Part shown: in pieces, positions 1-64,000 of the stretch
Numbering within the stretch: the first letter of the stretch is position 1
Layout of the letters: every line of letters begins with the position of its first letter
Origin: Pricia mediterranea
GTDB lineage: Bacteria; Bacteroidota; Bacteroidia; Flavobacteriales; Flavobacteriaceae
NCBI RefSeq assembly: GCF_032248455.1
Contig: NZ_JAVTTP010000001.1
Location: forward strand, 2,168,501 to 2,232,500
DNA length: 64,000 nucleotides
Direction: 5' to 3'
Notes under the pieces: generated by a model
What the model saw: the letters and a program-made list of their open reading frames with translations, nothing else
What the model was told of the DNA's origin: nothing
Database searches by the model: none
Position numbers and translations under genes: made by a program

Positions 1-973
1 CGATGATTTCGTCTCCCCCTGCGGCATTCGGATCCAATACGATGGGCGTCTCTACAGGATTCGCCCAAACGCCCAATCTCGGATCGTTGAGCGATTGTAG
101 GGCATCTACCAAGGTGGCTGCCATTTTTATTCTAAAATAGCTGCCCTGTGGGTCGTCATCGAACTCCGTGTTGGTTGGCCATGCGTTATCCGGACTGGTT
201 CCGACATAAGCCACGTTTGCGTCATCCGAGACATCCAAAATCAACGGAAATTGCTGCGGATTGCTCAAAATTCTTCTTAGGCCTTCCTCGGCAAGGCTTG
301 GCTCCTTAGCGGACAATCGCATATAAAAGCGTACTGCCAAAGAATTGGCAAACTTTCTCCATTTCGAGGCGTCACCTGCGTACAAGATATCCTGACTCGC
401 CTGAATGCCGGAATATGCATTCTGACCTTTGGACAATAAGGTGTTGGCCCTACCCAAATCCGCGAATATGCCGGTATAAATATCCATTTGATCATCGAAC
501 GGCGCATCGAAAAACTCGGCTCCCTCGGATCCCCTTAAGGCATCGGAATACGGCGCATCTCCCCAAAGGTCGGTTACAAGACCGAATAAATAGGATTTCA
601 TGACCAGGCCTACCCCTATATGGAATTCCAGGTTCTCTTCTTCCGCCTTTGCGATCAAGGTTCTGTTGTCAAGCAAAAGGCTGTAGTATCCGTTCCAACT
701 ATGGGAATCGTTTCTCCAATCGTAGGCGTTATGGCCACCGGACCATCCGTCTTTTTGGGTATGCTGCATTACCCCGGCAATATCCCCAAAACCTAAATTT
801 ACCGTACTTTTTGCAGCTTCGGCAATCACGTTGGCCAGTAAAAGATTAGGGTCCACGTTATCGGAGCCAATTTTATTCGGGTTCTCGTTCAATTCTTCCA
901 AACCATGGCAGGAAACCAAAAGGATAAATGCCAAGGCACACGCCCCTATGCTATTTTTTAGACCATATTTCAT
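1..973 (-). CDS. SusD/RagB-family outer-membrane lipoprotein (partial, C-terminus beyond left edge)
   Basis: Reading the minus strand from the ATG at 973 gives 324 residues with no stop before the window edge. The N-terminus is a lipoprotein signal ending in LLVSC, followed by ELNENPNKIGSDNVDPNLLL, the usual start of SusD-like proteins, and later an LYAGDASKWRKFANSLAVRF stretch typical of the helical TPR-like core. SusD proteins are surface lipoproteins that cap the SusC channel and bind the incoming oligomer. It lies 12 bp downstream of susC and is surely co-transcribed with it. It aligns by eye over its length with the SusD at 27742, so these are paralogues. Only the C-terminal part is missing, because of the window edge. 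Confidence 0.93.
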   Translation of the reverse strand, partial: MKYGLKNSIGACALAFILLVSCHGLEELNENPNKIGSDNVDPNLLLANVIAEAAKSTVNLGFGDIAGVMQHTQKDGWSGGHNAYDWRNDSHSWNGYYSLLLDNRTLIAKAEEENLEFHIGVGLVMKSYLFGLVTDLWGDAPYSDALRGSEGAEFFDAPFDDQMDIYTGIFADLGRANTLLSKGQNAYSGIQASQDILYAGDASKWRKFANSLAVRFYMRLSAKEPSLAEEGLRRILSNPQQFPLILDVSDDANVAYVGTSPDNAWPTNTEFDDDPQGSYFRIKMAATLVDALQSLNDPRLGVWANPVETPIVLDPNAAGGDEII

Positions 974-985
974 AATGATTCTTTT

Positions 986-3900
986 TTAGAATGATACTCC
1001 AATTTTAATCCCGACGGGAACTACCCAAGGATCTACATTATAGCGTTCAATGCCCTGTTTAAACTGTGTTCCCCTATTGTCTGTACCGCTTTCCGCCTGG
1101 AATGCCCTTTCTGGATCTATTCCAAAATTGGAATCCTTGGTCCATAACATGATATTTCTACTGTACAGCGAGACACTTAGATTATCTAACCCGGCTCTTT
1201 CCACAAATTTGTAGGGAAGGTCATAGCTGAATGAAATCTCCCTTAACTTAATGTAATCCGCATCGAACATGTGGGTTACCCCAAAGTCCCAAGGGTTGGC
1301 CACCGAGAAAGGAAGAAAAGTGGTGCCTTCGTCACCAAGGTTTTCATGGTCTAAAATAAAGTTCCCATTTTCATCATGGGAACCGACTACGCCCGCATTA
1401 AAGATTCCATCGTAGACCACGTCACCACTGAACGATTCGGGGAATCCGCCGTTTCCGGGAGTTCCGCCAATGGAAATAAAATTTTCCCCATAAATATATT
1501 CATCCGCATTATCCAATACCCATTGTTTGAGTTCGGGGCCCGGTTCGGAAATTCCTGGATTTACGATATTGTCCAAAAGCTGCTGACCATAGCCATCTTC
1601 TACCATGTACCTTGAGGTCTGTGACATGTACTGCCCCCCTGAACGCCAGTCAAAGGTCAAGTTCAAGGTAAAGTTCCTGTACGAAAAACTGGACTGTAGG
1701 CCCATGATAAAATCGGGATTGTAATTGCCCACTTTATAGCGTTCCTCAGTGGCCAGCCATTCCGAATCCTCACCCTGGCCGATCAAAGGGTAGTTGAAAT
1801 AAGGAGAATTTTCGTCGGTCACTCTTAAAATTTTTGGGGAGTACAGATTTCCGACCAATCCGTCTTCCCCGGTGGCAAGATTTCTCACATAGCCCCTGGA
1901 AACACTTTTATTGTCGCTCCAGAATTCTATATAATCCACTCCCTCGGTCAAGGCCAAGATCTTTGATTCATTGGTGGTGAAATTAAGGTTCAGATCCCAA
2001 TTGAAGTGGTCTGACCAAAGCGGTGTGGCTCCCAGGGAAAGCTCCCATCCCTTGCTCTCCAAGACCCCTGCGTTGATGCCTACGCTGGTGCTTCCGGAAG
2101 AACCGGCAATGGGTACGCGGATAATCTGATTCTTGTTTTCGACGGTATAGTAGGTGCCCTCAAAACGGAGCCTGTTGTTGAACATGGACAGATCAAGACC
2201 GAATTCCTGCGAGGTGGCCTCCTCCGGTTCCAGTGAGGGAGTATTTAAATTGCCGGCACTGTATAGCACGGCATTGTCCCAACTCCCCTCATTATTGTAG
2301 TAGGCCAACAATTGAAACGGGTCGGTATCGTTCCCTACCCTGGCCCAGCCTCCTCTTAATTTTAAAAGATCGACCTTGGGGATATCCACCAGCTCGCTGA
2401 CCAAAAAACTCAAGGAAGCGGAAGGGTAAAAATAGGAACGGTTATCGACCGGTAAGGTACTCGACCAATCGTTCCTTGCGGTAACGTCCAAATACAGCAT
2501 ATCCATAAACCCAAAATTGCCTAAGGCATACACGCTATTTATCGCTCTTTCACTCGTGAAGCTGGAATAGTTCAAGGCCGTAGGGGCAATGTTATCGACC
2601 GTAAACAGGTCGGGAACTATAAGCCCTACGCTGGAGAATGCGGAATTGTTGAGACCTGTATTCTTTTGGTACATTAAATTACCGCCCCCGGAAACCGTCA
2701 TGTCAAAAGCCCCGAAATCTTTGGTGAAGGTGGCCAAGAGGTCAACATTCGTTTCCATGCCATCAGTCTTAGAGATTCCGTAGGTGCCATTATTGGGCTC
2801 ATTATCATACCCCGGTGACATTTTCGTTTCCTGGGTCTGACTGAAAGTATTCAGGTTATAACTGGTTCTAAGACTAAAGGATGGGGAAATCTGCCAGTCC
2901 ATGGCCAAATTACCGAAAACACGAAACCTGGAATAGCTATTGTTGACCTCATTGGCCAAAAACCAAGGGTTGTTGTACCCAGGGGCGAGGGTCAGCACGT
3001 CGGTTCCCGGAAGGTCATAATCCTTTAGATCGTTTAAATCAATGTTGGCAGGGGTAGAATAGGCCCATTGCAGGGGATTGGCGCCCCTGTTGGAAGCCGG
3101 CCGGTTATCTGCGTAACTATGTATAACGTTTACATTCGTGCTTACCGTTAGCTTTTCGCTTAAGGTGGAGGATGCCGAAAGGGAGAAACTGTTCCGTTTG
3201 ACATCGGAATTTGGAATCAATCCCGTGTTCCGCATATTGGTAACCCCCACCCTATAGTTTAAGGCCTCGGTACTGTTGGTAACCGTAACCCCGTTGGTTG
3301 TGGTAATACCTGTTTGGACAAAATCATTGACATTATTGGGATAGGATTTCAGTTCGGTTGGAATGGGAACACCATTGGCATCCAAGGGGGCGTTCCACTG
3401 CACCGCAAAATAGCCCTGATCTAGTTCTGGCCCACCATTGCCGCCGGACAAAGTCACTGGGGGAAGAAGGTTGCTCCCACCTTGCGACTCCGGGGAATGT
3501 GAAAATAACCCCGAGGCAAACCTATTCTGTTTTTCCAAGAATTTGTAGGGGATGTCGAAAACCGTACTGGATGTAACCGAAACCTTCATTCTCTGGTTGT
3601 CTTGTGCTTTTTTGGTCGTTATCAGCACCACTCCGTTACCGGCTCTGGATCCATACAAGGCGGCAGCACTCGGGCCTTTTAATATACTAACGTCTTCTAT
3701 ACTATTTGGATCTAGGTCGGAAATGGCATTTCCGTAGTCTACCCTGTTGTCGTCACCGAAACCTCCAATATTGTTCAAGGAATTGGAAACCGGTACCCCG
3801 TCTATCACAAAAAGCGGTTGATTATCGGAGCTTAATGAAATGGCACCCCTAATGACCATACTTACCGAAGATCCGGTACCTCCGGTAGAATTTAGGGTTA

Positions 3901-4405
3901 CCCCGGCGACCTTGCCCGATAAGGCATTCAATACATTCTCCTGTGCCACCCGGGTCAGTTCTTCGCCTGCAACCTCTTCAACGGAATACCCCAGGGATTT
4001 TTCCTCGCGCTTTATGCCCAAGGCCGTTACCACGACCTCATCCAAGGCCTGGGTGCCTGCGTTTAAGGTAACATTGATGGTGGACTGTCCATTAACATTA
4101 ATCTCCAAGGTTTCAAATCCTAGATATGAAAATACCAGTATGCCTTCCCTATTGGGTACATTGATACTATAGTTGCCATCGAAATCCGTGGTTACTCCTG
4201 TCGCGGTTCCTTTTAATACGATACTGACCCCTGGCAAGGGGGTTCCGTCTTCGGAAGCGATGACCGTACCTGTAACCTCGCTGACCGATTGTGCCTGCGC
4301 GGTAAGACCGGCCAATGCCAAGAGCGAAATGAGAAAGACCGTTGAGATACGGTTGATATGGGCCTTGGTAGCGGTATATTTTTCCATAATGTCGTGGTGT
4401 TGCAT
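986..4405 (-). CDS. SusC/RagA-family TonB-dependent outer-membrane transporter
   Basis: The 1139-residue protein has a signal peptide ending at AQAQ, a carboxypeptidase-regulatory-like domain (about residues 40-125, PLPGVSIVLKGTATGVTTDF), a TonB-box region (ALDEVVVTALGIKREEK), a plug with the SusC motif AALYGSRAGNGVVLITTK, and a long beta-barrel ending in an aromatic residue (KIGVSF). This is the normal SusC size and order. It would import an oligosaccharide or similar ligand across the outer membrane with energy from TonB-ExbBD. It lies between a PKD lipoprotein gene upstream and susD downstream. The ATG at 4387 (MEKYTATK) is an equally good start and gives a cleaner signal peptide. The SusC at 24286 is a close paralogue sharing RNDWSSTLP and many barrel segments. 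Confidence 0.96.
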   Translation of the reverse strand: MQHHDIMEKYTATKAHINRISTVFLISLLALAGLTAQAQSVSEVTGTVIASEDGTPLPGVSIVLKGTATGVTTDFDGNYSINVPNREGILVFSYLGFETLEINVNGQSTINVTLNAGTQALDEVVVTALGIKREEKSLGYSVEEVAGEELTRVAQENVLNALSGKVAGVTLNSTGGTGSSVSMVIRGAISLSSDNQPLFVIDGVPVSNSLNNIGGFGDDNRVDYGNAISDLDPNSIEDVSILKGPSAAALYGSRAGNGVVLITTKKAQDNQRMKVSVTSSTVFDIPYKFLEKQNRFASGLFSHSPESQGGSNLLPPVTLSGGNGGPELDQGYFAVQWNAPLDANGVPIPTELKSYPNNVNDFVQTGITTTNGVTVTNSTEALNYRVGVTNMRNTGLIPNSDVKRNSFSLSASSTLSEKLTVSTNVNVIHSYADNRPASNRGANPLQWAYSTPANIDLNDLKDYDLPGTDVLTLAPGYNNPWFLANEVNNSYSRFRVFGNLAMDWQISPSFSLRTSYNLNTFSQTQETKMSPGYDNEPNNGTYGISKTDGMETNVDLLATFTKDFGAFDMTVSGGGNLMYQKNTGLNNSAFSSVGLIVPDLFTVDNIAPTALNYSSFTSERAINSVYALGNFGFMDMLYLDVTARNDWSSTLPVDNRSYFYPSASLSFLVSELVDIPKVDLLKLRGGWARVGNDTDPFQLLAYYNNEGSWDNAVLYSAGNLNTPSLEPEEATSQEFGLDLSMFNNRLRFEGTYYTVENKNQIIRVPIAGSSGSTSVGINAGVLESKGWELSLGATPLWSDHFNWDLNLNFTTNESKILALTEGVDYIEFWSDNKSVSRGYVRNLATGEDGLVGNLYSPKILRVTDENSPYFNYPLIGQGEDSEWLATEERYKVGNYNPDFIMGLQSSFSYRNFTLNLTFDWRSGGQYMSQTSRYMVEDGYGQQLLDNIVNPGISEPGPELKQWVLDNADEYIYGENFISIGGTPGNGGFPESFSGDVVYDGIFNAGVVGSHDENGNFILDHENLGDEGTTFLPFSVANPWDFGVTHMFDADYIKLREISFSYDLPYKFVERAGLDNLSVSLYSRNIMLWTKDSNFGIDPERAFQAESGTDNRGTQFKQGIERYNVDPWVVPVGIKIGVSF

Positions 4406-4426
4406 TGGTTATTTTGGATTTTGCAT

Positions 4427-5377
4427 TTATTGAACAACCTCAAAGGTCAATACCAGTGCGTTGGTGTTCACTCCGATGGCATCCGGCGATGCAGCCAGAA
4501 ACATCACCAATCTCATGGAATCGTTCGTAATATTCTGGAGAATCACTTTTCTCTCAAAATCATAGAATCCCACGAATTCACTGCCCGAAAAAGCGAGGGT
4601 GCTGACATCTTGATAGATCAATTTCCCGCCGGGACCGTAAACCGAGGCTATTTCAAAATCCTCATTTTCCACATAGGTGAAGGTCGCATCGGCCTCTGGC
4701 GTATAGCGACCGGTACAAAGTCCGAAATCGGAACCTCCGTCGTTAACGATTCCCTCTCCGCCCGTAGTCGCAAATTGAAAAACCAGACCGCTAAAGGCAG
4801 CACCATCGGCTTTCACATCGTGTGAATAGGTGCCGTCAAAATAAAACGTGAATTCGTCCTCGTAGACCTCGGCCATCCCAAGACCTCCTCCAAAAATACC
4901 GGCGGGTAACGGGTTCGGCGCGCCGTCGAAAGGAGAAAGTGCCGCATCCGAATTGGCAAAATAATCGTTGACGGAATGGCCGCTAGAAAGTTTCCACGTT
5001 TTACCCTGATAATCCTCCGCCGTGTAATCACCGGTCAACAAGGCGTACGGTGGCAGATCCAAGGCCAGGTTTACCTTGGAAGTTTCAGTACCTCCATTTT
5101 CACCTGTAGCCGTTAAGGTAGCGACATAATACCCCCCCTCTTGATATACATGAACCGGATTTTGTTCCGTACTTGTTGTTCCATCCCCAAAATCCCACTT
5201 CCAACCGGACGCACTATTGGTCAATCCTTGAAATGCTACCCGTTTGCCTTGGACACTGTGGAAGATATCGGCAGAGAACGGAAAGTCTTGCTTCGAATCG
5301 TCATCGGAGCTACATGACGATAACAACATCATCGAAACTACCGTCCCGAAAATCAGTAAGGTTTTTCTCTTGATCAT
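4427..5377 (-). CDS. PKD-domain surface lipoprotein of the SusCD operon
   Basis: The 316-residue lipoprotein has the signal LLSSC followed by an acidic SSDDDSK stretch, which in Bacteroidota favours surface export. Residues about 35-105 form a PKD domain (WKWDFGDGTTSTEQNPVHVY, GGYYVATLTATG). The remaining 200 residues hold a beta-rich domain (GKTWKLSSGHSVNDYFA, DEFTFYFDGTYSHDV) that resembles glycan-binding accessory lipoproteins encoded beside SusCD. I cannot name a ligand. It is the first gene of the minus-strand operon, 21 bp before susC. That is unusual, since SusE/F-like binders usually follow susD. A role as a surface glycan-binding protein is inferred from position and architecture. 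Confidence 0.85.
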   Translation of the reverse strand: MIKRKTLLIFGTVVSMMLLSSCSSDDDSKQDFPFSADIFHSVQGKRVAFQGLTNSASGWKWDFGDGTTSTEQNPVHVYQEGGYYVATLTATGENGGTETSKVNLALDLPPYALLTGDYTAEDYQGKTWKLSSGHSVNDYFANSDAALSPFDGAPNPLPAGIFGGGLGMAEVYEDEFTFYFDGTYSHDVKADGAAFSGLVFQFATTGGEGIVNDGGSDFGLCTGRYTPEADATFTYVENEDFEIASVYGPGGKLIYQDVSTLAFSGSEFVGFYDFERKVILQNITNDSMRLVMFLAASPDAIGVNTNALVLTFEVVQ

Positions 5378-5600
5378 AGGTTTATTTTAATGATGAACAT
5401 GACGGATACACTTCAAATAATCTCCGGGATGTTTTTTGATATTTTAATACAAGTTTAACAAAAATAAAGTTTAATATCACAATACATTTCACATATGTTA
5501 TTAATAATACATTAAATCTTACCCTTTCATTTAATAAATTAATAATAATTTTGGCCAACGTGTTAATATCTTATAAAATCGAATTTGAGCTTTAACCTAA
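5378..5600. other. AT-rich upstream region of the left SusCD operon
   Basis: This non-coding stretch is rich in TTAATAAT-type runs, including the palindrome TTATTAATAA, and has stops in all frames. It must hold the promoter of the minus-strand operon. I see no clear operator of the types found at 24133 or 46050. Confidence 0.5.
5459..5466 (-). promoter_or_regulatory. Possible Bacteroidota -7 element for the PKD-susC-susD operon
   Basis: On the minus strand this reads TATTTTTG, an exact match to the TAnnTTTG consensus, about 82 bp upstream of the operon's first ATG. No TTG stands at the preferred 17-23 bp upstream distance, so only the -7 half is supported. The surrounding DNA is strongly AT-rich, which raises the chance of a random match. 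Confidence 0.25.
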
Positions 5601-5801
5601 ATACGAAAAGGTTTGTTCGGACTTACCAATGCTGCGTTTGGATACATTTTGATCAAGGAAGATTTCAATGGTTTTAAAGGATATGATTATGTTAGTAGTA
5701 CCCGTCTGGGCGAAAAGACCGGGGATATCTTGATCAATGAATCATCGCACATGATTGGGAACAGTCCAAAGCCACAATCTCTAACCCACTCTAAATTATA
5801 G
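5601..5801 (+). pseudogene. C-terminal remnant of a neutral-ceramidase-like hydrolase
   Basis: In one plus frame an open stretch begins directly after a stop at 5598-5600 and ends at the TAG at 5799-5801. It encodes GLTNAAFGYILIKEDF and later TRLGEKTGDILINES. This pattern (glycine, G-Y-I, a Tyr-rich segment, then a small-residue G-D-I-L helix) is what the last 60 residues of ceramidase-N-domain proteins look like. It parallels the end of the intact gene at 11317 (YLGYIVPQKYYYYDTYEARL, YGPSMGDYLMELN). The 400 or so residues that should precede it are absent and replaced by AT-rich DNA. I read it as a 5'-deleted gene fragment. An independent short gene starting at TTG 5613 is much less likely. 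Confidence 0.55.
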
Positions 5802-5810
5802 CTACCTATC

Positions 5811-7205
5811 ATGAAAAGAACCTTGTACCTTTTAGCGCTGGTGCTCTCTTTTATTGGATCATCCTGCAAAGAAAACTCAAATAAGACCGATAAGGCATCT
5901 GCCACCGAGCCAATGCTGTCCGAAACTAAGGCCACTCCTGAAACAGCCTTGGAAAATTACCTCAGAACCGAGGACAATGCCTATGCATGGGAGGTTAAGG
6001 ATTCTTTTGAACTGGCCGGGGCAAAGGCCTACGAGCTTTTGTTGACTTCCCAAAAATGGCGGGAGCATACCTGGAAACACCAGTTGACCATTTTGGTGCC
6101 CGAGGATGTCGCCCATGACGGCGCGCTATTGTTTATTACAGGTGGTAGTCTAAAAGATGGAATGCCCAATTGGACCAACAAGGAAGATGATACGGCTCCA
6201 TTTGCAGAAATGGCTCAAAAGAACAGGGCTATCGTTTCCATTATACGTCAAGTGCCAATGCAACCTCTATTTGATGGGGACCTGACAGAAGACCAGTTGA
6301 TTTCATATACCCTGCACAATTATAAAAATGATAAGGATCTTACTTGGCCCCTACTTTTCCCTATGGTTAAAAGTGCGGTCAGGGGTATGGACGCCGTACA
6401 GGATTTTTCAAAGAAGAGTTTAGAAAAGAAAATTACGCGATTTACCGTGGCCGGAGCCTCCAAACGGGGCTGGACTACTTGGTTGACCGGTGCCAGCGAT
6501 GACCGTGTTGAAGCCATCGGCCCTATGGTCATCGATGTTTTGAATATGCCCGTCAGTCTAGACTACCATATTGAGGCATGGGAAGAGTACAGTAATCAAA
6601 TCAACGATTACGTGAAACTCGAAATACCCCAAACGGTAAATACTCCCGAAGGCAACGCCCTGACCCAAATGATCGACCCCTATTCGTACCGGGAAAAACT
6701 GACCATGCCGAAGATCATATTCATCGGCACCAACGATGAGTACTGGCCGGTAGATGCCGTCAAGAATTATATCAGGGATATCCCCGGAGAGAACTATATT
6801 CACTATACGCCCAACGCCGGGCATGGCCTTGACGGGGGTGAAAAGGCCCTAAAGGCCTTGAGCGGTTTTTGGGGACATACCTTGGCCAAAGAACCTTATG
6901 CCGATCTCAATTATGAGCTGAAAGCGGACCAAACCTCCGCGACGCTTTCCGTGGAGTCGGATTCCCAAGACCTTAAAACAGGCTATTTGTGGTCGGCCGA
7001 TTCCGAGGACCGGGATTTTAGGGACGAAACTTGGAAGGCGACCGAAATAAGCACCTCCCCGGGTAAAGCGGCCGAAGGCAAAATTTCCTTTCCGAAAAAA
7101 GGTTATAAGGCCTTCTATATGGATTTGGAATATACCGACCCGAATGGCGGAACGTACACCAAGAGTACAAGAATGTACGTCGCCGATGATGATGAAGTTC
7201 TTTAA
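5811..7205 (+). CDS. PhoPQ-activated pathogenicity-related (PqaA-like) lipoprotein
   Basis: The 464-residue protein has a lipoprotein signal (FIGSSC) and matches the PqaA/PhoPQ-regulated family (Pfam PF10142): an alpha/beta-hydrolase-like fold with LLFITGGSLKDGMPNW, IVSIIRQVPMQPL, the characteristic nucleophile-elbow region FTVAGASKRGWTTWL, and a late KIIFIGTNDEYWPVDAVKNY / NAGHGLDGG segment. The elbow is G-A-S-K-R-G, so a Ser is present, but the family's biochemical activity is poorly defined; an esterase or peptidase role is likely. It begins a tight plus-strand run (9 bp to the next gene, then 2 bp), which suggests joint function with a second hydrolase and a deacetylase in the periplasm. 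Confidence 0.85.
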   Translation: MKRTLYLLALVLSFIGSSCKENSNKTDKASATEPMLSETKATPETALENYLRTEDNAYAWEVKDSFELAGAKAYELLLTSQKWREHTWKHQLTILVPEDVAHDGALLFITGGSLKDGMPNWTNKEDDTAPFAEMAQKNRAIVSIIRQVPMQPLFDGDLTEDQLISYTLHNYKNDKDLTWPLLFPMVKSAVRGMDAVQDFSKKSLEKKITRFTVAGASKRGWTTWLTGASDDRVEAIGPMVIDVLNMPVSLDYHIEAWEEYSNQINDYVKLEIPQTVNTPEGNALTQMIDPYSYREKLTMPKIIFIGTNDEYWPVDAVKNYIRDIPGENYIHYTPNAGHGLDGGEKALKALSGFWGHTLAKEPYADLNYELKADQTSATLSVESDSQDLKTGYLWSADSEDRDFRDETWKATEISTSPGKAAEGKISFPKKGYKAFYMDLEYTDPNGGTYTKSTRMYVADDDEVL

Positions 7206-7214
7206 CCCATTGAT

Positions 7215-8102
7215 ATGAACGCAAAATCTATCTTTTTCATAGGTCTATTTTTGGCAGGTACTTGGTGTTTTTCCCAATCGCTACCTGTTGTCAAGTATTA
7301 TGAATACGATAAATCCATACCGCTAAAAGACTCCGTACAACTCATTTCGGAAACAACCGATTACAATTTGTTCAGCGTAGCATATACCGGTAATCACCAT
7401 AAAACGGTGACGGGCTTGCTGAGCGTTCCGAAGAACGCGACAGCACCTTTGCCCGTCATTATTTTAATGCACGGTCTTGGCGACCACAAGGAAACGGACT
7501 ATGTGGAATTCGGAAATCGGTTTCTGCTGAAACATGGCTACGCCGTATTGCGATTGGATATTAGCGATCACGGTGACCGTGAAGAAGATTTTTACGAATT
7601 CGATTTTACGGGGAAGTACAAATACTGGTCCCGCAATGTTGTAAGCCAAACCGTTTTCGACCTAAGACGAGCCGTAGATTTTATTGAAACCAGGGAGGAA
7701 CTCGACGCCGAAAAAATAGGATACTTCGGCATAAGTCTTGGCGGAATAACCGGTACCGTTTTTTGCGGTGTCGAGCGGCGGATAAAAGTGCCCATAATCG
7801 TATTGGCCGGTGGCCAATTGAACCTCTTGTTCAAAGATAAAATTCCCGCGCAAGAAGCAATGGATTTTGTGAGTTTTATCGATCCCATAAACTTTGTGAA
7901 ACACATCTCCCCTAGGCCTCTTTTAATGATCAATGCCAAGAATGATGAGGTAATTCCCCCGAAGATGAGCCAATTGCTTTTCGAAAAGGCCGAGGAACCA
8001 AAAGAAATCATCTGGTATGATGCCAAACACCGTGATGCCCCGTTGGACAAAGTATATGGAGACGGATTGCAGTGGTTTAACACCTATCTAAAACAAAGCT
8101 GA
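7215..8102 (+). CDS. Secreted alpha/beta hydrolase (acetyl-xylan-esterase/dienelactone-hydrolase-like)
   Basis: The 295-residue protein has a Sec signal peptide (MNAKSIFFIGLFLAGTWCFSQ) and a complete alpha/beta-hydrolase core: oxyanion strand VIILMHGLGDHKE, nucleophile elbow GYFGISLGGITG, Asp strand LLMINAKNDEVIPP and a C-terminal His in AKHRDAPLDKVYG. The order and spacing fit the Ser-Asp-His triad of carbohydrate esterases and S9-like hydrolases. It lies 9 bp after the PqaA-like gene and 2 bp before the deacetylase, so it is probably part of one transcript removing acyl groups from a glycan. The substrate is not determinable from sequence alone. Confidence 0.85.
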   Translation: MNAKSIFFIGLFLAGTWCFSQSLPVVKYYEYDKSIPLKDSVQLISETTDYNLFSVAYTGNHHKTVTGLLSVPKNATAPLPVIILMHGLGDHKETDYVEFGNRFLLKHGYAVLRLDISDHGDREEDFYEFDFTGKYKYWSRNVVSQTVFDLRRAVDFIETREELDAEKIGYFGISLGGITGTVFCGVERRIKVPIIVLAGGQLNLLFKDKIPAQEAMDFVSFIDPINFVKHISPRPLLMINAKNDEVIPPKMSQLLFEKAEEPKEIIWYDAKHRDAPLDKVYGDGLQWFNTYLKQS

Positions 8103-8104
8103 AT

Positions 8105-9130
8105 ATGAAAAAAACAACAAGTGCCAAAATCTTACTGTGCTGCATAGCGGCCATGACGCTCACAGGTTGTGGACAAAAGAATAAGGACACCGCTCAAATG
8201 GTGGAACCTGAATTGGCAAAGGCCGAAGCAGCTTCAAAGACCTGGGCCGAAAAACTGGGCTGGCCCGCCGGCAAAAAAGTGATCATGCTACATGCCGATG
8301 ATATCGGCATGTGTCCCGAAGCAAATACGGCCGCCGAACAGCAATTGACCGAGGGCGTAATCCAATCTGCTGCGGTGATGATACCCTGTCCCAACGCTGA
8401 GGAGTTCATCACTTGGGCCAAGAAGCACCCTAAAATGGATATTGGCCTGCACCTGACCCTGACCAGCGAATGGAAGACGCACCGATGGGGACCCGTTAGC
8501 AGCGATGCGGAGGTCCCCGGCCTGCTGGACGAAGACCAGAAATTATGGCATAAAGTTCCTCAAGTAGTACAGCATGCGTCCGCGGAAGAAGTAGAAAGGG
8601 AAATCCGTGCCCAAATCGAGCAATCCATCGCATGGGGGTATCGCCCCGACCATATCGACACGCATATGGGTACCCTGTTCGCAGACCCAGGTTATGTAAA
8701 AGTCTATATCAAGGTGGCACAGGAATATGGTATTCCCGCAAACATCATCGACCTGTCCAAGCCCGAAGTATTGGCCGGGTTCAGGAGCCAGGGCTACCCT
8801 TTGACCGATGAGGTCGTAAAACTGATAGAGGGATATACGTTGCCCCAATTGGATAATTTTACCAGTGCGCCCAAGGCCGAGACCTACGATGGAAAAATTG
8901 CCAACTTCAAGAAATTGATCAAAGGTTTGAAACCTGGACTTACCGAGATCATTTTTCATCCCTCGGTATTGACCGACAACCTAAAAACAATTACCGGTTC
9001 ATGGCAACAACGCGTTTGGGAGGCCCAAATGTTCTCAGATCCCGACCTGATCCAATTTTTTGAGGACGAAGGTATCATTTTTACGAATTGGCAGGAGATC
9101 ATGCAGCGTTTTAAAAAGATTAAAAGCTAA
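8105..9130 (+). CDS. ChbG/HpnK (YdjC)-family carbohydrate deacetylase lipoprotein
   Basis: The 341-residue protein has a lipoprotein signal (MTLTGCG) and the metal-binding pattern of the YdjC/ChbG family: MLHADDIGMCPE near residue 61, IGLHLTLTSEW, and PDHIDTHMGTLF. In ChbG these Asp and His residues hold the metal that hydrolyses an N-acetyl group from diacetylchitobiose-type oligosaccharides. E. coli ChbG is cytoplasmic and about 250 residues long, whereas this form is exported and longer. Together with the exo-glucosaminidase-like GH2 at 19370 it suggests deacetylation of an N-acetylated amino-sugar glycan followed by removal of GlcN; that link is my inference. It is the third gene of the 5811 run. 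Confidence 0.85.
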   Translation: MKKTTSAKILLCCIAAMTLTGCGQKNKDTAQMVEPELAKAEAASKTWAEKLGWPAGKKVIMLHADDIGMCPEANTAAEQQLTEGVIQSAAVMIPCPNAEEFITWAKKHPKMDIGLHLTLTSEWKTHRWGPVSSDAEVPGLLDEDQKLWHKVPQVVQHASAEEVEREIRAQIEQSIAWGYRPDHIDTHMGTLFADPGYVKVYIKVAQEYGIPANIIDLSKPEVLAGFRSQGYPLTDEVVKLIEGYTLPQLDNFTSAPKAETYDGKIANFKKLIKGLKPGLTEIIFHPSVLTDNLKTITGSWQQRVWEAQMFSDPDLIQFFEDEGIIFTNWQEIMQRFKKIKS

Positions 9131-9285
9131 AAAATGGCCTTTAGTAATCCTAATCTTTGTCATGAATGTTTCATCAAAAGCCATCTTTCTGGGCAACATT
9201 TAATGTAATTCATCCAAAATTTGACTAGCGGATATCCTTTCAAAAAGCTTTATTTGTTGGCAATGACCCATCAAAAGAACGGCCT

Positions 9286-10146
9286 ATGACTTCCACCACC
9301 GGTATTATTCTGGCCATCTCGCTGATCATCATCATGTTCGGGATGGGGCTGTCGCTTACCCTGCCCGACTTTAAACGGGTTTTGACCTATCCCAGGGCCA
9401 TGATTATCGGCCTTGCCTGTCAATTTATAACCTTGCCCTTAATCGGCTACCTTATTGCCGCATTACTGGGTCTATCGCCCACTTCTTCCATCGGCATCAT
9501 GCTTTTGGCCGCGTGTCCGGGTGGCCCGACCTCCAATATGCTAACCTATTTGGCCAAAGGGGATTTGGCCCTATCGGTATCGTTGACAGCCGTGGCCAGC
9601 CTTCTATCCATTTTGACTATTCCCTTTGTCATGCAGTTTGCGATGACCGAGTTTTCCAACATGGACCAAACGGTATCCGTAGATGCCGGAACCATGATTC
9701 AACAATTGTTGCTGATCGTTCTTATCCCTGTCGGGGTTGGGATGTGGGTAAAGGGCAAATTCCCTGCCTTTGCCGCAAAAATGGATAGACCCGTAAAAAT
9801 AGCCTCCGCGGTTATATTCATCCTTGTAATAGTGGGCGTTACCATTAGTATAAAGGATGTGTTCATGAGTTATTTGAAAGAGGCGGGACTTCCGGCCATC
9901 TTGCTGAACATAACTACCATGACGCTAGGATTTCTTTTGGCCGTATGGTTTAAATTAAAGCGGACACAGGCCATCAGCATTTCCATAGAGACCGGTATTC
10001 AGAACGGCACCTTGGCCATCACCTTGGCAACCATCGCCCTCAATAATGTGGAATACGCCATAGTTCCCTCGATTTACGGACTCTTAATGTTCATTTCTGC
10101 CGGTATAATTATCTTTATCAAAAAGCCATTGGGCGCTATGGTGTAG
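9286..10146 (+). CDS. Bile acid:sodium symporter (BASS)-family transporter
   Basis: The 286-residue, very hydrophobic protein has about nine predicted membrane segments. It carries BASS family signatures: LAACPGGPTSNMLTYLAKGDLALSV-like crossover motif (AACPGGPTSNMLTYLAKG is visible near residue 77) and SIETGIQNGTLAITLAT near residue 233, matching the conserved E-x-G-x-Q-N sodium-site segment. BASS proteins move organic anions with sodium across the inner membrane. The gene starts 155 bp after the deacetylase and is followed 33 bp later by the BNR protein. A role in importing an acidic product released by the neighbouring enzymes is plausible but unproven. Confidence 0.9.
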   Translation: MTSTTGIILAISLIIIMFGMGLSLTLPDFKRVLTYPRAMIIGLACQFITLPLIGYLIAALLGLSPTSSIGIMLLAACPGGPTSNMLTYLAKGDLALSVSLTAVASLLSILTIPFVMQFAMTEFSNMDQTVSVDAGTMIQQLLLIVLIPVGVGMWVKGKFPAFAAKMDRPVKIASAVIFILVIVGVTISIKDVFMSYLKEAGLPAILLNITTMTLGFLLAVWFKLKRTQAISISIETGIQNGTLAITLATIALNNVEYAIVPSIYGLLMFISAGIIIFIKKPLGAMV

Positions 10147-10233
10147 CTATTTTTATCACGGACCGATTTAAATTTTAATATGAAACAAAACCCGTTTAAT
10201 CTATCGGATGCAAACAATCCTAATAAAAAGCCT

Positions 10234-11316
10234 ATGAGAGCCTTACTTTTATGTACCGTTTTACTATTCACTTTTTCAATGAAGGGACAAATGGAAAAAT
10301 TACCGGAAGTTCAACCGTTGGATCATCCTGCTGTGTTAGTTCAAGAGTTTATCTATGAAATTGAAAATGCGCCGACACCGGAGTGTCACGCATCTACCGT
10401 CGAAGTTAGTAACGGAACCGTCATCGCCTCCTGGTTCGGGGGTACTAAGGAAAAGAACAAGGATGTCGGTATCTGGATATCGCGAAATACGGATGGAACT
10501 TGGTCCACCCCTGTCGAAGTCGCTAACGGGGTGCAGGAGGATGGCACCCGGTATCCGAGTTGGAACCCCGTACTTTTTAAACCCAAGAACGAACCCTTAT
10601 ATCTGTACTATAAAGTGGGGCCTAGCCCACAAGAATGGTGGGGGCTTTATATGACATCCGAGGATGATGGTAAAACTTGGTCGGAGCCCGTAATGCTTCC
10701 GGATGGTATTTTAGGACCTATAAAAAATCAGCCCATTCAACTGGAAAACGGCATCGTCATATCGCCCTCGAGCAATGAGACCAAATCAGGGGAGTGGACC
10801 ATCCATATAGAGCAAAGTGCCGACAATGCCAAAACATGGTCAAAGACCAAACCCCTGAACGATCCAGCCGAATTTGGTGCCATTCAACCCGTGGTTTTGA
10901 ACCATAGCAACGGTAAACTGCAATTACTCAGCCGAACAAAAAACAACGTGGTCACACAGAACTGGTCGGAGGATAGCGGCAAAACCTGGAGCACAATGAC
11001 GGCAACTCCACTCCCCAATCCCAATTCAGGTATCGACGGGGTGACCTTGAAAGATGGCCGTCATCTCTTGATATACAACCCGACTAGCAAGAATTGGGGC
11101 GATCGGGTGCCATTGAGCTTAGGAATTTCCAAAGACGGGAAGAACTGGGAACGGGTAATAGATCTGGAACCAGTACGGGAAACAACTGATAGGAAAGGTG
11201 AAGAATATTCATATCCCACCGTAATTCAAGCTGAGGACGGTAAAGTACACCTGGTTTACACTTGGAATCGGAAAACCGTAAAATATATGGTTTTGGATCC
11301 TGCGAAAATCAAATAG
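10234..11316 (+). CDS. Secreted BNR-repeat (sialidase-fold) protein
   Basis: From the ATG at 10234 the protein is 360 residues with a clear signal peptide (MRALLLCTVLLFTFSMKGQ). An in-frame ATG at 10180 would add 18 polar residues in front of the signal, so I prefer 10234. At least four Asp-box-like turns of a six-bladed propeller are visible: SEDDGKTW, SADNAKTW, SEDSGKTW and SKDGKNW, plus the opening HASTVEVSNGTVIASWFGG that is typical of BNR_2 proteins (Pfam PF13088). The sialidase label is only structural: this fold also occurs in rhamnosidases and other glycosidases, and I cannot identify the full catalytic Arg triad. The next gene starts directly at its stop codon, so the two are translationally close. 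Confidence 0.8.
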   Translation: MRALLLCTVLLFTFSMKGQMEKLPEVQPLDHPAVLVQEFIYEIENAPTPECHASTVEVSNGTVIASWFGGTKEKNKDVGIWISRNTDGTWSTPVEVANGVQEDGTRYPSWNPVLFKPKNEPLYLYYKVGPSPQEWWGLYMTSEDDGKTWSEPVMLPDGILGPIKNQPIQLENGIVISPSSNETKSGEWTIHIEQSADNAKTWSKTKPLNDPAEFGAIQPVVLNHSNGKLQLLSRTKNNVVTQNWSEDSGKTWSTMTATPLPNPNSGIDGVTLKDGRHLLIYNPTSKNWGDRVPLSLGISKDGKNWERVIDLEPVRETTDRKGEEYSYPTVIQAEDGKVHLVYTWNRKTVKYMVLDPAKIK

Positions 11317-12723
11317 ATGCGTACCAAAAGATGGCAACGAAGAGTATTGAGGACTGTTGGCATATTGGCCGTTATGCTAGGGTTGCTGTTTTATTTTGCT
11401 GCCGACACCATTGAAACCGATCCTTATTTCGAGTCTGGGTATTATAAAATTACCTTGGCTAAGGTGGATGACGCCTTCCAAGAAAAAATAGAAGCCCAAG
11501 GGCAGTTTTTAGCAGGTTTTGCCCGCATGAACATCACTCCAAAATATGTGAAGGATTCGCCAGATGCCGCGAAGGGCGAGTTCAGTTCGATCAAATTGGC
11601 CGGGTATGGCGATGGACAAATAGCTGTGGGTGTTCATGACTCCTTGTTTGCCAAGGCCATCGCTTTGGAAGTAGATGGCAATGAACTGATCTTTTTAAGT
11701 GCCGATATGGTCGTCATTCCCGAACTGGTAGTGCTAGAGGTCGAATCGAACCTAGACAGCGAAATTGCAAGAGCACAAATTTTATACGGTGCAACACACA
11801 CGCATGCCAGTATTGGAAACTGTATTCCAGGCTTCGTGGGTGAAAGCTTTATGGGTGACTTTCAACCCGAAGTGGTCGAATGGCTCGGAAAGAAATTTAC
11901 GCAGCTCATTCTCAATGCTCGAAAAGACAGGAAGCCTGCAAGGTTTTCCTCGGGCGATATCAGGGTCCCGAATTTGATACGCAACCGCATTATCGGGGAA
12001 ACCGGCAGACTAAACGACAAGTTGAACGTGGCAACTTTTGCACAACACGAGGGCAAAAAAGCCGCCATCGGAATCTTCGGTGCCCATGCCACTACTATAG
12101 GTCCGTGGAACGACAAATTCAGTGGAGACTATCCCGGTTATTTTCAAAGAAGTCTCGAAGCCAAAGGCATAGATTTGGCGCTATTCTTTGCCGGAACGGT
12201 AGGCAGCCATTCCAACAAAGGGAAGGGCGAAAAATTTCAGAAGTCACGATACATCGGAGAAACTTTGGCCGATTCGGCCTCGGTGCTAATCAACAAAATG
12301 GAAGCCGATTCGATTTTGGCAATGACGGTAATAACTACTGAGATCGAAATCCCGGAACTTCAGGCTTTCTATGTTTCCGACCGGTTGCGACTTTCGCCGT
12401 GGGCAGGGGGCAAAATGATGGCCGAAATGAAATCGATTTATCTACAAGGCGTAAAACTAAACGATTTGCTGTGGATTACGATGCCTTACGAGCTGAGCGG
12501 CGAATACGGAATAGATTTGAAAAACGCCTTGGAGGTAGCGGGTTATAACTCTGCCCTCACCAGCTTCAATGGGCAATATTTAGGCTACATCGTACCTCAA
12601 AAATATTATTATTACGACACTTATGAAGCCCGATTGATGGGTTGGTACGGTCCTAGTATGGGAGATTACCTGATGGAGCTTAACTTCAGACTGGCCAATG
12701 AACTCACGGATTCCCGACTATAA
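11317..12723 (+). CDS. Neutral/alkaline ceramidase N-domain hydrolase, membrane-anchored
   Basis: The 468-residue protein starts with a positively charged segment and one membrane helix (ILAVMLGLLFYFAADTI), then the ceramidase N-domain pattern: GFARMNITP, KLAGYGDGQIAVGVHDSLFAKAIALE, LIFLSADMVVIP and the metal-site motif YGATHTHASIGN. It is shorter than true neutral ceramidases (about 650-750 residues) and lacks their C-terminal immunoglobulin-like domain. In Bacteroidota such short forms sit in carbohydrate loci and probably act on another amide or ester. Its end overlaps the convergent oxidoreductase gene by 6 bp. The fragment at 5601 is a relic of a related protein. Confidence 0.8.
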   Translation: MRTKRWQRRVLRTVGILAVMLGLLFYFAADTIETDPYFESGYYKITLAKVDDAFQEKIEAQGQFLAGFARMNITPKYVKDSPDAAKGEFSSIKLAGYGDGQIAVGVHDSLFAKAIALEVDGNELIFLSADMVVIPELVVLEVESNLDSEIARAQILYGATHTHASIGNCIPGFVGESFMGDFQPEVVEWLGKKFTQLILNARKDRKPARFSSGDIRVPNLIRNRIIGETGRLNDKLNVATFAQHEGKKAAIGIFGAHATTIGPWNDKFSGDYPGYFQRSLEAKGIDLALFFAGTVGSHSNKGKGEKFQKSRYIGETLADSASVLINKMEADSILAMTVITTEIEIPELQAFYVSDRLRLSPWAGGKMMAEMKSIYLQGVKLNDLLWITMPYELSGEYGIDLKNALEVAGYNSALTSFNGQYLGYIVPQKYYYYDTYEARLMGWYGPSMGDYLMELNFRLANELTDSRL

Positions 12724-13725
12724 ATTCACGACTTCTCCCGTTTTTGCGGATTCGTATGCCGCATCAACAATATTCAGAACGATCTGACCTTCCGACAGAC
12801 CGGGATTCGGTCTTTTATTGTTTTTGATGGAGGCAATAAAATGTTCCATTTGCTTATCGTAGATGGTCTGATCGCAATGTTCTTTCCTATTGGGCAGGTC
12901 TGGAATAATTTTCTCGAAAGACTCTTCCCCGGCGGTTATTTTCAAAAAGGTCGGGAAAAGGTTGGCATATCCCTTGGTGCCGAATATACCGGCACTTGCT
13001 TCGGGACCGTCCATATGGGGCTGCCACCAGCCGCTTTCGATGATGCTTTCCGTACCGTTATCCCAAGTGATGACCATGATTCCGGTATCGTCAACGTCGT
13101 AGTCCCCAAAGTGTGTTGCAATCCGGGCATAGACTTTTAAGGGCCTTGGGTCGCCCAACAGATATCGTACGGCATCGACGGCATGGACGCCCATATCGGC
13201 CAAGGCACCGCCGCCCGCCAATTCCTTTTTTGCAAACCATCCTGATGGCCCCCAATTCTCGTGGATGCCATAGCCCTTGGTCTTAAAAATTTTTCCGAGT
13301 TTTCCCGAGGCGATAGTCTCCTTTATATAATTTACATCGGTATCGAAGCGCCACATGTGCCCGACCATGACCAAGCGATTATATTGCTTCGCCGTTTTTT
13401 CAATCTGCCGGCCTTCCGCGGCATTTATGGCCATGGGCTTTTCCAGGAAAACATGCTTCCCGTTTTTTAGGAATTCGATAGCGTAAGGCGCATGGAATTG
13501 ATTCGGGGTACAGATAATGACCGCATCAATGCTGTCATTCCCCGCTACTTTTAAAGTATCGGTAAAGGTGTGCTCGATACCATATTCAATTGCGAATTTT
13601 TGGGCACGCTCCTTTTTTCTGGCCACAACCGCAGCAATCTGAACGTTTGGTGTCGCTTTAAGGGCACGGGCGTGGTAGTGGGCAATGAAACCGGCACCAA
13701 TTATTGCTACTTTAATGTTGTCCAT
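12718..13725 (-). CDS. Gfo/Idh/MocA-family NAD(P)-dependent oxidoreductase
   Basis: The 335-residue cytoplasmic protein has the N-terminal Rossmann motif VAIIGAGFIAHYHARAL, the family hallmark FLEKPMAINAAEGRQI near residue 95, and the substrate-domain segment GGGALADMGVHAVDAVRYLLG. These enzymes oxidise or reduce a hydroxyl of a sugar or cyclitol, or catalyse oxidoreductive glycoside cleavage in some cases. It is the last gene of a three-gene minus-strand operon (49 bp after the VCBS gene). The context with a dehydrogenase propeller suggests sugar oxidation chemistry. The exact substrate cannot be called. Confidence 0.92.
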   Translation of the reverse strand: MDNIKVAIIGAGFIAHYHARALKATPNVQIAAVVARKKERAQKFAIEYGIEHTFTDTLKVAGNDSIDAVIICTPNQFHAPYAIEFLKNGKHVFLEKPMAINAAEGRQIEKTAKQYNRLVMVGHMWRFDTDVNYIKETIASGKLGKIFKTKGYGIHENWGPSGWFAKKELAGGGALADMGVHAVDAVRYLLGDPRPLKVYARIATHFGDYDVDDTGIMVITWDNGTESIIESGWWQPHMDGPEASAGIFGTKGYANLFPTFLKITAGEESFEKIIPDLPNRKEHCDQTIYDKQMEHFIASIKNNKRPNPGLSEGQIVLNIVDAAYESAKTGEVVNL

Positions 13726-13774
13726 AGGGTTTTAAAAAATAAGTTGACTTCGACACTTTGTCAATTTTCATGTG

Positions 13775-14959
13775 TCAATCCGGAATTCTATTCTCGAAAA
13801 GAAAGACCCCGTTTTTGTTGGCGATAATTATATCGGGCCTTTCGTCTTTGTTCATGTCGCGGACCGCAATATTGAGTCCTGCTCCGGAATCGGAATCGAT
13901 CAGGTGCTCCTTGAAATAAGGTTTTTTTCCCGGGGTAAATTCTATCCAGAACAAGTATGGGGTATCGGCATCACCGGCATCGTTGCCATTATGGGCAAGA
14001 AATCGCTTGCCGGTAATAAAATCGGCACGGCCATCACCGTTTATATCGGCCAAAATCGAGGCATGGGTCTGGGCGGTGGTGGTACTGATCAAATGGGTGA
14101 CGAAGTTTTGATCTGCCAATTGTTCGTGCCACCAAACACCTAGTTTATGGGCGGATGCACTTACGACATCGTTGGTGCCGTCTCCATTTACATCCATTAC
14201 CTGCATATGCGAACAAGGTTCTCCGAGATCGGCGGGATGAAACTTCCAATCCCCAGAACTTTTATCGGCTTTTCCTTCAAACCATCCTTCCGTTACGACC
14301 ACGTCTTCGATACCATCATTATTAACGTCGCCATATCCGATGCCGTGGGAGTACTGTTCGGTGCCCGGTGCATTTTCTTTGCTCAGTGCAAAACGGCTCC
14401 ATTCGGTTTGCCCGGGATCTAAGGGTGCCTGTAACCAGACAATCTGCTTTTTGTCGACATCCCCGCAAAGAATGTCAAGCCTGCCATCACCGTCAATATC
14501 GATAAAGCCGGGCGATTCGTTGGAAATTCCCATTGCATCCGCAATGCTATGTTTTTGCCATGCTCCGGATTTGTTTCTAGGATTTTCAAACCAAAAACCC
14601 GCCATTCCGGGATAGTCGATAATAACCACATCGTCCCAGCCATCCAAATTTACATCCATCCCCAAATTCAAAAAAGAATCGCTGTATTCCTTGTAGGGGT
14701 CGAATATACGTGAAGGAGCCATTTCGCGCCGCACCCACGTAGGGGCTTCAAACCAATAATAGCCCGCGACAATATCCAATAGGCCATCGTTGTTCAGATC
14801 TGCCGCGGCTACGCCTTCCGAAATAAAATCCCTGGTAATCGTGAATTTTTTAAAATCAGTAGCCCTATCGGCTTGGCCGTAGGCCATTTGTGCGAGGCAT
14901 AAAAGTGCCGCAATCTTTCCCGAGTGCCAACTGAATATGATATAATTCGATGTTCTCAT
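13775..14959 (-). CDS. Secreted FG-GAP/VCBS-repeat protein
   Basis: The 394-residue protein has a signal region (LLCLAQMAYGQA) and seven calcium-loop repeats of an integrin-like propeller, e.g. DLNNDGLLDIVAG, DVNLDGWDDVVII, DIDGDGRLDILCG, DVNNDGIEDVVVT, DVNGDGTNDVV, DINGDGRADF and DMNKDERPDIIIA. Each D-x-N/D-x-D/N-G loop binds calcium. Repeats carry the EFWF/WFE aromatic signature seen in flavobacterial proteins encoded next to PVC-type dehydrogenases. No catalytic residues are evident; a binding or scaffold role is likely. The gene follows the cupredoxin-dehydrogenase by 10 bp, so the two proteins probably act together outside the inner membrane. Confidence 0.88.
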   Translation of the reverse strand: MRTSNYIIFSWHSGKIAALLCLAQMAYGQADRATDFKKFTITRDFISEGVAAADLNNDGLLDIVAGYYWFEAPTWVRREMAPSRIFDPYKEYSDSFLNLGMDVNLDGWDDVVIIDYPGMAGFWFENPRNKSGAWQKHSIADAMGISNESPGFIDIDGDGRLDILCGDVDKKQIVWLQAPLDPGQTEWSRFALSKENAPGTEQYSHGIGYGDVNNDGIEDVVVTEGWFEGKADKSSGDWKFHPADLGEPCSHMQVMDVNGDGTNDVVSASAHKLGVWWHEQLADQNFVTHLISTTTAQTHASILADINGDGRADFITGKRFLAHNGNDAGDADTPYLFWIEFTPGKKPYFKEHLIDSDSGAGLNIAVRDMNKDERPDIIIANKNGVFLFENRIPD

Positions 14960-14969
14960 TTTTCCTGGT

Positions 14970-17843
14970 TCATTTTAAGAGGGAGTCGATCAGAATAAGA
15001 ACGCTATCCTTTTCGGCCGAAGTTGATTTTAGCAAGCGCTTTTTCAAATCCCTTAATGATTTTTTAGAGTTGGCAGTATTCAAGGCACTTGCCCTTTGGA
15101 TCGTGTAGGACAAGTGTTTCGGTATTTTAGCCTTTTCCGCCATTTTCAGGGCGCGGTCGGTATCTAGGGTGACCAGCGCCTCCGATGCGTACCATAGCAT
15201 CAAGGGCAGATTATGGTCAACGTCGTCTTCCGGTCTTTGCACAAGCGCCTCCAATACTTCCCAGCGGTGTTCCGGGTCTAATCGCATCATAGCGGAAGTC
15301 AGATATAGCCGTACCAAGGCGGAAGTGTCCTTTTTTGCGAGTTGCACAAATTGTTCCATGGTTGCAGCCGTAACGTTTTTATCTTCCGTCAAAAGCTGAA
15401 CTGCCCAGCTTCTGACGTATTCGTCCGAATTTTGCAAGAGATCCCTCAGCCCATTCTCTGAAAGCCCGTTTGTCGCATGGAGCGCCCATAAAGCCCTCAG
15501 TTTTCGGATCACATCGGGATGGTCGGCCAGAATTTTTTTCAGACCCTCGTGTACTTCGGGACTACCGCCCCGCTCTTGCAAGATAATTCGGGCCTGTCGT
15601 ACGTACCATTCGTTTTCATGCAATTGATAATTGACCAGCTCCATATCGGATGCTTTGTATAGATTTACCTGGACCCATATATCGTTTTTGTGGGTAATTT
15701 TAAAGATTCGCCCCAAGGTCTTGTCGTGCACCTCTGGGTTTGGACTATGGCACTGGTTCTGATCATACCAATCTATGGCGAACACGGAACCACTTGGGTC
15801 ATACTTAAAATTGAGCCATTGCGACCAGGAATCGTTCATTTCCAAAAAGTCCTTTTTATGCGAAGCTATGTAACCGGATCCCGAGCGGATCAATTTATCA
15901 TTGTTCAATTTTGACCCGTTTATATTGTTCATAAAGATGGTATTGTGGTATTCCCTAGGCCAAGAATCCCCGCCCAGATAGATCATGGCACCGGCATGGG
16001 CATGACCGCCCCCGGCCGCGGCCGATCTGAAATTGCCGGCATGCGGACCGCGATTCCCCGACCAGTGCACGTGATCCCCGATGGATTTGATGTCATCATA
16101 GGTATACGGATTAAAATGTTCCCCTCCTTGGCGTTGGTATCTGGCACCTTGAATGATGTGAAACATATGCGGAATTACACAAACGGTAATAAACGGATGC
16201 CCATAGTCATTGAAGTCCAATCCCCAGGGGTTACTGGTGCCTTCCGAAAAAACTTCGAACTCTTGCCGTATAGGATGATATCGCCATACCGCGGCGTTCA
16301 GTTTAGTCCGCTCATCGTCGATGGCACCAGGCTTACCGACATTGGAATGCGTAAACACGCCGTGTACCCCATAAAGCCAACCGTCGGGGCCCCATCTGAG
16401 ATTGTTCAGCACCTCGTGCGTATCATCGAGCCCCCAACCATCGAGCACTGTTTCCGGCGGGCCGGCGGGCTTGTCATTTTCCCTGTCCCAAGGAATGAAC
16501 AGAAGATAAGGTGCCGCCCCCACCCAAACACCGCCCATGCCCACTTCGATGCCGCTGGCCATATTCAAGCCTTCGATAAATATCTTTCTTTTGTCCAAGG
16601 TGCCATCGCCATTGGTATCCTCAAAAATTAAAATGCGGTCTCGGCCCTTACCCTCCTCCGCGGGAACGGGATAGGTATGCCCCTCTAAGACCCACAACCT
16701 TCCCCGTGCATCGATGGTAAAACTGATGGGACGAACAATATCAGGCTCCGCGGCTGCCAGCGTAATTTTAAATCCATCGGGAAGGGTCATGGCTTTTACA
16801 GCCTCCTTTCCGGATAGCCCGGAATGTAAGACAGGGTCCAACGGAGGGAGAATACTGATATCCTTTTGGAAGAGTTCATTGGGGAAGCTGGGCCGACTTG
16901 GATAAAAAAGAAAATCATCAAAGTTGATATGCGCCCAGGTATCATCTTGAATGTAAGGGATAGGCGATGTACCGGTCTCCTTATCGATGATACGTACGAA
17001 AATATTCTCGTTCATATGATCAGTCAGATCGACCACCACAGGCTGCATGGTGGGACGGCCTTGCCCGGTAGATTTGAAAATGATCCGGTTCGTTTTAGCT
17101 TCCACGATCTCGACTCGGGTATCGGCCAATGCACCACCCGAAACCCTAAAGGAAGCAAACGGGTGGCTAACCTCAAATGGCACCGAAGTCAGGGTGCCCT
17201 TTAATTTGTAGTTGGTGCTTCCGCCACTGCTCAGAAAGAAATCGCCGTCAAAGTTAATTTGGGTATCTTCTTTGTAAACCAATGAAAGCCTATTGAAAAG
17301 GGCGTCTTTAAAGGCCTCACCCTCGACCTTCCAATCGCTCAGGTTGCCCCTCTCAAAACCCACATTCAAGGGTTTGCCTTCTTTCATGGGCACGATTCCG
17401 GCAATTACGGGAAGGGAGATATCACCTTCGACGATCTTGAACTCACCGACCATGCCTGCGGCGCGGTGGCCGGGCACCGTACAATAATAGGTGTCATCAC
17501 TTTCCGCCCAAAAGGAAATGCTTGTCCTTGAGCCCGTTTCGAGCAAGGTAGTACTTTTTATCCCCAATTTCTCCAGAGCAACATCATGTGTCATGGTCTC
17601 GCCATTGGTTATGGTAATACGAACACGATCACCTTTGTTGGCACGCAGGGTAGGGTTTCGGGTCCCATCAGGAGCAAAATAGCCCAACATTCTCGCTTCA
17701 AGTTCATATTCACGATCAATACTTGTTGAGTCGCGTGCTTGGAGCTGCGCCGATTCGCGCTTCTTTTCAGACCGACAGGCACAGAAAAATGATGCGATAA
17801 GAAGTACGATGGATACCGTATTAAATAATCGGTATTTTTTCAT
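14970..17843 (-). CDS. Cupredoxin-PVC-type membrane-bound dehydrogenase fusion lipoprotein with HEAT repeats
   Basis: The 957-residue lipoprotein (SFFCAC lipobox) is a multidomain fusion. Residues about 45-140 are a plastocyanin/azurin-like domain with a full type-1 copper set: His86 (MTHDVAL), Cys121, His126 and Met131 in YCTVPGHRAAGM. A beta-sandwich of about 160 residues follows, then the PVC-type membrane-bound dehydrogenase propeller (about 330-770; LPDGFKITLAAAEPDIVRP, RILIFEDTNGDGTLDK, LRWGPDGWLYGVHG), then helical HEAT-like repeats to the end. Related proteins usually carry a C-terminal cytochrome c CxxCH; none is present here, so copper may replace heme as electron carrier. First gene of a three-gene operon with VCBS and Gfo/Idh proteins. 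Confidence 0.85.
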   Translation of the reverse strand: MKKYRLFNTVSIVLLIASFFCACRSEKKRESAQLQARDSTSIDREYELEARMLGYFAPDGTRNPTLRANKGDRVRITITNGETMTHDVALEKLGIKSTTLLETGSRTSISFWAESDDTYYCTVPGHRAAGMVGEFKIVEGDISLPVIAGIVPMKEGKPLNVGFERGNLSDWKVEGEAFKDALFNRLSLVYKEDTQINFDGDFFLSSGGSTNYKLKGTLTSVPFEVSHPFASFRVSGGALADTRVEIVEAKTNRIIFKSTGQGRPTMQPVVVDLTDHMNENIFVRIIDKETGTSPIPYIQDDTWAHINFDDFLFYPSRPSFPNELFQKDISILPPLDPVLHSGLSGKEAVKAMTLPDGFKITLAAAEPDIVRPISFTIDARGRLWVLEGHTYPVPAEEGKGRDRILIFEDTNGDGTLDKRKIFIEGLNMASGIEVGMGGVWVGAAPYLLFIPWDRENDKPAGPPETVLDGWGLDDTHEVLNNLRWGPDGWLYGVHGVFTHSNVGKPGAIDDERTKLNAAVWRYHPIRQEFEVFSEGTSNPWGLDFNDYGHPFITVCVIPHMFHIIQGARYQRQGGEHFNPYTYDDIKSIGDHVHWSGNRGPHAGNFRSAAAGGGHAHAGAMIYLGGDSWPREYHNTIFMNNINGSKLNNDKLIRSGSGYIASHKKDFLEMNDSWSQWLNFKYDPSGSVFAIDWYDQNQCHSPNPEVHDKTLGRIFKITHKNDIWVQVNLYKASDMELVNYQLHENEWYVRQARIILQERGGSPEVHEGLKKILADHPDVIRKLRALWALHATNGLSENGLRDLLQNSDEYVRSWAVQLLTEDKNVTAATMEQFVQLAKKDTSALVRLYLTSAMMRLDPEHRWEVLEALVQRPEDDVDHNLPLMLWYASEALVTLDTDRALKMAEKAKIPKHLSYTIQRASALNTANSKKSLRDLKKRLLKSTSAEKDSVLILIDSLLK

Positions 17844-18129
17844 ATCGGTGCGTAGAAATCTATTTTTGGATAAAACGTGTTTTATAGCCTTTCAAAAATT
17901 ATGGCTCCCTTTACAATTCTGGAATTAGGTGTAATGGTTCGACAGCTAAAAATTTGGGGAATTCGTTTACCATAAAAATAGAAATTTAATCTATAGTATC
18001 CGAAAAACCATTGGGGCTTGTAAAGGATATAAAATGAGCTCGTTTAAACGAGCTTACAGAGGTATTTGGCACAATTTTATGCAGTATCAATTTTCAAAAT
18101 GCAAGTATTTATGCTGTGGATAAAGATGC
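17844..18129. other. Intergenic region between the DegT and dehydrogenase operons
   Basis: This 286-bp AT-rich stretch has no supported gene. It contains the perfect palindrome described at 18037 and must hold the promoter of the 17843 gene on its left side. I found no clear TTG/TAnnTTTG pair. Confidence 0.5.
18037..18054. terminator. Perfect 18-bp palindrome, candidate terminator of the DegT operon
   Basis: AGCTCGTTTAAACGAGCT is a perfect palindrome (7-bp stem, TTAA loop) 75 bp beyond the DegT stop codon. Read on the minus strand it is followed by CATTTTATA, a weak T-run, which fits termination of that operon. A dimeric-protein operator is the alternative. The core CTCGTTTA recurs in the inverted repeats at 53449 and 53601. 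Confidence 0.4.
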
Positions 18130-19410
18130 TTACATCAAATTTTCGGCACTATCGTAAATCTTTTTTATTGCAGCAGCAATGAGGTCCATATCCCCACGGT
18201 TCCCCAGTAATACCTTATGGTGGATGCATACGGATTCTTCCTTAAAGATGCGTTCACAGACAGGCAATGAAAAACGACTGGGATCAATAGCATTCCAGTA
18301 GCTCTCGTTCAGCTTATGGCGGGCCGGTTTGGTGTGCGGCACATACAACGGACACATATTCAAGGGTTCATAACAGGCATCTATCATAATATCCAATTCT
18401 GCTTCAAGCGCACTTCGGAATCTATCGACCGGTAAGTCCTTAAACTCCTTTTTATTGTACCGAAAAGCGAAATTAAAATAAGCTTTTTTGGTCTCCCTGG
18501 CGTCTCTTTGCAAGGGGGAGACCCCAGGGATTTTCTCAAAAAGTCCGTTTAAATAGGTACCGTTGGCTTCCCGAACGGCATTTTGCTCGGGCATCCTTTT
18601 AAGGCCTTCTACGAGAATCGCCGCTTGAAACTCGGTAATCCTTAGATTGCCCGACTGGATGAAATTGCCTTCATCCCCATAGTCGCCGATACCTTTATCC
18701 GCCCCGATGAGGGAATCTCCTTCGGGTCTGCGGCCACAATTACGTAGGGCATCCAGTTTCTCGGCCAAATCCGGATTGTCTGTCGTCATGGCGCCGCCTT
18801 CCCCGGCGGTCAGGTGTTTGGAGAGCTGAAAGCTAAAGCTACCAACATCGCCGATGCTCCCCGCTTTTTTGCCCCTCCATTCACCCCCGTGTTTATGGGC
18901 ACAGTCCTCTATGACATAAAGCTCGTGTTTTTCGGCAATTTCCATAACGGCATCCATATCGGAAAAGGCTCCGTACAAATGCACGGGAATGACCGCCTTT
19001 GTGCGTGGGGTGATGGCCTTTTCGATTGCTGCGGGGTCGATGCACCATGTATCTTCAAGAACATCGACCAAAATCGGGGTAGCGTTCACGTCGAGCACCG
19101 TTGCGGCGGTCGCCTGCCAGGTAAGCCCCGGCACAATCACCTCATCTCCGAGACCGATACCCATGGCCTCCAGAGCGAGTTGCATGGTCAAGGTGCCGTT
19201 GACGGTGCAGATGGAATATTTAACGCCTGTGAACTCGGCAAAAAGTCGATTAAATTCTGTTTCCTTAGGGCCGTTGTAGGACCATACGCCGCTGTTCAGC
19301 ACCTCGACCAGAGCCTTTTCCTCTTCTTTCCCCCAAGCCGGCCATTTCGGCCAAGGATGGGAGCTCGTATTACGGCAGGGTTTCCCCCCTTGAATCGCTA
19401 ATTGTTGCAT
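18130..19410 (-). CDS. DegT/DnrJ/EryC1/StrS-family PLP aminotransferase
   Basis: The 426-residue protein opens with LAIQGGKPCR, the hallmark of the StsC/AHBA-synthase-like branch of DegT aminotransferases. PLP residues are evident: YVIEDCAHKHGG (Asp169 for the pyridine nitrogen) and SFSFQLSKHLTAGEGGAMTT with Lys198 as Schiff-base lysine. This branch transaminates keto-cyclitols or 3-keto sugars (for example scyllo-inosose). In a catabolic operon it may instead remove or shuttle an amino group. Its 5' end overlaps the GH2 gene by 41 bp, so expression is coupled. The combination with an exo-glucosaminidase-like GH2 points to amino-sugar chemistry; direction and substrate are unknown. Confidence 0.92.
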   Translation of the reverse strand: MQQLAIQGGKPCRNTSSHPWPKWPAWGKEEEKALVEVLNSGVWSYNGPKETEFNRLFAEFTGVKYSICTVNGTLTMQLALEAMGIGLGDEVIVPGLTWQATAATVLDVNATPILVDVLEDTWCIDPAAIEKAITPRTKAVIPVHLYGAFSDMDAVMEIAEKHELYVIEDCAHKHGGEWRGKKAGSIGDVGSFSFQLSKHLTAGEGGAMTTDNPDLAEKLDALRNCGRRPEGDSLIGADKGIGDYGDEGNFIQSGNLRITEFQAAILVEGLKRMPEQNAVREANGTYLNGLFEKIPGVSPLQRDARETKKAYFNFAFRYNKKEFKDLPVDRFRSALEAELDIMIDACYEPLNMCPLYVPHTKPARHKLNESYWNAIDPSRFSLPVCERIFKEESVCIHHKVLLGNRGDMDLIAAAIKKIYDSAENLM

Positions 19411-22006
19411 CGTTGTTCGTTTTTGTTTTGTTCAAATTCCAACCAGCTACTTCTAATTCCGGTACTGCGGTACTGGTAAAGGTGGCTCGTAACGTTCTTT
19501 TTTCGCCCGGCAATAAACTGATAAAATTATCTTCCCAGAAAATAGGGAGAATGGCTTCCCCCGTCTCCTTCTCGATTACATGAAGGTTGATTAGAAAAGC
19601 GATGACAGTACCGTTATTTTTCAACGTGGCGGATATTGCCACGGCATCCCCATCTTCTTCAAGGTTACAGACCACCTCAACATTTACCTTTGACAGGGTA
19701 TTTAGCAAGTTTAGATCAGCGTACTGTTTGCTGGGGGTGTGGTAAGCGAATTCGCCGAGATATGCTTCGTAATCCAGGGTTTCCTCTCGGGTGGAAAGCC
19801 AATAGAAATTAGTATCCATTTCTTTGTTCTGCGCATCGCGAAGCCGAAGATCTAAAAAGTAAGTGGTCGATAAACCTCCTTTCTTGGCTGCAGTTTTAAA
19901 TACAGAAACGGAACTGTCGGCAGGCGCGTCCAAAGTCCTTTCTTCCTCCAAAACCAGCTGTGAATCAATGTCATAAACACGGATCCGGGCCTTCAAGCCT
20001 TCCATGTCCTGCTTATGATCATTGATCAAATAAACTTGACGGTCGCCATAATTGTAAGCCAGATGTAAGGCGGAACAGGCTTTTTGAGTCGCATAAAAGG
20101 CCCCCGTGGGCATCAGGTAATAATCGTAGAGCTGCCAGTACATTTTTGGCCAAGCCGCATTCAACATCCATTGAACCACGCCGGTACATTTCTTTTTATT
20201 GACCTGAAAGGCCTCGAACATGGGGCGCATCAGTTCGTAATTCATGGCCTGAGCCTTTCTATCGAACTCTTCTATAGAATTAGGCTTGCCGTAACGCGCG
20301 TTGAGAGCCTTCTCAAAGCGGTCCAGTTTTTTGAATTCATAAAGTCCGCAGTGATAGTCCCATATTTCGTTGATCGGCCATAATTTGTCACGGGGGATGA
20401 ATTTTTTAAGGCTCTTCAGTTGGGGTGGTTGGGCGCCGGGACCTGTTTCAGTGTTAAATCCATACGCTCCGCCAAACTTGGTATCCGTAAACCAGTACCT
20501 TGGCGCTGTATAGGCATAGGGACCCAGCATCTTTACGCCCGAAGAACCGCTGATTTCACTGACGACGTCTTCGCTACCGACCACGTGTTGATCGCTGCCC
20601 ACGCCCCCGGTCGAATTAAGATAGGGCCGGTCGGGGTCGTATTCGGCAAAGGTCTCGATGTATTTTTGCTCCAAGACCGTAATGGGGACCTTGTCGCTGG
20701 CAACCGTCCAAACAAAGATACTGGGATGGTTGCGAAGCCAAATCACCTGTTCTTGCCAAGCTTGTGCAATGTGTTCGATATCTTCGGGTCTGTAAACCCC
20801 GCCGTAACGCTCATCGACCGGGATGCCCATATGGATTTCATGCTCCCAGTGGCAGCTCCATCCGACCATCAGCAAAATACCGTGTTTATCGCATAGATCG
20901 TACAGTTGGTGATCTTTGCCCCATATTCCTTCGAGACGTATGCAGTTGAGGTTCATCTGCTTGACGTACCGCACTTGGGCTTCGAGGCTTTTATCCGAAT
21001 CCTTTAAAAACAGGTCATCGGTCCACCCCGCCCCTTTGATCATTACTTTCTGTCCGTTAATCTTATAGCCGCGATGGATGTCGTTCAACCAATAGGCTTC
21101 GACCTCCCGGATACCGAAGGTTGTTTTTTCGGCACTTGAAACACGACCGTCAACGATAAATTCCAATTCCAGTTCGTAGAGATCGGGGCTTCCCAGATGA
21201 ACCGGCCACCAAAGCCTAGGGTTTTTGAATGCCAACTGTGGAAATTCATCGGGCCTGAATTCCACCCGTGTTTCACCCCGTGCCGAAAGGTTTATGTGCC
21301 GCTCGAATACTTTGGATGCTATCCGTCCTTTTAGAATCCCCGAGACTTCTTTTGAGGTATCGTTTTTCATTTCGGTCGTCACGGTCAGATCGGCATGCTT
21401 TAAGGTTTTCAGGTCAACCTTGGTCCGAACAAAGGGGTTTTCGATGCGCACCCCGTGATGCAGACGTAAGCTTACAGGCCTGAAAATACCCATATTGCCA
21501 TCGGGCGGGGCGGGATTCCAATCCACATAGCCTGTACTAAAATCGCCGGGCTTGGGGGGTAATACCTCAACAGCCAAAAAGTTGCGCCCTTTAACAATGT
21601 TTTTGCTTACCTCGAAAGAAGTGCGTCGGTAGGCGCCGTTGATTTCTGAAGGGCCGGCAATTTGCTTACCGTTCAGCCAGACCTGCGCCTTGTAGTTGAT
21701 GCCTTCAAACTTTAATACGGCAAATGATTCCGCTTGATCCGTGTCGAGAGTAAAATCGGTGGCATACCACCAAGACACTTCGAACTGCTCTGTCGCTATG
21801 TTTTTAAGATTGTCCCCAACAAAGGGATCTTTGACGATTTCTGCATCGACTAAAGCACCAAGTACCGTAGAAGGGACTTCGGCATCGATCCAGTGATCTA
21901 TTTTCCTACCTGGGCTCGAAATAACCGATCCCGCATCGGAAACATCCCTTGAGGATCGTATTCTCCAATGCTGCGACAGCTGTATCTTAATAGGATTGCC
22001 GTTCAT
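19370..22006 (-). CDS. GH2-family exo-beta-D-glucosaminidase-like glycosidase, no signal peptide
   Basis: The 878-residue protein has the GH2 layout: sugar-binding jelly roll (30-190), immunoglobulin-like domain (190-300), TIM barrel (300-600) and C-terminal beta domains. The barrel closely follows exo-beta-D-glucosaminidase (CsxA-type): NHPSIFVWTVASDKVP with acid/base Asp438, KMLGPYAYTAPRYWF, GGAYGFNTETGPG with nucleophile Glu520, ALNARYGKP, and GVVQWMLNAAWPKMYWQLYD. The Asp in place of the usual GH2 Asn-Glu acid/base is diagnostic of that group. The start MNGNPIKIQL has no signal peptide, so it likely acts in the cytoplasm on an imported oligosaccharide. It lies 10 bp after a small membrane-protein gene. 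Confidence 0.9.
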   Translation of the reverse strand: MNGNPIKIQLSQHWRIRSSRDVSDAGSVISSPGRKIDHWIDAEVPSTVLGALVDAEIVKDPFVGDNLKNIATEQFEVSWWYATDFTLDTDQAESFAVLKFEGINYKAQVWLNGKQIAGPSEINGAYRRTSFEVSKNIVKGRNFLAVEVLPPKPGDFSTGYVDWNPAPPDGNMGIFRPVSLRLHHGVRIENPFVRTKVDLKTLKHADLTVTTEMKNDTSKEVSGILKGRIASKVFERHINLSARGETRVEFRPDEFPQLAFKNPRLWWPVHLGSPDLYELELEFIVDGRVSSAEKTTFGIREVEAYWLNDIHRGYKINGQKVMIKGAGWTDDLFLKDSDKSLEAQVRYVKQMNLNCIRLEGIWGKDHQLYDLCDKHGILLMVGWSCHWEHEIHMGIPVDERYGGVYRPEDIEHIAQAWQEQVIWLRNHPSIFVWTVASDKVPITVLEQKYIETFAEYDPDRPYLNSTGGVGSDQHVVGSEDVVSEISGSSGVKMLGPYAYTAPRYWFTDTKFGGAYGFNTETGPGAQPPQLKSLKKFIPRDKLWPINEIWDYHCGLYEFKKLDRFEKALNARYGKPNSIEEFDRKAQAMNYELMRPMFEAFQVNKKKCTGVVQWMLNAAWPKMYWQLYDYYLMPTGAFYATQKACSALHLAYNYGDRQVYLINDHKQDMEGLKARIRVYDIDSQLVLEEERTLDAPADSSVSVFKTAAKKGGLSTTYFLDLRLRDAQNKEMDTNFYWLSTREETLDYEAYLGEFAYHTPSKQYADLNLLNTLSKVNVEVVCNLEEDGDAVAISATLKNNGTVIAFLINLHVIEKETGEAILPIFWEDNFISLLPGEKRTLRATFTSTAVPELEVAGWNLNKTKTNNDATISDSRGETLP

Positions 22007-22016
22007 GCGTACACCA

Positions 22017-22250
22017 TCAATTTAAATCTTCGGGTTTATATTTTTTCAAGGTGTGGCTGGATTTCCACACCATACCTCCTCCTATAGTCAATAAAACCAA
22101 TCCTGCGACCAAATCGGTCATCTGCTGGACAAAAGTTTCCGTGAAGTACATGGCGATTATTATGATGACCCCGAATAGGCATATGAAAACCCCCAAAGCA
22201 CGGTTTATTTGCGCCGTTTTGATTCTATCCATTCGCTCCTTGCCCTTCAT
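22017..22250 (-). CDS. Small membrane protein of the SSS-GH2 operon (77 aa)
   Basis: The ATG at 22250 starts MKGKERMDRIKTAQINRA followed by two hydrophobic helices (LGVFICLFGVIIIIAMYF and a second of about 20 residues, LVAGLVLLTIGGGMVW) and a polar tail. The same frame stays open upstream to 22463, but that extension overlaps the neighbouring small gene and encodes Arg-rich, non-membrane sequence, so I reject it. It lies 11 bp after the next small gene and 10 bp before GH2. No family is recognised. An accessory subunit of the symporter or a stabilising micropeptide is possible. Confidence 0.7.
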   Translation of the reverse strand: MKGKERMDRIKTAQINRALGVFICLFGVIIIIAMYFTETFVQQMTDLVAGLVLLTIGGGMVWKSSHTLKKYKPEDLN

Positions 22251-22261
22251 GCTACAACGGT

Positions 22262-22477
22262 TTAAAATTGATAATACACACTTGCCAGTATGATTAGTAC
22301 GGCCAACGACCAGAGTTTTAGATTGTTCCACCAGTGGCGATTTTCCTTGGCGATACCTTCGAATATATAATCGTTCGGAAGCATCATGACCAACGCCCCG
22401 ACGACGAAATAAAGTCCGAAAAATATCAATTTTGCGGTTTCTTTGGAAATTCCCGAAAGCCAATCGAAATTTAACAT
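22262..22477 (-). CDS. Small membrane protein adjacent to SSS symporter (71 aa)
   Basis: The 71-residue protein MLNFDWLSGISKETAKLIFF... has two predicted membrane helices (LIFFGLYFVVGALVMML and LWSLAVLIILASVYYQF) separated by a polar loop with KENRHWWNN. Its ATG is 1 bp past the SSS stop codon, strongly implying translational coupling. Such short two-helix proteins occur beside some SSS symporters (compare the small YhdT/DUF997-type partner of pantothenate symporter PanF), but I cannot assign it to that family. Function is inferred only from position. Confidence 0.75.
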   Translation of the reverse strand: MLNFDWLSGISKETAKLIFFGLYFVVGALVMMLPNDYIFEGIAKENRHWWNNLKLWSLAVLIILASVYYQF

Positions 22478-22478
22478 G

Positions 22479-23987
22479 TCACAGGGTTTCGTTTTTAGTG
22501 ATGATTTTCGGGCTGAATACCAACCCTTCGAGGTTCGCCTGGGTATGTCTTTTGGTCAACAAGCTTACTAGAACATTAATAATAAAGGCCAAGAGAAACG
22601 ACCACCAGGAAACATATAGGAAAGGATCCTCTATCGTAAACAAATGGGATTTGGACAGGTTTAGGTACACCGCAAAGCCAATTCCGACGACCAATGCGGA
22701 AAGTCCGCCCCATTGGGTGCTTCGTTTCCAAAAGATTCCCAATAACAAAATGGCGAACAACGGGCCTTGAAAGTAGGACATAAATGTCTGTATCGCCACG
22801 TAAATTCCGGGGAAGTCACTACTGATCGGCGCTGTTGCCACCCCAAGGCCCAACAACACCAAAGTGGTTATCTGGCCCACTTTCAGATAGTGTTTATCTC
22901 CGGCGTTCTTTTTGATAAAAGGCTCATAGATATCCTTGGTAAACAAGGTTGCGGTAGAATTCAGTAACGAATCTACACTGGACATCAGTCCGGCAAAAAA
23001 TGCAGCAAACATCAGTCCGACCAAGCCCGGTGGCAGTATCGTTTTGATCATCATCGGCAGGGCCTGGTCGCCGTCTAGTAAATCGGGATGCACGACAACC
23101 GCCATCAGTCCCGGAAACAATACCAAAATGGGGATAAGCATTTTCAGGGCCGAGCCAAAAATCATACTAGCCTTGGCGTGCCATTCGTTCTTTGCGGTGA
23201 GACAGCGTTGCACTATGGATTGGTTGCCGATCATATAGGCGTTCGCCATAACGAAAGTGAGTCCGAATAAAATGCCTGTCCACGGAAACGGCGAAGGGGT
23301 GTCGATAGGCCTTATAATGTCAAAGTGGCTCTGGTACTCCGGCCCCATACTCATGATTTTATCGACCATGTTCACCCATCCTCCTACGGCATCGAGACTG
23401 AGAAACACCAGGGCGAAACCCCCGATGAACATGATGATCATTTGAACGACGTCGGTCATAATCACTGCCGTGATGCCTCCGAAATAAGTATAGAGGCCCA
23501 CGACCCCGGCGGTAGAAAGTATCGATACCCAAATCGGCCAACCCATTAAAACGTTCAAGAGTACGGCACTGGCCCAAAAAAGCACCCCGAGATCTAGGGC
23601 GAAAAAAAGAATCCACGTGGCCGATGCGATGGTACGTACCGATCTATTGTACCTTCTTCCCAAATATTCGGGGATGGTGTACATTCCCCCGCGCCAGAAA
23701 TAAGGGATAAAAATAAAAGCGGCCAACAGCATCGCCGGCACGGAGCCCACCCAATCAAAATTACCCACGGCGATACCATAGCGGTACGCCTGCCCCGAAA
23801 CCCCTACAAAATCGAGAGCACCGATATCGGAGACCACTATCGACATGCCTATGGCCCAAAAAGGCAGGCTCTTACCCCCTAAAAAATAATCTTTGGAACT
23901 GCCGACAAACCTTTTAAAATAAAGTCCTAATAAAAGCATTCCCACGATGTAGGCTATAACGATAAAGTAGTCGATTCCGCTTAGCAT
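22479..23987 (-). CDS. SSS-family sodium:solute (sugar) symporter
   Basis: The 502-residue integral membrane protein has about 13-14 helices and the SSS pattern: a start with YFIVIAYIVGMLLLGLYFKR, FLGGKSLPFWAIGMSIVVSD, IPEYLGRRYNRSVRTIAS, YFGGITAVIMTDVVQMIIM, and FAAFFAGLMSSVDSLLNSTA with the conserved Ser-Ser-x-Asp-Ser sodium site. This set fits sugar-type SSS proteins (SGLT-like). As the first gene of the operon with the signal-less GH2, it would bring the oligosaccharide released in the periplasm into the cytoplasm. It is transcribed divergently from susC at 24286 across a 298-bp region. Confidence 0.93.
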   Translation of the reverse strand: MLSGIDYFIVIAYIVGMLLLGLYFKRFVGSSKDYFLGGKSLPFWAIGMSIVVSDIGALDFVGVSGQAYRYGIAVGNFDWVGSVPAMLLAAFIFIPYFWRGGMYTIPEYLGRRYNRSVRTIASATWILFFALDLGVLFWASAVLLNVLMGWPIWVSILSTAGVVGLYTYFGGITAVIMTDVVQMIIMFIGGFALVFLSLDAVGGWVNMVDKIMSMGPEYQSHFDIIRPIDTPSPFPWTGILFGLTFVMANAYMIGNQSIVQRCLTAKNEWHAKASMIFGSALKMLIPILVLFPGLMAVVVHPDLLDGDQALPMMIKTILPPGLVGLMFAAFFAGLMSSVDSLLNSTATLFTKDIYEPFIKKNAGDKHYLKVGQITTLVLLGLGVATAPISSDFPGIYVAIQTFMSYFQGPLFAILLLGIFWKRSTQWGGLSALVVGIGFAVYLNLSKSHLFTIEDPFLYVSWWSFLLAFIINVLVSLLTKRHTQANLEGLVFSPKIITKNETL

Positions 23988-24132
23988 CCTATAGTTGTGA
24001 ATTTGGGTTCATTGCTGCTTATTTAGTTTTTAGTCAACATCCTCATCCTCGAGAATAGGTACAGCTCACACAAATTAAATCGAATTCCGATTACGGTGTT
24101 TAGTATATCTTATTGTATTTGCATGGAATTTC

Positions 24133-24148
24133 AACCTGAATACAGGTT
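24133..24148. promoter_or_regulatory. Dyad AACCTG-aata-CAGGTT, candidate operator (copy 1)
   Basis: AACCTGAATACAGGTT is a 6+4+6 inverted repeat in the divergent region. A near copy, AACTTGAATACAGGTT, lies at 38365 upstream of another gene of the same region. Shared flanks (TTCAACCTG in one orientation) strengthen the idea of a common repressor or activator site. No cognate regulator is in the window. Confidence 0.5.
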
Positions 24149-24203
24149 CTTGCTCCTAAAGACGGCGTGAAGGTCAAAATGTCATAAATAACTAACAATA
24201 TAC

Positions 24204-24237
24204 TTGAGGTTTTCCCAAAATTATTAACATAGCTTTG
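24204..24237 (+). promoter_or_regulatory. Bacteroidota-type promoter of the SusCD operon
   Basis: TTG (24204-24206), 23 bp, then TAGCTTTG (24230-24237), an exact TAnnTTTG -7 element. Transcription would begin near 24244, downstream of the ATG at 24235, which supports ATG 24286 as the real susC start. Confidence 0.5.
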
Positions 24238-24285
24238 AAACTCTCTTACCGGGGAAATCTTGAAATTTTCAAATGTATAGACCTT

Positions 24286-27200
24286 ATGAAAACAAATAAT
24301 CTTTGCTACCTCCCGCTCTTAGTGTTCAGCTTGTTTACCGGCGGCCTATTTGCACAGAGCCAGATATCCGGAACGGTTACCGACACCGCGGGAGACGTTC
24401 TGCCTGGCGTTTCCGTTGTACTTAAAGGAACCGTAACAGGGGTGACTACCAATTTTGACGGCCAATACACCATTTCGGTACCGGATGCCCAATCCATTCT
24501 AGTATTCTCATATTTAGGAATGTCCAGCAAGGAAATAGCTGTTGGAAATCGATCGAACATCGATGTGGTTCTAGAGGCTTCGTCCCAAGAACTGGACGAG
24601 GTCGTAGTCACGGCACTTGGAATCTCCCGCGAAAAAAAGTCGCTCGGCTACTCCGTCAGCGAGGTCGGTGGCGATGCCATCGACAATGTGCCGCAGGAAA
24701 ATGCCCTGAACGCGCTTTCCGGGAAGGTATCGGGAGTAGCGATAAACTCGACGGGAACTCCCGGTTCATCTGTGAGTATGGTCATTCGGGGATCGACCTC
24801 ATTATCAGGGGATAATCAACCTCTATTCGTAGTCGACGGCGTGCCCATTTTCAATACGTTGAACAATGTAGGGGGCGTCGGACGAGATAACCGCGTCGAC
24901 TATGGCAATGCCATTTCGGATATCAACACCGATGATATCGAGAGCATGACCGTTTTAAAAGGCGCCAGTGCAGCGGCCCTCTACGGATCCCGCGCGGGCA
25001 ATGGCGTTGTGCTTATCACCACCAAATCGGGTAAATCGAGGAAAGGTCTGGGGGTCACGGTTAACTCCAGTACCGTTTTTGATATCCCCTACCGTTACCT
25101 GGATACCCATTCCCGATTTGCCGCCGGATCACGACCCTATACGCCAGATAATTTCCCGACCAACCCTTATGGTGAAATCTTGATCAGCGAAACCGCATCC
25201 GCATGGGCCGGCCCCGCTTTGGACCAAGGAATCAAGGCCATTCACTGGCCCTATACCGCGCAGGAGCTGGAGAGCGGAAATCCCGTAGCCCGGGAACTTC
25301 GATCGCACAACAATCCGAAAAATTTCTTTAATACGGCCATAACGACGACCAACAACATTTCAGTACAGGACAACACCGAAAAAGTGAATTACCGGCTGTC
25401 GTACAACCACCTGAAGAACAAAGGGTTCATTCCGAATACAGATCTCAACAAGCACAGTATCAACCTAAACTCAAAAATAAACCTGAACCAAAACGTTTCG
25501 GTGAGCTCCAGTTTGAACTACACGAAAACTTATGCCGACAACCGACCGGCCGGTAATAGAGGGGCCAACCCCATCCAGGCCATGTACGAGATCGCCCCCC
25601 ATATCGATGTGCGGGACCTCAAACAGTATTGGTTGCCGGGATTTGAGGGACTGTTTCAAAATTCGCCCTTTGAGTTTGGCGACGATCCGACCGAAACCGA
25701 ATGGAACAATCCGTATTTTTTGGCCAACGAGGTTAACAACGGCTTTGTTAGAAATCGCTTTTATGGGAACATCAGAGCCGACTATAAAATCACAGACGAC
25801 TTTAGCGCCATGCTGCGCTACAATTATGATGAGATCAACGAACAGCGCGAAACCAAGATATCGAACGGCTATACCAACGAAATGAACGGCGCCTACGGGC
25901 TGACGGATATCTTCCGCAAAGAAATCAACGTCGATTTTTTGCTTACCTATGAAAAGAACTTTACGGATTGGGACTTTAGTGTGTCTTTCGGGGGCAACCA
26001 ACGCAAGTTCGACGCTACTACCGTAAGAAATGCCACCAAAAGCAGAGGGCAAGGCCTTTTGACGCCTAATCTTTTTACCTTGAGCAACATAGCGCCCAAC
26101 AACCTTGATTTCGATTCCTATAAACAGGAAAAGAAGGTCAATAGTCTTTACGGACTGGCCAGTATCGGGTTTAAGGATATGTTTTATTTAGATGTCACCG
26201 GCAGAAACGACTGGTCAAGCACCCTGCCCGACAGCAACAATTCTTACTTTTACCCCTCGATATCGGGAAGCCTTTTATTGAACAACGCTTTCGATATGGG
26301 CAACAAAGTGTCATTGATCAAGCTTCGGGCCGGTTATGCGGAGGTCGGAAACGACACGGATCCCTACAATCTGATTCCCGTATTGAACAGTGGTGGTTCA
26401 TGGGGCGATGCCTCCCTGCTTTCCGTACCGGGCGACCTATTGAACACAGGGCTGAAACCGGAGTCCCAGAATTCTTGGGAGGTCGGTGTCGATATGGCCT
26501 TCCTAGGCAGTCGTCTGCGCTTGGATGCCACCTACTACGAAAGTGACAATCGGGATCAGATATTCCCGGTAAACAACCCCATCTCCTCCGGCTATGATAC
26601 CAAATTCATCAACGCCGGCCTGCTTACGAGCGAAGGAGTCGAGGCCAGTCTCGGGGGCACTCTCGTAACCAATAGGGACTGGAACTGGGACATGGATTTT
26701 GTTTTTACCAGAAACCGCACTACGGTTGTCAAACTTGCGGAAGACATGAATTCGATAACGTTGTGGACCGATGCTAAGGGAGGTGCCATTACCTGGCTCG
26801 GAGAAGAAATAGGCAATATTGTAGATCGTGAGTTGGTTCGGGTCGAAGATTTAAACTCCCCCTACCACGGATGGCCCCTGATCGATGACGAGGGTTTTGA
26901 GAACAGTGACCGTACCCTAGAAGATGAAGATGGGAACCGTGTCGCCCCCATCATAGGCAATTTCAATCCCGATTTTATATTGGGCATGACGACTTCGGTG
27001 TCTTATAAAAATTTGTCGCTCTCCATGAATCTCGATTGGCGCAAAGGCGGACAATTCGTCTCACAGACACACCGTTACGGGGAGTCTGACATGCATACCC
27101 AACGCTGGCTCGACAAATTGCATAATTTGAATGACGTAGGGGACATTCCCACCTATATAAAAGAGAATGAGAATCAATATCTGTCCGAAGATGGCGAATT

Positions 27201-27699
27201 TTACGTGCTGGTCGGTGGCCCTACCGCCGAAGACGGAGGCTTCCCCGTTGACGATGGAGGCATCACCCTTAGCGATGGGGTCTTTATGCCCGGGGTACAG
27301 GGCGAATATGATGATGACGGAAATTTTGTGGCGACCTCTGAAAATCTGGGTGGTCCGGGAACGGTCTATACGCGATACCAAGACCATTATGGTTGGGACT
27401 TCACCAGAAACGCAACCTTTGATTCCGACTTCGTTAAGCTTCGGGAGATTTCCCTGTCCTACGCATTGTCATCAAAAAACCTACAACAAATAGGCATTCA
27501 GAACATGACCATTTCATTATTCAGCAGAAACGTGATACTCTGGACCAAGGCAGATATCGGAATCGATCCCGAGATGGCCTTCCAACCGGAATCGGATGTA
27601 CAGGGGAGAAGCGGTATTCAATTCAAACAGGGTATCGAACGGTTCAATGTGAATCCTTTTGCCATTCCCGTTGGCTTCAAATTGAATTTTAGTTTCTAG
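24286..27699 (+). CDS. SusC/RagA-family TonB-dependent outer-membrane transporter (second copy)
   Basis: From ATG 24286 the protein has 1137 residues: signal peptide (FSLFTGGLFAQ), carboxypeptidase-regulatory-like domain (VLPGVSVVLKGTVTGVTTNF), TonB-box region (ELDEVVVTALGISREKKSLG), plug with SMTVLKGASAAALYGSRAGN, barrel with RNDWSSTLPDSNNSYFYPS and C-terminal GFKLNFSF. An upstream in-frame ATG at 24235 would lie before the predicted transcription start, so I choose 24286. It is paralogous to the SusC at 986. It leads a long operon with SusD and catabolic enzymes and probably imports the glycan that those enzymes dismantle. Confidence 0.96.
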   Translation: MKTNNLCYLPLLVFSLFTGGLFAQSQISGTVTDTAGDVLPGVSVVLKGTVTGVTTNFDGQYTISVPDAQSILVFSYLGMSSKEIAVGNRSNIDVVLEASSQELDEVVVTALGISREKKSLGYSVSEVGGDAIDNVPQENALNALSGKVSGVAINSTGTPGSSVSMVIRGSTSLSGDNQPLFVVDGVPIFNTLNNVGGVGRDNRVDYGNAISDINTDDIESMTVLKGASAAALYGSRAGNGVVLITTKSGKSRKGLGVTVNSSTVFDIPYRYLDTHSRFAAGSRPYTPDNFPTNPYGEILISETASAWAGPALDQGIKAIHWPYTAQELESGNPVARELRSHNNPKNFFNTAITTTNNISVQDNTEKVNYRLSYNHLKNKGFIPNTDLNKHSINLNSKINLNQNVSVSSSLNYTKTYADNRPAGNRGANPIQAMYEIAPHIDVRDLKQYWLPGFEGLFQNSPFEFGDDPTETEWNNPYFLANEVNNGFVRNRFYGNIRADYKITDDFSAMLRYNYDEINEQRETKISNGYTNEMNGAYGLTDIFRKEINVDFLLTYEKNFTDWDFSVSFGGNQRKFDATTVRNATKSRGQGLLTPNLFTLSNIAPNNLDFDSYKQEKKVNSLYGLASIGFKDMFYLDVTGRNDWSSTLPDSNNSYFYPSISGSLLLNNAFDMGNKVSLIKLRAGYAEVGNDTDPYNLIPVLNSGGSWGDASLLSVPGDLLNTGLKPESQNSWEVGVDMAFLGSRLRLDATYYESDNRDQIFPVNNPISSGYDTKFINAGLLTSEGVEASLGGTLVTNRDWNWDMDFVFTRNRTTVVKLAEDMNSITLWTDAKGGAITWLGEEIGNIVDRELVRVEDLNSPYHGWPLIDDEGFENSDRTLEDEDGNRVAPIIGNFNPDFILGMTTSVSYKNLSLSMNLDWRKGGQFVSQTHRYGESDMHTQRWLDKLHNLNDVGDIPTYIKENENQYLSEDGEFYVLVGGPTAEDGGFPVDDGGITLSDGVFMPGVQGEYDDDGNFVATSENLGGPGTVYTRYQDHYGWDFTRNATFDSDFVKLREISLSYALSSKNLQQIGIQNMTISLFSRNVILWTKADIGIDPEMAFQPESDVQGRSGIQFKQGIERFNVNPFAIPVGFKLNFSF

Positions 27700-27741
27700 A
27701 CAGCGAAAGGGCTACAACATCAAATATAAACTATAAGGCAT

Positions 27742-29433
27742 ATGAGAATCAGTAACAAAACCATAGGCACAATCCTGGCAACAACCGTCTTCTTGGCGCT
27801 CTCCTGTGATAAGGATATTACCGAAATCAATAAAAACCCCAATGGGGTGAACCTAGACGAGGCCAATCCGAGTTTCCTGCTCACGGAAGTGATGGCCAAA
27901 ACCGCCAAGGACATAGGCAACAATGGCTATGCCGAGCCTTTGGCCGCTTTTGTCCAGTACATACAAAAAGATTCTTGGGGAAACAACAACTATGACTGGG
28001 AAGGCGGTGGCTGGGAAGGTTACTACAACAGCCTACGCACCGCAGACCTCGCCCTCTCCCGCTCGATGGAACTGGATATGAGATTCCATCAAGCAGTGGC
28101 CATGATCATGAAGGCCCATCTCTTCGGTCTATTGACAGATTTTTATGGGGAGGTGCCCTATTCCGAAGCCCTGCGCGGCGACACCGATGTCAATCTTCCC
28201 AAGTATGACGCACAGGAAACCATTTATAAGGGAATAATAGCGGATTTTGAAGCCGCTTCCTCCCTTTTGTCAAATAACCAAGGCCAACTGGAACAATTTC
28301 TGCCGTCACAGGATATCTATTTCCAGGGCGATTCGGAAAAGTGGATCAAATATGCCAATTCCCTGGCCTTACGCTATTATATGCGTCTTTCCGAAAAGGA
28401 CCCTTCGTTCGCTGGTTCCGGTGTTCAAAAAACCTTGGGCAAACCTTTAATCTCAAGTATCGACGAAGAATGTGCCGTACCCTATGTCGGGGTCAGTCCC
28501 GACGATTCACAGCCTAGCAACGGGAGAAGCGGTACACCCTCGCAATTTACCCGGGTAAAGCCCTGTGAGACCCTGGTCGGAACCTTGGTCAACTTGGACG
28601 ATCCCAGACGTCATATATGGTTCGCCCCCGTTGCCATTCCCATTCAAGTAGTGCCTTCTGAAGAGGTACCCGGCGGTGGCGACGACGTTGTTGTCGATGG
28701 AGTCCGGTATATTAATGAAGCGTCCTTGGCCGATAACTTTACCATCTACAATCCCGAAACCTGGTACCAAGATCGGTTGGACGGCCTGACCCTAATAGAT
28801 ACCAGCTCGGTCTATGTTGGCATCCCCGTATCTGTTCAAGGTACCGAGCCTTATACCTATAACCTTAATCCACAGCCCACGCAAGGGGGCGACAACGTGC
28901 ATGTTTCAGAAATGGATCCGCAATTCAACGAAACGGCGGGGCCCTACCTGAAAGCCCGTATTTTATCGTATGCCGAAGTCGCTTTCTTAAAGGCCGAGGC
29001 CGCTTTAAAAGGATGGGGGGTCGATGCAGAAGAAAATTACAACACTGGAATACAGGCGTCTTTCGATGCATGGGGCATCGGTGACCTTGCCGCAGATTAT
29101 ATGGATAACGACGGAGTGGCTTTCGACGGAACCTTACAACAGCTTATGGAGCAAAAATGGATTGCGAACTTTTCGGCAGCATCCGAATCGTATATGGATT
29201 GGCGTAGAACCGGTCTGCCCGAGCTTAGGCCCGGCCCTTTCGCCGTTGCGGATGTTATTCCCGTCCGCTTCGTGTACCCCGACAACGCCCGCAACTTCAA
29301 CAGCCAAAATTATAACGATGCCCTGGAAGACCTTGAAGTCACCCCGTATACCGATGCTGTGCCCGGCTATGTAGAAAATGACACCCCTTGGTCCAAACCT
29401 TGGCTTCTGCAGGGGGTTGCGGAACCCTGGTAA
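27742..29433 (+). CDS. SusD/RagB-family outer-membrane lipoprotein (second copy)
   Basis: The 563-residue lipoprotein (FLALSC) has the SusD opening DITEINKNPNGVNLDEANPS, the helical core with HLFGLLTDFYGEVPYSEALR and SEKWIKYANSLALRYYMRLS, and a C-terminal WIANFSAASESYMDWRRTG followed by LRPGPFAVADVIPVRFVYP. It caps SusC and binds the ligand at the cell surface. It lies 42 bp after susC. Its similarity to the left-edge SusD (for example PYSEALRGDTDVN and PYSDALRGSEGAE) shows duplication of the pair within one locus. The ligand cannot be read from sequence. Confidence 0.95.
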   Translation: MRISNKTIGTILATTVFLALSCDKDITEINKNPNGVNLDEANPSFLLTEVMAKTAKDIGNNGYAEPLAAFVQYIQKDSWGNNNYDWEGGGWEGYYNSLRTADLALSRSMELDMRFHQAVAMIMKAHLFGLLTDFYGEVPYSEALRGDTDVNLPKYDAQETIYKGIIADFEAASSLLSNNQGQLEQFLPSQDIYFQGDSEKWIKYANSLALRYYMRLSEKDPSFAGSGVQKTLGKPLISSIDEECAVPYVGVSPDDSQPSNGRSGTPSQFTRVKPCETLVGTLVNLDDPRRHIWFAPVAIPIQVVPSEEVPGGGDDVVVDGVRYINEASLADNFTIYNPETWYQDRLDGLTLIDTSSVYVGIPVSVQGTEPYTYNLNPQPTQGGDNVHVSEMDPQFNETAGPYLKARILSYAEVAFLKAEAALKGWGVDAEENYNTGIQASFDAWGIGDLAADYMDNDGVAFDGTLQQLMEQKWIANFSAASESYMDWRRTGLPELRPGPFAVADVIPVRFVYPDNARNFNSQNYNDALEDLEVTPYTDAVPGYVENDTPWSKPWLLQGVAEPW

Positions 29434-29496
29434 GGCCTTAGACTTCTAACGCTGACGATACCTAATAGGTGTTGTGGCAGATAAAAAGTTAAAAAA

Positions 29497-29592
29497 ATAG
29501 TAGTAGTTGATTAACCGGGGGGTTATTCCATTTACTACTATGTTTGATTGAGTTAGCTGGAATTGCCCGGGGAGATCCGGGCAATTCGTTTT
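29497..29592 (+). terminator. Nested hairpins between susD and the downstream glycosidase-like gene
   Basis: Two structures follow the SusD stop. ATAGTAGTA and TACTACTAT pair around AACC-GGGG-GGTT. GAATTGCCCGG (29560-29570) pairs perfectly over 11 bp with CCGGGCAATTC (29577-29587) and is followed by GTTTT. This looks like an intrinsic terminator or partial attenuator that lets susCD be made in excess of the enzymes, or a 3'-end-stabilising hairpin. Confidence 0.6.
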
Positions 29593-29607
29593 AAATGAAC
29601 CGCAGTT

Positions 29608-31935
29608 ATGAACGGAAAAATATCCTGGCTGTTTTTGATCGTTGTATTCACCTGTTGCCAGGGCGGGAAAGAGCATCATCTTAATCTATCCAGAGTCACC
29701 CTGCTGATAGCACCTTCGATAGAAGCGTCTTTTGGTAAGACCGTAAAAACCGTCCTTTCCGAAGAAATCGGGAAAAGGACGGGACTAGAACTCGAGCTCG
29801 GCGATGCTTGGGACTCGGGACCTGTAATCGCCGTGACCTTAAGCGGGAATAGCGAATTGTATGGCAGAACGGTGCCGACCAGGGACGAAGGACATCCTGA
29901 AAACCAGAAAGAAGGCTACCGCTTGGTACATCAAACGGAGCATGGAAAAGACATACTTTATATAATAGGGGCCGACAAAAGGGGAATTCTATATGGCATC
30001 GGCAAGTTGCTGCGCACGGCCGACATGCAACAGGACCAATTCTCGATTGCCTCGGAAATCGATATTTCCGAATCTCCCGAATATGCCCTTCGCGGTCACC
30101 AATTCGGCTATCGCAACACTGCGAATTCGTGGGACGCATGGACGGTAGATCAGTTCGACCAACATTTTCGGGAACAGGTGCTCTTTGGGGCCAACAGTTT
30201 TGAGAACATCCCCTTTCAAGATCCCGGTTCGAGCGTTCACTTTAAGATCGATCCGCAAAAGATGGAAATCGAGCTGAGCAAGATCTGCGAGAAATACGAT
30301 GCCGACTATTGGGCCTGGACCCCTGCCCCAGGTGACTTGACCCAACCCACCGCACGTAAAGAGGGGCTTCGACAGCAAGAAGCTTTTTATGCCCGATGCC
30401 CGAGATTGGACGGTGTTTTTGTGCCCGGCGGCGATCCGGGAGACAACCATCCGTCCGATTTAATACCCTACCTAGAGAACCTTTCCACGCTTTTAAGACA
30501 ATATCATCCCAAGGCCGGCATCTGGGTCTCCCTGCAAGGTTTCGATAAGGAAAAAACGGATTATTTTTTCCGATATCTTGAAGAGAAAAGGCCGGACTGG
30601 CTCGCGGGACTGGTCAACGGGCCCAGCAGTCCGCCTTTGGAATTGGAGCGTAAGCGTTTGCCCAAGAAATACAAGTACCGCTTTTATCCCGATATCACCC
30701 ATACGGTCCGCTGCCATTACCCCGTGAAAAACTGGGACCAGGCCTTTGCGCTGACCCTAGGGCGCGAGCCTTGCAATCCGCAGCCGCTACGATACACCGA
30801 ACTTTTTCGTCGCGACGTTCCGATTACCGATGGCTTTATCACCTATTCCGACGGTTCGCATGATGATGTAAACAAGGCAATATGGAGCCAACTCGGCTGG
30901 AATCCGGAAAAAAAACCGGAGGATATCCTGATGGAGTATTCCCGCTTTTATTTCGGTCCCGAAACTGCGGTAGCGGCCACGGAAGCCACATTCGGACTAG
31001 AACGAAACTGGGAAGGTGCGATCGCGGACAACGCCACGATTAAGGGAACCCTGATGCGCTGGAAGAAGCTGGAAGCCGAGAACCCCCACCTGCAAGGCAA
31101 CTGGCGCTGGCAACAGCTTCTCATGCGGGCCTATTACGATGCCTACATCCAAGCTCGCCTTGCCTACGAGAAAAACCTGGAGCAGGAAGCCTATCGTATT
31201 CTTGCCGATGCCGATAGGAAAGGAGCGGACAAAGCCATGGCCGAAGCTTTGAATCAGTTGCATCAAGCCGACCGAAAACCGGTGGCCCCATCCCTTAGGG
31301 AAAAGATTGTCCAGTATGCCGACAAACTGTACCGGTCTGTCGGGGCGCAGACCAGTGTGTCCAAACATCAGGCCCGCAGTGCTGAAAGAGGCGCTGTTCT
31401 CGATTTTATCGACCACCCCCTGAACAATAGATGGTGGCTAGAAGATGAGTTCGAAAAGATAAAAGCTTTTTCATCGGAAAGAGAAAAACTGGCTCGGATT
31501 AAATTCATTCGAACTTACGCATCGCCGGGGGAAGGTAGTTTTTATGACAATATTTCAAGTGTGGATGCCACGCACGTCACCTCGGAAACAGACGATGCCA
31601 TCGATTATTTATGGGAAAATGATGGCCGAAGCAGAAGACGGCTGTCTACACAACTGTTCCAGTTTACACCGACCCTGGAGTATGACGGGCTCGATTCCGA
31701 AGCCGACTACCTGATACGCGTCGCGGGTTACGGGGAAGCCCTATTGCGCGCGAACGGAACACGGTTGAGTCCCTCTTTATATGAAAAAGAATACGGACAA
31801 TTCAAGGAATTTCCTTTACCCAGGAATCTAATCGGTACCGGAAAGTTGAAAATTACTTTCGACACACCCAATGAGGCTCATCTCAATTGGAGAAAGCAGT
31901 CCCGCGTCACCGAAGTTTGGCTTTTGCGACAATGA
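29608..31935 (+). CDS. Putative glycosidase lipoprotein, GH20b/alpha-glucuronidase-like N-domain
   Basis: The 775-residue lipoprotein (VVFTCC) has an N-terminal domain (about 30-140: VTLLIAPSIEASFGKTVK, ILYIIGADKRGILYGIGKLL) like the GH20b fold preceding hexosaminidase, GH84, GH67 and GH115 barrels. A likely TIM-barrel region follows (YALRGHQFGYRNTANSWDAW, YWAWTPAPGDLTQP, GVFVPGGDPGDNHPSD, GIWVSLQGFDKEKTDYFF, FYPDITHTVRCHYPV), then a helical and beta C-terminal part. I cannot identify the catalytic pair or place it in a CAZy family with confidence. As the first gene after susD, it is the prime candidate for cleaving the imported oligosaccharide in the periplasm. Confidence 0.75.
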   Translation: MNGKISWLFLIVVFTCCQGGKEHHLNLSRVTLLIAPSIEASFGKTVKTVLSEEIGKRTGLELELGDAWDSGPVIAVTLSGNSELYGRTVPTRDEGHPENQKEGYRLVHQTEHGKDILYIIGADKRGILYGIGKLLRTADMQQDQFSIASEIDISESPEYALRGHQFGYRNTANSWDAWTVDQFDQHFREQVLFGANSFENIPFQDPGSSVHFKIDPQKMEIELSKICEKYDADYWAWTPAPGDLTQPTARKEGLRQQEAFYARCPRLDGVFVPGGDPGDNHPSDLIPYLENLSTLLRQYHPKAGIWVSLQGFDKEKTDYFFRYLEEKRPDWLAGLVNGPSSPPLELERKRLPKKYKYRFYPDITHTVRCHYPVKNWDQAFALTLGREPCNPQPLRYTELFRRDVPITDGFITYSDGSHDDVNKAIWSQLGWNPEKKPEDILMEYSRFYFGPETAVAATEATFGLERNWEGAIADNATIKGTLMRWKKLEAENPHLQGNWRWQQLLMRAYYDAYIQARLAYEKNLEQEAYRILADADRKGADKAMAEALNQLHQADRKPVAPSLREKIVQYADKLYRSVGAQTSVSKHQARSAERGAVLDFIDHPLNNRWWLEDEFEKIKAFSSEREKLARIKFIRTYASPGEGSFYDNISSVDATHVTSETDDAIDYLWENDGRSRRRLSTQLFQFTPTLEYDGLDSEADYLIRVAGYGEALLRANGTRLSPSLYEKEYGQFKEFPLPRNLIGTGKLKITFDTPNEAHLNWRKQSRVTEVWLLRQ

Positions 31936-31980
31936 CTTAAAAAACCTTATATTTAGATGTCTTCAACATATACAACTACC

Positions 31981-32673
31981 ATGAAACCCATCGTTCAGAT
32001 TTCGCTGGACCTGACCCAAATCGACGAGGCGCTGGAAACAGCTGCCTTGGCTGTACGAGCAGGAGTCGATTGGCTGGAGGCGGGAACGCCGCTGATTCTG
32101 GCAGAAGGCCTGCACGGGGTGCGTAAATTACGGGAGGCCTTTCCCGAAGTGCCTATTGTCGCCGACCTGAAAACTATGGACGGGGGATACCTCGAGGCGG
32201 AAATGATGGCCAAAGCGGGGGCGACCCACGTGGTCGTCATGGCGCGGGCCCATGAAGAGACCATCAAAATGGTGGTGCGGGCAGGAAAAGATTATGGAAT
32301 TAAGGTCATGGGCGACAATCTGGGCTGCGACGATCGTATTGCCGGTGCCCGACGGCTCGAGGCCTTGGGCTGTGATTACGTCATCCACCATATCGGCTAC
32401 GACGAGCGCAGGGGCATTGCCGCAAGCGGGCAACGAATGCCAAGTCCGTTGGATGAGCTACGGGAGGTAGTGACTGCCGTAAACGTTCCGGTTCAGGCGG
32501 TAGGCGGACTGACCTTGGAGCAGGCCGTCAAGTGTCCCGAGTATGGGGCGCCCTTGGTGGTATTAGGCGCTCCGTTGACCATAGATGCCGATGCCTTTAA
32601 GACCGCCGACGGTGATCTGGAAACTTCCTTACGTCTTATCTGCGAAAAGATTCATGCCTATGGGGAGGTTTAA
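31981..32673 (+). CDS. Hexulose-6-phosphate synthase / 3-keto-L-gulonate-6-phosphate decarboxylase-like enzyme
   Basis: From the ATG at 31981 the 230-residue protein begins directly with beta-strand 1 (MKPIVQISLDL) of the OMP-decarboxylase suprafamily; an ATG at 31957 would add eight residues. Active-site residues fall at the standard positions: Glu33 (WLEAGTP), then Asp62, Lys64 and Asp67 in VADLKTMDGGY, with His136 in YVIHHIGYD. KGPDC decarboxylates 3-keto-L-gulonate-6-P; HPS condenses or cleaves hexulose-6-P with formaldehyde. No 6-phospho-3-hexuloisomerase lies nearby, so a ribulose-monophosphate formaldehyde cycle is unlikely. It follows the glycosidase gene and precedes dehydrogenases, implying a retro-aldol or decarboxylation step in sugar catabolism. 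Confidence 0.88.
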   Translation: MKPIVQISLDLTQIDEALETAALAVRAGVDWLEAGTPLILAEGLHGVRKLREAFPEVPIVADLKTMDGGYLEAEMMAKAGATHVVVMARAHEETIKMVVRAGKDYGIKVMGDNLGCDDRIAGARRLEALGCDYVIHHIGYDERRGIAASGQRMPSPLDELREVVTAVNVPVQAVGGLTLEQAVKCPEYGAPLVVLGAPLTIDADAFKTADGDLETSLRLICEKIHAYGEV

Positions 32674-32894
32674 AGTGATAGGACAACGCCAAGGAAGCAG
32701 GAACAAAGCCGCTTATATGAGCCGCTGGTCCGTGATTGCAAACTTTTTCTATCAGTTGGCTAGTTTATTGGTTTATAAGTTAACAAAAAAACAGTTTGCT
32801 GATAATCAGCAAACTGGACGTCTTGTTAGATGATAGGGTTTAAGAGTCAGAAAACAGGAATTAGATAAGAGTTAGGAAAAATAGATTCTAAAAT
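32674..32894. other. Intergenic region with hairpin inside the catabolic operon
   Basis: These 221 bp carry no supported gene but contain the perfect 11-bp hairpin described at 32792. They may hold an internal promoter for the alcohol dehydrogenase gene; no clear one is seen. Confidence 0.45.
32792..32816 (-). terminator. Hairpin with T-tract on the minus strand
   Basis: CAGTTTGCTGA and TCAGCAAACTG form a perfect 11-bp stem with a TAA loop. The stem is preceded on the plus strand by seven A residues, so on the minus strand it has the stem plus T-run shape of an intrinsic terminator. Genes on both sides run on the plus strand, so it would block antisense transcription, or simply mark a former gene boundary. 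Confidence 0.5.
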
Positions 32895-33920
32895 ATGAAA
32901 TCCGAAGCTGTAGTCAATTTTGCCCCGAAATCGGGAAGCGTGGAAATCCGCGAAATCCCAAAACCCTCTATCGGAGAAGAAGATGTGCTGTTGAAAGTCG
33001 CCAACGTCGGGGTCTGCGGTAGCGATCTGCACCAATGGACCGCCGACCATAGCTGGCCCGTAAACTATCCGGTTGTACTAGGCCACGAGTTCGGGGGCCA
33101 TGTCGTTGAGTTGGGAAGTAGGGTAAAGGGATGGAAGGAAGGAAGTCGCGTAGTCAGCGAAACCGCAGCGGTCATCGACCCCGACAGTCCGCTTTCAAGG
33201 CAGGGATTCTATAATCTGGACGCCTCCCGAAAGGGGTTCGGCTACGGGGTCGATGGAGCCATGACCCGATTTGTCCGGGTACCCGCACGCTGCTTGCACC
33301 GAGTGCCGGAAAATCTGCCCTTTGAGCAGGCCTGTCTGACCGAGCCTTGCTCGGTGGCCTATAATGCCGTAGCAATGAACTCAAATATTGCTCCCGGGGA
33401 CAGGGTCATCGTACTTGGACCGGGCACCATCGGAATCCTCTGCGCCGCCGTGGCAAGGTTGTGCGGGGCCGAAGTCGCCGTCGTTGGACTGGAGACCGAT
33501 AAGGCAAGGCTTGAGATTGCCCGACACTATGGCTGTGAAGCTATCATCGGCGACGCGACGGAGTGGGGCGAGGGGCGGGACGGACTCGGGGCGGACTGTA
33601 TCATCGATGCTACCGGGGCCAGTACCGCCTTAAGAACTGCCCTTCAGTTGGTGCGCCCCAAAGGCCATATCACCAAGGTAGGCTGGGGTCCGCAGCCCCT
33701 GGGTTTTTCGTTGGATGCCTTGGTACAAAAAAACATTACCTTGCAAGGGAGCTTTAGCCACAACTGGCCGATATGGGAAAAGGTATTGTCTCTACTCTCT
33801 TCGGGACAATTAGATGTCAAACCTATAATCGGCGGCGTTTGGGGGTTGTCAAATTGGCTGGACGCCTTCGAGAGGATGCATTCGGGCAAAGTGGTCAAGA
33901 GTATCCTAAAACCTGAGTAA
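32895..33920 (+). CDS. Zinc-dependent MDR alcohol/polyol dehydrogenase lacking the structural-zinc cysteines
   Basis: The 341-residue protein has the GroES-like domain with catalytic-zinc ligands Cys41 (GVCGSDLHQW) and His64-Glu65 (LGHEFGGHVVELG), and a Rossmann domain with VLGPGTIGILCAAVARL and an acidic NAD residue (VGLETDKARLE). The loop that usually carries four structural-zinc cysteines has none here (VIDPDSPLSRQGFYNLDAS), as in some sorbitol-type enzymes. It resembles threonine/sorbitol dehydrogenases and probably oxidises a sugar, polyol or aldonate. The SDR gene starts 4 bp after its stop, so the two redox enzymes are co-translated. Confidence 0.92.
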   Translation: MKSEAVVNFAPKSGSVEIREIPKPSIGEEDVLLKVANVGVCGSDLHQWTADHSWPVNYPVVLGHEFGGHVVELGSRVKGWKEGSRVVSETAAVIDPDSPLSRQGFYNLDASRKGFGYGVDGAMTRFVRVPARCLHRVPENLPFEQACLTEPCSVAYNAVAMNSNIAPGDRVIVLGPGTIGILCAAVARLCGAEVAVVGLETDKARLEIARHYGCEAIIGDATEWGEGRDGLGADCIIDATGASTALRTALQLVRPKGHITKVGWGPQPLGFSLDALVQKNITLQGSFSHNWPIWEKVLSLLSSGQLDVKPIIGGVWGLSNWLDAFERMHSGKVVKSILKPE

Positions 33921-33924
33921 AAAG

Positions 33925-34725
33925 ATGCGATTACATAACAAGACCATATTAATTACCGGCGGTTATACCGGCATTGGCCGTGCCATGGCCAAACGTTGTG
34001 TCGAGGAAGGGGCCAAGGTCGTTGTCAACGGACTCGAAGATGCCAAAGGACAGCTATTGGTCGAAGAATTGGGCTCCGAAAACGCGCTGCACCATACCGT
34101 AGATGTCACGGCCGAAAACGCGCCGGTACAATTGATTGGGACCGCCCTTGAAAAATATGGAAAATTGGATGTCTTGATAAACAATGCCGCTTTGGTCTCG
34201 TCATCGAACATCGAAACAACCGACGATGCGTTCCTAAAGCGTGTTTTGGCCACCAATACAGTTGCCCCCTTGGCTTTGATCAGGGCCGCCTTGCCCCATC
34301 TGACCGAAACCCGGGGCTGCGTGCTGAACATTGGCTCCATCAATGCCTGGTGCGGCGAACCCGATCTGCTGGCCTATAGCATGTCAAAGGGCGCGCTTAT
34401 GACGATGACCCGCAACCTGGGAGACACGCTATTCCGGGAAAACAGGGTAAGGGTCAACCAAATCAATCCCGGATGGGTGCTGACGGAACGGGAAATGGTG
34501 GACAAAAAGCGCCAGGGAATGCGCGAGGACTGGTTCAAAGACTTGCCGGACATCTTTGCTCCCGCCCAACGTATTTTTTCGCCGGAGGAGATTGCCGCGG
34601 CAGCCGTTTATCTGGTTTCGGACGAATGCGGACCGGTCAGCGCGCAGGTAATCGAACTGGAGCAATTTCCGCTTATCGGACGGAACCTTCCCAAAAAATG
34701 GGAAGGTTCACATGGAAGGGAGTAA
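33925..34725 (+). CDS. SDR-family oxidoreductase
   Basis: The 266-residue classical SDR has the cofactor motif LITGGYTGIGRAMA, NNAA at residues 87-90, and the catalytic set Ser138 (NIGSINAW), Tyr151 and Lys155 (YSMSKGAL), with the usual RVNQINPGWVLTE. The cofactor loop VVVNGLEDAKGQ has no obvious NADP-specific Arg, so NAD(H) is possible. It probably oxidises or reduces a sugar hydroxyl in the same pathway as the preceding alcohol dehydrogenase. The last 14 codons form a perfect hairpin in the mRNA (34683-34709), which is unusual inside a reading frame. Confidence 0.93.
   Translation: MRLHNKTILITGGYTGIGRAMAKRCVEEGAKVVVNGLEDAKGQLLVEELGSENALHHTVDVTAENAPVQLIGTALEKYGKLDVLINNAALVSSSNIETTDDAFLKRVLATNTVAPLALIRAALPHLTETRGCVLNIGSINAWCGEPDLLAYSMSKGALMTMTRNLGDTLFRENRVRVNQINPGWVLTEREMVDKKRQGMREDWFKDLPDIFAPAQRIFSPEEIAAAAVYLVSDECGPVSAQVIELEQFPLIGRNLPKKWEGSHGRE
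34683..34709 (+). terminator. Hairpin in the 3' end of the SDR coding sequence
   Basis: GAACCTTCCCA and TGGGAAGGTTC form a perfect 11-bp stem around AAAAA. It lies 16 bp before the SDR stop codon and lacks a following T-run, so it may stabilise the transcript end rather than terminate it. Confidence 0.4.
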
Positions 34726-35028
34726 GCAGTTGGCGGCAGGCAGCTTTTCAATTTGATGATTTTAAAATTAGACAATTTGAAAATGGAATATTTAGTAATC
34801 GAGCCAGTAATTCAAGGTCTAAAAAATGCTTCGCAGTCTGGTCTCGAAGTTTAAAGTGGTTTTATAAAGCCCGAAAAGCACTTTGATCCTTGAATCTACC
34901 GCAGGCAGACTTGAACTTTGAATTGTTTACAACGTCGATTAATGAAGGTTCTGACAACCACTTACCTTTCTGGGGTTGAACATTTTTCTTTGACTAACTA
35001 CAAACAATAAATCCCAAAACAACAAAAT
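34726..35028. other. 303-bp gap between SDR and isomerase genes
   Basis: No gene is supported. The stretch starts with a GGCAGTTGGCGGCAGGCAGC-like sequence of the type found as simple intergenic repeats in flavobacteria, then AT-rich DNA with repeated ATTTGATGATTTTAAAATTAG / GACAATTTGAAAATGG-like segments. A promoter for the isomerase gene could lie near its right end; no consensus match is clear. Confidence 0.4.
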
Positions 35029-35922
35029 ATGCCAAAACTGGCCGTATTCCCCAAAGCTTTTATGCAGGAACTCTGCAAAAACGGAACGATGAAATTGACC
35101 GAGTGGATCGACTTGGCCTGTGGCCTGGAGGTCGAGGGCCTGGAATGGTATGCAGGTTTTTTGGAGATGGCGGACCCTTCGAAATGGACCGGCTTTCGCC
35201 AAGAGGTAGAAACTCGCGGAAAATGTATTCCTATGCTCTGTTGTTCCCCCGATTTTACGCATCCGGATAAAGCTTTTCGCCAAAAGGAAATCGAAAAACA
35301 ACTTCGTTGGATAGAGATGACGGCCAGCTTGGGCGGCTCGTACTGCCGGGTACTGTCCGGACAACGACGCCCACAGCTTTCTACGGATGAAGGAATAGAC
35401 CTAGCGGCTGCCTGTATCAAAGCCTGTCTGCCCAAAGCACGGGCTATGGGCATTACCCTGATTTTGGAAAACCACTATAAGGACGATTTTTGGGAATATC
35501 CGGAATTCGCGCAAAAAATGGATGTCTTTTGTCGTTTGGTCGAGCAAATCGACCACCCTAATTTCGGGGTCAATTTCGATCCGAGCAATGCGTTTCTAGC
35601 GGGGGAAGATCCCTTGGAATTACTCTATCATGTCTCCGACAGGGTGGTTACCATGCACGCCAGCGACCGTTATCTCATCGAAGGCACCGTAGAAGACCTA
35701 CGGCAAGAAGAGGAAGGAAGCATCGGATATGCCCGCCGTCTTCGCCATGGTGAAATAGGAAAGGGACTCAATGACTACGATGCTATTTTTACCGAACTGG
35801 AACGGGTCGGATTCGATGGCTGGATCAGTATCGAGGACGGGGTCGAGGGAATGGACCAACTTGAACGCAGTGTCCATTTCTTACGAAAGAAAATAGCGGA
35901 GTATTGGCCGGAATTTCAATGA
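35029..35922 (+). CDS. Sugar phosphate isomerase/epimerase-like TIM-barrel enzyme
   Basis: The 297-residue protein belongs to the xylose-isomerase-like/AP-endonuclease-2 TIM-barrel superfamily. Metal-site residues are evident in order: ITLILENHYKDDFW (Glu), NFGVNFDPSNAF (Asp), VVTMHASDRY (His) and DGWISIEDGVEGM (Glu). Relatives include hydroxypyruvate isomerase, D-tagatose/allulose epimerase and inosose dehydratase (IolE). It is cytoplasmic, with no signal peptide. As the last gene of the plus-strand group with HPS-like, MDR and SDR enzymes, it would isomerise or dehydrate a keto-sugar intermediate. The 303-bp gap before it may allow separate control. Confidence 0.9.
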   Translation: MPKLAVFPKAFMQELCKNGTMKLTEWIDLACGLEVEGLEWYAGFLEMADPSKWTGFRQEVETRGKCIPMLCCSPDFTHPDKAFRQKEIEKQLRWIEMTASLGGSYCRVLSGQRRPQLSTDEGIDLAAACIKACLPKARAMGITLILENHYKDDFWEYPEFAQKMDVFCRLVEQIDHPNFGVNFDPSNAFLAGEDPLELLYHVSDRVVTMHASDRYLIEGTVEDLRQEEEGSIGYARRLRHGEIGKGLNDYDAIFTELERVGFDGWISIEDGVEGMDQLERSVHFLRKKIAEYWPEFQ

Positions 35923-35991
35923 TGTGTTCGAGGCTTTCGCTTTAGGGGAACCATTAAGAGCCGGTTGTCCCGGATCCTAATCTGCTCAGAA

Positions 35992-38256
35992 CTATGATTC
36001 TCCATTCACTTCCCGTTCTTTGACCGGTTCGCTGATTACCCCCAAATAGCGCCCCATCCAGTAGGGTAATAGCCAGATATCGCCGGCGGAGTATTCCTGG
36101 GTGCCGTCACTTCCCAGTTTATCCAACCGGAACATATTGGCGTTGTGCCGCTGAATTCGCCGCTCGTCAGGGGGCAATACTTCCCGGGTAGTCTGTTCCC
36201 GAAAATTCGGGGCGATAAACTCGAGATCTTTCCGGTGGCTGTTTTTAATGTCCCAGGTAATAAGGTCCATCGGATGTTCGCGAAGATACCAAGCAGCTTC
36301 GTTCAAATCGAAATCAGGAGTCTCGGTCAGGGCGGTCATGATATTCCATAAGCCCTCCTTTTCAGGACGCTCAATTTCCCAGTGGTCGATAATGGCTTCC
36401 TTATATTTCGCTTGAAGGCTGTCATTGAAGGCATAGCGGTACAATCCCCAATAGCCCACAAAATACATCTCATCGTCGGAATGGTTCCACGATTCCGACA
36501 ACATCTTACTCCAGTCATCGGCATCATCCGGGGCCATGCCCACTTGGTCCATCGGACGCATCAGGTTTTCGAGATAACCGTGATTTTCCATCAGATCGAA
36601 AGTTTTTTCCTTGTACTTCTCCTTGCCGGTAAAATGATAGGCGGTCTGTAACATTCCGATGATGTTCGAGGCGTTTATCTTTCGATCCCCGACCATTTTT
36701 GGTCGTGCGTTGACGTACTCGGGGTTCCATCGGCCCCAAGTAGTAGGCTTGCCATCGTAATCGACCATGTACATGTCGTTTCGTACGATATGCGACATCA
36801 GGGTGTCGATAAGGGTAATCGCCCGGTCTTTCAGATCATTGTCCATCAGTTCCGCCATGGCGCCGTAGGCGAACATATGCCCGATGGCCTCATCGCTACT
36901 GGTGGTCGCCTTCCAGTCCCATTCCGGATCGGAACTGTTTTGCCATCTATCGGGGTCGTGCAGTACATCGATATAGCCGCTGCGGTCGAACGAACGTGAC
37001 GGAAACCCGGGAACGGGATTGATGCTGAACAATTTTTCCATGGCATCCATAGATTCCCTGCAGTTTTGCAGGGCTTCCTCAGATTGGGTTACCGCATAAC
37101 GAAAGACCTGCCCGGCCAGGTACATGCTCGTCCAAAGTCCATCATTGTCGGAATCGGAGAGCCTTCCCATATCAAAATTGCCGTTCTCGAAATCCACCAA
37201 GGTCGCATTGAAACCGTAACGGATATGCCGGTCACGGACTTGCTTTTCAAAATATTGGGCTTTGTCGAACAGGGTCATTTTCTCGAATACGATCCGGCCC
37301 AGGCCCTTATCGGTGAGTATCAATACCGATCCGTCGGTACCTTGTGAAATATGCAGGACCTTATTGCCGGGCAACCAGCGTTTGCCATAGTAGTAGTCGA
37401 ACTTGCCGTTTTCGCGTAGTTTGAACGCCCCTTGGGTCGAGCCGAACCATAACTGGCCATTGATAGCAGTGATATAGGTAATTTCGGTGGCGGGCAGCTG
37501 GTTATATCTTTCCCCAACCTGCTTTCCCGATACAGGGTCCATTACAATATATCCCGAATCGGAGCCGATGACCAGTTGTTCCCCGTTCAAGGCGAACGAA
37601 GTGAACCCTTCCCCCACTACCTTGGTTTCAAAACGGTTTGTGGTCGTATCAAAACTCGCCAAGGATCTTTCCCCTAACATCCAAAATTTTTGGGTATTGC
37701 CATCATAAAGCATATCCCTTACGGTATCGTCCATCAATTCACCGCTCCAACCGGCTTTGGATTTTGAAACAAACTGCAACGATCTGCCATCGCTGATCAT
37801 AAAATCGAAGCCATCGCCCGAAACTACCCTATCCGCTTTGGGCAACTCATGTTCAAAATACGGTGTGCCCGCCCACGCATTGCTAAAGACCGCCTTGTCA
37901 TCGACATAGACGAACTGATTCTGGTAGGTGGTCATGCCCCGCACGTTCTTATCGGTAAGCGGACGGTATGTTTTATCCTCAACTAAGGTGCCCGGATATA
38001 AAAATTGCCCGCTTTTGGTACGCAGCACTCCTTTATCGGACATCACCTGAATCACTTCGTTTCTATCCATGAAAGCCTTAGAAAGGGATGTGATGCCTTC
38101 ATTGACATTATATTTGATCGCGTAATCCTGTAGGTAGGGTACATCGTCATAAACTGGCAATGCGGCCATGGATTCCTTTTCCTGATCATTGGGCTGGCAG
38201 GAAAGGCAGGTAACAGTGATAAGAACGAAGAGAAAATAAAAATTGGGTCGGTTCAT
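35992..38256 (-). CDS. Lipoprotein with N-terminal beta-propeller and C-terminal alpha-helical barrel-like domain
   Basis: From the ATG at 38256 the protein has 754 residues with a lipoprotein signal (VTCLSC); a longer frame to 38328 puts 24 extra residues before the signal and is rejected. Residues about 40-330 show propeller-type repeats (TYITAINGQLWFGSTQGAF, ILTDKGLGRIVF) like those of two-component-regulator propellers. Residues about 340-740 are helical with SDSDNDGLWTSMYLAGQVF, DEAIGHMFAYGAM, NIIGMLQTAYHF and SLHSDDEMYFVGYWGLYRYAF-like segments resembling (alpha/alpha)6 hydrolases or lyases. I cannot assign an activity. It converges with the isomerase gene and carries an upstream dyad shared with the 24133 site. 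Confidence 0.7.
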   Translation of the reverse strand: MNRPNFYFLFVLITVTCLSCQPNDQEKESMAALPVYDDVPYLQDYAIKYNVNEGITSLSKAFMDRNEVIQVMSDKGVLRTKSGQFLYPGTLVEDKTYRPLTDKNVRGMTTYQNQFVYVDDKAVFSNAWAGTPYFEHELPKADRVVSGDGFDFMISDGRSLQFVSKSKAGWSGELMDDTVRDMLYDGNTQKFWMLGERSLASFDTTTNRFETKVVGEGFTSFALNGEQLVIGSDSGYIVMDPVSGKQVGERYNQLPATEITYITAINGQLWFGSTQGAFKLRENGKFDYYYGKRWLPGNKVLHISQGTDGSVLILTDKGLGRIVFEKMTLFDKAQYFEKQVRDRHIRYGFNATLVDFENGNFDMGRLSDSDNDGLWTSMYLAGQVFRYAVTQSEEALQNCRESMDAMEKLFSINPVPGFPSRSFDRSGYIDVLHDPDRWQNSSDPEWDWKATTSSDEAIGHMFAYGAMAELMDNDLKDRAITLIDTLMSHIVRNDMYMVDYDGKPTTWGRWNPEYVNARPKMVGDRKINASNIIGMLQTAYHFTGKEKYKEKTFDLMENHGYLENLMRPMDQVGMAPDDADDWSKMLSESWNHSDDEMYFVGYWGLYRYAFNDSLQAKYKEAIIDHWEIERPEKEGLWNIMTALTETPDFDLNEAAWYLREHPMDLITWDIKNSHRKDLEFIAPNFREQTTREVLPPDERRIQRHNANMFRLDKLGSDGTQEYSAGDIWLLPYWMGRYLGVISEPVKEREVNGES

Positions 38257-38364
38257 GGTTCTATAAGAATTAAGTAGTTCTATAAACGATTCCCAACAAA
38301 TAAATTGAATTATATGATATCGAGCCACCAGTATTTTATAGGCTTTGCATCATATCTTGACCAA

Positions 38365-38380
38365 AACTTGAATACAGGTT
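38365..38380. promoter_or_regulatory. Dyad AACTTG-aata-CAGGTT, candidate operator (copy 2)
   Basis: This imperfect inverted repeat differs at one base from AACCTGAATACAGGTT at 24133. It is 109 bp upstream of the ATG at 38256. The shared motif suggests the 38256 gene belongs to the same regulon as the SSS/SusCD divergent operons. Confidence 0.5.
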
Positions 38381-38426
38381 GAATTTGGGATGTAAAGTGT
38401 TAAGATAGTTGAAGCCTCTTCCCCTT

Positions 38427-40046
38427 TTATTGGAGCGTATTTTCAAGTAGAATGACCGACGGGCTCTCGGTCAACCATTTCTTGCTGAGCCCTGTGGTAT
38501 CTCCCTTTGCAAAAAATTGTACTGACGAGCCCAGGGCAAGGTCGATATCCCCGTCACCGTCGATATCCCCGGCATCCATTACGACCCATCGTCCTTTGGT
38601 AGATTCAGCAAACGTCGAAGCCACAAATTCAAGGCCTCCCCGGTTCTCAAGGTACACAAAGCTTTCTTCGGGAGTATCGGCATAGTCGGGGAAGAAAGAG
38701 ATAGCCGCTATATCAAGGTCGCCGTCTCCGTCATAGTCCCGAGAAAGGGCCTTGTACGCCCCATTTTGATGGTAAAAATAGGATGGTTCGAAATTCAGGT
38801 TCCCGGCATTGATGAAAATATAAATTCCATGGTACTCTTTTAAAATTGGAGTTTTATCCGCATTGTCCCCACAGACATACAGTATATCGTCGAGACCGTC
38901 TCCATTGAAATCGGCCAGTTCGAAGTATTGGCTGCCATTGAGCGGTGAGAAGCGCAATAAACGTCGTTCAACGAACTTTCCGTTTCCGACATTTTCAAAA
39001 TAAAGGATGCCCTCGTCTCCCTGGGCCATCAGCACGAAGATATCGTTTTGCCCGTCTTTATTGTAATCGTTGATTATCGCTTTGATTGCACCGGGACCGA
39101 TCTTTAGGACCTTGGAGGTATAGTTTCCGTTGCCCATATTCTCGTACCAGACCAGTTTCCCGGTCAGGTCTCCGTATTCGCAGGCGACGACATCCTGCAG
39201 TCCGTCATTGTTCAGGTCACCATAGGCCATGTCGACGGGACGCTGCAGGTTCGCGATCAATCGTTCCCCGCTTCCCCGGTCAATTGCCATTCCCTCGCCC
39301 TTGAATTTAAGCAGTGCCCCATCCGCGAGGTCATTGGGGTAGACATCCTTTCCAATGGTGGTCAAATAAATTGCTTCGGTATCTTGATGATAGTGGATGG
39401 GCGTGTTCGCCAGCTGCAGGTTGATTCCCTTTTCGAGGTCGGGATTTAAAAACGTCAATCCTTTTCCGTTGGGTTTCCCATCGCCGAATACCAGTCCCTT
39501 TTGACCGGAAAGAATCTTGACCATAGCAGTCAGCGGCGGGCTATTGGCATAGGATGCCTCGTTATATTTAAAATGCTTCAGCCCTGTTTTGATCGGCGTG
39601 TTCGGTTTCGGGGAAGGGGCCATCTCCGGAGCATTCTGCACGTAAAAGGCGACTAGCTTGTCCCAGTCTTCCCTGGCCACCAAAGGTTCTTCGGGAAAGA
39701 CGTTAGCCTCTTTGACTATCGCCGCATTCCGAAAAGAACCGAAAATGCTATCGGGCTGGTGTTCGCCGTTGTATATGCCCAACCGGTTGCCCATGGCGGG
39801 CAGTACATCGAGTTTCCAAATTTCTTTCGATAATCTGTCGGGGGGTACGAATATATGGCAGCTGGCACAATGAACGTTGGCCAATTCCCTTCCGGAAAGG
39901 CTCGATATCGGTGGACTAGTTTCTGGGTTATTGGTCTCCTTGATCTGATTGCAGGAAAGAAGCAACACTCCTGTCACCAAATAGAATAAAATAGGTGGCG
40001 TTTTAAGAAAATCACACTTCCTCCATGTCAATTCTCCATCACCCAT
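38427..40046 (-). CDS. VCBS/FG-GAP-repeat lipoprotein with cytochrome c-type heme motif
   Basis: The 539-residue lipoprotein (VLLLSC) has one heme-c site at residues 60-64 (CASCH), with a possible distal Met in LPAMGNRLG near residue 84, in a small cytochrome-like N-domain. The rest is a calcium-binding propeller: DLNNDGLQDVVACEYGD, DYNKDGQNDIFVL, DFNGDGLDDILYVCGD, DYDGDGDLDIAAIS, DIDGDGDIDLALGSS. Its start overlaps the phosphodiesterase gene by 19 bp, so the two are tightly coupled. A role in periplasmic electron transfer or as a binding partner of the phosphodiesterase is possible. Such heme-VCBS fusions are frequent in flavobacteria but not well characterised. Confidence 0.85.
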   Translation of the reverse strand: MGDGELTWRKCDFLKTPPILFYLVTGVLLLSCNQIKETNNPETSPPISSLSGRELANVHCASCHIFVPPDRLSKEIWKLDVLPAMGNRLGIYNGEHQPDSIFGSFRNAAIVKEANVFPEEPLVAREDWDKLVAFYVQNAPEMAPSPKPNTPIKTGLKHFKYNEASYANSPPLTAMVKILSGQKGLVFGDGKPNGKGLTFLNPDLEKGINLQLANTPIHYHQDTEAIYLTTIGKDVYPNDLADGALLKFKGEGMAIDRGSGERLIANLQRPVDMAYGDLNNDGLQDVVACEYGDLTGKLVWYENMGNGNYTSKVLKIGPGAIKAIINDYNKDGQNDIFVLMAQGDEGILYFENVGNGKFVERRLLRFSPLNGSQYFELADFNGDGLDDILYVCGDNADKTPILKEYHGIYIFINAGNLNFEPSYFYHQNGAYKALSRDYDGDGDLDIAAISFFPDYADTPEESFVYLENRGGLEFVASTFAESTKGRWVVMDAGDIDGDGDIDLALGSSVQFFAKGDTTGLSKKWLTESPSVILLENTLQ

Positions 40047-41269
40047 GTATTGACCGAATTGTGTTCGCCGATGAGAACGATCTTGTAAAAATCGGACGGA
40101 AGCTCAGAAACATCAAGGGTCGTCTTCTCCGCACCTGCCTTCACTTGACCCATGTTTTTATAGGTGTCTTGCCCTCCTACGGCAAATTTGTTGGTCGTGG
40201 CGATTCGGATTTCCAGTTTCTCGTTCGGTAGGAAAGCCTTCCACGTCAAGTTGATCTTCTTTCCTTTTAATGTCGATTTGGCCTCGGCGACCGATATCTC
40301 ACCGGTCAGCGGTGCCCCGTCCAATTCCCAGAGCTGTTCTTTCTTGGGACGAATGTCCAGCGTACGCAACATAGAGGGCAGAATATCTACGACGTGGGGG
40401 GTATTACTTTTGAAATAATCGTTTAGGTCTTTTGCATTGGTGATAATCCAAGTGCTTCGTTCCCTATCGCTCTGTCCGCCATGTCCCCTTCCATCCTTGG
40501 GATTACGGCCGTGATCGGTAGTTATCCACAATTCCCAGTTTTCATCAAAGTTTTCGCTCCGGAATTCCATGGCGCCCCATATTCTTCCTATTTGGTCGTC
40601 CATGGTCTTAATTGCATCGTGAAATTGGTCGCTGTCGCCGTAGATATGCCCCATGTCATCGGTGTACTGCAAATAAAGCCATGAAATATCCGGGCCCTCT
40701 TCCTTTATGTGGCGGACGGCACCGGAGGTGACATGCTCGTCGATTTTATGGATATACTCCCGGTCGTTACCGTGCGGAAATGCAATGGTATCGAGTTCAA
40801 ACCCGTCGAAATGGTAGTCCAATTCAATGTTTCCGGTAGCGTCGAGTCCGGATCCGACCAGTTTGGTGCGATTGTCAAGCCAAGTGGAGAAAATTGCCGT
40901 TTTGAGTTCCGGCCGGTGTTCGTCCGCATACCTAAAAATCGTCCGATACTCGTAATTGGGATCCTTAATTGAATTGCCCCATACGTTGTGCTTGTTCGCC
41001 CATGTGCCTGTCAGCAAACTGTTGTAGCCTACGGCCGAGATGGTCGGGGTTTCGGAGTAACCATCCTTTTCACCGCCTACAAGGGCACGGGTATATCCGC
41101 CATTTTCTGCAATGGCATCGAGGTTCGGGGTAGCGATTTCTTCGATGACGTCGGCCGAAATCCCGTCAACGATAGCAAAAAGCACTTTGGTGTCTTTCTG
41201 CGCGAATCCCATCGTTCCGATAAGAAGGCACATCCAAATAAAGCTGATAATTCCTTTGTTCGTAAGCAT
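40028..41269 (-). CDS. NPP-like phosphodiesterase of the alkaline phosphatase superfamily
   Basis: The 413-residue exported protein (signal ending GFAQ) shows the two-metal site of nucleotide pyrophosphatase/phosphodiesterases: Asp35 (FAIVDGISAD), a nucleophile at Ser78 in TISAVGYNSLLTG aligned with the NPP Thr, Asp204-x-x-Gly-His208 (YTDDMGHIYG), Asp252-His253 (ITTDHGRNP) and His263 (GRGHGG). About 100 C-terminal residues form a beta-sandwich. Family members cleave phosphodiesters; NPP6-type enzymes release phosphocholine or choline from glycerophosphocholine and lysophospholipids. Location after susCD and next to betIBA and a choline symporter makes a choline phosphodiester the best guess. 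That substrate assignment is inference. Confidence 0.85.
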   Translation of the reverse strand: MLTNKGIISFIWMCLLIGTMGFAQKDTKVLFAIVDGISADVIEEIATPNLDAIAENGGYTRALVGGEKDGYSETPTISAVGYNSLLTGTWANKHNVWGNSIKDPNYEYRTIFRYADEHRPELKTAIFSTWLDNRTKLVGSGLDATGNIELDYHFDGFELDTIAFPHGNDREYIHKIDEHVTSGAVRHIKEEGPDISWLYLQYTDDMGHIYGDSDQFHDAIKTMDDQIGRIWGAMEFRSENFDENWELWITTDHGRNPKDGRGHGGQSDRERSTWIITNAKDLNDYFKSNTPHVVDILPSMLRTLDIRPKKEQLWELDGAPLTGEISVAEAKSTLKGKKINLTWKAFLPNEKLEIRIATTNKFAVGGQDTYKNMGQVKAGAEKTTLDVSELPSDFYKIVLIGEHNSVNTWVMEN

Positions 41270-41331
41270 TCTATGTTCTTATGGATTCCAAATGTAATTT
41301 ATTCAAAGTTTCCGAGCCTGAACTTTCGCGT

Positions 41332-42783
41332 CTATTCGATAAGCCACATTACCGCGTTTATATTATCCCCTTCGGGAAACTGTCGTGAAATCGCCTCCTC
41401 CAGATTGGCGGGATTGTTGGTCGTCTCGCTTTCGGGGTAGAGCCATCGTTTCGGTATTCGCCCCCCGTTCAGCACCCCGCCTCCGGAGACATCGAACTCG
41501 GGGAATCCGCTTCGCCTCTGCTCGTAGAAAATTTGCCATCCTGTATTCATGAACAGGGCGATATGCTTCTGCTGCAAGATACTTTTGATTTCGTTGGAAG
41601 CATCCAACTGCACGGCAGCACCAGCCAGATAATCTTCTGCTCCCGTAACATTGAAAAAGTCGAAGGATGCACGGATACCCTCATTGTAATATTCTTCGGT
41701 TTCGCCCCCGATCCACCCCCTTGCGGCGGCCTCGGCCAGTATAAACTGCAGTTCGGCGTAGCCCATCAACAGACTGGGCTCGTTTATGGGATCGTTATAG
41801 TAGCGCGGGTTGATTCTAGAGGCCTCCCCGGCAACGGCCTTGGCCGAATTTTCATCAAAGGGGGCGCTGCCCAATAGTCCGTCATAGGCCTCGAAATCCG
41901 TTTCGTCGGCATCGCCGGCGTTCGGCTTTTGATCGGCAAAGACAAACAGGCGGGGATCTTCGAACAACTTTAAACGGTCTACAAAGGTTTTTTCCATGTA
42001 ATAGGCGGTCTGTATGGCGTTATCATTATAATAGGGATAACGATTATCCTGTATATCGAAATATTCAAGGGCGCCATTGTCATCGTTCGATCCAAACAAG
42101 GGGTACCGGGAAGGGTTAGACACTACCGTGCTGAACCGGTCCGCAATGTTCAGTTGGGGATTCCCGGTTTTTTTGGACAGCCCCATGAGCACCCTCAAGT
42201 AATACGAGTTGATCAGTTTGCGCCATTTTAGCTTATCACCGTCGTATACGATATCGCCTGAAATGGTGCCTTCGTTTTGAGCCAAGGCATCGGAGGCCTG
42301 CTTCAGGTCGTTCAGTACTTTGACAAAGATATCCTCTTGCCGATCGTAAGCCGGAGCATAGATTTCCTCGGCCACACTTACGGCCTCACTATAAGGTACG
42401 TCGCCAAAAACCTGGGTAATCTCGACAATAAAGTAGGAGTTGAAGAACTTGGCCAAAATCGAATAGACCTCCTCTTCGGTGCGCTCCGCCTCCTGGACCA
42501 TTTTGCTGACCTGTTTGAGGTTGTCGTAACCGCCGAATCCAGCTTGCGTCCAATTGTAATATTGTTCTGCAATGACCCCATCGGTATTGGTCAAATATCG
42601 ACTGGCCAAGCCCGCTGATAGACTGACATTGGTAAAGGCCTCGACCTCAATATTGGTCAGGATCAAGCTCGGCGGCACTTGGGTGGCTCGGTTGGGATCA
42701 TCTTGCAGCTCTTCCGTTTTTGTACAGCCGACGGCAAAGAGCAGCAATAAGCATAGAAACGTGTTTATAAAGGAATGTCTCAT
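41332..42783 (-). CDS. SusD/RagB-like outer-membrane lipoprotein of the choline locus
   Basis: The 483-residue lipoprotein (LLLLFAVGC) has the SusD-like pattern: LQDDPNRATQVPPSLILTNI, YFIVEITQVFGDVPYSEAVS, DKLKWRKLINSYYLRVLMGL, PSLLMGYAELQFILAEAAAR, and IALFMNTGWQIFYEQRRSGF. It fits the SusD-like_2 branch (PF12771/12741 type), different from the other SusDs in this window. It lies 10 bp after susC and 62 bp before the phosphodiesterase gene. Being linked to bet genes, its ligand may be a small phosphocholine compound or a choline-decorated polymer rather than a plain glycan. It is anchored on the cell surface. Confidence 0.93.
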   Translation of the reverse strand: MRHSFINTFLCLLLLFAVGCTKTEELQDDPNRATQVPPSLILTNIEVEAFTNVSLSAGLASRYLTNTDGVIAEQYYNWTQAGFGGYDNLKQVSKMVQEAERTEEEVYSILAKFFNSYFIVEITQVFGDVPYSEAVSVAEEIYAPAYDRQEDIFVKVLNDLKQASDALAQNEGTISGDIVYDGDKLKWRKLINSYYLRVLMGLSKKTGNPQLNIADRFSTVVSNPSRYPLFGSNDDNGALEYFDIQDNRYPYYNDNAIQTAYYMEKTFVDRLKLFEDPRLFVFADQKPNAGDADETDFEAYDGLLGSAPFDENSAKAVAGEASRINPRYYNDPINEPSLLMGYAELQFILAEAAARGWIGGETEEYYNEGIRASFDFFNVTGAEDYLAGAAVQLDASNEIKSILQQKHIALFMNTGWQIFYEQRRSGFPEFDVSGGGVLNGGRIPKRWLYPESETTNNPANLEEAISRQFPEGDNINAVMWLIE

Positions 42784-42793
42784 GGTTTGTTAT

Positions 42794-45700
42794 TTAAAAT
42801 TTCAGGTTTACATTGAGGCCCATGTTTCTGGTCGAAGGCGCCTGTAAGTTGTCCACGCCCGTATCGGGATCGACATGGGGCAGATCAGAGGCCAGCCATA
42901 GGTTTCGTCCGATAAGGGAGACGCTCAATGCATCCAAAGGGGTCTGGGCCAACTGCTCGTTACTGAAATTGTAGGTCAGCGTTACCTCCCTTAGTTTGAT
43001 AAAAGTTTCTTTATAATAGTGGTAATTATTGTTGTGATAGTTGCTGGTGGTCTGCATAAAGTTGATGTAGTTTACGGCCTCATCGTTCGATTCGTAAACG
43101 CGGGTGTCGTTGGTTATATTTCCGTTGATGTCGTATTCCACCGAACCATCGACCACTTTGACCCCCTGCCCCACATAGGTGCTTTCGCCATTGTTGGCAT
43201 CCGTTCTAAATTGGTTGACCGTTCCTCGATGGGTGCCTCCCCACCACATTTTCTGATTGGTGCTTGAGTATATCAAGCCCCCGATCCGCCCGTCGAACAA
43301 AAAGGACAAGGCAATGTTTTTATAATTGAAGGTGTTAGAAAGCCCGTAGGTCCAATCCGGTTCGTCATACCCGATAAACCTCCTGTAAGGGTCATCTACC
43401 GGGAACCCGTTTTCAAAAATGATCTCGCCGTTTTCATTGGTCTGAAAGACATTGGCGTAAATGCGATCGGTGCGGTCGCCCACCTGGATCAGGTCTTCGG
43501 TCTGCTGCTTATCACCATAAATCTCGTCCTGATATCTTCTATACCGACTCAGGTTTGCCAGCAGGTCCCAACTGAAATTCTCGGTCTGTACCGGCTTGGC
43601 GTTAAGTACGAATTCCACACCTTTTCGCTTGAAAATGTCTCCGTTCAAGAGGATACTCTCATAGCCTGACGCATCGGAAATCGGACTAAAGATCAGGTTA
43701 TTATAGTCCTCTGATTCATAATAGGTGGCGTCCAGCCCCAACCTGTTTCCAAAAAAGCGTACGTTCGCCCCTATTTCCCAAGTGTCGGAAGTTTCCGGCT
43801 CGAGCTCGGGCGACAAGAGGTTGCTGCCGAACTCCGCGGAAGGCACGCCTCCCCATGTAGCTCCTTTGTCATAGGCCTGTATATATCGGTAAGGGTTTTC
43901 GTCATCGGAGCTTGTCCGAATTTTCCCTTCCGAGACCCGTGACCAAGAGCCCCTTAATTTGGCAAAGCTCAACCATTGGGGGGTATCAAAGAGGCTGGAC
44001 AACACGACCGACCCTGAAACGGAAGGATAGAAAAATGAATTGTTGCCCGCCGGCAAGGTGGAGACCTTGTCGTTTCTTCCGGTCAAACTGAGATAAAAGG
44101 CATTGTAAAATTCAAGGTCCACAAATCCGTAAACACTCTGAATACTTTCTTTTTCTTCCCGGTTTTCGGCGATAAAGGTCGATCCTGCGTTATTGTCGAG
44201 ATTATAAAAACCTGGGATGTTCAGGCCGTCGGTCGCGGTCGATCCGCCGGTGGTTTCCCTGAAATAGTTGGAATAGGCCACCTCCCCGCTGACACTGAAA
44301 TCCCTGCTGAACTCTTTTTCATATTTTAGCCCGATATCTGTGGTGATATCAAAATAATTGTAATCAGCTATCGTAAAGTTTCCTCGCGATTTGTCTCCGT
44401 ATCCGATATAACTCTTCGGTTCTTTATAGGTTCTGTGCAAGCTATACACATTGACTCCCGATCTTCCCTTTAGACTGAGTTCCGGTGTCAGCTCGTATTC
44501 AAAGTTGAGGTTTCCGAAAACATTGTCCTTATCGTATCCTTGAAGGTATTCCCGGGCCTGAAATTGTGGATTGTTGTAATACGATATGTTGAAATGACGT
44601 TGCTGGAAGCCCTCCTGGCCTTCCCTCCAATAGTTTTTAAGGTCGTTCACGTCGACGTCAACCCCCGTCCAAAGTACCAGATTATAAAGGTAGTTCGTAG
44701 GACCGTAGCCTACTGACGGGAAATTGTCGGTGTACTGCTTGTTATAGGTCAGGTTGGTACCGATCGTCAACTTGTCGGAAGGGGTCATGGTACCGCCCAA
44801 GGTGAAGGAGGTGTTGCCAAGATCAGTATTGGGTACGATACCCAGTTGATAGACGTTCGAGAGCGAAGTTCGGAAGCTCGCTTTTTCACTGCCCCAATCA
44901 ACGCTAACGTTATTGGTCTGTATCATTCCGGTGCGAAAGAAGTTCCGGATATTGTTCTTGCCCCGTGAAGTAAAGGGGATGGGTACCCGCTCGCCCGTCA
45001 CCGGATCAACGGGACTGTTGTATTGCGGGGTCTCAAAAAAACCGCTAGGGGTCGATGGGTCGGGCTGATCTACGCTTGGACCCCATATCCAACCTCCGCC
45101 TTCGCTCCCCGAACCGGTTCCGTCGATGTAGGCATATACGCCCTGGTTCCCGTTTCCGTACTGCGTCTGAACGTCAGGCACCCTGATGAAAGAGGGCTGG
45201 AACATCGTAGAACTGTTCACGGAGACGGTCAGTTTGCCTTCCTTACCCTTTTTGGTCGTAATCATAATGGCCCCGTTTCGCCCGACAGAACCGTAAAGGG
45301 CAGAAGCCGTAGCCCCTTTCAGTACGCTGATGTTGTCAATATCGTCGGCATTCACCTTCCAGATATCTGTAGTCCTGTCCGGGATACCATCTATCACTAG
45401 CAAGGGACTTGCGCCTCGTAAGTTTATTTCGGGATTTTGGAAAAGGTCGGTGGAATTCTTGATGGTAAGTCCCGCCACTTTACCCGTCAGGGAATTGACC
45501 ACGTTGGGCTCCTTGGCTTTTTCGAGAGAACTCCCTTCGACCTCCTGCACGGCGTACCCCAAGGCTTTGGTCTCCTTTCTGATACCCAAGGCAGTGACCA
45601 CGACCTCGTCTAGCGTACTTGCCTCGATGGCCAGAGGTATGGTTAGGTCGGACTTGTTCCCGACCAGGATTTCCTGGGTGGTATAGCCCACATAAGAAAT

Positions 45701-45958
45701 CTCCAAAACCGATTCTTCCGATGGTACCTTGATTTCAAAATTACCGTCAAAGTCGGAAACCACTCCGGTCGCCGTGCCCTGTATGACCACGCTGGCCCCG
45801 GGCAACGGCTGTTCACTTTCGGCATCGATGACCGTCCCCGTAACTTGTTTTTCCTGGGCCAGTCCGAGGGTCACCGAAAACAATAGTATTGCAGCACTGA
45901 ATAGAACTTGGCAATATTTTCTCTTTATCCTGGTACGGGCTTCCATTTTACTGTTCAT
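42794..45958 (-). CDS. SusC/RagA-like TonB-dependent transporter of the choline locus
   Basis: The 1054-residue protein has a signal peptide (FSVTLGLAQ), carboxypeptidase-regulatory-like domain (QPLPGASVVIQGTATGVVSD), TonB-box region (STLDEVVVTALGIRKETK), plug (SVLKGATASALYGSVGRNGA) and barrel ending GLNVNLKF. It is shorter and more distant from the two other SusCs, so it represents a separate acquisition. A start at 45946 (MEARTRIK) is also possible. It is transcribed away from betI with only 163 bp between the start codons, and its predicted promoter overlaps the BetI-like operator. It would carry the intact choline-containing ligand into the periplasm. Confidence 0.95.
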   Translation of the reverse strand: MNSKMEARTRIKRKYCQVLFSAAILLFSVTLGLAQEKQVTGTVIDAESEQPLPGASVVIQGTATGVVSDFDGNFEIKVPSEESVLEISYVGYTTQEILVGNKSDLTIPLAIEASTLDEVVVTALGIRKETKALGYAVQEVEGSSLEKAKEPNVVNSLTGKVAGLTIKNSTDLFQNPEINLRGASPLLVIDGIPDRTTDIWKVNADDIDNISVLKGATASALYGSVGRNGAIMITTKKGKEGKLTVSVNSSTMFQPSFIRVPDVQTQYGNGNQGVYAYIDGTGSGSEGGGWIWGPSVDQPDPSTPSGFFETPQYNSPVDPVTGERVPIPFTSRGKNNIRNFFRTGMIQTNNVSVDWGSEKASFRTSLSNVYQLGIVPNTDLGNTSFTLGGTMTPSDKLTIGTNLTYNKQYTDNFPSVGYGPTNYLYNLVLWTGVDVDVNDLKNYWREGQEGFQQRHFNISYYNNPQFQAREYLQGYDKDNVFGNLNFEYELTPELSLKGRSGVNVYSLHRTYKEPKSYIGYGDKSRGNFTIADYNYFDITTDIGLKYEKEFSRDFSVSGEVAYSNYFRETTGGSTATDGLNIPGFYNLDNNAGSTFIAENREEKESIQSVYGFVDLEFYNAFYLSLTGRNDKVSTLPAGNNSFFYPSVSGSVVLSSLFDTPQWLSFAKLRGSWSRVSEGKIRTSSDDENPYRYIQAYDKGATWGGVPSAEFGSNLLSPELEPETSDTWEIGANVRFFGNRLGLDATYYESEDYNNLIFSPISDASGYESILLNGDIFKRKGVEFVLNAKPVQTENFSWDLLANLSRYRRYQDEIYGDKQQTEDLIQVGDRTDRIYANVFQTNENGEIIFENGFPVDDPYRRFIGYDEPDWTYGLSNTFNYKNIALSFLFDGRIGGLIYSSTNQKMWWGGTHRGTVNQFRTDANNGESTYVGQGVKVVDGSVEYDINGNITNDTRVYESNDEAVNYINFMQTTSNYHNNNYHYYKETFIKLREVTLTYNFSNEQLAQTPLDALSVSLIGRNLWLASDLPHVDPDTGVDNLQAPSTRNMGLNVNLKF

Positions 45959-46031
45959 GGTTGATAAGGCTTATGGTTTAAAAATTGATCGGTCGGATAC
46001 GCGCCGACTATAGCCGTAACTCCGAACGGGG

Positions 46032-46061
46032 CGAAAATAGGAAAATATTTTGATTGAACAA
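46032..46061 (-). promoter_or_regulatory. Predicted promoter of the susC-susD-phosphodiesterase operon
   Basis: On the minus strand TTG (46061-46059), exactly 19 bp, then TATTTTCG (46039-46032), a one-mismatch fit to TAnnTTTG. Spacing is the flavobacterial optimum. The -33 TTG lies within the palindrome at 46050-46065, so a bound repressor would block the promoter. Confidence 0.5.
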
Positions 46062-46065
46062 TCAA
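46050..46065. promoter_or_regulatory. BetI-like operator palindrome
   Basis: TTGATTG-aa-CAATCAA is a perfect 7+2+7 inverted repeat between susC and betI. It closely resembles the dyad bound by BetI repressors in proteobacteria (TTGATTGAACGTTCAATCAA-type). Position suggests control of both the divergent susC operon and betI itself by the TetR-type protein at 46122, with choline as expected inducer. Confidence 0.65.
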
Positions 46066-46121
46066 TCAATTTAAATTTAATTGTAGTATCATTGTAGCGT
46101 TTTTATTGAATCTATTCACCG

Positions 46122-46721
46122 ATGGGAAGAAAAAGCCTTAAGGAAGTCCGACAAAAAGAAACGGTCGAGGCCTTTTATCAAGTGGCGAAAAAAGAAGGCT
46201 TGGAAAATGCCTCCCTGGCCAAAGTTGCCAAGGAAATGGGGGTCAATACCAGTTTGGTGCTCCATTATTTCGGTTCGAAAAACGAGCTCATTTATGGCCT
46301 CATCGACTTTATAATGAAGCGCTACAAGAGCTTATACTCCATAAAGGATGATGTAAACACTGGAGATTCCCATTTGGAACAAGTTCTAAACAATCTGTTT
46401 TCCAGGGAATGGAACGAGGTGGTGGAAGACGGGGTTTTCTACGGATGTTTTACGCTGGCCTTCAAGGACGAAAAAATCAAGGCCGCCTTTAAGGAGCTAC
46501 ACGAGAACCTGAGGTCGCTACTCGTACAAGCCATAGAGGATGCAAAGAAGAACGGCGAAGTAGATGTAGAAGATTCGGCAGAGGCCGCGGACCTCATTTA
46601 TATCCTGGTCGAAGGGGCCTATTATTATCTTTCGCTGTACGAACAGAACGAAGCCTATTACAAAAAACAGGAGAAGTATAAACAAGCGGCGTGGAACATC
46701 CTTAAAATGAATAAACAATGA
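46122..46721 (+). CDS. betI: TetR/AcrR-family repressor, BetI-like
   Basis: The 199-residue protein has an N-terminal TetR helix-turn-helix (about 10-55: LENASLAKVAKEMGVNTSLV, LHYFGSKNELIYGLIDFIM) and an all-helical ligand domain. The order betI-betB-betA, the 4-bp ATGA overlap with betB, and the BetI-like palindrome 57 bp upstream together support a BetI role: repression of choline oxidation genes until choline binds. In enterobacteria BetI controls only bet genes; here the same operator faces a SusCD operon. Without the context one could only say TetR family. Confidence 0.85.
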   Translation: MGRKSLKEVRQKETVEAFYQVAKKEGLENASLAKVAKEMGVNTSLVLHYFGSKNELIYGLIDFIMKRYKSLYSIKDDVNTGDSHLEQVLNNLFSREWNEVVEDGVFYGCFTLAFKDEKIKAAFKELHENLRSLLVQAIEDAKKNGEVDVEDSAEAADLIYILVEGAYYYLSLYEQNEAYYKKQEKYKQAAWNILKMNKQ

Positions 46722-48178
46722 CAAAAGAACACTCTTATTTATACTATGAGGGAAAAAGACAAGTGGCAAGTTCATCCAACCACTTTGATAATATCAATCC
46801 CGCGACCGGAAAAATGATGCATACCGTTCAATCCGCCTCCCGTGATGACGTCGAGGCTGCCGTACAGTCCGCAAAATCGGGATTTCAAATCTGGTCGGCC
46901 ATGGCTCCAACGGAGCGGGGCCGTATCCTTAGAAAAGCGGCGGAACTTTTACGCGTTAAAAACGAGGAAATTGCCCGAATCGAAGTAGAAGATACCGGGA
47001 AGCCCCTTTCAGAGGCCATCGCGGTCGATGCGCATTCCGGTGCCGACGCCTTGGAGTATTTTGGAGGGATAGCCGCATCCCTTCACGGGGAACATTACGA
47101 TCTGGGAGGAAGCTTTGCCTACACAAGGCGGGAGCCTTTGGGGATTTGTGCCGGAATCGGGGCATGGAACTATCCCGTGCAGATCGCCTGTTGGAAATCG
47201 GCCCCTGCCCTGGCCTGTGGCAATGCCATGATCTTTAAGCCGGCCGAACTCACCCCCCGTTCCGCGGTTCTGCTGGCAGAGGTATTTACCGAGGCCGGCC
47301 TGCCCGATGGCGTATTCAACGTGGTGCAGGGCGAGGCGGAAGTGGGGCAGATGCTGACCGGCCATCCCGACATCCGCAAGGTCTCCCTAACAGGCGAAGT
47401 GGGCACGGGGAAAAAAGTAATGGCCGATGCCGCCACTTCGCTGAAACATGTCACCTTGGAGCTAGGCGGAAAATCGCCCTTGATCATATTTGAGGACGCC
47501 GATATCGATGAGGCGGTGAACGGGGCAATGATGGCCAATTTTTATACCCAGGGGGAAATCTGCTCCAATGGCACCCGCGTCTATGTAGCGGAATCCATAA
47601 AATCGGAGTTTCTTAAAAAATTGGTCGCGAAAACCGAAAAGCTCAAATTAGGAAACCCGATGAAAATGGATACCCAGGTGGGCGCCTTGATCAGTAAGGA
47701 ACATATGAATAAGGTGCTCGGCTATATTGAGAAAGGCCGAGCGGAGGCCCGCTTGATCCTAGGCGGTGAACGCTGTGAAGCCATAGCGGAATGCCAAGAC
47801 GGATATTTTGTGACCCCCGCCATATTTGAGGCGAAAGACGACTCCGCCAGTATCGCCCAAGACGAAATTTTCGGTGCCGTAATGACCGTGCTATCGTTCG
47901 AAAGTGAAGAAGAAGTGGTGCAACGCGCCAATGACACGGTCTACGGGCTCGCAGCGGGGGTATTTACCCGCGACTTGGCCCGGGCACACCGGGTAATCAA
48001 TCAATTAGAGGCCGGAATGTGCTGGATCAACAACTACAATGTCACCCCAGTAGAAATTCCTTTTGGCCCTTATAAACAGTCGGGAATCGGTAAGGAGAAC
48101 GGTTTGGCTGCACTGGATGCCTATAGTCAACTAAAGACCGTCTATGTAGAGATGGACAAAATCGACAGTCCCTACTAA
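46718..48178 (+). CDS. betB: Betaine-aldehyde dehydrogenase
   Basis: The 486-residue aldehyde dehydrogenase has the catalytic Cys282 (GEICSNGTRVYV) and general-base Glu248 (VTLELGGKSPLIIFEDAD). The GEICSNGTRV sequence and the C-terminal WINNYNVTPVEIPFGPYKQSG are typical of BetB, which oxidises betaine aldehyde to glycine betaine with NAD(P). Length matches the family (about 490). Its start codon overlaps the end of betI by 4 bp, and choline dehydrogenase follows by 30 bp. It is cytoplasmic. Confidence 0.95.
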   Translation: MTKEHSYLYYEGKRQVASSSNHFDNINPATGKMMHTVQSASRDDVEAAVQSAKSGFQIWSAMAPTERGRILRKAAELLRVKNEEIARIEVEDTGKPLSEAIAVDAHSGADALEYFGGIAASLHGEHYDLGGSFAYTRREPLGICAGIGAWNYPVQIACWKSAPALACGNAMIFKPAELTPRSAVLLAEVFTEAGLPDGVFNVVQGEAEVGQMLTGHPDIRKVSLTGEVGTGKKVMADAATSLKHVTLELGGKSPLIIFEDADIDEAVNGAMMANFYTQGEICSNGTRVYVAESIKSEFLKKLVAKTEKLKLGNPMKMDTQVGALISKEHMNKVLGYIEKGRAEARLILGGERCEAIAECQDGYFVTPAIFEAKDDSASIAQDEIFGAVMTVLSFESEEEVVQRANDTVYGLAAGVFTRDLARAHRVINQLEAGMCWINNYNVTPVEIPFGPYKQSGIGKENGLAALDAYSQLKTVYVEMDKIDSPY

Positions 48179-48208
48179 GGCTGTTTTAATTCAAAACAAA
48201 CACCAGCT

Positions 48209-49828
48209 ATGAGCTATGACTATGTAATCGTGGGCGGCGGGTCCGCGGGATCCGTTTTGGCCAATCGATTGAGCGAAGACCCAAACACCCAAGTATTGGT
48301 CCTCGAAGCGGGGCGACCGGACTACATCCTCGATTTTAGGATCCACATGCCCGCCGCCCTTAGCTTTCTATTGACGGGAACCACCTATAACTGGGGCTAC
48401 ACCTCCGATCCGGAGCCTTATATGAACCAACGCCGCATCGCCCAACCCAGAGGAAAAGTGCTGGGAGGGTCCAGTTCCATCAACGGGATGATCTGGATTC
48501 GTGGTAACAAAGGCGATTACAACAAATGGGGCCGGGAAAAGGGATTGGAAGACTGGGACTACGCCCATGTACTGCCCTATTTCAAAAAATTGGAGAACCG
48601 TCTCAAAGGTGCCGACAAGTACCACGGTGACGAAGGGCCTTTAAAGTTGACTACGCCGAAAAATGAAAATCCCCTTTTCGAAGCCTTTTTTGAGTCCGTT
48701 CAGGAAGCGGGCTATCCCTTGACCGACGATGTAAACGGGGCCCAACAGGAAGGCTTCGGAAAGTTCGACCAAACGATTTACAATAGCCGGCGCAAAAGTG
48801 CGGCACGCTCCTATCTTCATCCCGTAAAAGACAGGGACAACCTTACCGTACTGACCAAGGCCATGGTCCACAAGGTGCTTTTCGATGGGAAAAAAGCGGT
48901 CGGGGTCGAATACAAAAAAGGCAGTAAGGTACATACCCTGCGCGTCAACAAGGAGGTCATATTATGTGGGGGGGCCATAAATTCCCCACAGCTGCTGCAA
49001 CTGTCCGGAATCGGTAATGCCGATGAACTCAAAAAACATGGGATTTCGGTTGTTCACAATTTACCGGGCGTCGGCGAAAACCTACAGGACCATTTGGAAG
49101 TGTACATGCAATGGGCCTGTAAGGAACCGGTCAGCGAATACCCCAACCTGAGTCCTTGGCGCGCCCCTAAAATAGGCTTCGATTGGCTCTTCCGTCGCAA
49201 GGGTCCGGGAGCAACCAACCATTTTGAGGCTGGCGGGTTTATCAAAAGCCGCGAAGACAAGCCCTATCCCGACCTACAATACCACTTTTTGCCCTTGGCC
49301 ATCCGATACGACGGCTCGGCCCCGAGCGAGGGACATGGCTTTCAGCTCCACGTGGGGCCCATGAACACTGACGTGCGGGGACATGTAAAGATTAAATCCT
49401 CCGACCCCTACGAAGCTCCGTCCATCCTGTTCAACTACCTATCTACCGAACAGGAACGGGAAGATTGGATCGCCGCGGTGCGAAAGACACGGGGACTGAT
49501 AGAAACCTCCGCGATGGAAAAATACAAGGGCAAGGAAATATCCCCGGGCAAATCCGTAACTACCGAGGAAGAGATTCTAGACTGGGTCGCCCAGGAAGGA
49601 GAAAGTGCCTACCACCCGAGTTGTACCTGTAAAATGGGACTTGACGAAATGGCCGTGGTCGATGACCGGCTTCGGGTACACGGGGTCGAGAATCTTCGTG
49701 TCGTCGATGCCTCGGTTATGCCTTACATTACGAACGGCAATATTTATGCCCCGGTCATGATGATCGCCGAGAAAGCGGCCGACCTAATAATGGGCCGCCC
49801 CACCTTACCCCCGGAAAAAGAGGTCTGA
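48209..49828 (+). CDS. betA: Choline dehydrogenase (GMC oxidoreductase)
   Basis: The 539-residue GMC flavoprotein has the FAD motif YVIVGGGSAGSVLANRLSED, the second GMC signature (GGAINSPQLLQLSGIGN) and a BetA-type active site, AYHPSCTCKMG with His469, followed by ITNGNIYAPVMMIAEKAADL. BetA oxidises choline to betaine aldehyde, passing electrons to the respiratory chain; it is normally membrane-associated on the cytoplasmic side. Length is close to E. coli BetA (about 556). It lies between betB and a CHT1-like choline symporter. Confidence 0.94.
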   Translation: MSYDYVIVGGGSAGSVLANRLSEDPNTQVLVLEAGRPDYILDFRIHMPAALSFLLTGTTYNWGYTSDPEPYMNQRRIAQPRGKVLGGSSSINGMIWIRGNKGDYNKWGREKGLEDWDYAHVLPYFKKLENRLKGADKYHGDEGPLKLTTPKNENPLFEAFFESVQEAGYPLTDDVNGAQQEGFGKFDQTIYNSRRKSAARSYLHPVKDRDNLTVLTKAMVHKVLFDGKKAVGVEYKKGSKVHTLRVNKEVILCGGAINSPQLLQLSGIGNADELKKHGISVVHNLPGVGENLQDHLEVYMQWACKEPVSEYPNLSPWRAPKIGFDWLFRRKGPGATNHFEAGGFIKSREDKPYPDLQYHFLPLAIRYDGSAPSEGHGFQLHVGPMNTDVRGHVKIKSSDPYEAPSILFNYLSTEQEREDWIAAVRKTRGLIETSAMEKYKGKEISPGKSVTTEEEILDWVAQEGESAYHPSCTCKMGLDEMAVVDDRLRVHGVENLRVVDASVMPYITNGNIYAPVMMIAEKAADLIMGRPTLPPEKEV

Positions 49829-49884
49829 CCGACAGAACTTCCCGTACCCCTGAGAACCAGCAAACCTGAGAAAACCGATATTGT

Positions 49885-51510
49885 ATGTTAAACCGTAAAA
49901 TACTCAAGAACCTACGCCCTACGCTCTATTTGATGCTGGCACTGGCCTTGGCAGGCGGATATCTTTTCTTGTTTACGGATTCCCCGGTCTTCTGGCCCGG
50001 GTTTATAGCCATGATCTTCTTTTACGGACTTATATTTTATATGGGAACCTATGCCGCCACCATGCGGCAGTCCGGAGGAGCGGACGATGTTTTGTTGGCA
50101 GGGAGGAACATTCCGTTGTGGATCGGAATTTTTACAATGAGCGCCACTTGGGTGGGCGGAGGCTATATAAACGGCGCCGCCGAATACACCTATGACGACG
50201 CTTATGGGCTGCTTTGGGTGCAGGCTCCGTGGGGCTATGGCCTTAGTCTTATCATCGGGGGCCTGTTCTTTGCACGTAAAATGAGACGGTTCCGTTTTAA
50301 GACCATTCTCGATCCCTTGGCACAACGCTATGGCAAGAAAATGAGCGTGTTGCTCTTTCTGCCCGCTCTTTTGGGCGAAATATTCTGGACTGCCGCCATC
50401 CTGACGGCACTGGGTGCTACCTTTGCAACGATCCTCGGATTGGACATCCGTACAGCGATCGTTATCTCATCGCTTATCGCCATCGCCTACACGGCCATCG
50501 GTGGCATGTGGGCGGTAGCCCTGACCGACGTGGTACAGCTTGCATTGTTGATTATCGGGCTGCTCATCGTGATTCCCTATGCGCTGCATGAAGTAGGGGG
50601 ATGGGATTTTGCATGGGAACAGTACCAATTGAATATGGGCGACCTGGCCGGGATCTTGCCGACAAAAGAAGCCTTGGGCGATTACTACTATAACTGGTGG
50701 GATTTTGCGTTACTCCTGATTTTCGGGGGCATCCCCTGGCAGGTGTATTTTCAACGGGTGCTCTCATCAAAGAACGAAAATACCGCGGTCCGGTTGTCCG
50801 TCATGGCGGGTTTCGTCTGTATCTTGGCCGCCATTCCGCCGGTAATGATCGGGGTCATCGGCCAGGCCGTTCCTTCTTGGGAAGCCGTTGGCGCTGCCGG
50901 GGCACCCGACAACTCCGCCTTGATCCTTCCTTACGTCGTTCGCTATCTCACCCCTGATTTTGTAGCCACCATCGGACTCGGTGCCATTGCCGCCGCGGTC
51001 ATGTCTTCCGTGGACTCCTCTATCCTCTCGGCATCGTCCATGACAAGCTGGAACGTGTATCGGCCTATTTTTCGTCCCAATGTTTCAAACGAGGCCTTGG
51101 CGAAGGTAATCAAAAGGTGTATTTGGATCATCGGTATTGCCGGGACCTTGCTGGCCCTTAACATTACCAGTGTCTATGCCCTGTGGTTCTTATGCAGCGA
51201 TTTTGTCTATGTTTTGCTGTTTCCCCAGTTGGTCACCGCATTGTTCTACAAGAAGGCCAACTTCATCGGATCTTTGGCAGGATTCGCTGTGAGCTTTATC
51301 CTGCGCTTTGGAGGTGGCGATGCTACCTTGGGAATTCCCGTGCTTATAGATTATCCCATGATACAGGACGGGGAGGTTCTATTTCCGTTCAGGACCCTGT
51401 CCATGGCTTCAGGATTGGTTACCATCATCGTAGTTTCTTGGTTCACCCAAAAATGGAGCCCCTCAAGACCGTTAAAAATAGTAGGAGACGGGGAGGAGCT
51501 TGAAAAATAA
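49885..51510 (+). CDS. SSS-family high-affinity choline symporter, CHT1 (SLC5A7)-like
   Basis: The 541-residue protein has about 13 helices. Its core is strikingly like animal high-affinity choline transporter CHT1: MSATWVGGGYINGAAEYTY, QAPWGYGLSLIIGGLFFARK, LPALLGEIFWTAAILTALGA, GGIPWQVYFQRVLSS and AVMSSVDSSILSASSMTSWN, the last bearing the sodium-site serines. CHT1 takes up choline with sodium and chloride. Proteobacterial bet loci normally use BCCT-type BetT or ABC systems, so this SSS protein is a different solution. It lies 56 bp after betA and completes the choline-to-betaine unit. Confidence 0.92.
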   Translation: MLNRKILKNLRPTLYLMLALALAGGYLFLFTDSPVFWPGFIAMIFFYGLIFYMGTYAATMRQSGGADDVLLAGRNIPLWIGIFTMSATWVGGGYINGAAEYTYDDAYGLLWVQAPWGYGLSLIIGGLFFARKMRRFRFKTILDPLAQRYGKKMSVLLFLPALLGEIFWTAAILTALGATFATILGLDIRTAIVISSLIAIAYTAIGGMWAVALTDVVQLALLIIGLLIVIPYALHEVGGWDFAWEQYQLNMGDLAGILPTKEALGDYYYNWWDFALLLIFGGIPWQVYFQRVLSSKNENTAVRLSVMAGFVCILAAIPPVMIGVIGQAVPSWEAVGAAGAPDNSALILPYVVRYLTPDFVATIGLGAIAAAVMSSVDSSILSASSMTSWNVYRPIFRPNVSNEALAKVIKRCIWIIGIAGTLLALNITSVYALWFLCSDFVYVLLFPQLVTALFYKKANFIGSLAGFAVSFILRFGGGDATLGIPVLIDYPMIQDGEVLFPFRTLSMASGLVTIIVVSWFTQKWSPSRPLKIVGDGEELEK

Positions 51511-51652
51511 TGCTTAATTTCAAAAAGTACCAAAAAAAAGGATATCTTAAGCTCTCCCTGCATAAATTGCAGGACAACTGGAGCCATTTTTGAAATCCTT
51601 GAGGATGACGTACACCTACAACGATTTTTTCTCGATTGCCAGCCTCGTACTG
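51511..51652. other. Non-coding stretch after the choline symporter gene
   Basis: Stops occur in all frames. A 28-codon frame overlaps the symporter stop (TAATG) but resembles nothing known. On the minus strand a longer frame (51443-51808) runs antisense to the msrB relic and the symporter end and is not supported as a gene. Confidence 0.4.
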
Positions 51653-51812
51653 AGCCGTTTTGAATGTGAGTCGGCTATTGGAGGACTTGTGCAACACCTG
51701 TGATGCGCATTTGGGACACGTGTTTCGGGACGGTCCCGAGCCAAGTGGGCCGCGGCACTGCATCAATTCGAAATCGGTGACTTTAAAAACTGTGAGGTCG
51801 GCGAACAAATAA
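51653..51812 (+). pseudogene. msrB: msrB remnant (C-terminal part of methionine-R-sulfoxide reductase)
   Basis: The frame after a stop at 51650-51652 encodes [20 protein letters not shown] followed by [11 protein letters not shown] and ends at TAA 51810-51812. This is the unmistakable last third of MsrB, including the second zinc CxxC (CNTC) and the catalytic Cys (RHCINS). The upstream two thirds of a normal 130-150 residue MsrB, with CGW-type and first CxxC motifs, is absent in all frames, and no start codon is suitable. It is a 5'-deleted relic positioned directly before SelO and MsrA. Confidence 0.85.
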
Positions 51813-51826
51813 GAAAGGATAAGATT

Positions 51827-53395
51827 TTGATCTCAAACCTAAATGTACAGGACAGGTTCAACAAAGAACTTCCCGCCGATCCGACCACGGAAAACGGTAG
51901 GCGGAAGGTGATGGAAGCCTGTTTTTCATATGTGAAGCCCAAAGCAACCGCAAATCCGAGGATGCTGCACGTTTCCCCGGAAATGCTGGACGAACTGGGC
52001 CTAACGGCAACGGATGCGCAAAGCGAGGCCTTTGTTCAGGTGTTAAGCGGCAACGAGATACAGCCCGGTACGAATCCCTATGCCATGTGCTATGGGGGAC
52101 ATCAATTCGGGAACTGGGCGGGACAGTTGGGCGACGGCCGGGCCATCAACCTGGCGGAGGTGGAGCATGAAGGCAAGCATTGGGTACTTCAACTAAAGGG
52201 TGCGGGCGAAACCCCCTACAGCAGAACGGCGGACGGCCTAGCGGTACTCCGCTCCTCCATTCGCGAATACCTGTGCAGTGAGGCCATGTACCATTTGGAG
52301 GTCCCGACCACGCGTGCCTTATCCTTGGCATTGACCGGCGATCAGGTACTGCGCGACGCGCTGTACGACGGCAATCCCGAATATGAAAAGGGAGCCATTG
52401 TGTGCCGGGTCGCCCCGTCCTTCCTGCGTTTTGGCAGCTATGAGATTTTCGCTGCAAGAAGGGACGCCAAAACCTTACGGACACTGGTCGATTATACCAT
52501 CAAGCACCATTTTCCACATTTGGGCGAACCCTCAAAAGAAACCTATCTCCAGTTTTTTAAGGAGGTAGGGCAGAAAAGCATCGATATGGTCATGCACTGG
52601 CAGCGCGTCGGCTTTGTCCACGGGGTCATGAACACCGATAATATGTCCATTCTCGGCCAGACCATCGATTACGGTCCCTACGGATGGCTCGAGGGATACG
52701 ACCACGGATGGACCCCCAACACCACAGATTTCGCCCAGAAGCGGTACCGCTACGGCACACAGCTGCAGGTCGCACTGTGGAACCTAAACCAACTGGCCAA
52801 TGCGCTCTATCCGCTTATCGGGCAGACCGAAGCCTTGGAAGCAGCCTTAAAAGAATTAAGTGATGGCTTGGAGCCCGCCCGGCTGGACATGATGAAGTCC
52901 AAATTAGGATTGTTCGAAGCCGATAAAAACGATGCCCAATTGGTCGAGGCACTCGAAACCGTTTTGCAGCGTTCAGAGACCGACATGACCATTTTCTTCA
53001 GGAATTTGGCGGACTTTAAAAAGGATGGCACCGCCAATGGACTATCTCTGATCGCGAATGCGTTTTACCGTCCCGATGAAATAACGGGCGCCCTTGAGGA
53101 AGAATGGAAAGCCTGGTTCATGAAATACGAGGATCGCCTTGAACAAGAGACCAAAAACGAAGGGGAACGCAAAGCCGCGATGAACGGCGTCAATCCCAAA
53201 TACGTGCTGCGCAACTATATGGCACAGTTGGCCATCGATGCGGCGGACAATGGCGATTACTCGGTGTTGGATGAATTGTTCGACCTCTTGAAACTGCCGT
53301 ATGCGGAACAACCCGATAACGAAAAATGGTTCGACAAACGCCCCGAATGGGCCAAGCACAAAATAGGCTGCTCCATGCTGTCCTGCAGTTCCTGA
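51827..53395 (+). CDS. selO: SelO/YdiU-family protein AMPylase
   Basis: The 522-residue pseudokinase-fold protein has family motifs YAMCYGGHQFGNWAGQLGDG, LQLKGAGETPYSRTADGLAV, REYLCSEAMYHLEVPTTRAL, FGSYEIFAARRD and VHGVMNTDNMSILGQTIDYG (metal-binding Asn and Asp). SelO transfers AMP to redox proteins. The C-terminus MLSCSS keeps the conserved Cys that is selenocysteine in some eukaryotes. The start is TTG at 51827, preceded by AAGAAAGGA; the next in-frame ATG would delete conserved sequence. It heads a group of methionine- and peroxide-repair genes, in agreement with a redox role. Confidence 0.93.
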   Translation: MISNLNVQDRFNKELPADPTTENGRRKVMEACFSYVKPKATANPRMLHVSPEMLDELGLTATDAQSEAFVQVLSGNEIQPGTNPYAMCYGGHQFGNWAGQLGDGRAINLAEVEHEGKHWVLQLKGAGETPYSRTADGLAVLRSSIREYLCSEAMYHLEVPTTRALSLALTGDQVLRDALYDGNPEYEKGAIVCRVAPSFLRFGSYEIFAARRDAKTLRTLVDYTIKHHFPHLGEPSKETYLQFFKEVGQKSIDMVMHWQRVGFVHGVMNTDNMSILGQTIDYGPYGWLEGYDHGWTPNTTDFAQKRYRYGTQLQVALWNLNQLANALYPLIGQTEALEAALKELSDGLEPARLDMMKSKLGLFEADKNDAQLVEALETVLQRSETDMTIFFRNLADFKKDGTANGLSLIANAFYRPDEITGALEEEWKAWFMKYEDRLEQETKNEGERKAAMNGVNPKYVLRNYMAQLAIDAADNGDYSVLDELFDLLKLPYAEQPDNEKWFDKRPEWAKHKIGCSMLSCSS

Positions 53396-53498
53396 CCCAG
53401 ATTTCGACTTTGACAAGTTCCTTATTGGGCGCAACATATTTTGTAGAAGAGCTCGTTTAGACTTTCTCTTTTACCTGCAAATTTCACATTTTATACCC

Positions 53499-53506
53499 TA
53501 ATTTTG
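53499..53506 (+). promoter_or_regulatory. Possible -7 element for msrA
   Basis: TAATTTTG matches TAnnTTTG exactly, 144 bp before the msrA ATG. No TTG lies at the right upstream distance, so support is partial. The implied leader of about 137 nt contains the 53571 hairpin. Confidence 0.3.
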
Positions 53507-53570
53507 TCTTTTTATCGCAGCGCAGCTATGGCTATACTGCTCAAAAAAGCCTTAATAGGGCATAAAAGCC

Positions 53571-53588
53571 TCCCGAAAGCTTTCGGGA
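53571..53588. terminator. Perfect palindrome TCCCGAAAGCTTTCGGGA
   Basis: This 18-bp palindrome, a common flavobacterial hairpin type, stands 62 bp upstream of the msrA ATG and 176 bp after selO. No T-run follows on either strand, so it may be a leader structure rather than a terminator. Confidence 0.4.
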
Positions 53589-53649
53589 TCGGATCCAAAC
53601 AGAAAATCTAAACGAGTTCGAATAAAATAACATTTAAAACAACGAAAAA

Positions 53650-54159
53650 ATGGACAAGTACAAAAAAGCATACATCGCAGGAGGCTGTTTCTGGGGAATG
53701 GAAGATCTTTTCAGGGTACGGCCCGGAGTGAAGGATACCGAAGTCGGGTATTTGGGGGGGGAAAACGAAAATCCCACCTACCGAAACCATCCCGGGCATG
53801 CCGAGGGCATTGAAATTACGTACGACCCCAACGAGACCTCGTTCAGGGAAATATTGGACTATTTCTTTAGGATCCACAATCCCACGACTTTGGACCAACA
53901 GGGAAACGACCGGGGATCCAGTTACCGGTCGACTATATTCTTTCAAAACGAGGAAGAAAAAAAGGAATCCGAGACGGTCATCCAAATCGTAAACGATTCC
54001 GGAAGATGGAAGGGCGATGCGGTTACCACCTTGGAACCCTTCACGGTCTTTTGGCCCGCCGAACCCGAGCATCAGGACTATCTTGTAAAACATCCCAACG
54101 GATATACCTGCCATTTTGAACGCTTCGGCACTTTTCTGAAAGAGCAGGGACAGGCCTAG
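53650..54159 (+). CDS. msrA: Peptide-methionine (S)-S-oxide reductase
   Basis: The 169-residue protein is a normal-length cytoplasmic MsrA. The catalytic Cys13 is in AGGCFWGMEDLF; other family motifs are TEVGYLGGENENPTYRN, HAEGIEITYDP, and HNPTTLDQQGNDRGSSYRS. It reduces S-methionine sulfoxide in proteins, using thioredoxin. Its usual partner MsrB is only a relic 1.8 kb upstream. The next gene encodes a divergent paralogue. Confidence 0.96.
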   Translation: MDKYKKAYIAGGCFWGMEDLFRVRPGVKDTEVGYLGGENENPTYRNHPGHAEGIEITYDPNETSFREILDYFFRIHNPTTLDQQGNDRGSSYRSTIFFQNEEEKKESETVIQIVNDSGRWKGDAVTTLEPFTVFWPAEPEHQDYLVKHPNGYTCHFERFGTFLKEQGQA

Positions 54160-54260
54160 CGCGTGCTGAGGCCGAGGTAACATGAATAAAGAAATTGATA
54201 AAACAGTATTGGGCCGAGGAGGCTTCCGGAGTTTCGGAAGTGAAAGGGAGGCTAGATACT

Positions 54261-54800
54261 ATGGAAAAGAAATTGGACAAAATAGCGTTGGGCGGGGGAT
54301 GCCACTGGTGTACCGAGGCCGTCTTTCAATCCTTAAAAGGGGTCGGGAAGGTGGAGCAGGGCTTTGTCGCTTCCGAAGGAAATAACGGTAGCTTTTCGGA
54401 AGCGGCGGTCGTTTATTTCGATCCAAAACAGATTGCGCTAGTTGCCCTGATCGAAATCCACTTGCATACACATAGCAGTAGTTCCGGCCATTCCATGCGC
54501 TCAAAATACCGCTCGGCCGTATATGCCTACTCCGAAAAACAGGCAATCGAAGCTGAAAGCACATTGGCAGGACTACAATTGGAATTCGGAGGCCGATTGG
54601 TTACCAAGGTATATCCCTTTAAAAGCTTTAAACCATCGGAAGAACAGTTTAAAAATTACTATTTCAAGAACCCTAAGAAACCTTTTTGTAAATCGTTTAT
54701 CAATCCGAAATTAAGGCTGCTGTTACGGAAATTTTCGGGCAACGTAGCTCTTGAAAAAATAGGGGGGTTGTCGGCGGAGACGATAGCCTGTGGGAAGTGA
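54261..54800 (+). CDS. Divergent MsrA paralogue (PMSR-domain protein)
   Basis: From ATG 54261, which has AGGGAGG 10 bp upstream, the protein has 179 residues; an upstream in-frame start at 54195 lacks such a site. The domain is MsrA-like: LGGGCHWCTEAVFQSLKGV with Cys14 and an extra Cys17 in place of the usual GCFWG, VEQGFVAS, and MRSKYRSAVY in place of the normal QGNDxGxQYRS. The Phe-Trp pocket is altered to His-Trp, so specificity may differ, for example free methionine sulfoxide. The C-terminal 40 residues (CKSFINPKLRLLLRKF) are atypical. It follows msrA by 101 bp. Confidence 0.85.
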   Translation: MEKKLDKIALGGGCHWCTEAVFQSLKGVGKVEQGFVASEGNNGSFSEAAVVYFDPKQIALVALIEIHLHTHSSSSGHSMRSKYRSAVYAYSEKQAIEAESTLAGLQLEFGGRLVTKVYPFKSFKPSEEQFKNYYFKNPKKPFCKSFINPKLRLLLRKFSGNVALEKIGGLSAETIACGK

Positions 54801-54874
54801 CGGTTACCATGAGCAGTCATTGGTAATCACCGAAATGTAGCCGAAGTATAAACATGAAAACACATTAAACCAAG

Positions 54875-56095
54875 ATGAAGAGCACTAAACTCGAGATAAC
54901 GAACAAAAAAGGACAGAAACTCCAAGCGCATTTGGAGCTTCCGGCGAATGAAAAACCACATTATTTTGCGATTTTCGCCCACTGTTTTACTTGCAGCAGT
55001 ACCCTGTCGGCCGTTAGGAACATCAGCCGTTCACTGACCAATCACAGCTTTGGGGTGGTGCGTTTCGATTTTACCGGTTTAGGCCGTAGCGAGGGTGAAT
55101 TCGCGGACAGCCATTTCTCCGGAAACGTCTCCGACCTCATGGCGGTCAGCGACTATATGTCCGAAAACTACAAGGCGCCTGGACTGCTCGTCGGACATTC
55201 GCTCGGCGGAGCCGCGGTTATCGTGGCAGCCTCAAAATTGAAAAGCGTAAAAGCGGTGGCCACCATTGGTGCCCCCGCGACTGTTGACCACGTAACCCGT
55301 TTATTTTCCCATGGCATCGACGAGGTAAAGGAGAAAGGGGAGGTTAAAGTGGACATTGGGGGCAGACCCTTTAAAATCGACCGGGAGTTTGTAGCGGATT
55401 TCGGAAAGACCGACTTGCCGCAAATTACCAAAGACCTGCGAAAACCGCTACTTATCATGCACGCCCCTTTCGACCAGATTGTCGGAATAGATAACGCGCA
55501 GCAACTCTACCACAACGCCCACCACCCCAAAAGTTTTGTCAGCCTCGACCAAGCGGACCATCTGCTCTCCCAAAGCAGGGACAGCCAATATGCTGGCAAT
55601 ATCATCGGCACCTGGGTACAACGCTATTTCGAGCCAAAAAACAACGCCATGCTCGACACCGAGGGCGAACAGCTGGTGGCGCACCTGAACCTGGCGGAAG
55701 ACAATTTTACTACCTCCATACAGACCAAAAAACACAGTTTTACCGCTGACGAACCGGGCAGCGTAGGCGGGGACGATTTCGGACCGTCACCCTATGATTT
55801 GCTGAGTGCCGGATTGGCCGCCTGTACCGCAATGACCTTAAAACTCTATGCCGAACGTAAAACGTGGGATCTTCAGGAAGTCTTTGTATACATCACCTAT
55901 TCCAAGAAGCACAGCGACGATCTCATGGTCGACGTCGAAAAGCCGAGCCGCATCGATCATCTGCAAAAAAAGTTGAGATTTGTGGGCGACCTAGATGAAA
56001 AACAGCGGCAACGACTTAAGGAAATTGCCTCAAGATGTCCCGTACATAAAACCTTGCAAAGCGAGGTCGTCATTGATTCTGAAGTATTGAAATAA
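54875..56095 (+). CDS. Alpha/beta hydrolase-OsmC fusion protein
   Basis: The 406-residue protein joins two domains. Residues 1-250 form an alpha/beta hydrolase (IFAHCFTCSSTLSAVRNISR, FDFTGLGRSEG, nucleophile Ser109 in LLVGHSLGGAAV, LIMHAPFDQIVGID, His in LDQADHLL). Residues about 270-406 are OsmC/Ohr-like with GPSPYDLLSAGLAACTAMTL and SRCPVHKTLQ carrying the two peroxidase cysteines. OsmC proteins reduce organic hydroperoxides; the fused hydrolase might release lipid hydroperoxides. It completes the redox-repair group SelO-MsrA-MsrA-like. Confidence 0.93.
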   Translation: MKSTKLEITNKKGQKLQAHLELPANEKPHYFAIFAHCFTCSSTLSAVRNISRSLTNHSFGVVRFDFTGLGRSEGEFADSHFSGNVSDLMAVSDYMSENYKAPGLLVGHSLGGAAVIVAASKLKSVKAVATIGAPATVDHVTRLFSHGIDEVKEKGEVKVDIGGRPFKIDREFVADFGKTDLPQITKDLRKPLLIMHAPFDQIVGIDNAQQLYHNAHHPKSFVSLDQADHLLSQSRDSQYAGNIIGTWVQRYFEPKNNAMLDTEGEQLVAHLNLAEDNFTTSIQTKKHSFTADEPGSVGGDDFGPSPYDLLSAGLAACTAMTLKLYAERKTWDLQEVFVYITYSKKHSDDLMVDVEKPSRIDHLQKKLRFVGDLDEKQRQRLKEIASRCPVHKTLQSEVVIDSEVLK

Positions 56096-56157
56096 GACGG
56101 TGATATCGACGTATCGGCAATGCTCCAGAAAACGGGTAATATGTCAAAGGATAAAAC

Positions 56158-56187
56158 ATGAACCGCGGTACAGGGACCGCGGTTCAT
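56158..56187. terminator. Bidirectional terminator hairpin
   Basis: ATGAACCGCGGT and ACCGCGGTTCAT pair perfectly over 12 bp around ACAGGG. It lies between the convergent OsmC-fusion and DUF5060 genes, 62 bp after the former and 38 bp after the latter, as expected for a shared terminator. Confidence 0.75.
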
Positions 56188-56225
56188 TCCTAAATATATG
56201 ATTAAAGTCTGTCGGCCATCAATAG

Positions 56226-59200
56226 CTATTCCTTGATAACCTTAAACGTATCTTCCAATCCGTTTTGCACTACCCTGACCAGGTAAATCCCATCGGGATA
56301 GGCCGAGAGATCCAGCTCCGGTTCTTCGCTATCCGTTTCCATGTTAATCAGCACCCGGTGCGTGAAGTCGTTCACCATAATCTGCTTTACCCCCGTCGAT
56401 ATCCCCGTTATTCTAAACCTTCCTGGGGTGGGGTTGGGGTGAACGTATCCGATTCGGGCTGTTTCGGTCTGCTGAGCTGCCGGTCCGTTTTCCGCATCCG
56501 CCGTAGGTATATAAGCCTTCGAGGCTACATATACCGTGCTGTCGTTACCAGCCTCGGACAAGGAAGACACTTGTTGCTGGGTAAGGGCGTTGTCGAACAG
56601 CCGAACGTCATCGATACCCCCTTCGAAGTATTCCTCGCTCCATCCCGACCAACCGATATATCCCTCCTTGAAATCGGAAACCTGACCGGAATGGGCCTCG
56701 CTCCCGACCTCATCCCCGTTGATATACCAGGTCATGGCGCTGCCGTCGTAGGTCACGGCGATATGCTGCCACCGGTTGGCCACAATGCTGCCATGTCTTT
56801 CCAACTTACGGCCCGTCTCGGTACGTAACGCAAAGGCAAGCGATCCCTGATGGACGAAGGTCATAAAACCACTAGCCGTACTGGTTCCGGCTATTCCCTG
56901 ATAGTCACCACTGGTGCTTTCCGGATTTATCCAGGCGGCAAGCGTAAACCCATGGTCAACCGTTCCATCAACATCGGGAAGGCCAACGAAGTCATCCACA
57001 CCATTAAAGTCCAAAGCGTTTTCCAACACCCCATCGATAGAACCCTCTTGAATGTCTCTGCCATGCATCAAGGTGCCGTGATGCTGGTTTCCGCTTGAAT
57101 CGGTCGCTGTGGCACCCTTTGAATCATCTAGTTGCCAGTACCCGATAGTACCCTCCGCTATCGCCGGAGCATCCGTTTCGGGCGGGGCGCCGGCCCCGAT
57201 AATCTCGATGGCATTGACGGTGGGGTGCCTGGTGCCCCCGTCCGAGGTCAGGGAGGAAAAGTAGAGGTTCAGTTCCCCATCGGTGACTCTGACGTTATAG
57301 GTTTTAATGAGCGCGGCTTCCGCCCCGACCTCGGCGAAGACATCCAGATTGTCCTCCATCAGTTCGTTCTCCATACGTACATCGAAGACACGACGGCCCG
57401 CGCCACCTTCGCCTCCGTCGGTCGCCCCGAACCACAGCTCCGCGAAATGAAGCCTTACGGTATACTCCCCATCGTTCAAGGGAATGTCGTAGTCCATTTC
57501 CTTTGAGGTGCTGTAGCGGAAGGTTCGATAGGGATTCTCCAAGCCCGTCCGAGGCCGATTCAACGTGCGGCCCGTGTCGAAAAAGGTGTCGGCCGAAAAC
57601 GTGTGCCCATTGTAGCGCGCTTCCCCACCGCCGGCATTGATCCGAAGGGTAAACTCTTCATTGACCTCATCGTTGTCGTTGTTTACCTCATCATCGCTGC
57701 TTGCCTCATCATCGACGCTGCCCTCCGACCGAATGCGATAGGCCCAATTTTTTGTGCGGTCATTATTCGGCAAGGCGGGCGGTTGCAGTCTACCATTGCG
57801 GTTCGTCGTAATTTCGCCCGCGGAAATCCAACCTCCGTGGGTCACGTCCCACCATTCGAAGAGATAGGTTTCCGAAGCCTTGAGGTTGGTCAACACCGGG
57901 AGGGGACTGGGATTCGTTCTGGCGTCGGCGGTAAAAAACCCTAGCGCAAACTTCCCGTCGTCCGAAATCGACAAGGTATGTTTGAAATCCTGGCTATCGC
58001 TTAGATGCTTCTGCGCGGCCGGTATCAGCCGATGGTATTCATGTCCCTCATCCAATACAAAATCCCTAAGATGGCCCATGGCCTGTGAGCCAAATCTGGA
58101 TAGCGCGTTGATCTGCGGATCGTTGCTAGGCACGATGGTACCTCCATCGGTCTTGCGCCTCTGGGTCGAGGCCGCTGCACCCGCATACCAGGCGTCGCCC
58201 CAAGCATGGCCCGCCAGGCCCCCACTTAGTACGGAGCCGTACATTTGCATCTGGGCCATGGTGGTATCGTCTAGGCCCGGATTGATTTCATTACCGGAAT
58301 GTAACCCCCAGCCCGGGTAGAACGGCTCCAAATTAAGAGCCGGTTTTGTCGAGCGGCGATATTCATAAATCTCTTGCAGCCATTGGTGCATGGTCTCATC
58401 CCTTTCCGCATTACTAACGTTCTGGACATCTAGGGCGTCGGGTATGTCTTTTTCCCAATTTCTTAGGGAGGTATTATAGGACATTGCGGTTCGAGGCTGG
58501 CCGTAGGGCATCCGATTTCCCAATTGTGCACTTAGTTTTCCATGTGCATGCTCGACTAATTCGAGCCAATCGGGATACACGTTGTGGGAATTGGTATCAT
58601 GGTGTACCCAACTAAAAATCATATTATAACAACCATATCGCGCCCACAGATAACGGATGTAGTTATAAAACGCATCTTTTTCGGCCTGGGCCCGAAATGG
58701 CCAACGCTCGTGCCGACGTACGGATTCGAACAAGGTCACGAAGCCTTGATCGGATAAAAACTGCATCCGTTGGTCAACGGATTGCCAATACTCTGGTACG
58801 ATCCTTCTGTAATCGACTTCCGGATGCGCATCGGTCACCGATTGGCCCCGCCTTTTCATAGCGAAGGGGGTGCTTCCGTTATCTGCTATTTTCTTCCCCC
58901 AAGTGTCGGTGGACCACAACCCGGACTCGCGGCCCGGCCGGTCCCGATTTCTGCCCCATTGCTGAAGATAGGTGTCGTCGGGAAAACTGGCAATAAGATT
59001 AAGACCGTTGAAGCCTTGTTTTTTTCTTGCCAAAATATAGTCCTGAAAAGATATGTTGGTGATGTCGTTTGCGCGATCAAACCCGAATACGCCCGTCAAG
59101 GCAGACCAAGAAGTGTCCGCAGTATAAAAGAACGGAGTGCCATCGGCGTACTCTAGAGTCCGCTTGTTATCGGCAACCCGTATAAAGCCTTGGTTATTGG

Positions 59201-59582
59201 GATTGCCACTTACATTTGCGGCAACAGCGGTAAATGAACCACTTTTTCCAATAAAGGCTTGGTCTGAGTTTTCTACGGTCTCATTGATAATGTTCCAGGT
59301 CCACTTTCCAGGGGAAGTGGCGACCAACCGGGCGCGAAAGACATTTCCCCCATCCCAAAATACTGGGATACGATAGGCCTCATTGGGCGAACCGGATTTT
59401 TTCAATTCGAGCCAGACATCAACATCCATGTAGGCATTATCGTATTGTTCTTGGCTATTGAATGCTACTTCGACCACTTCCATGACCCGGTAGGTATCTT
59501 TTTGCGCGAACGTAAAAACGCTTGTCAAAGTGCAAAATAGCAATGTTAAAATCAGTTTCCTTGAAGTAATTTTTGTTTTCAT
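56226..59582 (-). CDS. Secreted DUF5060/DUF4038 (apiosidase-like) glycosidase with malectin, LamG and T9SS sorting domains
   Basis: The 1118-residue protein has a signal peptide (VFTFAQ). Residues about 30-125 resemble DUF5060 (MEVVEVAFNSQEQYDNAYMD, TSPGKWTWNI). Residues about 135-560 form a DUF4038/GH140-like TIM barrel (FFYTADTSWSALTG, ILARKKQGFNGLNLIASFP, YIRYLWARYGCYNMIFSWVH, GGLAGHAWGDAWYAG). A malectin domain follows (about 635-780, LRINAGGGEARYNG), then a LamG-type jelly roll (about 795-1010, ALDFNGVDDFVGLPD), and a type-A T9SS sorting domain (VHPNPTPGRFRITG to the end). It probably cleaves plant- or algal-type glycosides outside the cell. An acidic Asp/Glu/Asn linker separates barrel and malectin. 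Confidence 0.85.
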   Translation of the reverse strand: MKTKITSRKLILTLLFCTLTSVFTFAQKDTYRVMEVVEVAFNSQEQYDNAYMDVDVWLELKKSGSPNEAYRIPVFWDGGNVFRARLVATSPGKWTWNIINETVENSDQAFIGKSGSFTAVAANVSGNPNNQGFIRVADNKRTLEYADGTPFFYTADTSWSALTGVFGFDRANDITNISFQDYILARKKQGFNGLNLIASFPDDTYLQQWGRNRDRPGRESGLWSTDTWGKKIADNGSTPFAMKRRGQSVTDAHPEVDYRRIVPEYWQSVDQRMQFLSDQGFVTLFESVRRHERWPFRAQAEKDAFYNYIRYLWARYGCYNMIFSWVHHDTNSHNVYPDWLELVEHAHGKLSAQLGNRMPYGQPRTAMSYNTSLRNWEKDIPDALDVQNVSNAERDETMHQWLQEIYEYRRSTKPALNLEPFYPGWGLHSGNEINPGLDDTTMAQMQMYGSVLSGGLAGHAWGDAWYAGAAASTQRRKTDGGTIVPSNDPQINALSRFGSQAMGHLRDFVLDEGHEYHRLIPAAQKHLSDSQDFKHTLSISDDGKFALGFFTADARTNPSPLPVLTNLKASETYLFEWWDVTHGGWISAGEITTNRNGRLQPPALPNNDRTKNWAYRIRSEGSVDDEASSDDEVNNDNDEVNEEFTLRINAGGGEARYNGHTFSADTFFDTGRTLNRPRTGLENPYRTFRYSTSKEMDYDIPLNDGEYTVRLHFAELWFGATDGGEGGAGRRVFDVRMENELMEDNLDVFAEVGAEAALIKTYNVRVTDGELNLYFSSLTSDGGTRHPTVNAIEIIGAGAPPETDAPAIAEGTIGYWQLDDSKGATATDSSGNQHHGTLMHGRDIQEGSIDGVLENALDFNGVDDFVGLPDVDGTVDHGFTLAAWINPESTSGDYQGIAGTSTASGFMTFVHQGSLAFALRTETGRKLERHGSIVANRWQHIAVTYDGSAMTWYINGDEVGSEAHSGQVSDFKEGYIGWSGWSEEYFEGGIDDVRLFDNALTQQQVSSLSEAGNDSTVYVASKAYIPTADAENGPAAQQTETARIGYVHPNPTPGRFRITGISTGVKQIMVNDFTHRVLINMETDSEEPELDLSAYPDGIYLVRVVQNGLEDTFKVIKE

Positions 59583-59696
59583 TGAATAGGTTTAATTTTA
59601 AGTCATTTAGGGCTTTCGTACTCTATAAAAATGATTTCTTTCAAAATCCCCCCCAGTACGTAAGAGGCGCAGGCGTAGAAGCCTAACGATTAAAAA

Positions 59697-60158
59697 TCAA
59701 TTATATTGCTCATTAAAAAGTTGCAAAAATTCCTCTTTATATTCATCGTTGTTCTTTCGCAGATCATGTTGAACAATCAGTGATTGCTCGTCGATTAAAT
59801 AGCTATGCGATGCTATCCGGTACTGAATTTCGCCATCGCCATCATCGAACCAAATCTCTATTCCGACCTGGGTGCTGCTGTCTATTTGTTCCGCCTCGGC
59901 CTTTATGACGTCGTTATAGATACCACTGGGTGTTTCATCGTTCAGCAATAACCCGTGGTCATCGAAGATGTCATCTTGCCCGCGGCGCTTGGTTATCAAC
60001 CACATCGCCTCAAACCCAGAAAGATAGAAAGCGCCGCCCACTGCTATGTCAACAACGCTATCCCCGTTAATCAGCCGAGCGATAATTCGCGAATTGGTCG
60101 AATCGGATTTTATCCAATCTTCCAACGTTTTCTTTAGTACTCCGAAGGTTAAAAGCAT
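59697..60158 (-). CDS. Hypothetical protein (153 aa)
   Basis: I do not recognise this gene. The 153-residue product has no signal peptide or membrane helix and is acidic. It contains IARLINGDSVVDIAVGGAFY, YNDVIKAEAEQIDS and a strand-rich segment VGIEIWFDDGDGEIQYRIA that suggests a small alpha+beta fold. It lies alone between the DUF5060 gene and a regulatory gene set, 114 bp from the former. The frame has codon use like neighbouring genes and a stop-free length unlikely by chance, but the evidence is modest. Confidence 0.6.
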   Translation of the reverse strand: MLLTFGVLKKTLEDWIKSDSTNSRIIARLINGDSVVDIAVGGAFYLSGFEAMWLITKRRGQDDIFDDHGLLLNDETPSGIYNDVIKAEAEQIDSSTQVGIEIWFDDGDGEIQYRIASHSYLIDEQSLIVQHDLRKNNDEYKEEFLQLFNEQYN

Positions 60159-60444
60159 GAATAGGGGAAAAGAATATGAGAAGAATTGTCTAACTTATTG
60201 CCAGATTTTCCGCACAAAAATAGCAATTTTAGAATAAATGTTGATAACCTTCTGAATTTTAACAAGGGCGATGGGTAGTCCTGAACTTTAAAAGGACTAT
60301 ATATGAAGCCTCAGATTCTGCTCTTTTAAAACAAGAATATGTATCCATTGAGGAAAATTATAGGGTTCTGATCGTTCAAATTCATCAAAATTTTTAACTT
60401 GTGGGCTGAAGGAAAACAACACTTCAACTTTACCTATATTTTCA
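60159..60444. other. Intergenic region upstream of the response regulator gene
   Basis: These 286 bp are AT-rich with no supported gene. A small inverted repeat, TAGTCCT (60276-60282) and AGGACTA (60293-60299), may terminate or regulate transcription. It must contain promoters for the genes on both sides; none matches the consensus well. Confidence 0.45.
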
Positions 60445-60897
60445 ATGTCGAAAGATTCTATCCGCATTTTTTTGGTCGATGATGATGAGGATGACCGCGA
60501 TCTTTTTAAAGATGCTATCAACGAAATACCGCTCAAAACAAGAATAAATACTTTCACTAGCGGCATCGAATTAATTTCCCTCCTCGAGCATGAAAACCAC
60601 AATTGGCCGCAATTAATATTTTTAGATTTAAATATGCCGATAATGGGAGGAGAGGAATGTCTGCAAAGACTTCGGAGCATTCCCAAACTAGACTCAATGC
60701 CGATTATAGTGTATTCGACTATTGTGGTTGACAGCCTGGCAGATAGATTATCGGAGATAGGAGCGAATATGTATCTTCAGAAACCTTCATCGTTCCCACA
60801 ACTAAAATCTCTGTTGGAACAATGTATTACTAGCGTATTACAAACCAAGGGGGAGGGAAAATATCCCGATCAATTCATTGTAAGAGAGGACCGATGA
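60445..60897 (+). CDS. Single-domain response regulator (CheY/Rcp1-like)
   Basis: The 150-residue protein is one receiver domain. It has the acidic pocket FLVDDDEDDRDLF, the phosphorylated Asp61 in IFLDLNMPIMGG, Thr/Ser switch IIVYSTIV and Lys in YLQKPSSFPQL. No output domain follows, so it probably relays phosphate or acts by protein contact, like Rcp1 partners of phytochrome-type kinases. The histidine kinase gene overlaps it by 4 bp, implying a cognate pair. Confidence 0.93.
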   Translation: MSKDSIRIFLVDDDEDDRDLFKDAINEIPLKTRINTFTSGIELISLLEHENHNWPQLIFLDLNMPIMGGEECLQRLRSIPKLDSMPIIVYSTIVVDSLADRLSEIGANMYLQKPSSFPQLKSLLEQCITSVLQTKGEGKYPDQFIVREDR

Positions 60898-63437
60898 TTG
60901 AAAAAGAAAAGAGCGCTGTGCCGACCTTTTTAAGGGATGGCGGCGAAATGGGCAGGCTTATCAGCGCTAAGGACTGGACTTCGCATGAACTAGGGGACCC
61001 TAAGAATTGGCCTATTTCGTTAAAGGTTTCCCTGAGTAATATCCTAAAAACTTCATTCCCCAAGTTTATATGGTGGGGAAACGATTTGTTCTGTTTTTAT
61101 AATGATGCCTATCGCCCCAGCCTCGGAAAAGATGGTAAACATCCATCTATTCTGGGCGAAAGAGCACAAGATGCCTGGGCAGAGATTTGGGATACGATCG
61201 AACCGATGATCAATCATGTTTTATCCACGGGCAAGTCAGTATGGAGAGAAAACCAGCTCATACCGATCTATCGCAATGGCCGAATGGAAAATGTCTATTG
61301 GACCTTTAGCTATAGTGCGTTAATGGGAGATGATGAAAAAATAAATGGCGTTCTGGTAACCTGTACCGAAACTACTCAAGCCGTTCTCAACCTCCAAAGG
61401 TTGGAAGAAAGTGAAGACCTGTTAAAATTTGCGGTGAATGCTGCAGAACTCGGAACCTGGGATTATAATCCCATAACCAATAAATTTCTAGGCAATCAAC
61501 GGCTTAAAAATTGGTTTGGGTTGGCAAAAAACTCCGAAATAGATTTGTCGATTGCTATGGAAGCGATAGTTCCCGAAGACAGAAACCGCGTGGAAAATGC
61601 GATTCAAGATGCTTTGAAAGGCAGCAATGATGGGAAGTACGATATTGTTTATTCGATAAGGAACAAAAATACGAACGAGAAAAAAATTGTTCGTGCACTG
61701 GGCCGATCATGGTTTAGCGATGGAGGGGCAGCTTACCGGTTTAACGGAACCTTGCAGGATGTTACCGCGCAAGAAAAATCCGCCGAACAGCTAAGAAAGG
61801 CCAATCAACAGATTAAAGATGAAAAGGAAAGGTTTGAGAATATCGTCCATAGCGCCCCTGCCGGAATTGCGATATTCAAGGGACCAAAGGTTATGGTAGA
61901 AATGGCAAACCCCACCTTTTTGGAAATCATAGAAAAAGAACACGAACAATTTGTCGGTCGTGAGCTTGATAGGATATTTCCACACATTCGGCCTGAGATA
62001 AAATCGCTATTTACCGAGGTTTTTACCAAACGGAAACCGGTCTTTGGGAAAGAGTTCTTTTTGCCCATAAGACGAAAAGGGAAGATTGAGAACGCTTATT
62101 TCAATTTCATTTTACACCCTATTAACGATACTTTCGATGATTTTCTAGAGATCATGTTAATAACGCACGAGGTCACGGAATATGTAGTCGCTCGAAATGC
62201 ACTGGAAGAAAAAGAGGATCAGTTCAAGAACTTGGTGTTGCAATCACCGGTGGCTAAGGCCATTTTTAGGGGTAATGATTTGCGTATCGAAATGGCCAAT
62301 AATAAAATGCTGGATCATTTTTGGGGTAAGACCTGGAAGCAAGTCGCGGGTAAACGTCTTATCGATGTGTTCCCCGAACTCAATGAGCAAGATTACATCA
62401 GGATATTAAGACAGGTGATCACGACCGGCAAAGCAGTTCGAGACAATGATTCTAAATCGATAGTCATTAAAGCGGAGAAGGCGACCGTTTTTTATGTCAA
62501 CTACGTCTATTTACCATTACGGGAGATGGACGGTTCAGTTTCTGGAGTGATGATAACGGTTACCGACGTGACCAACGAATTTTTGGCAAAAGAGAAATTA
62601 ATCAATTTCTCCAAGGAACTGGAAGATCAGGTCGAGCAACGCACAAAACTCCTTAATAAGGCGAATAACGATTTAGAGAGTTCTATTAAGCAACTGGAAA
62701 AGGCCAATGACGAACTTGAATCGTTCGCCTATATATCAAGCCACGATTTGCAGGAACCACTGCGAAAAATTCAAATGTTCATATCACGTATCTCAGAGCA
62801 TGAGGCCGACAACCTTTCACAAAAAGGCAAGGTCTTTTTTGATAAGATTACGGAATCCGCTAAAAGAATGCGTCGCTTGATAGATGATCTATTGGCCTTT
62901 TCCAAAGCGGACAACGACGGGTTTGAGTTCGAAAAAACCGATCTCAATACAGTAATGGACCGGGTATTGGAAGATCGCTTCGAACATATTGAGCTGTCTG
63001 GGGCCAAGATTGATCAGACCGATTTGCCCTCGATATATGGCGTACCTTTTCAAATGAGGCAAGTGTTCGACAATTTAATAGGGAACGCTCTGAAATTTGC
63101 AAAAGAAGATGTGCCCCCACGTATACAGATCTCATCAGAAATTGCGACTCTTCAAGAAATTGCGGATTTAAATCTTACCCAAGAGAATCGCTACATAAAG
63201 GTTCTGATTCGGGATAATGGAATTGGTTTTCCAAAAGGAATGGAACACAAGATTTTCGAGGTTTTTCAACGAACGCATAACAAGTCCCATTACAGTGGAA
63301 CTGGAATAGGTTTAGCTATAGTTAAAAAAATAATCGTTGCCCATAATGGTGCAATAACAGCAAGTTCAGAAGGTAAGGGCGCAGTATTCACCATATATTT
63401 CCCCGAAATTGCTTCAGAATTTGGAATTTCAAATTAG
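60894..63437 (+). CDS. Cytoplasmic multi-PAS sensor histidine kinase
   Basis: The 847-residue protein has no membrane helix. It carries an N-terminal PAS-like domain (about 30-165), three further PAS/PAC modules (about 175-300, 320-440 and 445-575), and a coiled coil (about 580-610, LEDQVEQRTKLLNKANNDLE). The HisKA domain has His617 in YISSHDLQEPLRKIQMF. The HATPase_c domain has the N box NLIGNALKFA, G1 RDNGIGFP and G2 GTGIGLAIVKKI. This arrangement matches phytochrome-like bacterial kinases that sense soluble or light/redox cues. The signal is unknown. It is flanked by two single-domain response regulators. Confidence 0.95.
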   Translation: MIEKEKSAVPTFLRDGGEMGRLISAKDWTSHELGDPKNWPISLKVSLSNILKTSFPKFIWWGNDLFCFYNDAYRPSLGKDGKHPSILGERAQDAWAEIWDTIEPMINHVLSTGKSVWRENQLIPIYRNGRMENVYWTFSYSALMGDDEKINGVLVTCTETTQAVLNLQRLEESEDLLKFAVNAAELGTWDYNPITNKFLGNQRLKNWFGLAKNSEIDLSIAMEAIVPEDRNRVENAIQDALKGSNDGKYDIVYSIRNKNTNEKKIVRALGRSWFSDGGAAYRFNGTLQDVTAQEKSAEQLRKANQQIKDEKERFENIVHSAPAGIAIFKGPKVMVEMANPTFLEIIEKEHEQFVGRELDRIFPHIRPEIKSLFTEVFTKRKPVFGKEFFLPIRRKGKIENAYFNFILHPINDTFDDFLEIMLITHEVTEYVVARNALEEKEDQFKNLVLQSPVAKAIFRGNDLRIEMANNKMLDHFWGKTWKQVAGKRLIDVFPELNEQDYIRILRQVITTGKAVRDNDSKSIVIKAEKATVFYVNYVYLPLREMDGSVSGVMITVTDVTNEFLAKEKLINFSKELEDQVEQRTKLLNKANNDLESSIKQLEKANDELESFAYISSHDLQEPLRKIQMFISRISEHEADNLSQKGKVFFDKITESAKRMRRLIDDLLAFSKADNDGFEFEKTDLNTVMDRVLEDRFEHIELSGAKIDQTDLPSIYGVPFQMRQVFDNLIGNALKFAKEDVPPRIQISSEIATLQEIADLNLTQENRYIKVLIRDNGIGFPKGMEHKIFEVFQRTHNKSHYSGTGIGLAIVKKIIVAHNGAITASSEGKGAVFTIYFPEIASEFGISN

Positions 63438-63619
63438 ACTCCCATATAAATTTTTCAGATTTCAAATGACAGTCGGAGACAACGTAGAGAATGTCCTGTC
63501 AGGACAAATGGTGCGTTGTTGGTCAAAACCGAATTATTATAGTACAGTATCCATAATTCAAATTTTAACTGTAATTTTCGAAATTCTAAAATCGGATATC
63601 AACATCCAGGCAAAATAAT

Positions 63620-64000
63620 ATGGAACAGAGAATAATTTTGGTGGACGACGATCGCGATGATCGTGAACTTTTCGCAGATGCCTTTGCTAGCTTACGACTT
63701 CAAGCAGAACTTTTGCTCTTTCAAAATGGCAGAGAATTGTTCGAGCAAATCGATAGGATAGATCGCTCAGTACTCACCTTTATGTTCTTGGATCTGAATA
63801 TGCCCGTAATATCCGGGATGGAGGTATTAAAGCATATTCGTCAAAGGTCAGAGTGGGACAAGGTCTTCATTACAATTTATTCTACATCCTACTCCGAAGC
63901 AGATATAGAAAGTGCATATCATAACGGCGCTCATGGATATTTATCAAAACCCTCCAGTTTTGGAAAACTGACCTCCTTAATTGCGAAAACCTTAACGATA
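63620..64000 (+). CDS. Single-domain response regulator (partial, cut by right edge)
   Basis: Starting at ATG 63620, 127 codons run to the window end without a stop. The receiver domain has IILVDDDRDDRELF, phosphoacceptor Asp58 in MFLDLNMPVISGMEV, ITIYSTSYS and YLSKPSSFGKL. It resembles the regulator at 60445 (both have LDLNMP and KPSSF), so they are probably paralogous partners of the kinase between them. It starts 182 bp after the kinase stop. Confidence 0.92.
   Translation, partial: MEQRIILVDDDRDDRELFADAFASLRLQAELLLFQNGRELFEQIDRIDRSVLTFMFLDLNMPVISGMEVLKHIRQRSEWDKVFITIYSTSYSEADIESAYHNGAHGYLSKPSSFGKLTSLIAKTLTI

Follow-up and report, generated by a model that had tools for sequence, protein, structure and literature searches.

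A conserved gene cassette joining a CsxA-type GH2 glycosidase, a sodium:solute symporter and a DegT-family protein may reflect a so far undescribed route of amino-sugar use

Why should a protein resembling secreted chitosan exo-glucosaminidases lack a signal peptide and share part of its coding sequence with a PLP protein of the DegT family? The question is raised by a block of five minus-strand genes in a 64,000-nucleotide stretch of the Pricia mediterranea genome, referred to here as the window. The original prediction had listed an SSS symporter, two small membrane proteins, a GH2 protein and a DegT protein, with a 41-bp overlap between the last two, and all of these were found at the expected coordinates (Table 1). 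The list was nevertheless incomplete, as it missed a Gfo/Idh partner (separated from the DegT gene by two genes at 14970-17843 and 13775-14959), an alternative MFS form of the locus, and an outer half comprising a SusCD pair and the gene for a 775-aa GH84-like protein, which are divergent from the SSS gene.

Table 1. Positions, strands and supporting matches of the features of the locus in the window.
Feature	Coordinates	Strand	Basis
Gfo/Idh/MocA dehydrogenase	12718..13725	-	PF01408 9.1e-34
DegT/DnrJ/EryC1/StrS-family PLP protein	18130..19410	-	PF01041 1.5e-97; PDB 5w70, 5w71, 2c7t
GH2/DegT reading-frame overlap, 41 bp	19370..19410	-	ORF coordinates
GH2, CsxA-type (GH2_16) exo-beta-glucosaminidase-like, without signal peptide	19370..22006	-	PF18368; CsxA 2vzs; residues; tree
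mem78, 77-aa protein, two predicted membrane helices	22017..22250	-	hydropathy
mem71, 71-aa protein, two predicted membrane helices	22262..22477	-	hydropathy
SSS (sodium:solute symporter) protein, vSGLT-like	22479..23987	-	PF00474 4.6e-77; TIGR00813 324 bits (cut-off 184); PDB 2xq2
SusC-like TonB-dependent receptor	24286..27699	+	PF07715, PF13715; start placed by reading at an ATG, ORF open from 24235
SusD-like lipoprotein	27742..29433	+	PF12771 2.6e-78; conserved in flavobacterial genomes examined
775-aa lipoprotein-like protein, candidate unclassified GH84/GH20/GH115-like glycosidase family	29608..31935	+	predicted fold

By motif and tree, the window GH2 belongs with the CsxA-type exo-beta-glucosaminidases (GH2_16), its activity being predicted. 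Pfam returned Ig_GlcNase (PF18368) at 1.2e-27, and the protein matched CsxA (PDB 2vzs) at 3.6e-146. D438 and E520, the pair singled out in the original prediction, align with D469 and E541 of CsxA, and S437 and E359 align with S468 and E394. GH2_16 beta-glucosaminidases are described as having SD instead of NE at the acid/base and a Glu replacing the usual His (PMC12243196). The SD motif is present in the window protein as S437 and D438, and E359 is probably the Glu meant in that description. The GH2_16 residues are kept in the GH2 proteins of the cassette loci in an alignment of 88 rows, including rows L081-L090, most of which probably derive from the same genomes as some of L001-L080. In a FastTree phylogeny of 90 rows, with L081-L090 left out, one branch (support, 96) holds the window GH2, CsxA and a Streptomyces protein annotated as exo-beta-D-glucosaminidase, apart from the NE-type GH2 rows, although long branches meet near CsxA and the exact order there is unsure. 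A mannosidase reading was discarded on the SD motif, the aligned residues and this tree, the phylogeny having been proposed from the outset as a check. The window GH2 thus shares with CsxA its domain content, SD motif, Glu394 equivalent, nucleophile and tree position. Unlike CsxA, it lies in a gene block with an importer and DegT and lacks the signal peptide of secreted chitosan exo-glucosaminidases. An overlooked upstream start was considered and rejected, since a stop codon in the same frame six codons before the ATG leaves no earlier start able to add a signal peptide.

Relatives of the DegT protein were gathered by a scan with peptide patterns of the window DegT, which favours close relatives, and the best 80 of 109 were kept. 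Within these best 80 of 109, a GH2 gene lies at most 6 kb from DegT in 49 of 51 well-flanked loci (L078 was scored as lacking GH2, though a C-terminal piece of one adjoins masked bases there), and a Gfo/Idh gene lies at most 5 kb away in 50 of the 55 loci with enough flank, being absent from that range in L043, L050, L066, L072 and L074. The neighbourhood is therefore conserved, which the original prediction had named as something to be verified. The GH2 and DegT frames overlap, by any length, in 11/79 loci from the same best 80 of 109 relatives (first start codon per ORF), and the 41-bp overlap is identical in length in L001, L002, L005, L006 and L030. The same gene order was met again in records of Bacteroidota, Chlorobiota and Planctomycetota, and partly in an Acidobacteriota record; such recurrence across phyla indicates more than chance. 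The cassette is genuine, though uncommon: of the 299 genomes sampled from the family, 10 carry the GH2 at 59% identity or above, and among 395 genomes of the phylum, DegT of the cassette clade was found in the own genome only, five others giving matches of 40-44%. The hosts include some marine and sediment bacteria. A literature search of titles and abstract openings returned no published description of the cassette.

The next question is how a substrate might reach a GH2 that is not exported. The SSS protein scores above the cut-offs of PF00474 and TIGR00813, and its best PDB match is the sodium/glucose cotransporter 2xq2 (4.5e-72). Both mem71 and mem78 are present at all 40 SSS loci among the best 80 of 109 DegT relatives; Pfam matches of mem78 (YtpI, Mntp) were below cut-off. 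In the family sample, mem71 occurs in 10/299 genomes, exactly the ten holding the GH2 at the identity given above, and a role as a general SSS accessory is accordingly unsupported. Across the best 80 of 109 relatives, the GH2 lacks a hydrophobic N-terminus at 40/40 SSS loci and appears exported at 15 of 16 MFS loci, export being judged by a hydropathy threshold with five loci excluded where GH2 is cut at a contig edge. L068, which ends inside its SSS gene, is among the 40 SSS loci of this count but was scored as having no importer in the neighbourhood count. The MFS cluster, its family assigned from one representative, is found in 20/80 loci of the same set, and the representative is nearest to the gluP, fucP and NagP models, all below cut-off. 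That importer type and GH2 location change together supports import of the intact glycoside, as first proposed. However, the match reflects a single switch on the DegT tree, with one or two further lineages besides, and so few evolutionary events make it weak as independent evidence. On balance, we regard import of the whole glycoside followed by cytoplasmic cleavage as probable.

What the DegT protein contributes is less clear. Its best PDB matches, nearly full length, are 5w70, 5w71 and 2c7t, which are 2-deoxy-scyllo-inosose aminotransferases (known by the names StsC and BtrR). Like these enzymes, it has the PLP-site residues, Lys198 (the expected Schiff-base residue) and Asp169, which are conserved in 96 of 97 rows; the one exception is a row in a wrong reading frame. 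In contrast, position 172 is His, whereas the three 2-deoxy-scyllo-inosose aminotransferase rows have Gln, and the gene setting looks catabolic. The cassette clade, which held 80 proteins from several phyla in a first tree, is separate (SH-aLRT 99) from the clade (98) that groups 5w70 and 5w71 with proteins of Sodalis and Streptomyces in a second, quick tree with long branches, in which StsC itself is not a row and 15 near-identical cassette rows were left out. By sequence, then, the DegT clade stands beside the 2-deoxy-scyllo-inosose aminotransferases and not inside them, and the earlier label "StsC-type" was right about the nearest solved relatives but too strong as a class. A second DegT clade, 38-43% identical, was sampled at 21 loci selected from 85 matching genomes. 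A GH2 with all four residues lies within 4 kb in 6 of these, a GH84-like protein occurs at 11, and MFS, ROK and GH20 genes recur, while no constant Gfo/Idh neighbour was seen at the 21 loci. A CsxA-type GH2 with NagP-like MFS, ROK and GH20 neighbours would suit hexosamine use, and the whole could simply serve the ordinary use of chitosan or hexosaminides, with DegT incidental or regulatory. We consider this unlikely, given the proximity of GH2 to DegT, their overlapping frames and the retained catalytic Lys and Asp.

The best PDB match of the Gfo/Idh protein is a myo-inositol 2-dehydrogenase, with glucose-fructose oxidoreductase nearly tied. It is conceivable that GH2 frees glucosamine for a kinase and NagB, and that DegT and Gfo/Idh process the aglycone, an aminocyclitol or amino sugar (e.g., inosamine to inosose to inositol). 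This agrees with the closest solved relatives of both enzymes and with the presence in the own genome of NagB above its cut-off. Nonetheless, DegT does not fall within the clade of inosose aminotransferases and has the deviating His172, and Gfo/Idh reaches only 177 bits against the IolG cut-off of 355, so that we hold this reading to be rather unlikely. MosB (an inosose aminotransferase) and IolG/IdhA (an inositol dehydrogenase) work one after the other in making rhizopine (PMC6668481). By analogy, the two pairs may be alike in combining an aminotransferase with an inositol dehydrogenase and exchanging ketone and amine at a ring carbon; they differ in that the MosB pair is biosynthetic, and the passages on it in PMC6668481 tell of no coupling to a glycosidase or importer. 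Together with a Streptomyces DegT (38% identical) that adjoins a Gfo/Idh gene in an apparent biosynthetic cluster, rhizopine synthesis raises the possibility that the pair runs towards synthesis, with Gfo/Idh oxidising a sugar or cyclitol, DegT adding an amino group to give an amino sugar or aminocyclitol, and GH2 and importer feeding the precursor. This seems very improbable in a setting of SusCD, glycosidases and importers, and in the part of the clusters scanned no glycosyltransferase or secondary-metabolite family was among the identified recurring neighbours.

The outer half of the locus has the adjacent SusC and SusD genes that define a polysaccharide utilisation locus. A SusC relative lies beside the SSS gene in all nine flavobacterial genomes examined, and a relative of the 775-aa protein on the SSS side in eight of the nine; relatives of the window SusC or SusD were not seen in the Planctomycetota loci. 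Against Pfam, the 775-aa protein gave only GH20b at 20.6 bits (cut-off 26.1), it had no PDB sequence match, and by sequence it is a member of neither GH84 nor GH20. Its AF2 model (pLDDT 73.9) retrieved GH115, GH67, GH84 and GH20 structures in Foldseek and aligned with GH84 at a VIA-align Z of 24.0, a resemblance to GH84/GH20 hexosaminidases in predicted fold only. The model of a 778-aa neighbour (35992-38328) is of low confidence (pLDDT 63.7). With its SusC/SusD pair, lipoprotein glycosidase and inner-membrane importer, the locus is like other polysaccharide utilisation loci of Bacteroidota; to our knowledge, such loci do not usually include a DegT gene or dedicated small membrane proteins.

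Our preferred, still tentative reading, to which we give somewhat less than an even chance, is that the whole locus serves the catabolism of an amino-sugar glycoside, including deamination by DegT and then reduction by Gfo/Idh. SusCD and the lipoprotein glycosidase would bring a small beta-glucosaminide to the periplasm, and the SSS protein, assisted by mem71 and mem78, would take it in whole, as the importer/location correlation suggests. Judging from its active-site residues, the cytoplasmic GH2_16 enzyme would remove a terminal beta-D-glucosamine-type residue. DegT, in the catabolic direction, may then pass the amino group (C2 or C3) of the freed amino sugar to a 2-oxo acid, glucosamine yielding glucosone; Gfo/Idh would reduce the keto-sugar to a hexose, and a sugar kinase would phosphorylate it. 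A cluster of ROK-kinase sequences, its family assigned from one representative, is present at 23/80 loci (best 80 of 109 relatives). The deamination-reduction route via DegT and Gfo/Idh is doubtful, and slightly more so is the full scheme of phosphorylation-independent amino-sugar catabolism, comprising intact import, a cytoplasmic cut, DegT in reverse, Gfo/Idh reduction to hexose, and a three-part SSS importer with two dedicated tiny subunits. The GH2_16 residues, the covariation of importer and GH2, the proximity of Gfo/Idh, the ROK and MFS clusters and the second DegT clade argue for our explanation, and MosB followed by IolG/IdhA offers a possible precedent for the enzyme pair (PMC6668481). 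Counting against it are NagB, with which glucosamine needs no new route, the position of the own genome's two ROK matches outside the window, the absence of Gfo/Idh within 5 kb of DegT at 5/55 loci and its inconstancy in the second clade, and the flavobacterial neighbours encoding GDPD, acid phosphatase and HAD proteins, which the scheme does not explain.

If the preferred explanation is true, nitrogen would be taken off amino sugars without NagB and retained as amino acid, in bacteria relevant to marine and sediment carbon turnover. Both a DegT clade spread over several phyla and two membrane proteins lacking annotation would also gain a function, and the 775-aa protein would be a pointer to a new glycosidase family.

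Two other ideas arose from the neighbours. Those resembling GDPD and ceramidase brought a sphingolipid substrate to mind, a mere thought, as glucosamine in sphingolipids is alpha-linked and misfits the beta specificity of the GH2. A neighbour of the GSU2086 family was considered as a nickel-pincer LarA, which was dropped; it matched only NF052581, with no Pfam or PDB match, and its consensus reads unlike LarA. That idea originated from LarE/LarB/LarC-like genes nearby in one locus (L125).

Searches of Pfam, NCBIfam and the PDB returned the expected families for the genes of the block, whose coordinates are listed below together with those of other genes discussed here. The genome carrying the window is 4.57 Mb in size, and the nearest named relatives of both its DegT-family protein and its GH2 are from Pricia, which makes a marine flavobacterium the most probable source.

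Coordinates of the genes discussed (positions in the window, unless a locus, L, is named)
Feature	Position	Strand	Remark
SSS symporter	22479-23987	minus	first in transcription order
71-aa membrane protein	22262-22477	minus	second
77-aa membrane protein	22017-22250	minus	third
GH2, 878 aa	19370-22006	minus	fourth
DegT-family protein, 426 aa	18130-19410	minus	fifth, last
Gfo/Idh gene	12718-13725		two genes separate it from the preceding DegT
775-aa protein	29608-31935
778-aa protein	35992-38328
BNR_2 (sialidase-like) protein	10180-11316		away from GH2/DegT
DegT, L113	8851-10254
DegT, L114	8746-10254
DegT, L116	8986-10359
DegT, L117	8986-10401
DegT, L118	8971-10359
LarE/LarB/LarC-like genes, L125	14836-17561

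The original prediction described an exo-glucosaminidase-like GH2 that lacks a signal peptide and overlaps the DegT gene by 41 bp. The overlap is borne out by the gene coordinates, and upstream of the GH2 ATG the frame meets a stop six codons away, leaving no earlier start that could add a signal peptide. In an alignment of 88 relatives (duplicates included) with CsxA, a known exo-beta-glucosaminidase, residues E394, S468, D469 and E541 of CsxA correspond to E359, S437, D438 and E520 of the window GH2. According to a 2025 subfamily paper, GH2_16 comprises the beta-glucosaminidases and is marked by SD replacing NE and by Glu replacing His (PMC12243196). The S and D are present in 77 of the 88 relatives, again with duplicates, and absent in 11, namely seven second, signal-bearing copies (L038, L040, L045, L048, L054, L058, L076) and, more distantly related at 26-28% identity, four NE-type proteins. 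In a FastTree phylogeny of 90 rows, one branch (support 96) unites the window GH2, CsxA and a Streptomyces protein that carries the annotation exo-beta-D-glucosaminidase, and NE-type GH2 proteins stand apart. On active-site alignment and tree position, the predicted exo-glucosaminidase-like assignment is sound. The seven second copies have a signal-like start, DE for SD and Ser at the nucleophile position, and are possibly inactive or mechanistically different.

A pattern-based scan of public genomes yielded 109 stretches with a DegT relative, the best 80 of which were kept. Among these best 80 of 109 loci, DegT identity was at least 60% in 79, and the GH2 and DegT frames overlapped in 11 of 79. 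In the 51 well-flanked loci of this set (6 kb or more upstream, 1.5 kb or more downstream), GH2 lay within 6 kb of DegT in 49 (exceptions L072 and L078), and the importer was SSS in 35, MFS in 13 and neither in reach in three. Also within the best 80 of 109, a Gfo/Idh of at least 50% identity occurred within 5 kb in 50 of the 55 loci having at least 5 kb downstream, and both small proteins accompanied every SSS copy of at least 60% identity (40/40). Record titles or tree labels assign the loci to Bacteroidota, Chlorobiota, Ignavibacteriota, Planctomycetota and Acidobacteriota, and many are from metagenome bins; those of Planctomycetota retain SSS and the small proteins in a different orientation. 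Of 299 family genomes, 10 gave a match to the 71-aa protein, the identical 10 with a GH2 match of at least 59%, and a DegT above 44% identity was seen in just one of 395 phylum genomes, the window's own. The cassette is real, conserved and uncommon. No description of it was found in the literature searched, and we regard it as a variant of carbohydrate utilisation loci, new with respect to that literature.

Importer type was compared with GH2 location in 62 loci with an intact GH2, export being judged by a threshold on N-terminal hydrophobicity. With SSS (40 loci), no GH2 had a hydrophobic N-terminus by this threshold; with MFS (16 loci), 15 did, and the sixteenth (L035) was lipoprotein-like by eye but below threshold. 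Neither importer was in reach in six loci, where the N-terminus was signal-like in two and not in four. The models closest to the MFS were gluP, fucP and NagP, every one below cut-off. Most simply, SSS would transport the glycoside uncut, and MFS the sugar after its release. The MFS-bearing loci fall within a single clade of the DegT tree, a further lineage (L119) combines MFS and ROK with a GH2 that bears a signal, and six GH2 proteins near a second DegT clade are lipoprotein-like by eye, with MFS in the locus of two; the correlation thus rests on few events.

The sequences themselves show the GH2 active site, the lack of a signal peptide, an importer alongside, a constant DegT and a usual Gfo/Idh partner. 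The importer would bring in its cargo, for SSS presumably an uncut glycoside, from which GH2 would release a sugar; DegT would then deaminate it and Gfo/Idh reduce the product. All groups are equatorial in beta-glucosamine, as in scyllo-inosamine, and 2-keto sugars are reduced by some Gfo/Idh enzymes. The presence of NagB in the same genome counts against the need for such a deamination-reduction route. In flavobacterial loci among the best 80 of 109, further genes code for GDPD (in 18), acid phosphatase (in 10) and HAD proteins, with families assigned from representatives; these extras hint that the substrate bears phosphate. A known biosynthetic counterpart of the DegT and Gfo/Idh pair is MosB with IolG in rhizopine chemistry (PMC6668481).

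The SSS gene is faced by SusC, SusD and, further, a 775-aa protein whose start is lipoprotein-like; on this side, nine flavobacterial genomes had a SusC relative in 9/9 and the 775-aa protein in 8/9. For the latter, no Pfam model scored over cut-off, and the PDB gave no match by sequence. By Foldseek, the structure predicted for it (pLDDT 73.9, pTM 0.73) is similar to alpha-glucuronidases of GH115 and GH67 and to hexosaminidases of GH84 and GH20, and VIA-align placed GH84 first (Z 24.0, rmsd 6.9 over 482 residues, 12% identity). We consider it a candidate new glycosidase family, whose substrate is not readable from the modelled fold. The family was found near two DegT clades.

The best PDB matches of the window DegT are 2-deoxy-scyllo-inosose aminotransferases (328 to 316 bits; next match 188.5 bits). 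In a tree of 89 rows, 65 cassette DegT proteins form one clade (support 99), adjoined by a clade (98) that includes 5w70, 5w71, one row from Streptomyces and a Sodalis gene with a 2-deoxy-scyllo-inosose synthase some 7 kb away. At the position of His172 in the window DegT, Gln is found in 5w70, 5w71 and the Sodalis row. The second DegT clade, 38-43% identical to the window DegT, occurs in 85 of 200 genomes of another Bacteroidota family. Among 21 loci chosen from these 85 genomes (DegT called in 20), GH2 relatives occurred in six, all within 4 kb of DegT and with the four active-site residues kept, the 775-aa family in 11, and one or the other in 13. An MFS of the same kind was present in eight, GH20 in eight and ROK in five (families from L115 representatives); no constant Gfo/Idh neighbour was seen in the 21 loci. 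The recurring GH2, 775-aa family, MFS, GH20 and ROK are therefore partners common to two DegT clades.

The DegT proteins of L113, L114 and L116-L118 form one clade. Four of the five rows have a Tat-like twin-arginine start by eye, and that of L114 has no twin-arginine stretch within its first 50 residues; these starts suggest exported PLP enzymes. Ceramidase-like or Tat-like genes adjoin several of them.

The 778-aa family, found in the window and in L041, L065, L066 and L072, recurs near DegT cassettes; it had no Pfam, NCBIfam or PDB match, and a low-confidence model suggests a beta-propeller with a helical part. The BNR_2 protein sits between GH2 and DegT in eight Arenibacter loci (L007-L012, L014, L027). 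Varying sets of a PfkB-HAD fusion, a SIS isomerase, a ROK kinase and a protein of the GSU2086 family (NF052581) lie near the cassette in L032, L043, L064, L067 and L068. Consecutive NAD-synthase-like, AIR-carboxylase-like and nickel-insertion genes (LarE/LarB/LarC-like) occur in L125, and the upstream part of L068 resembles this row, by reading only.
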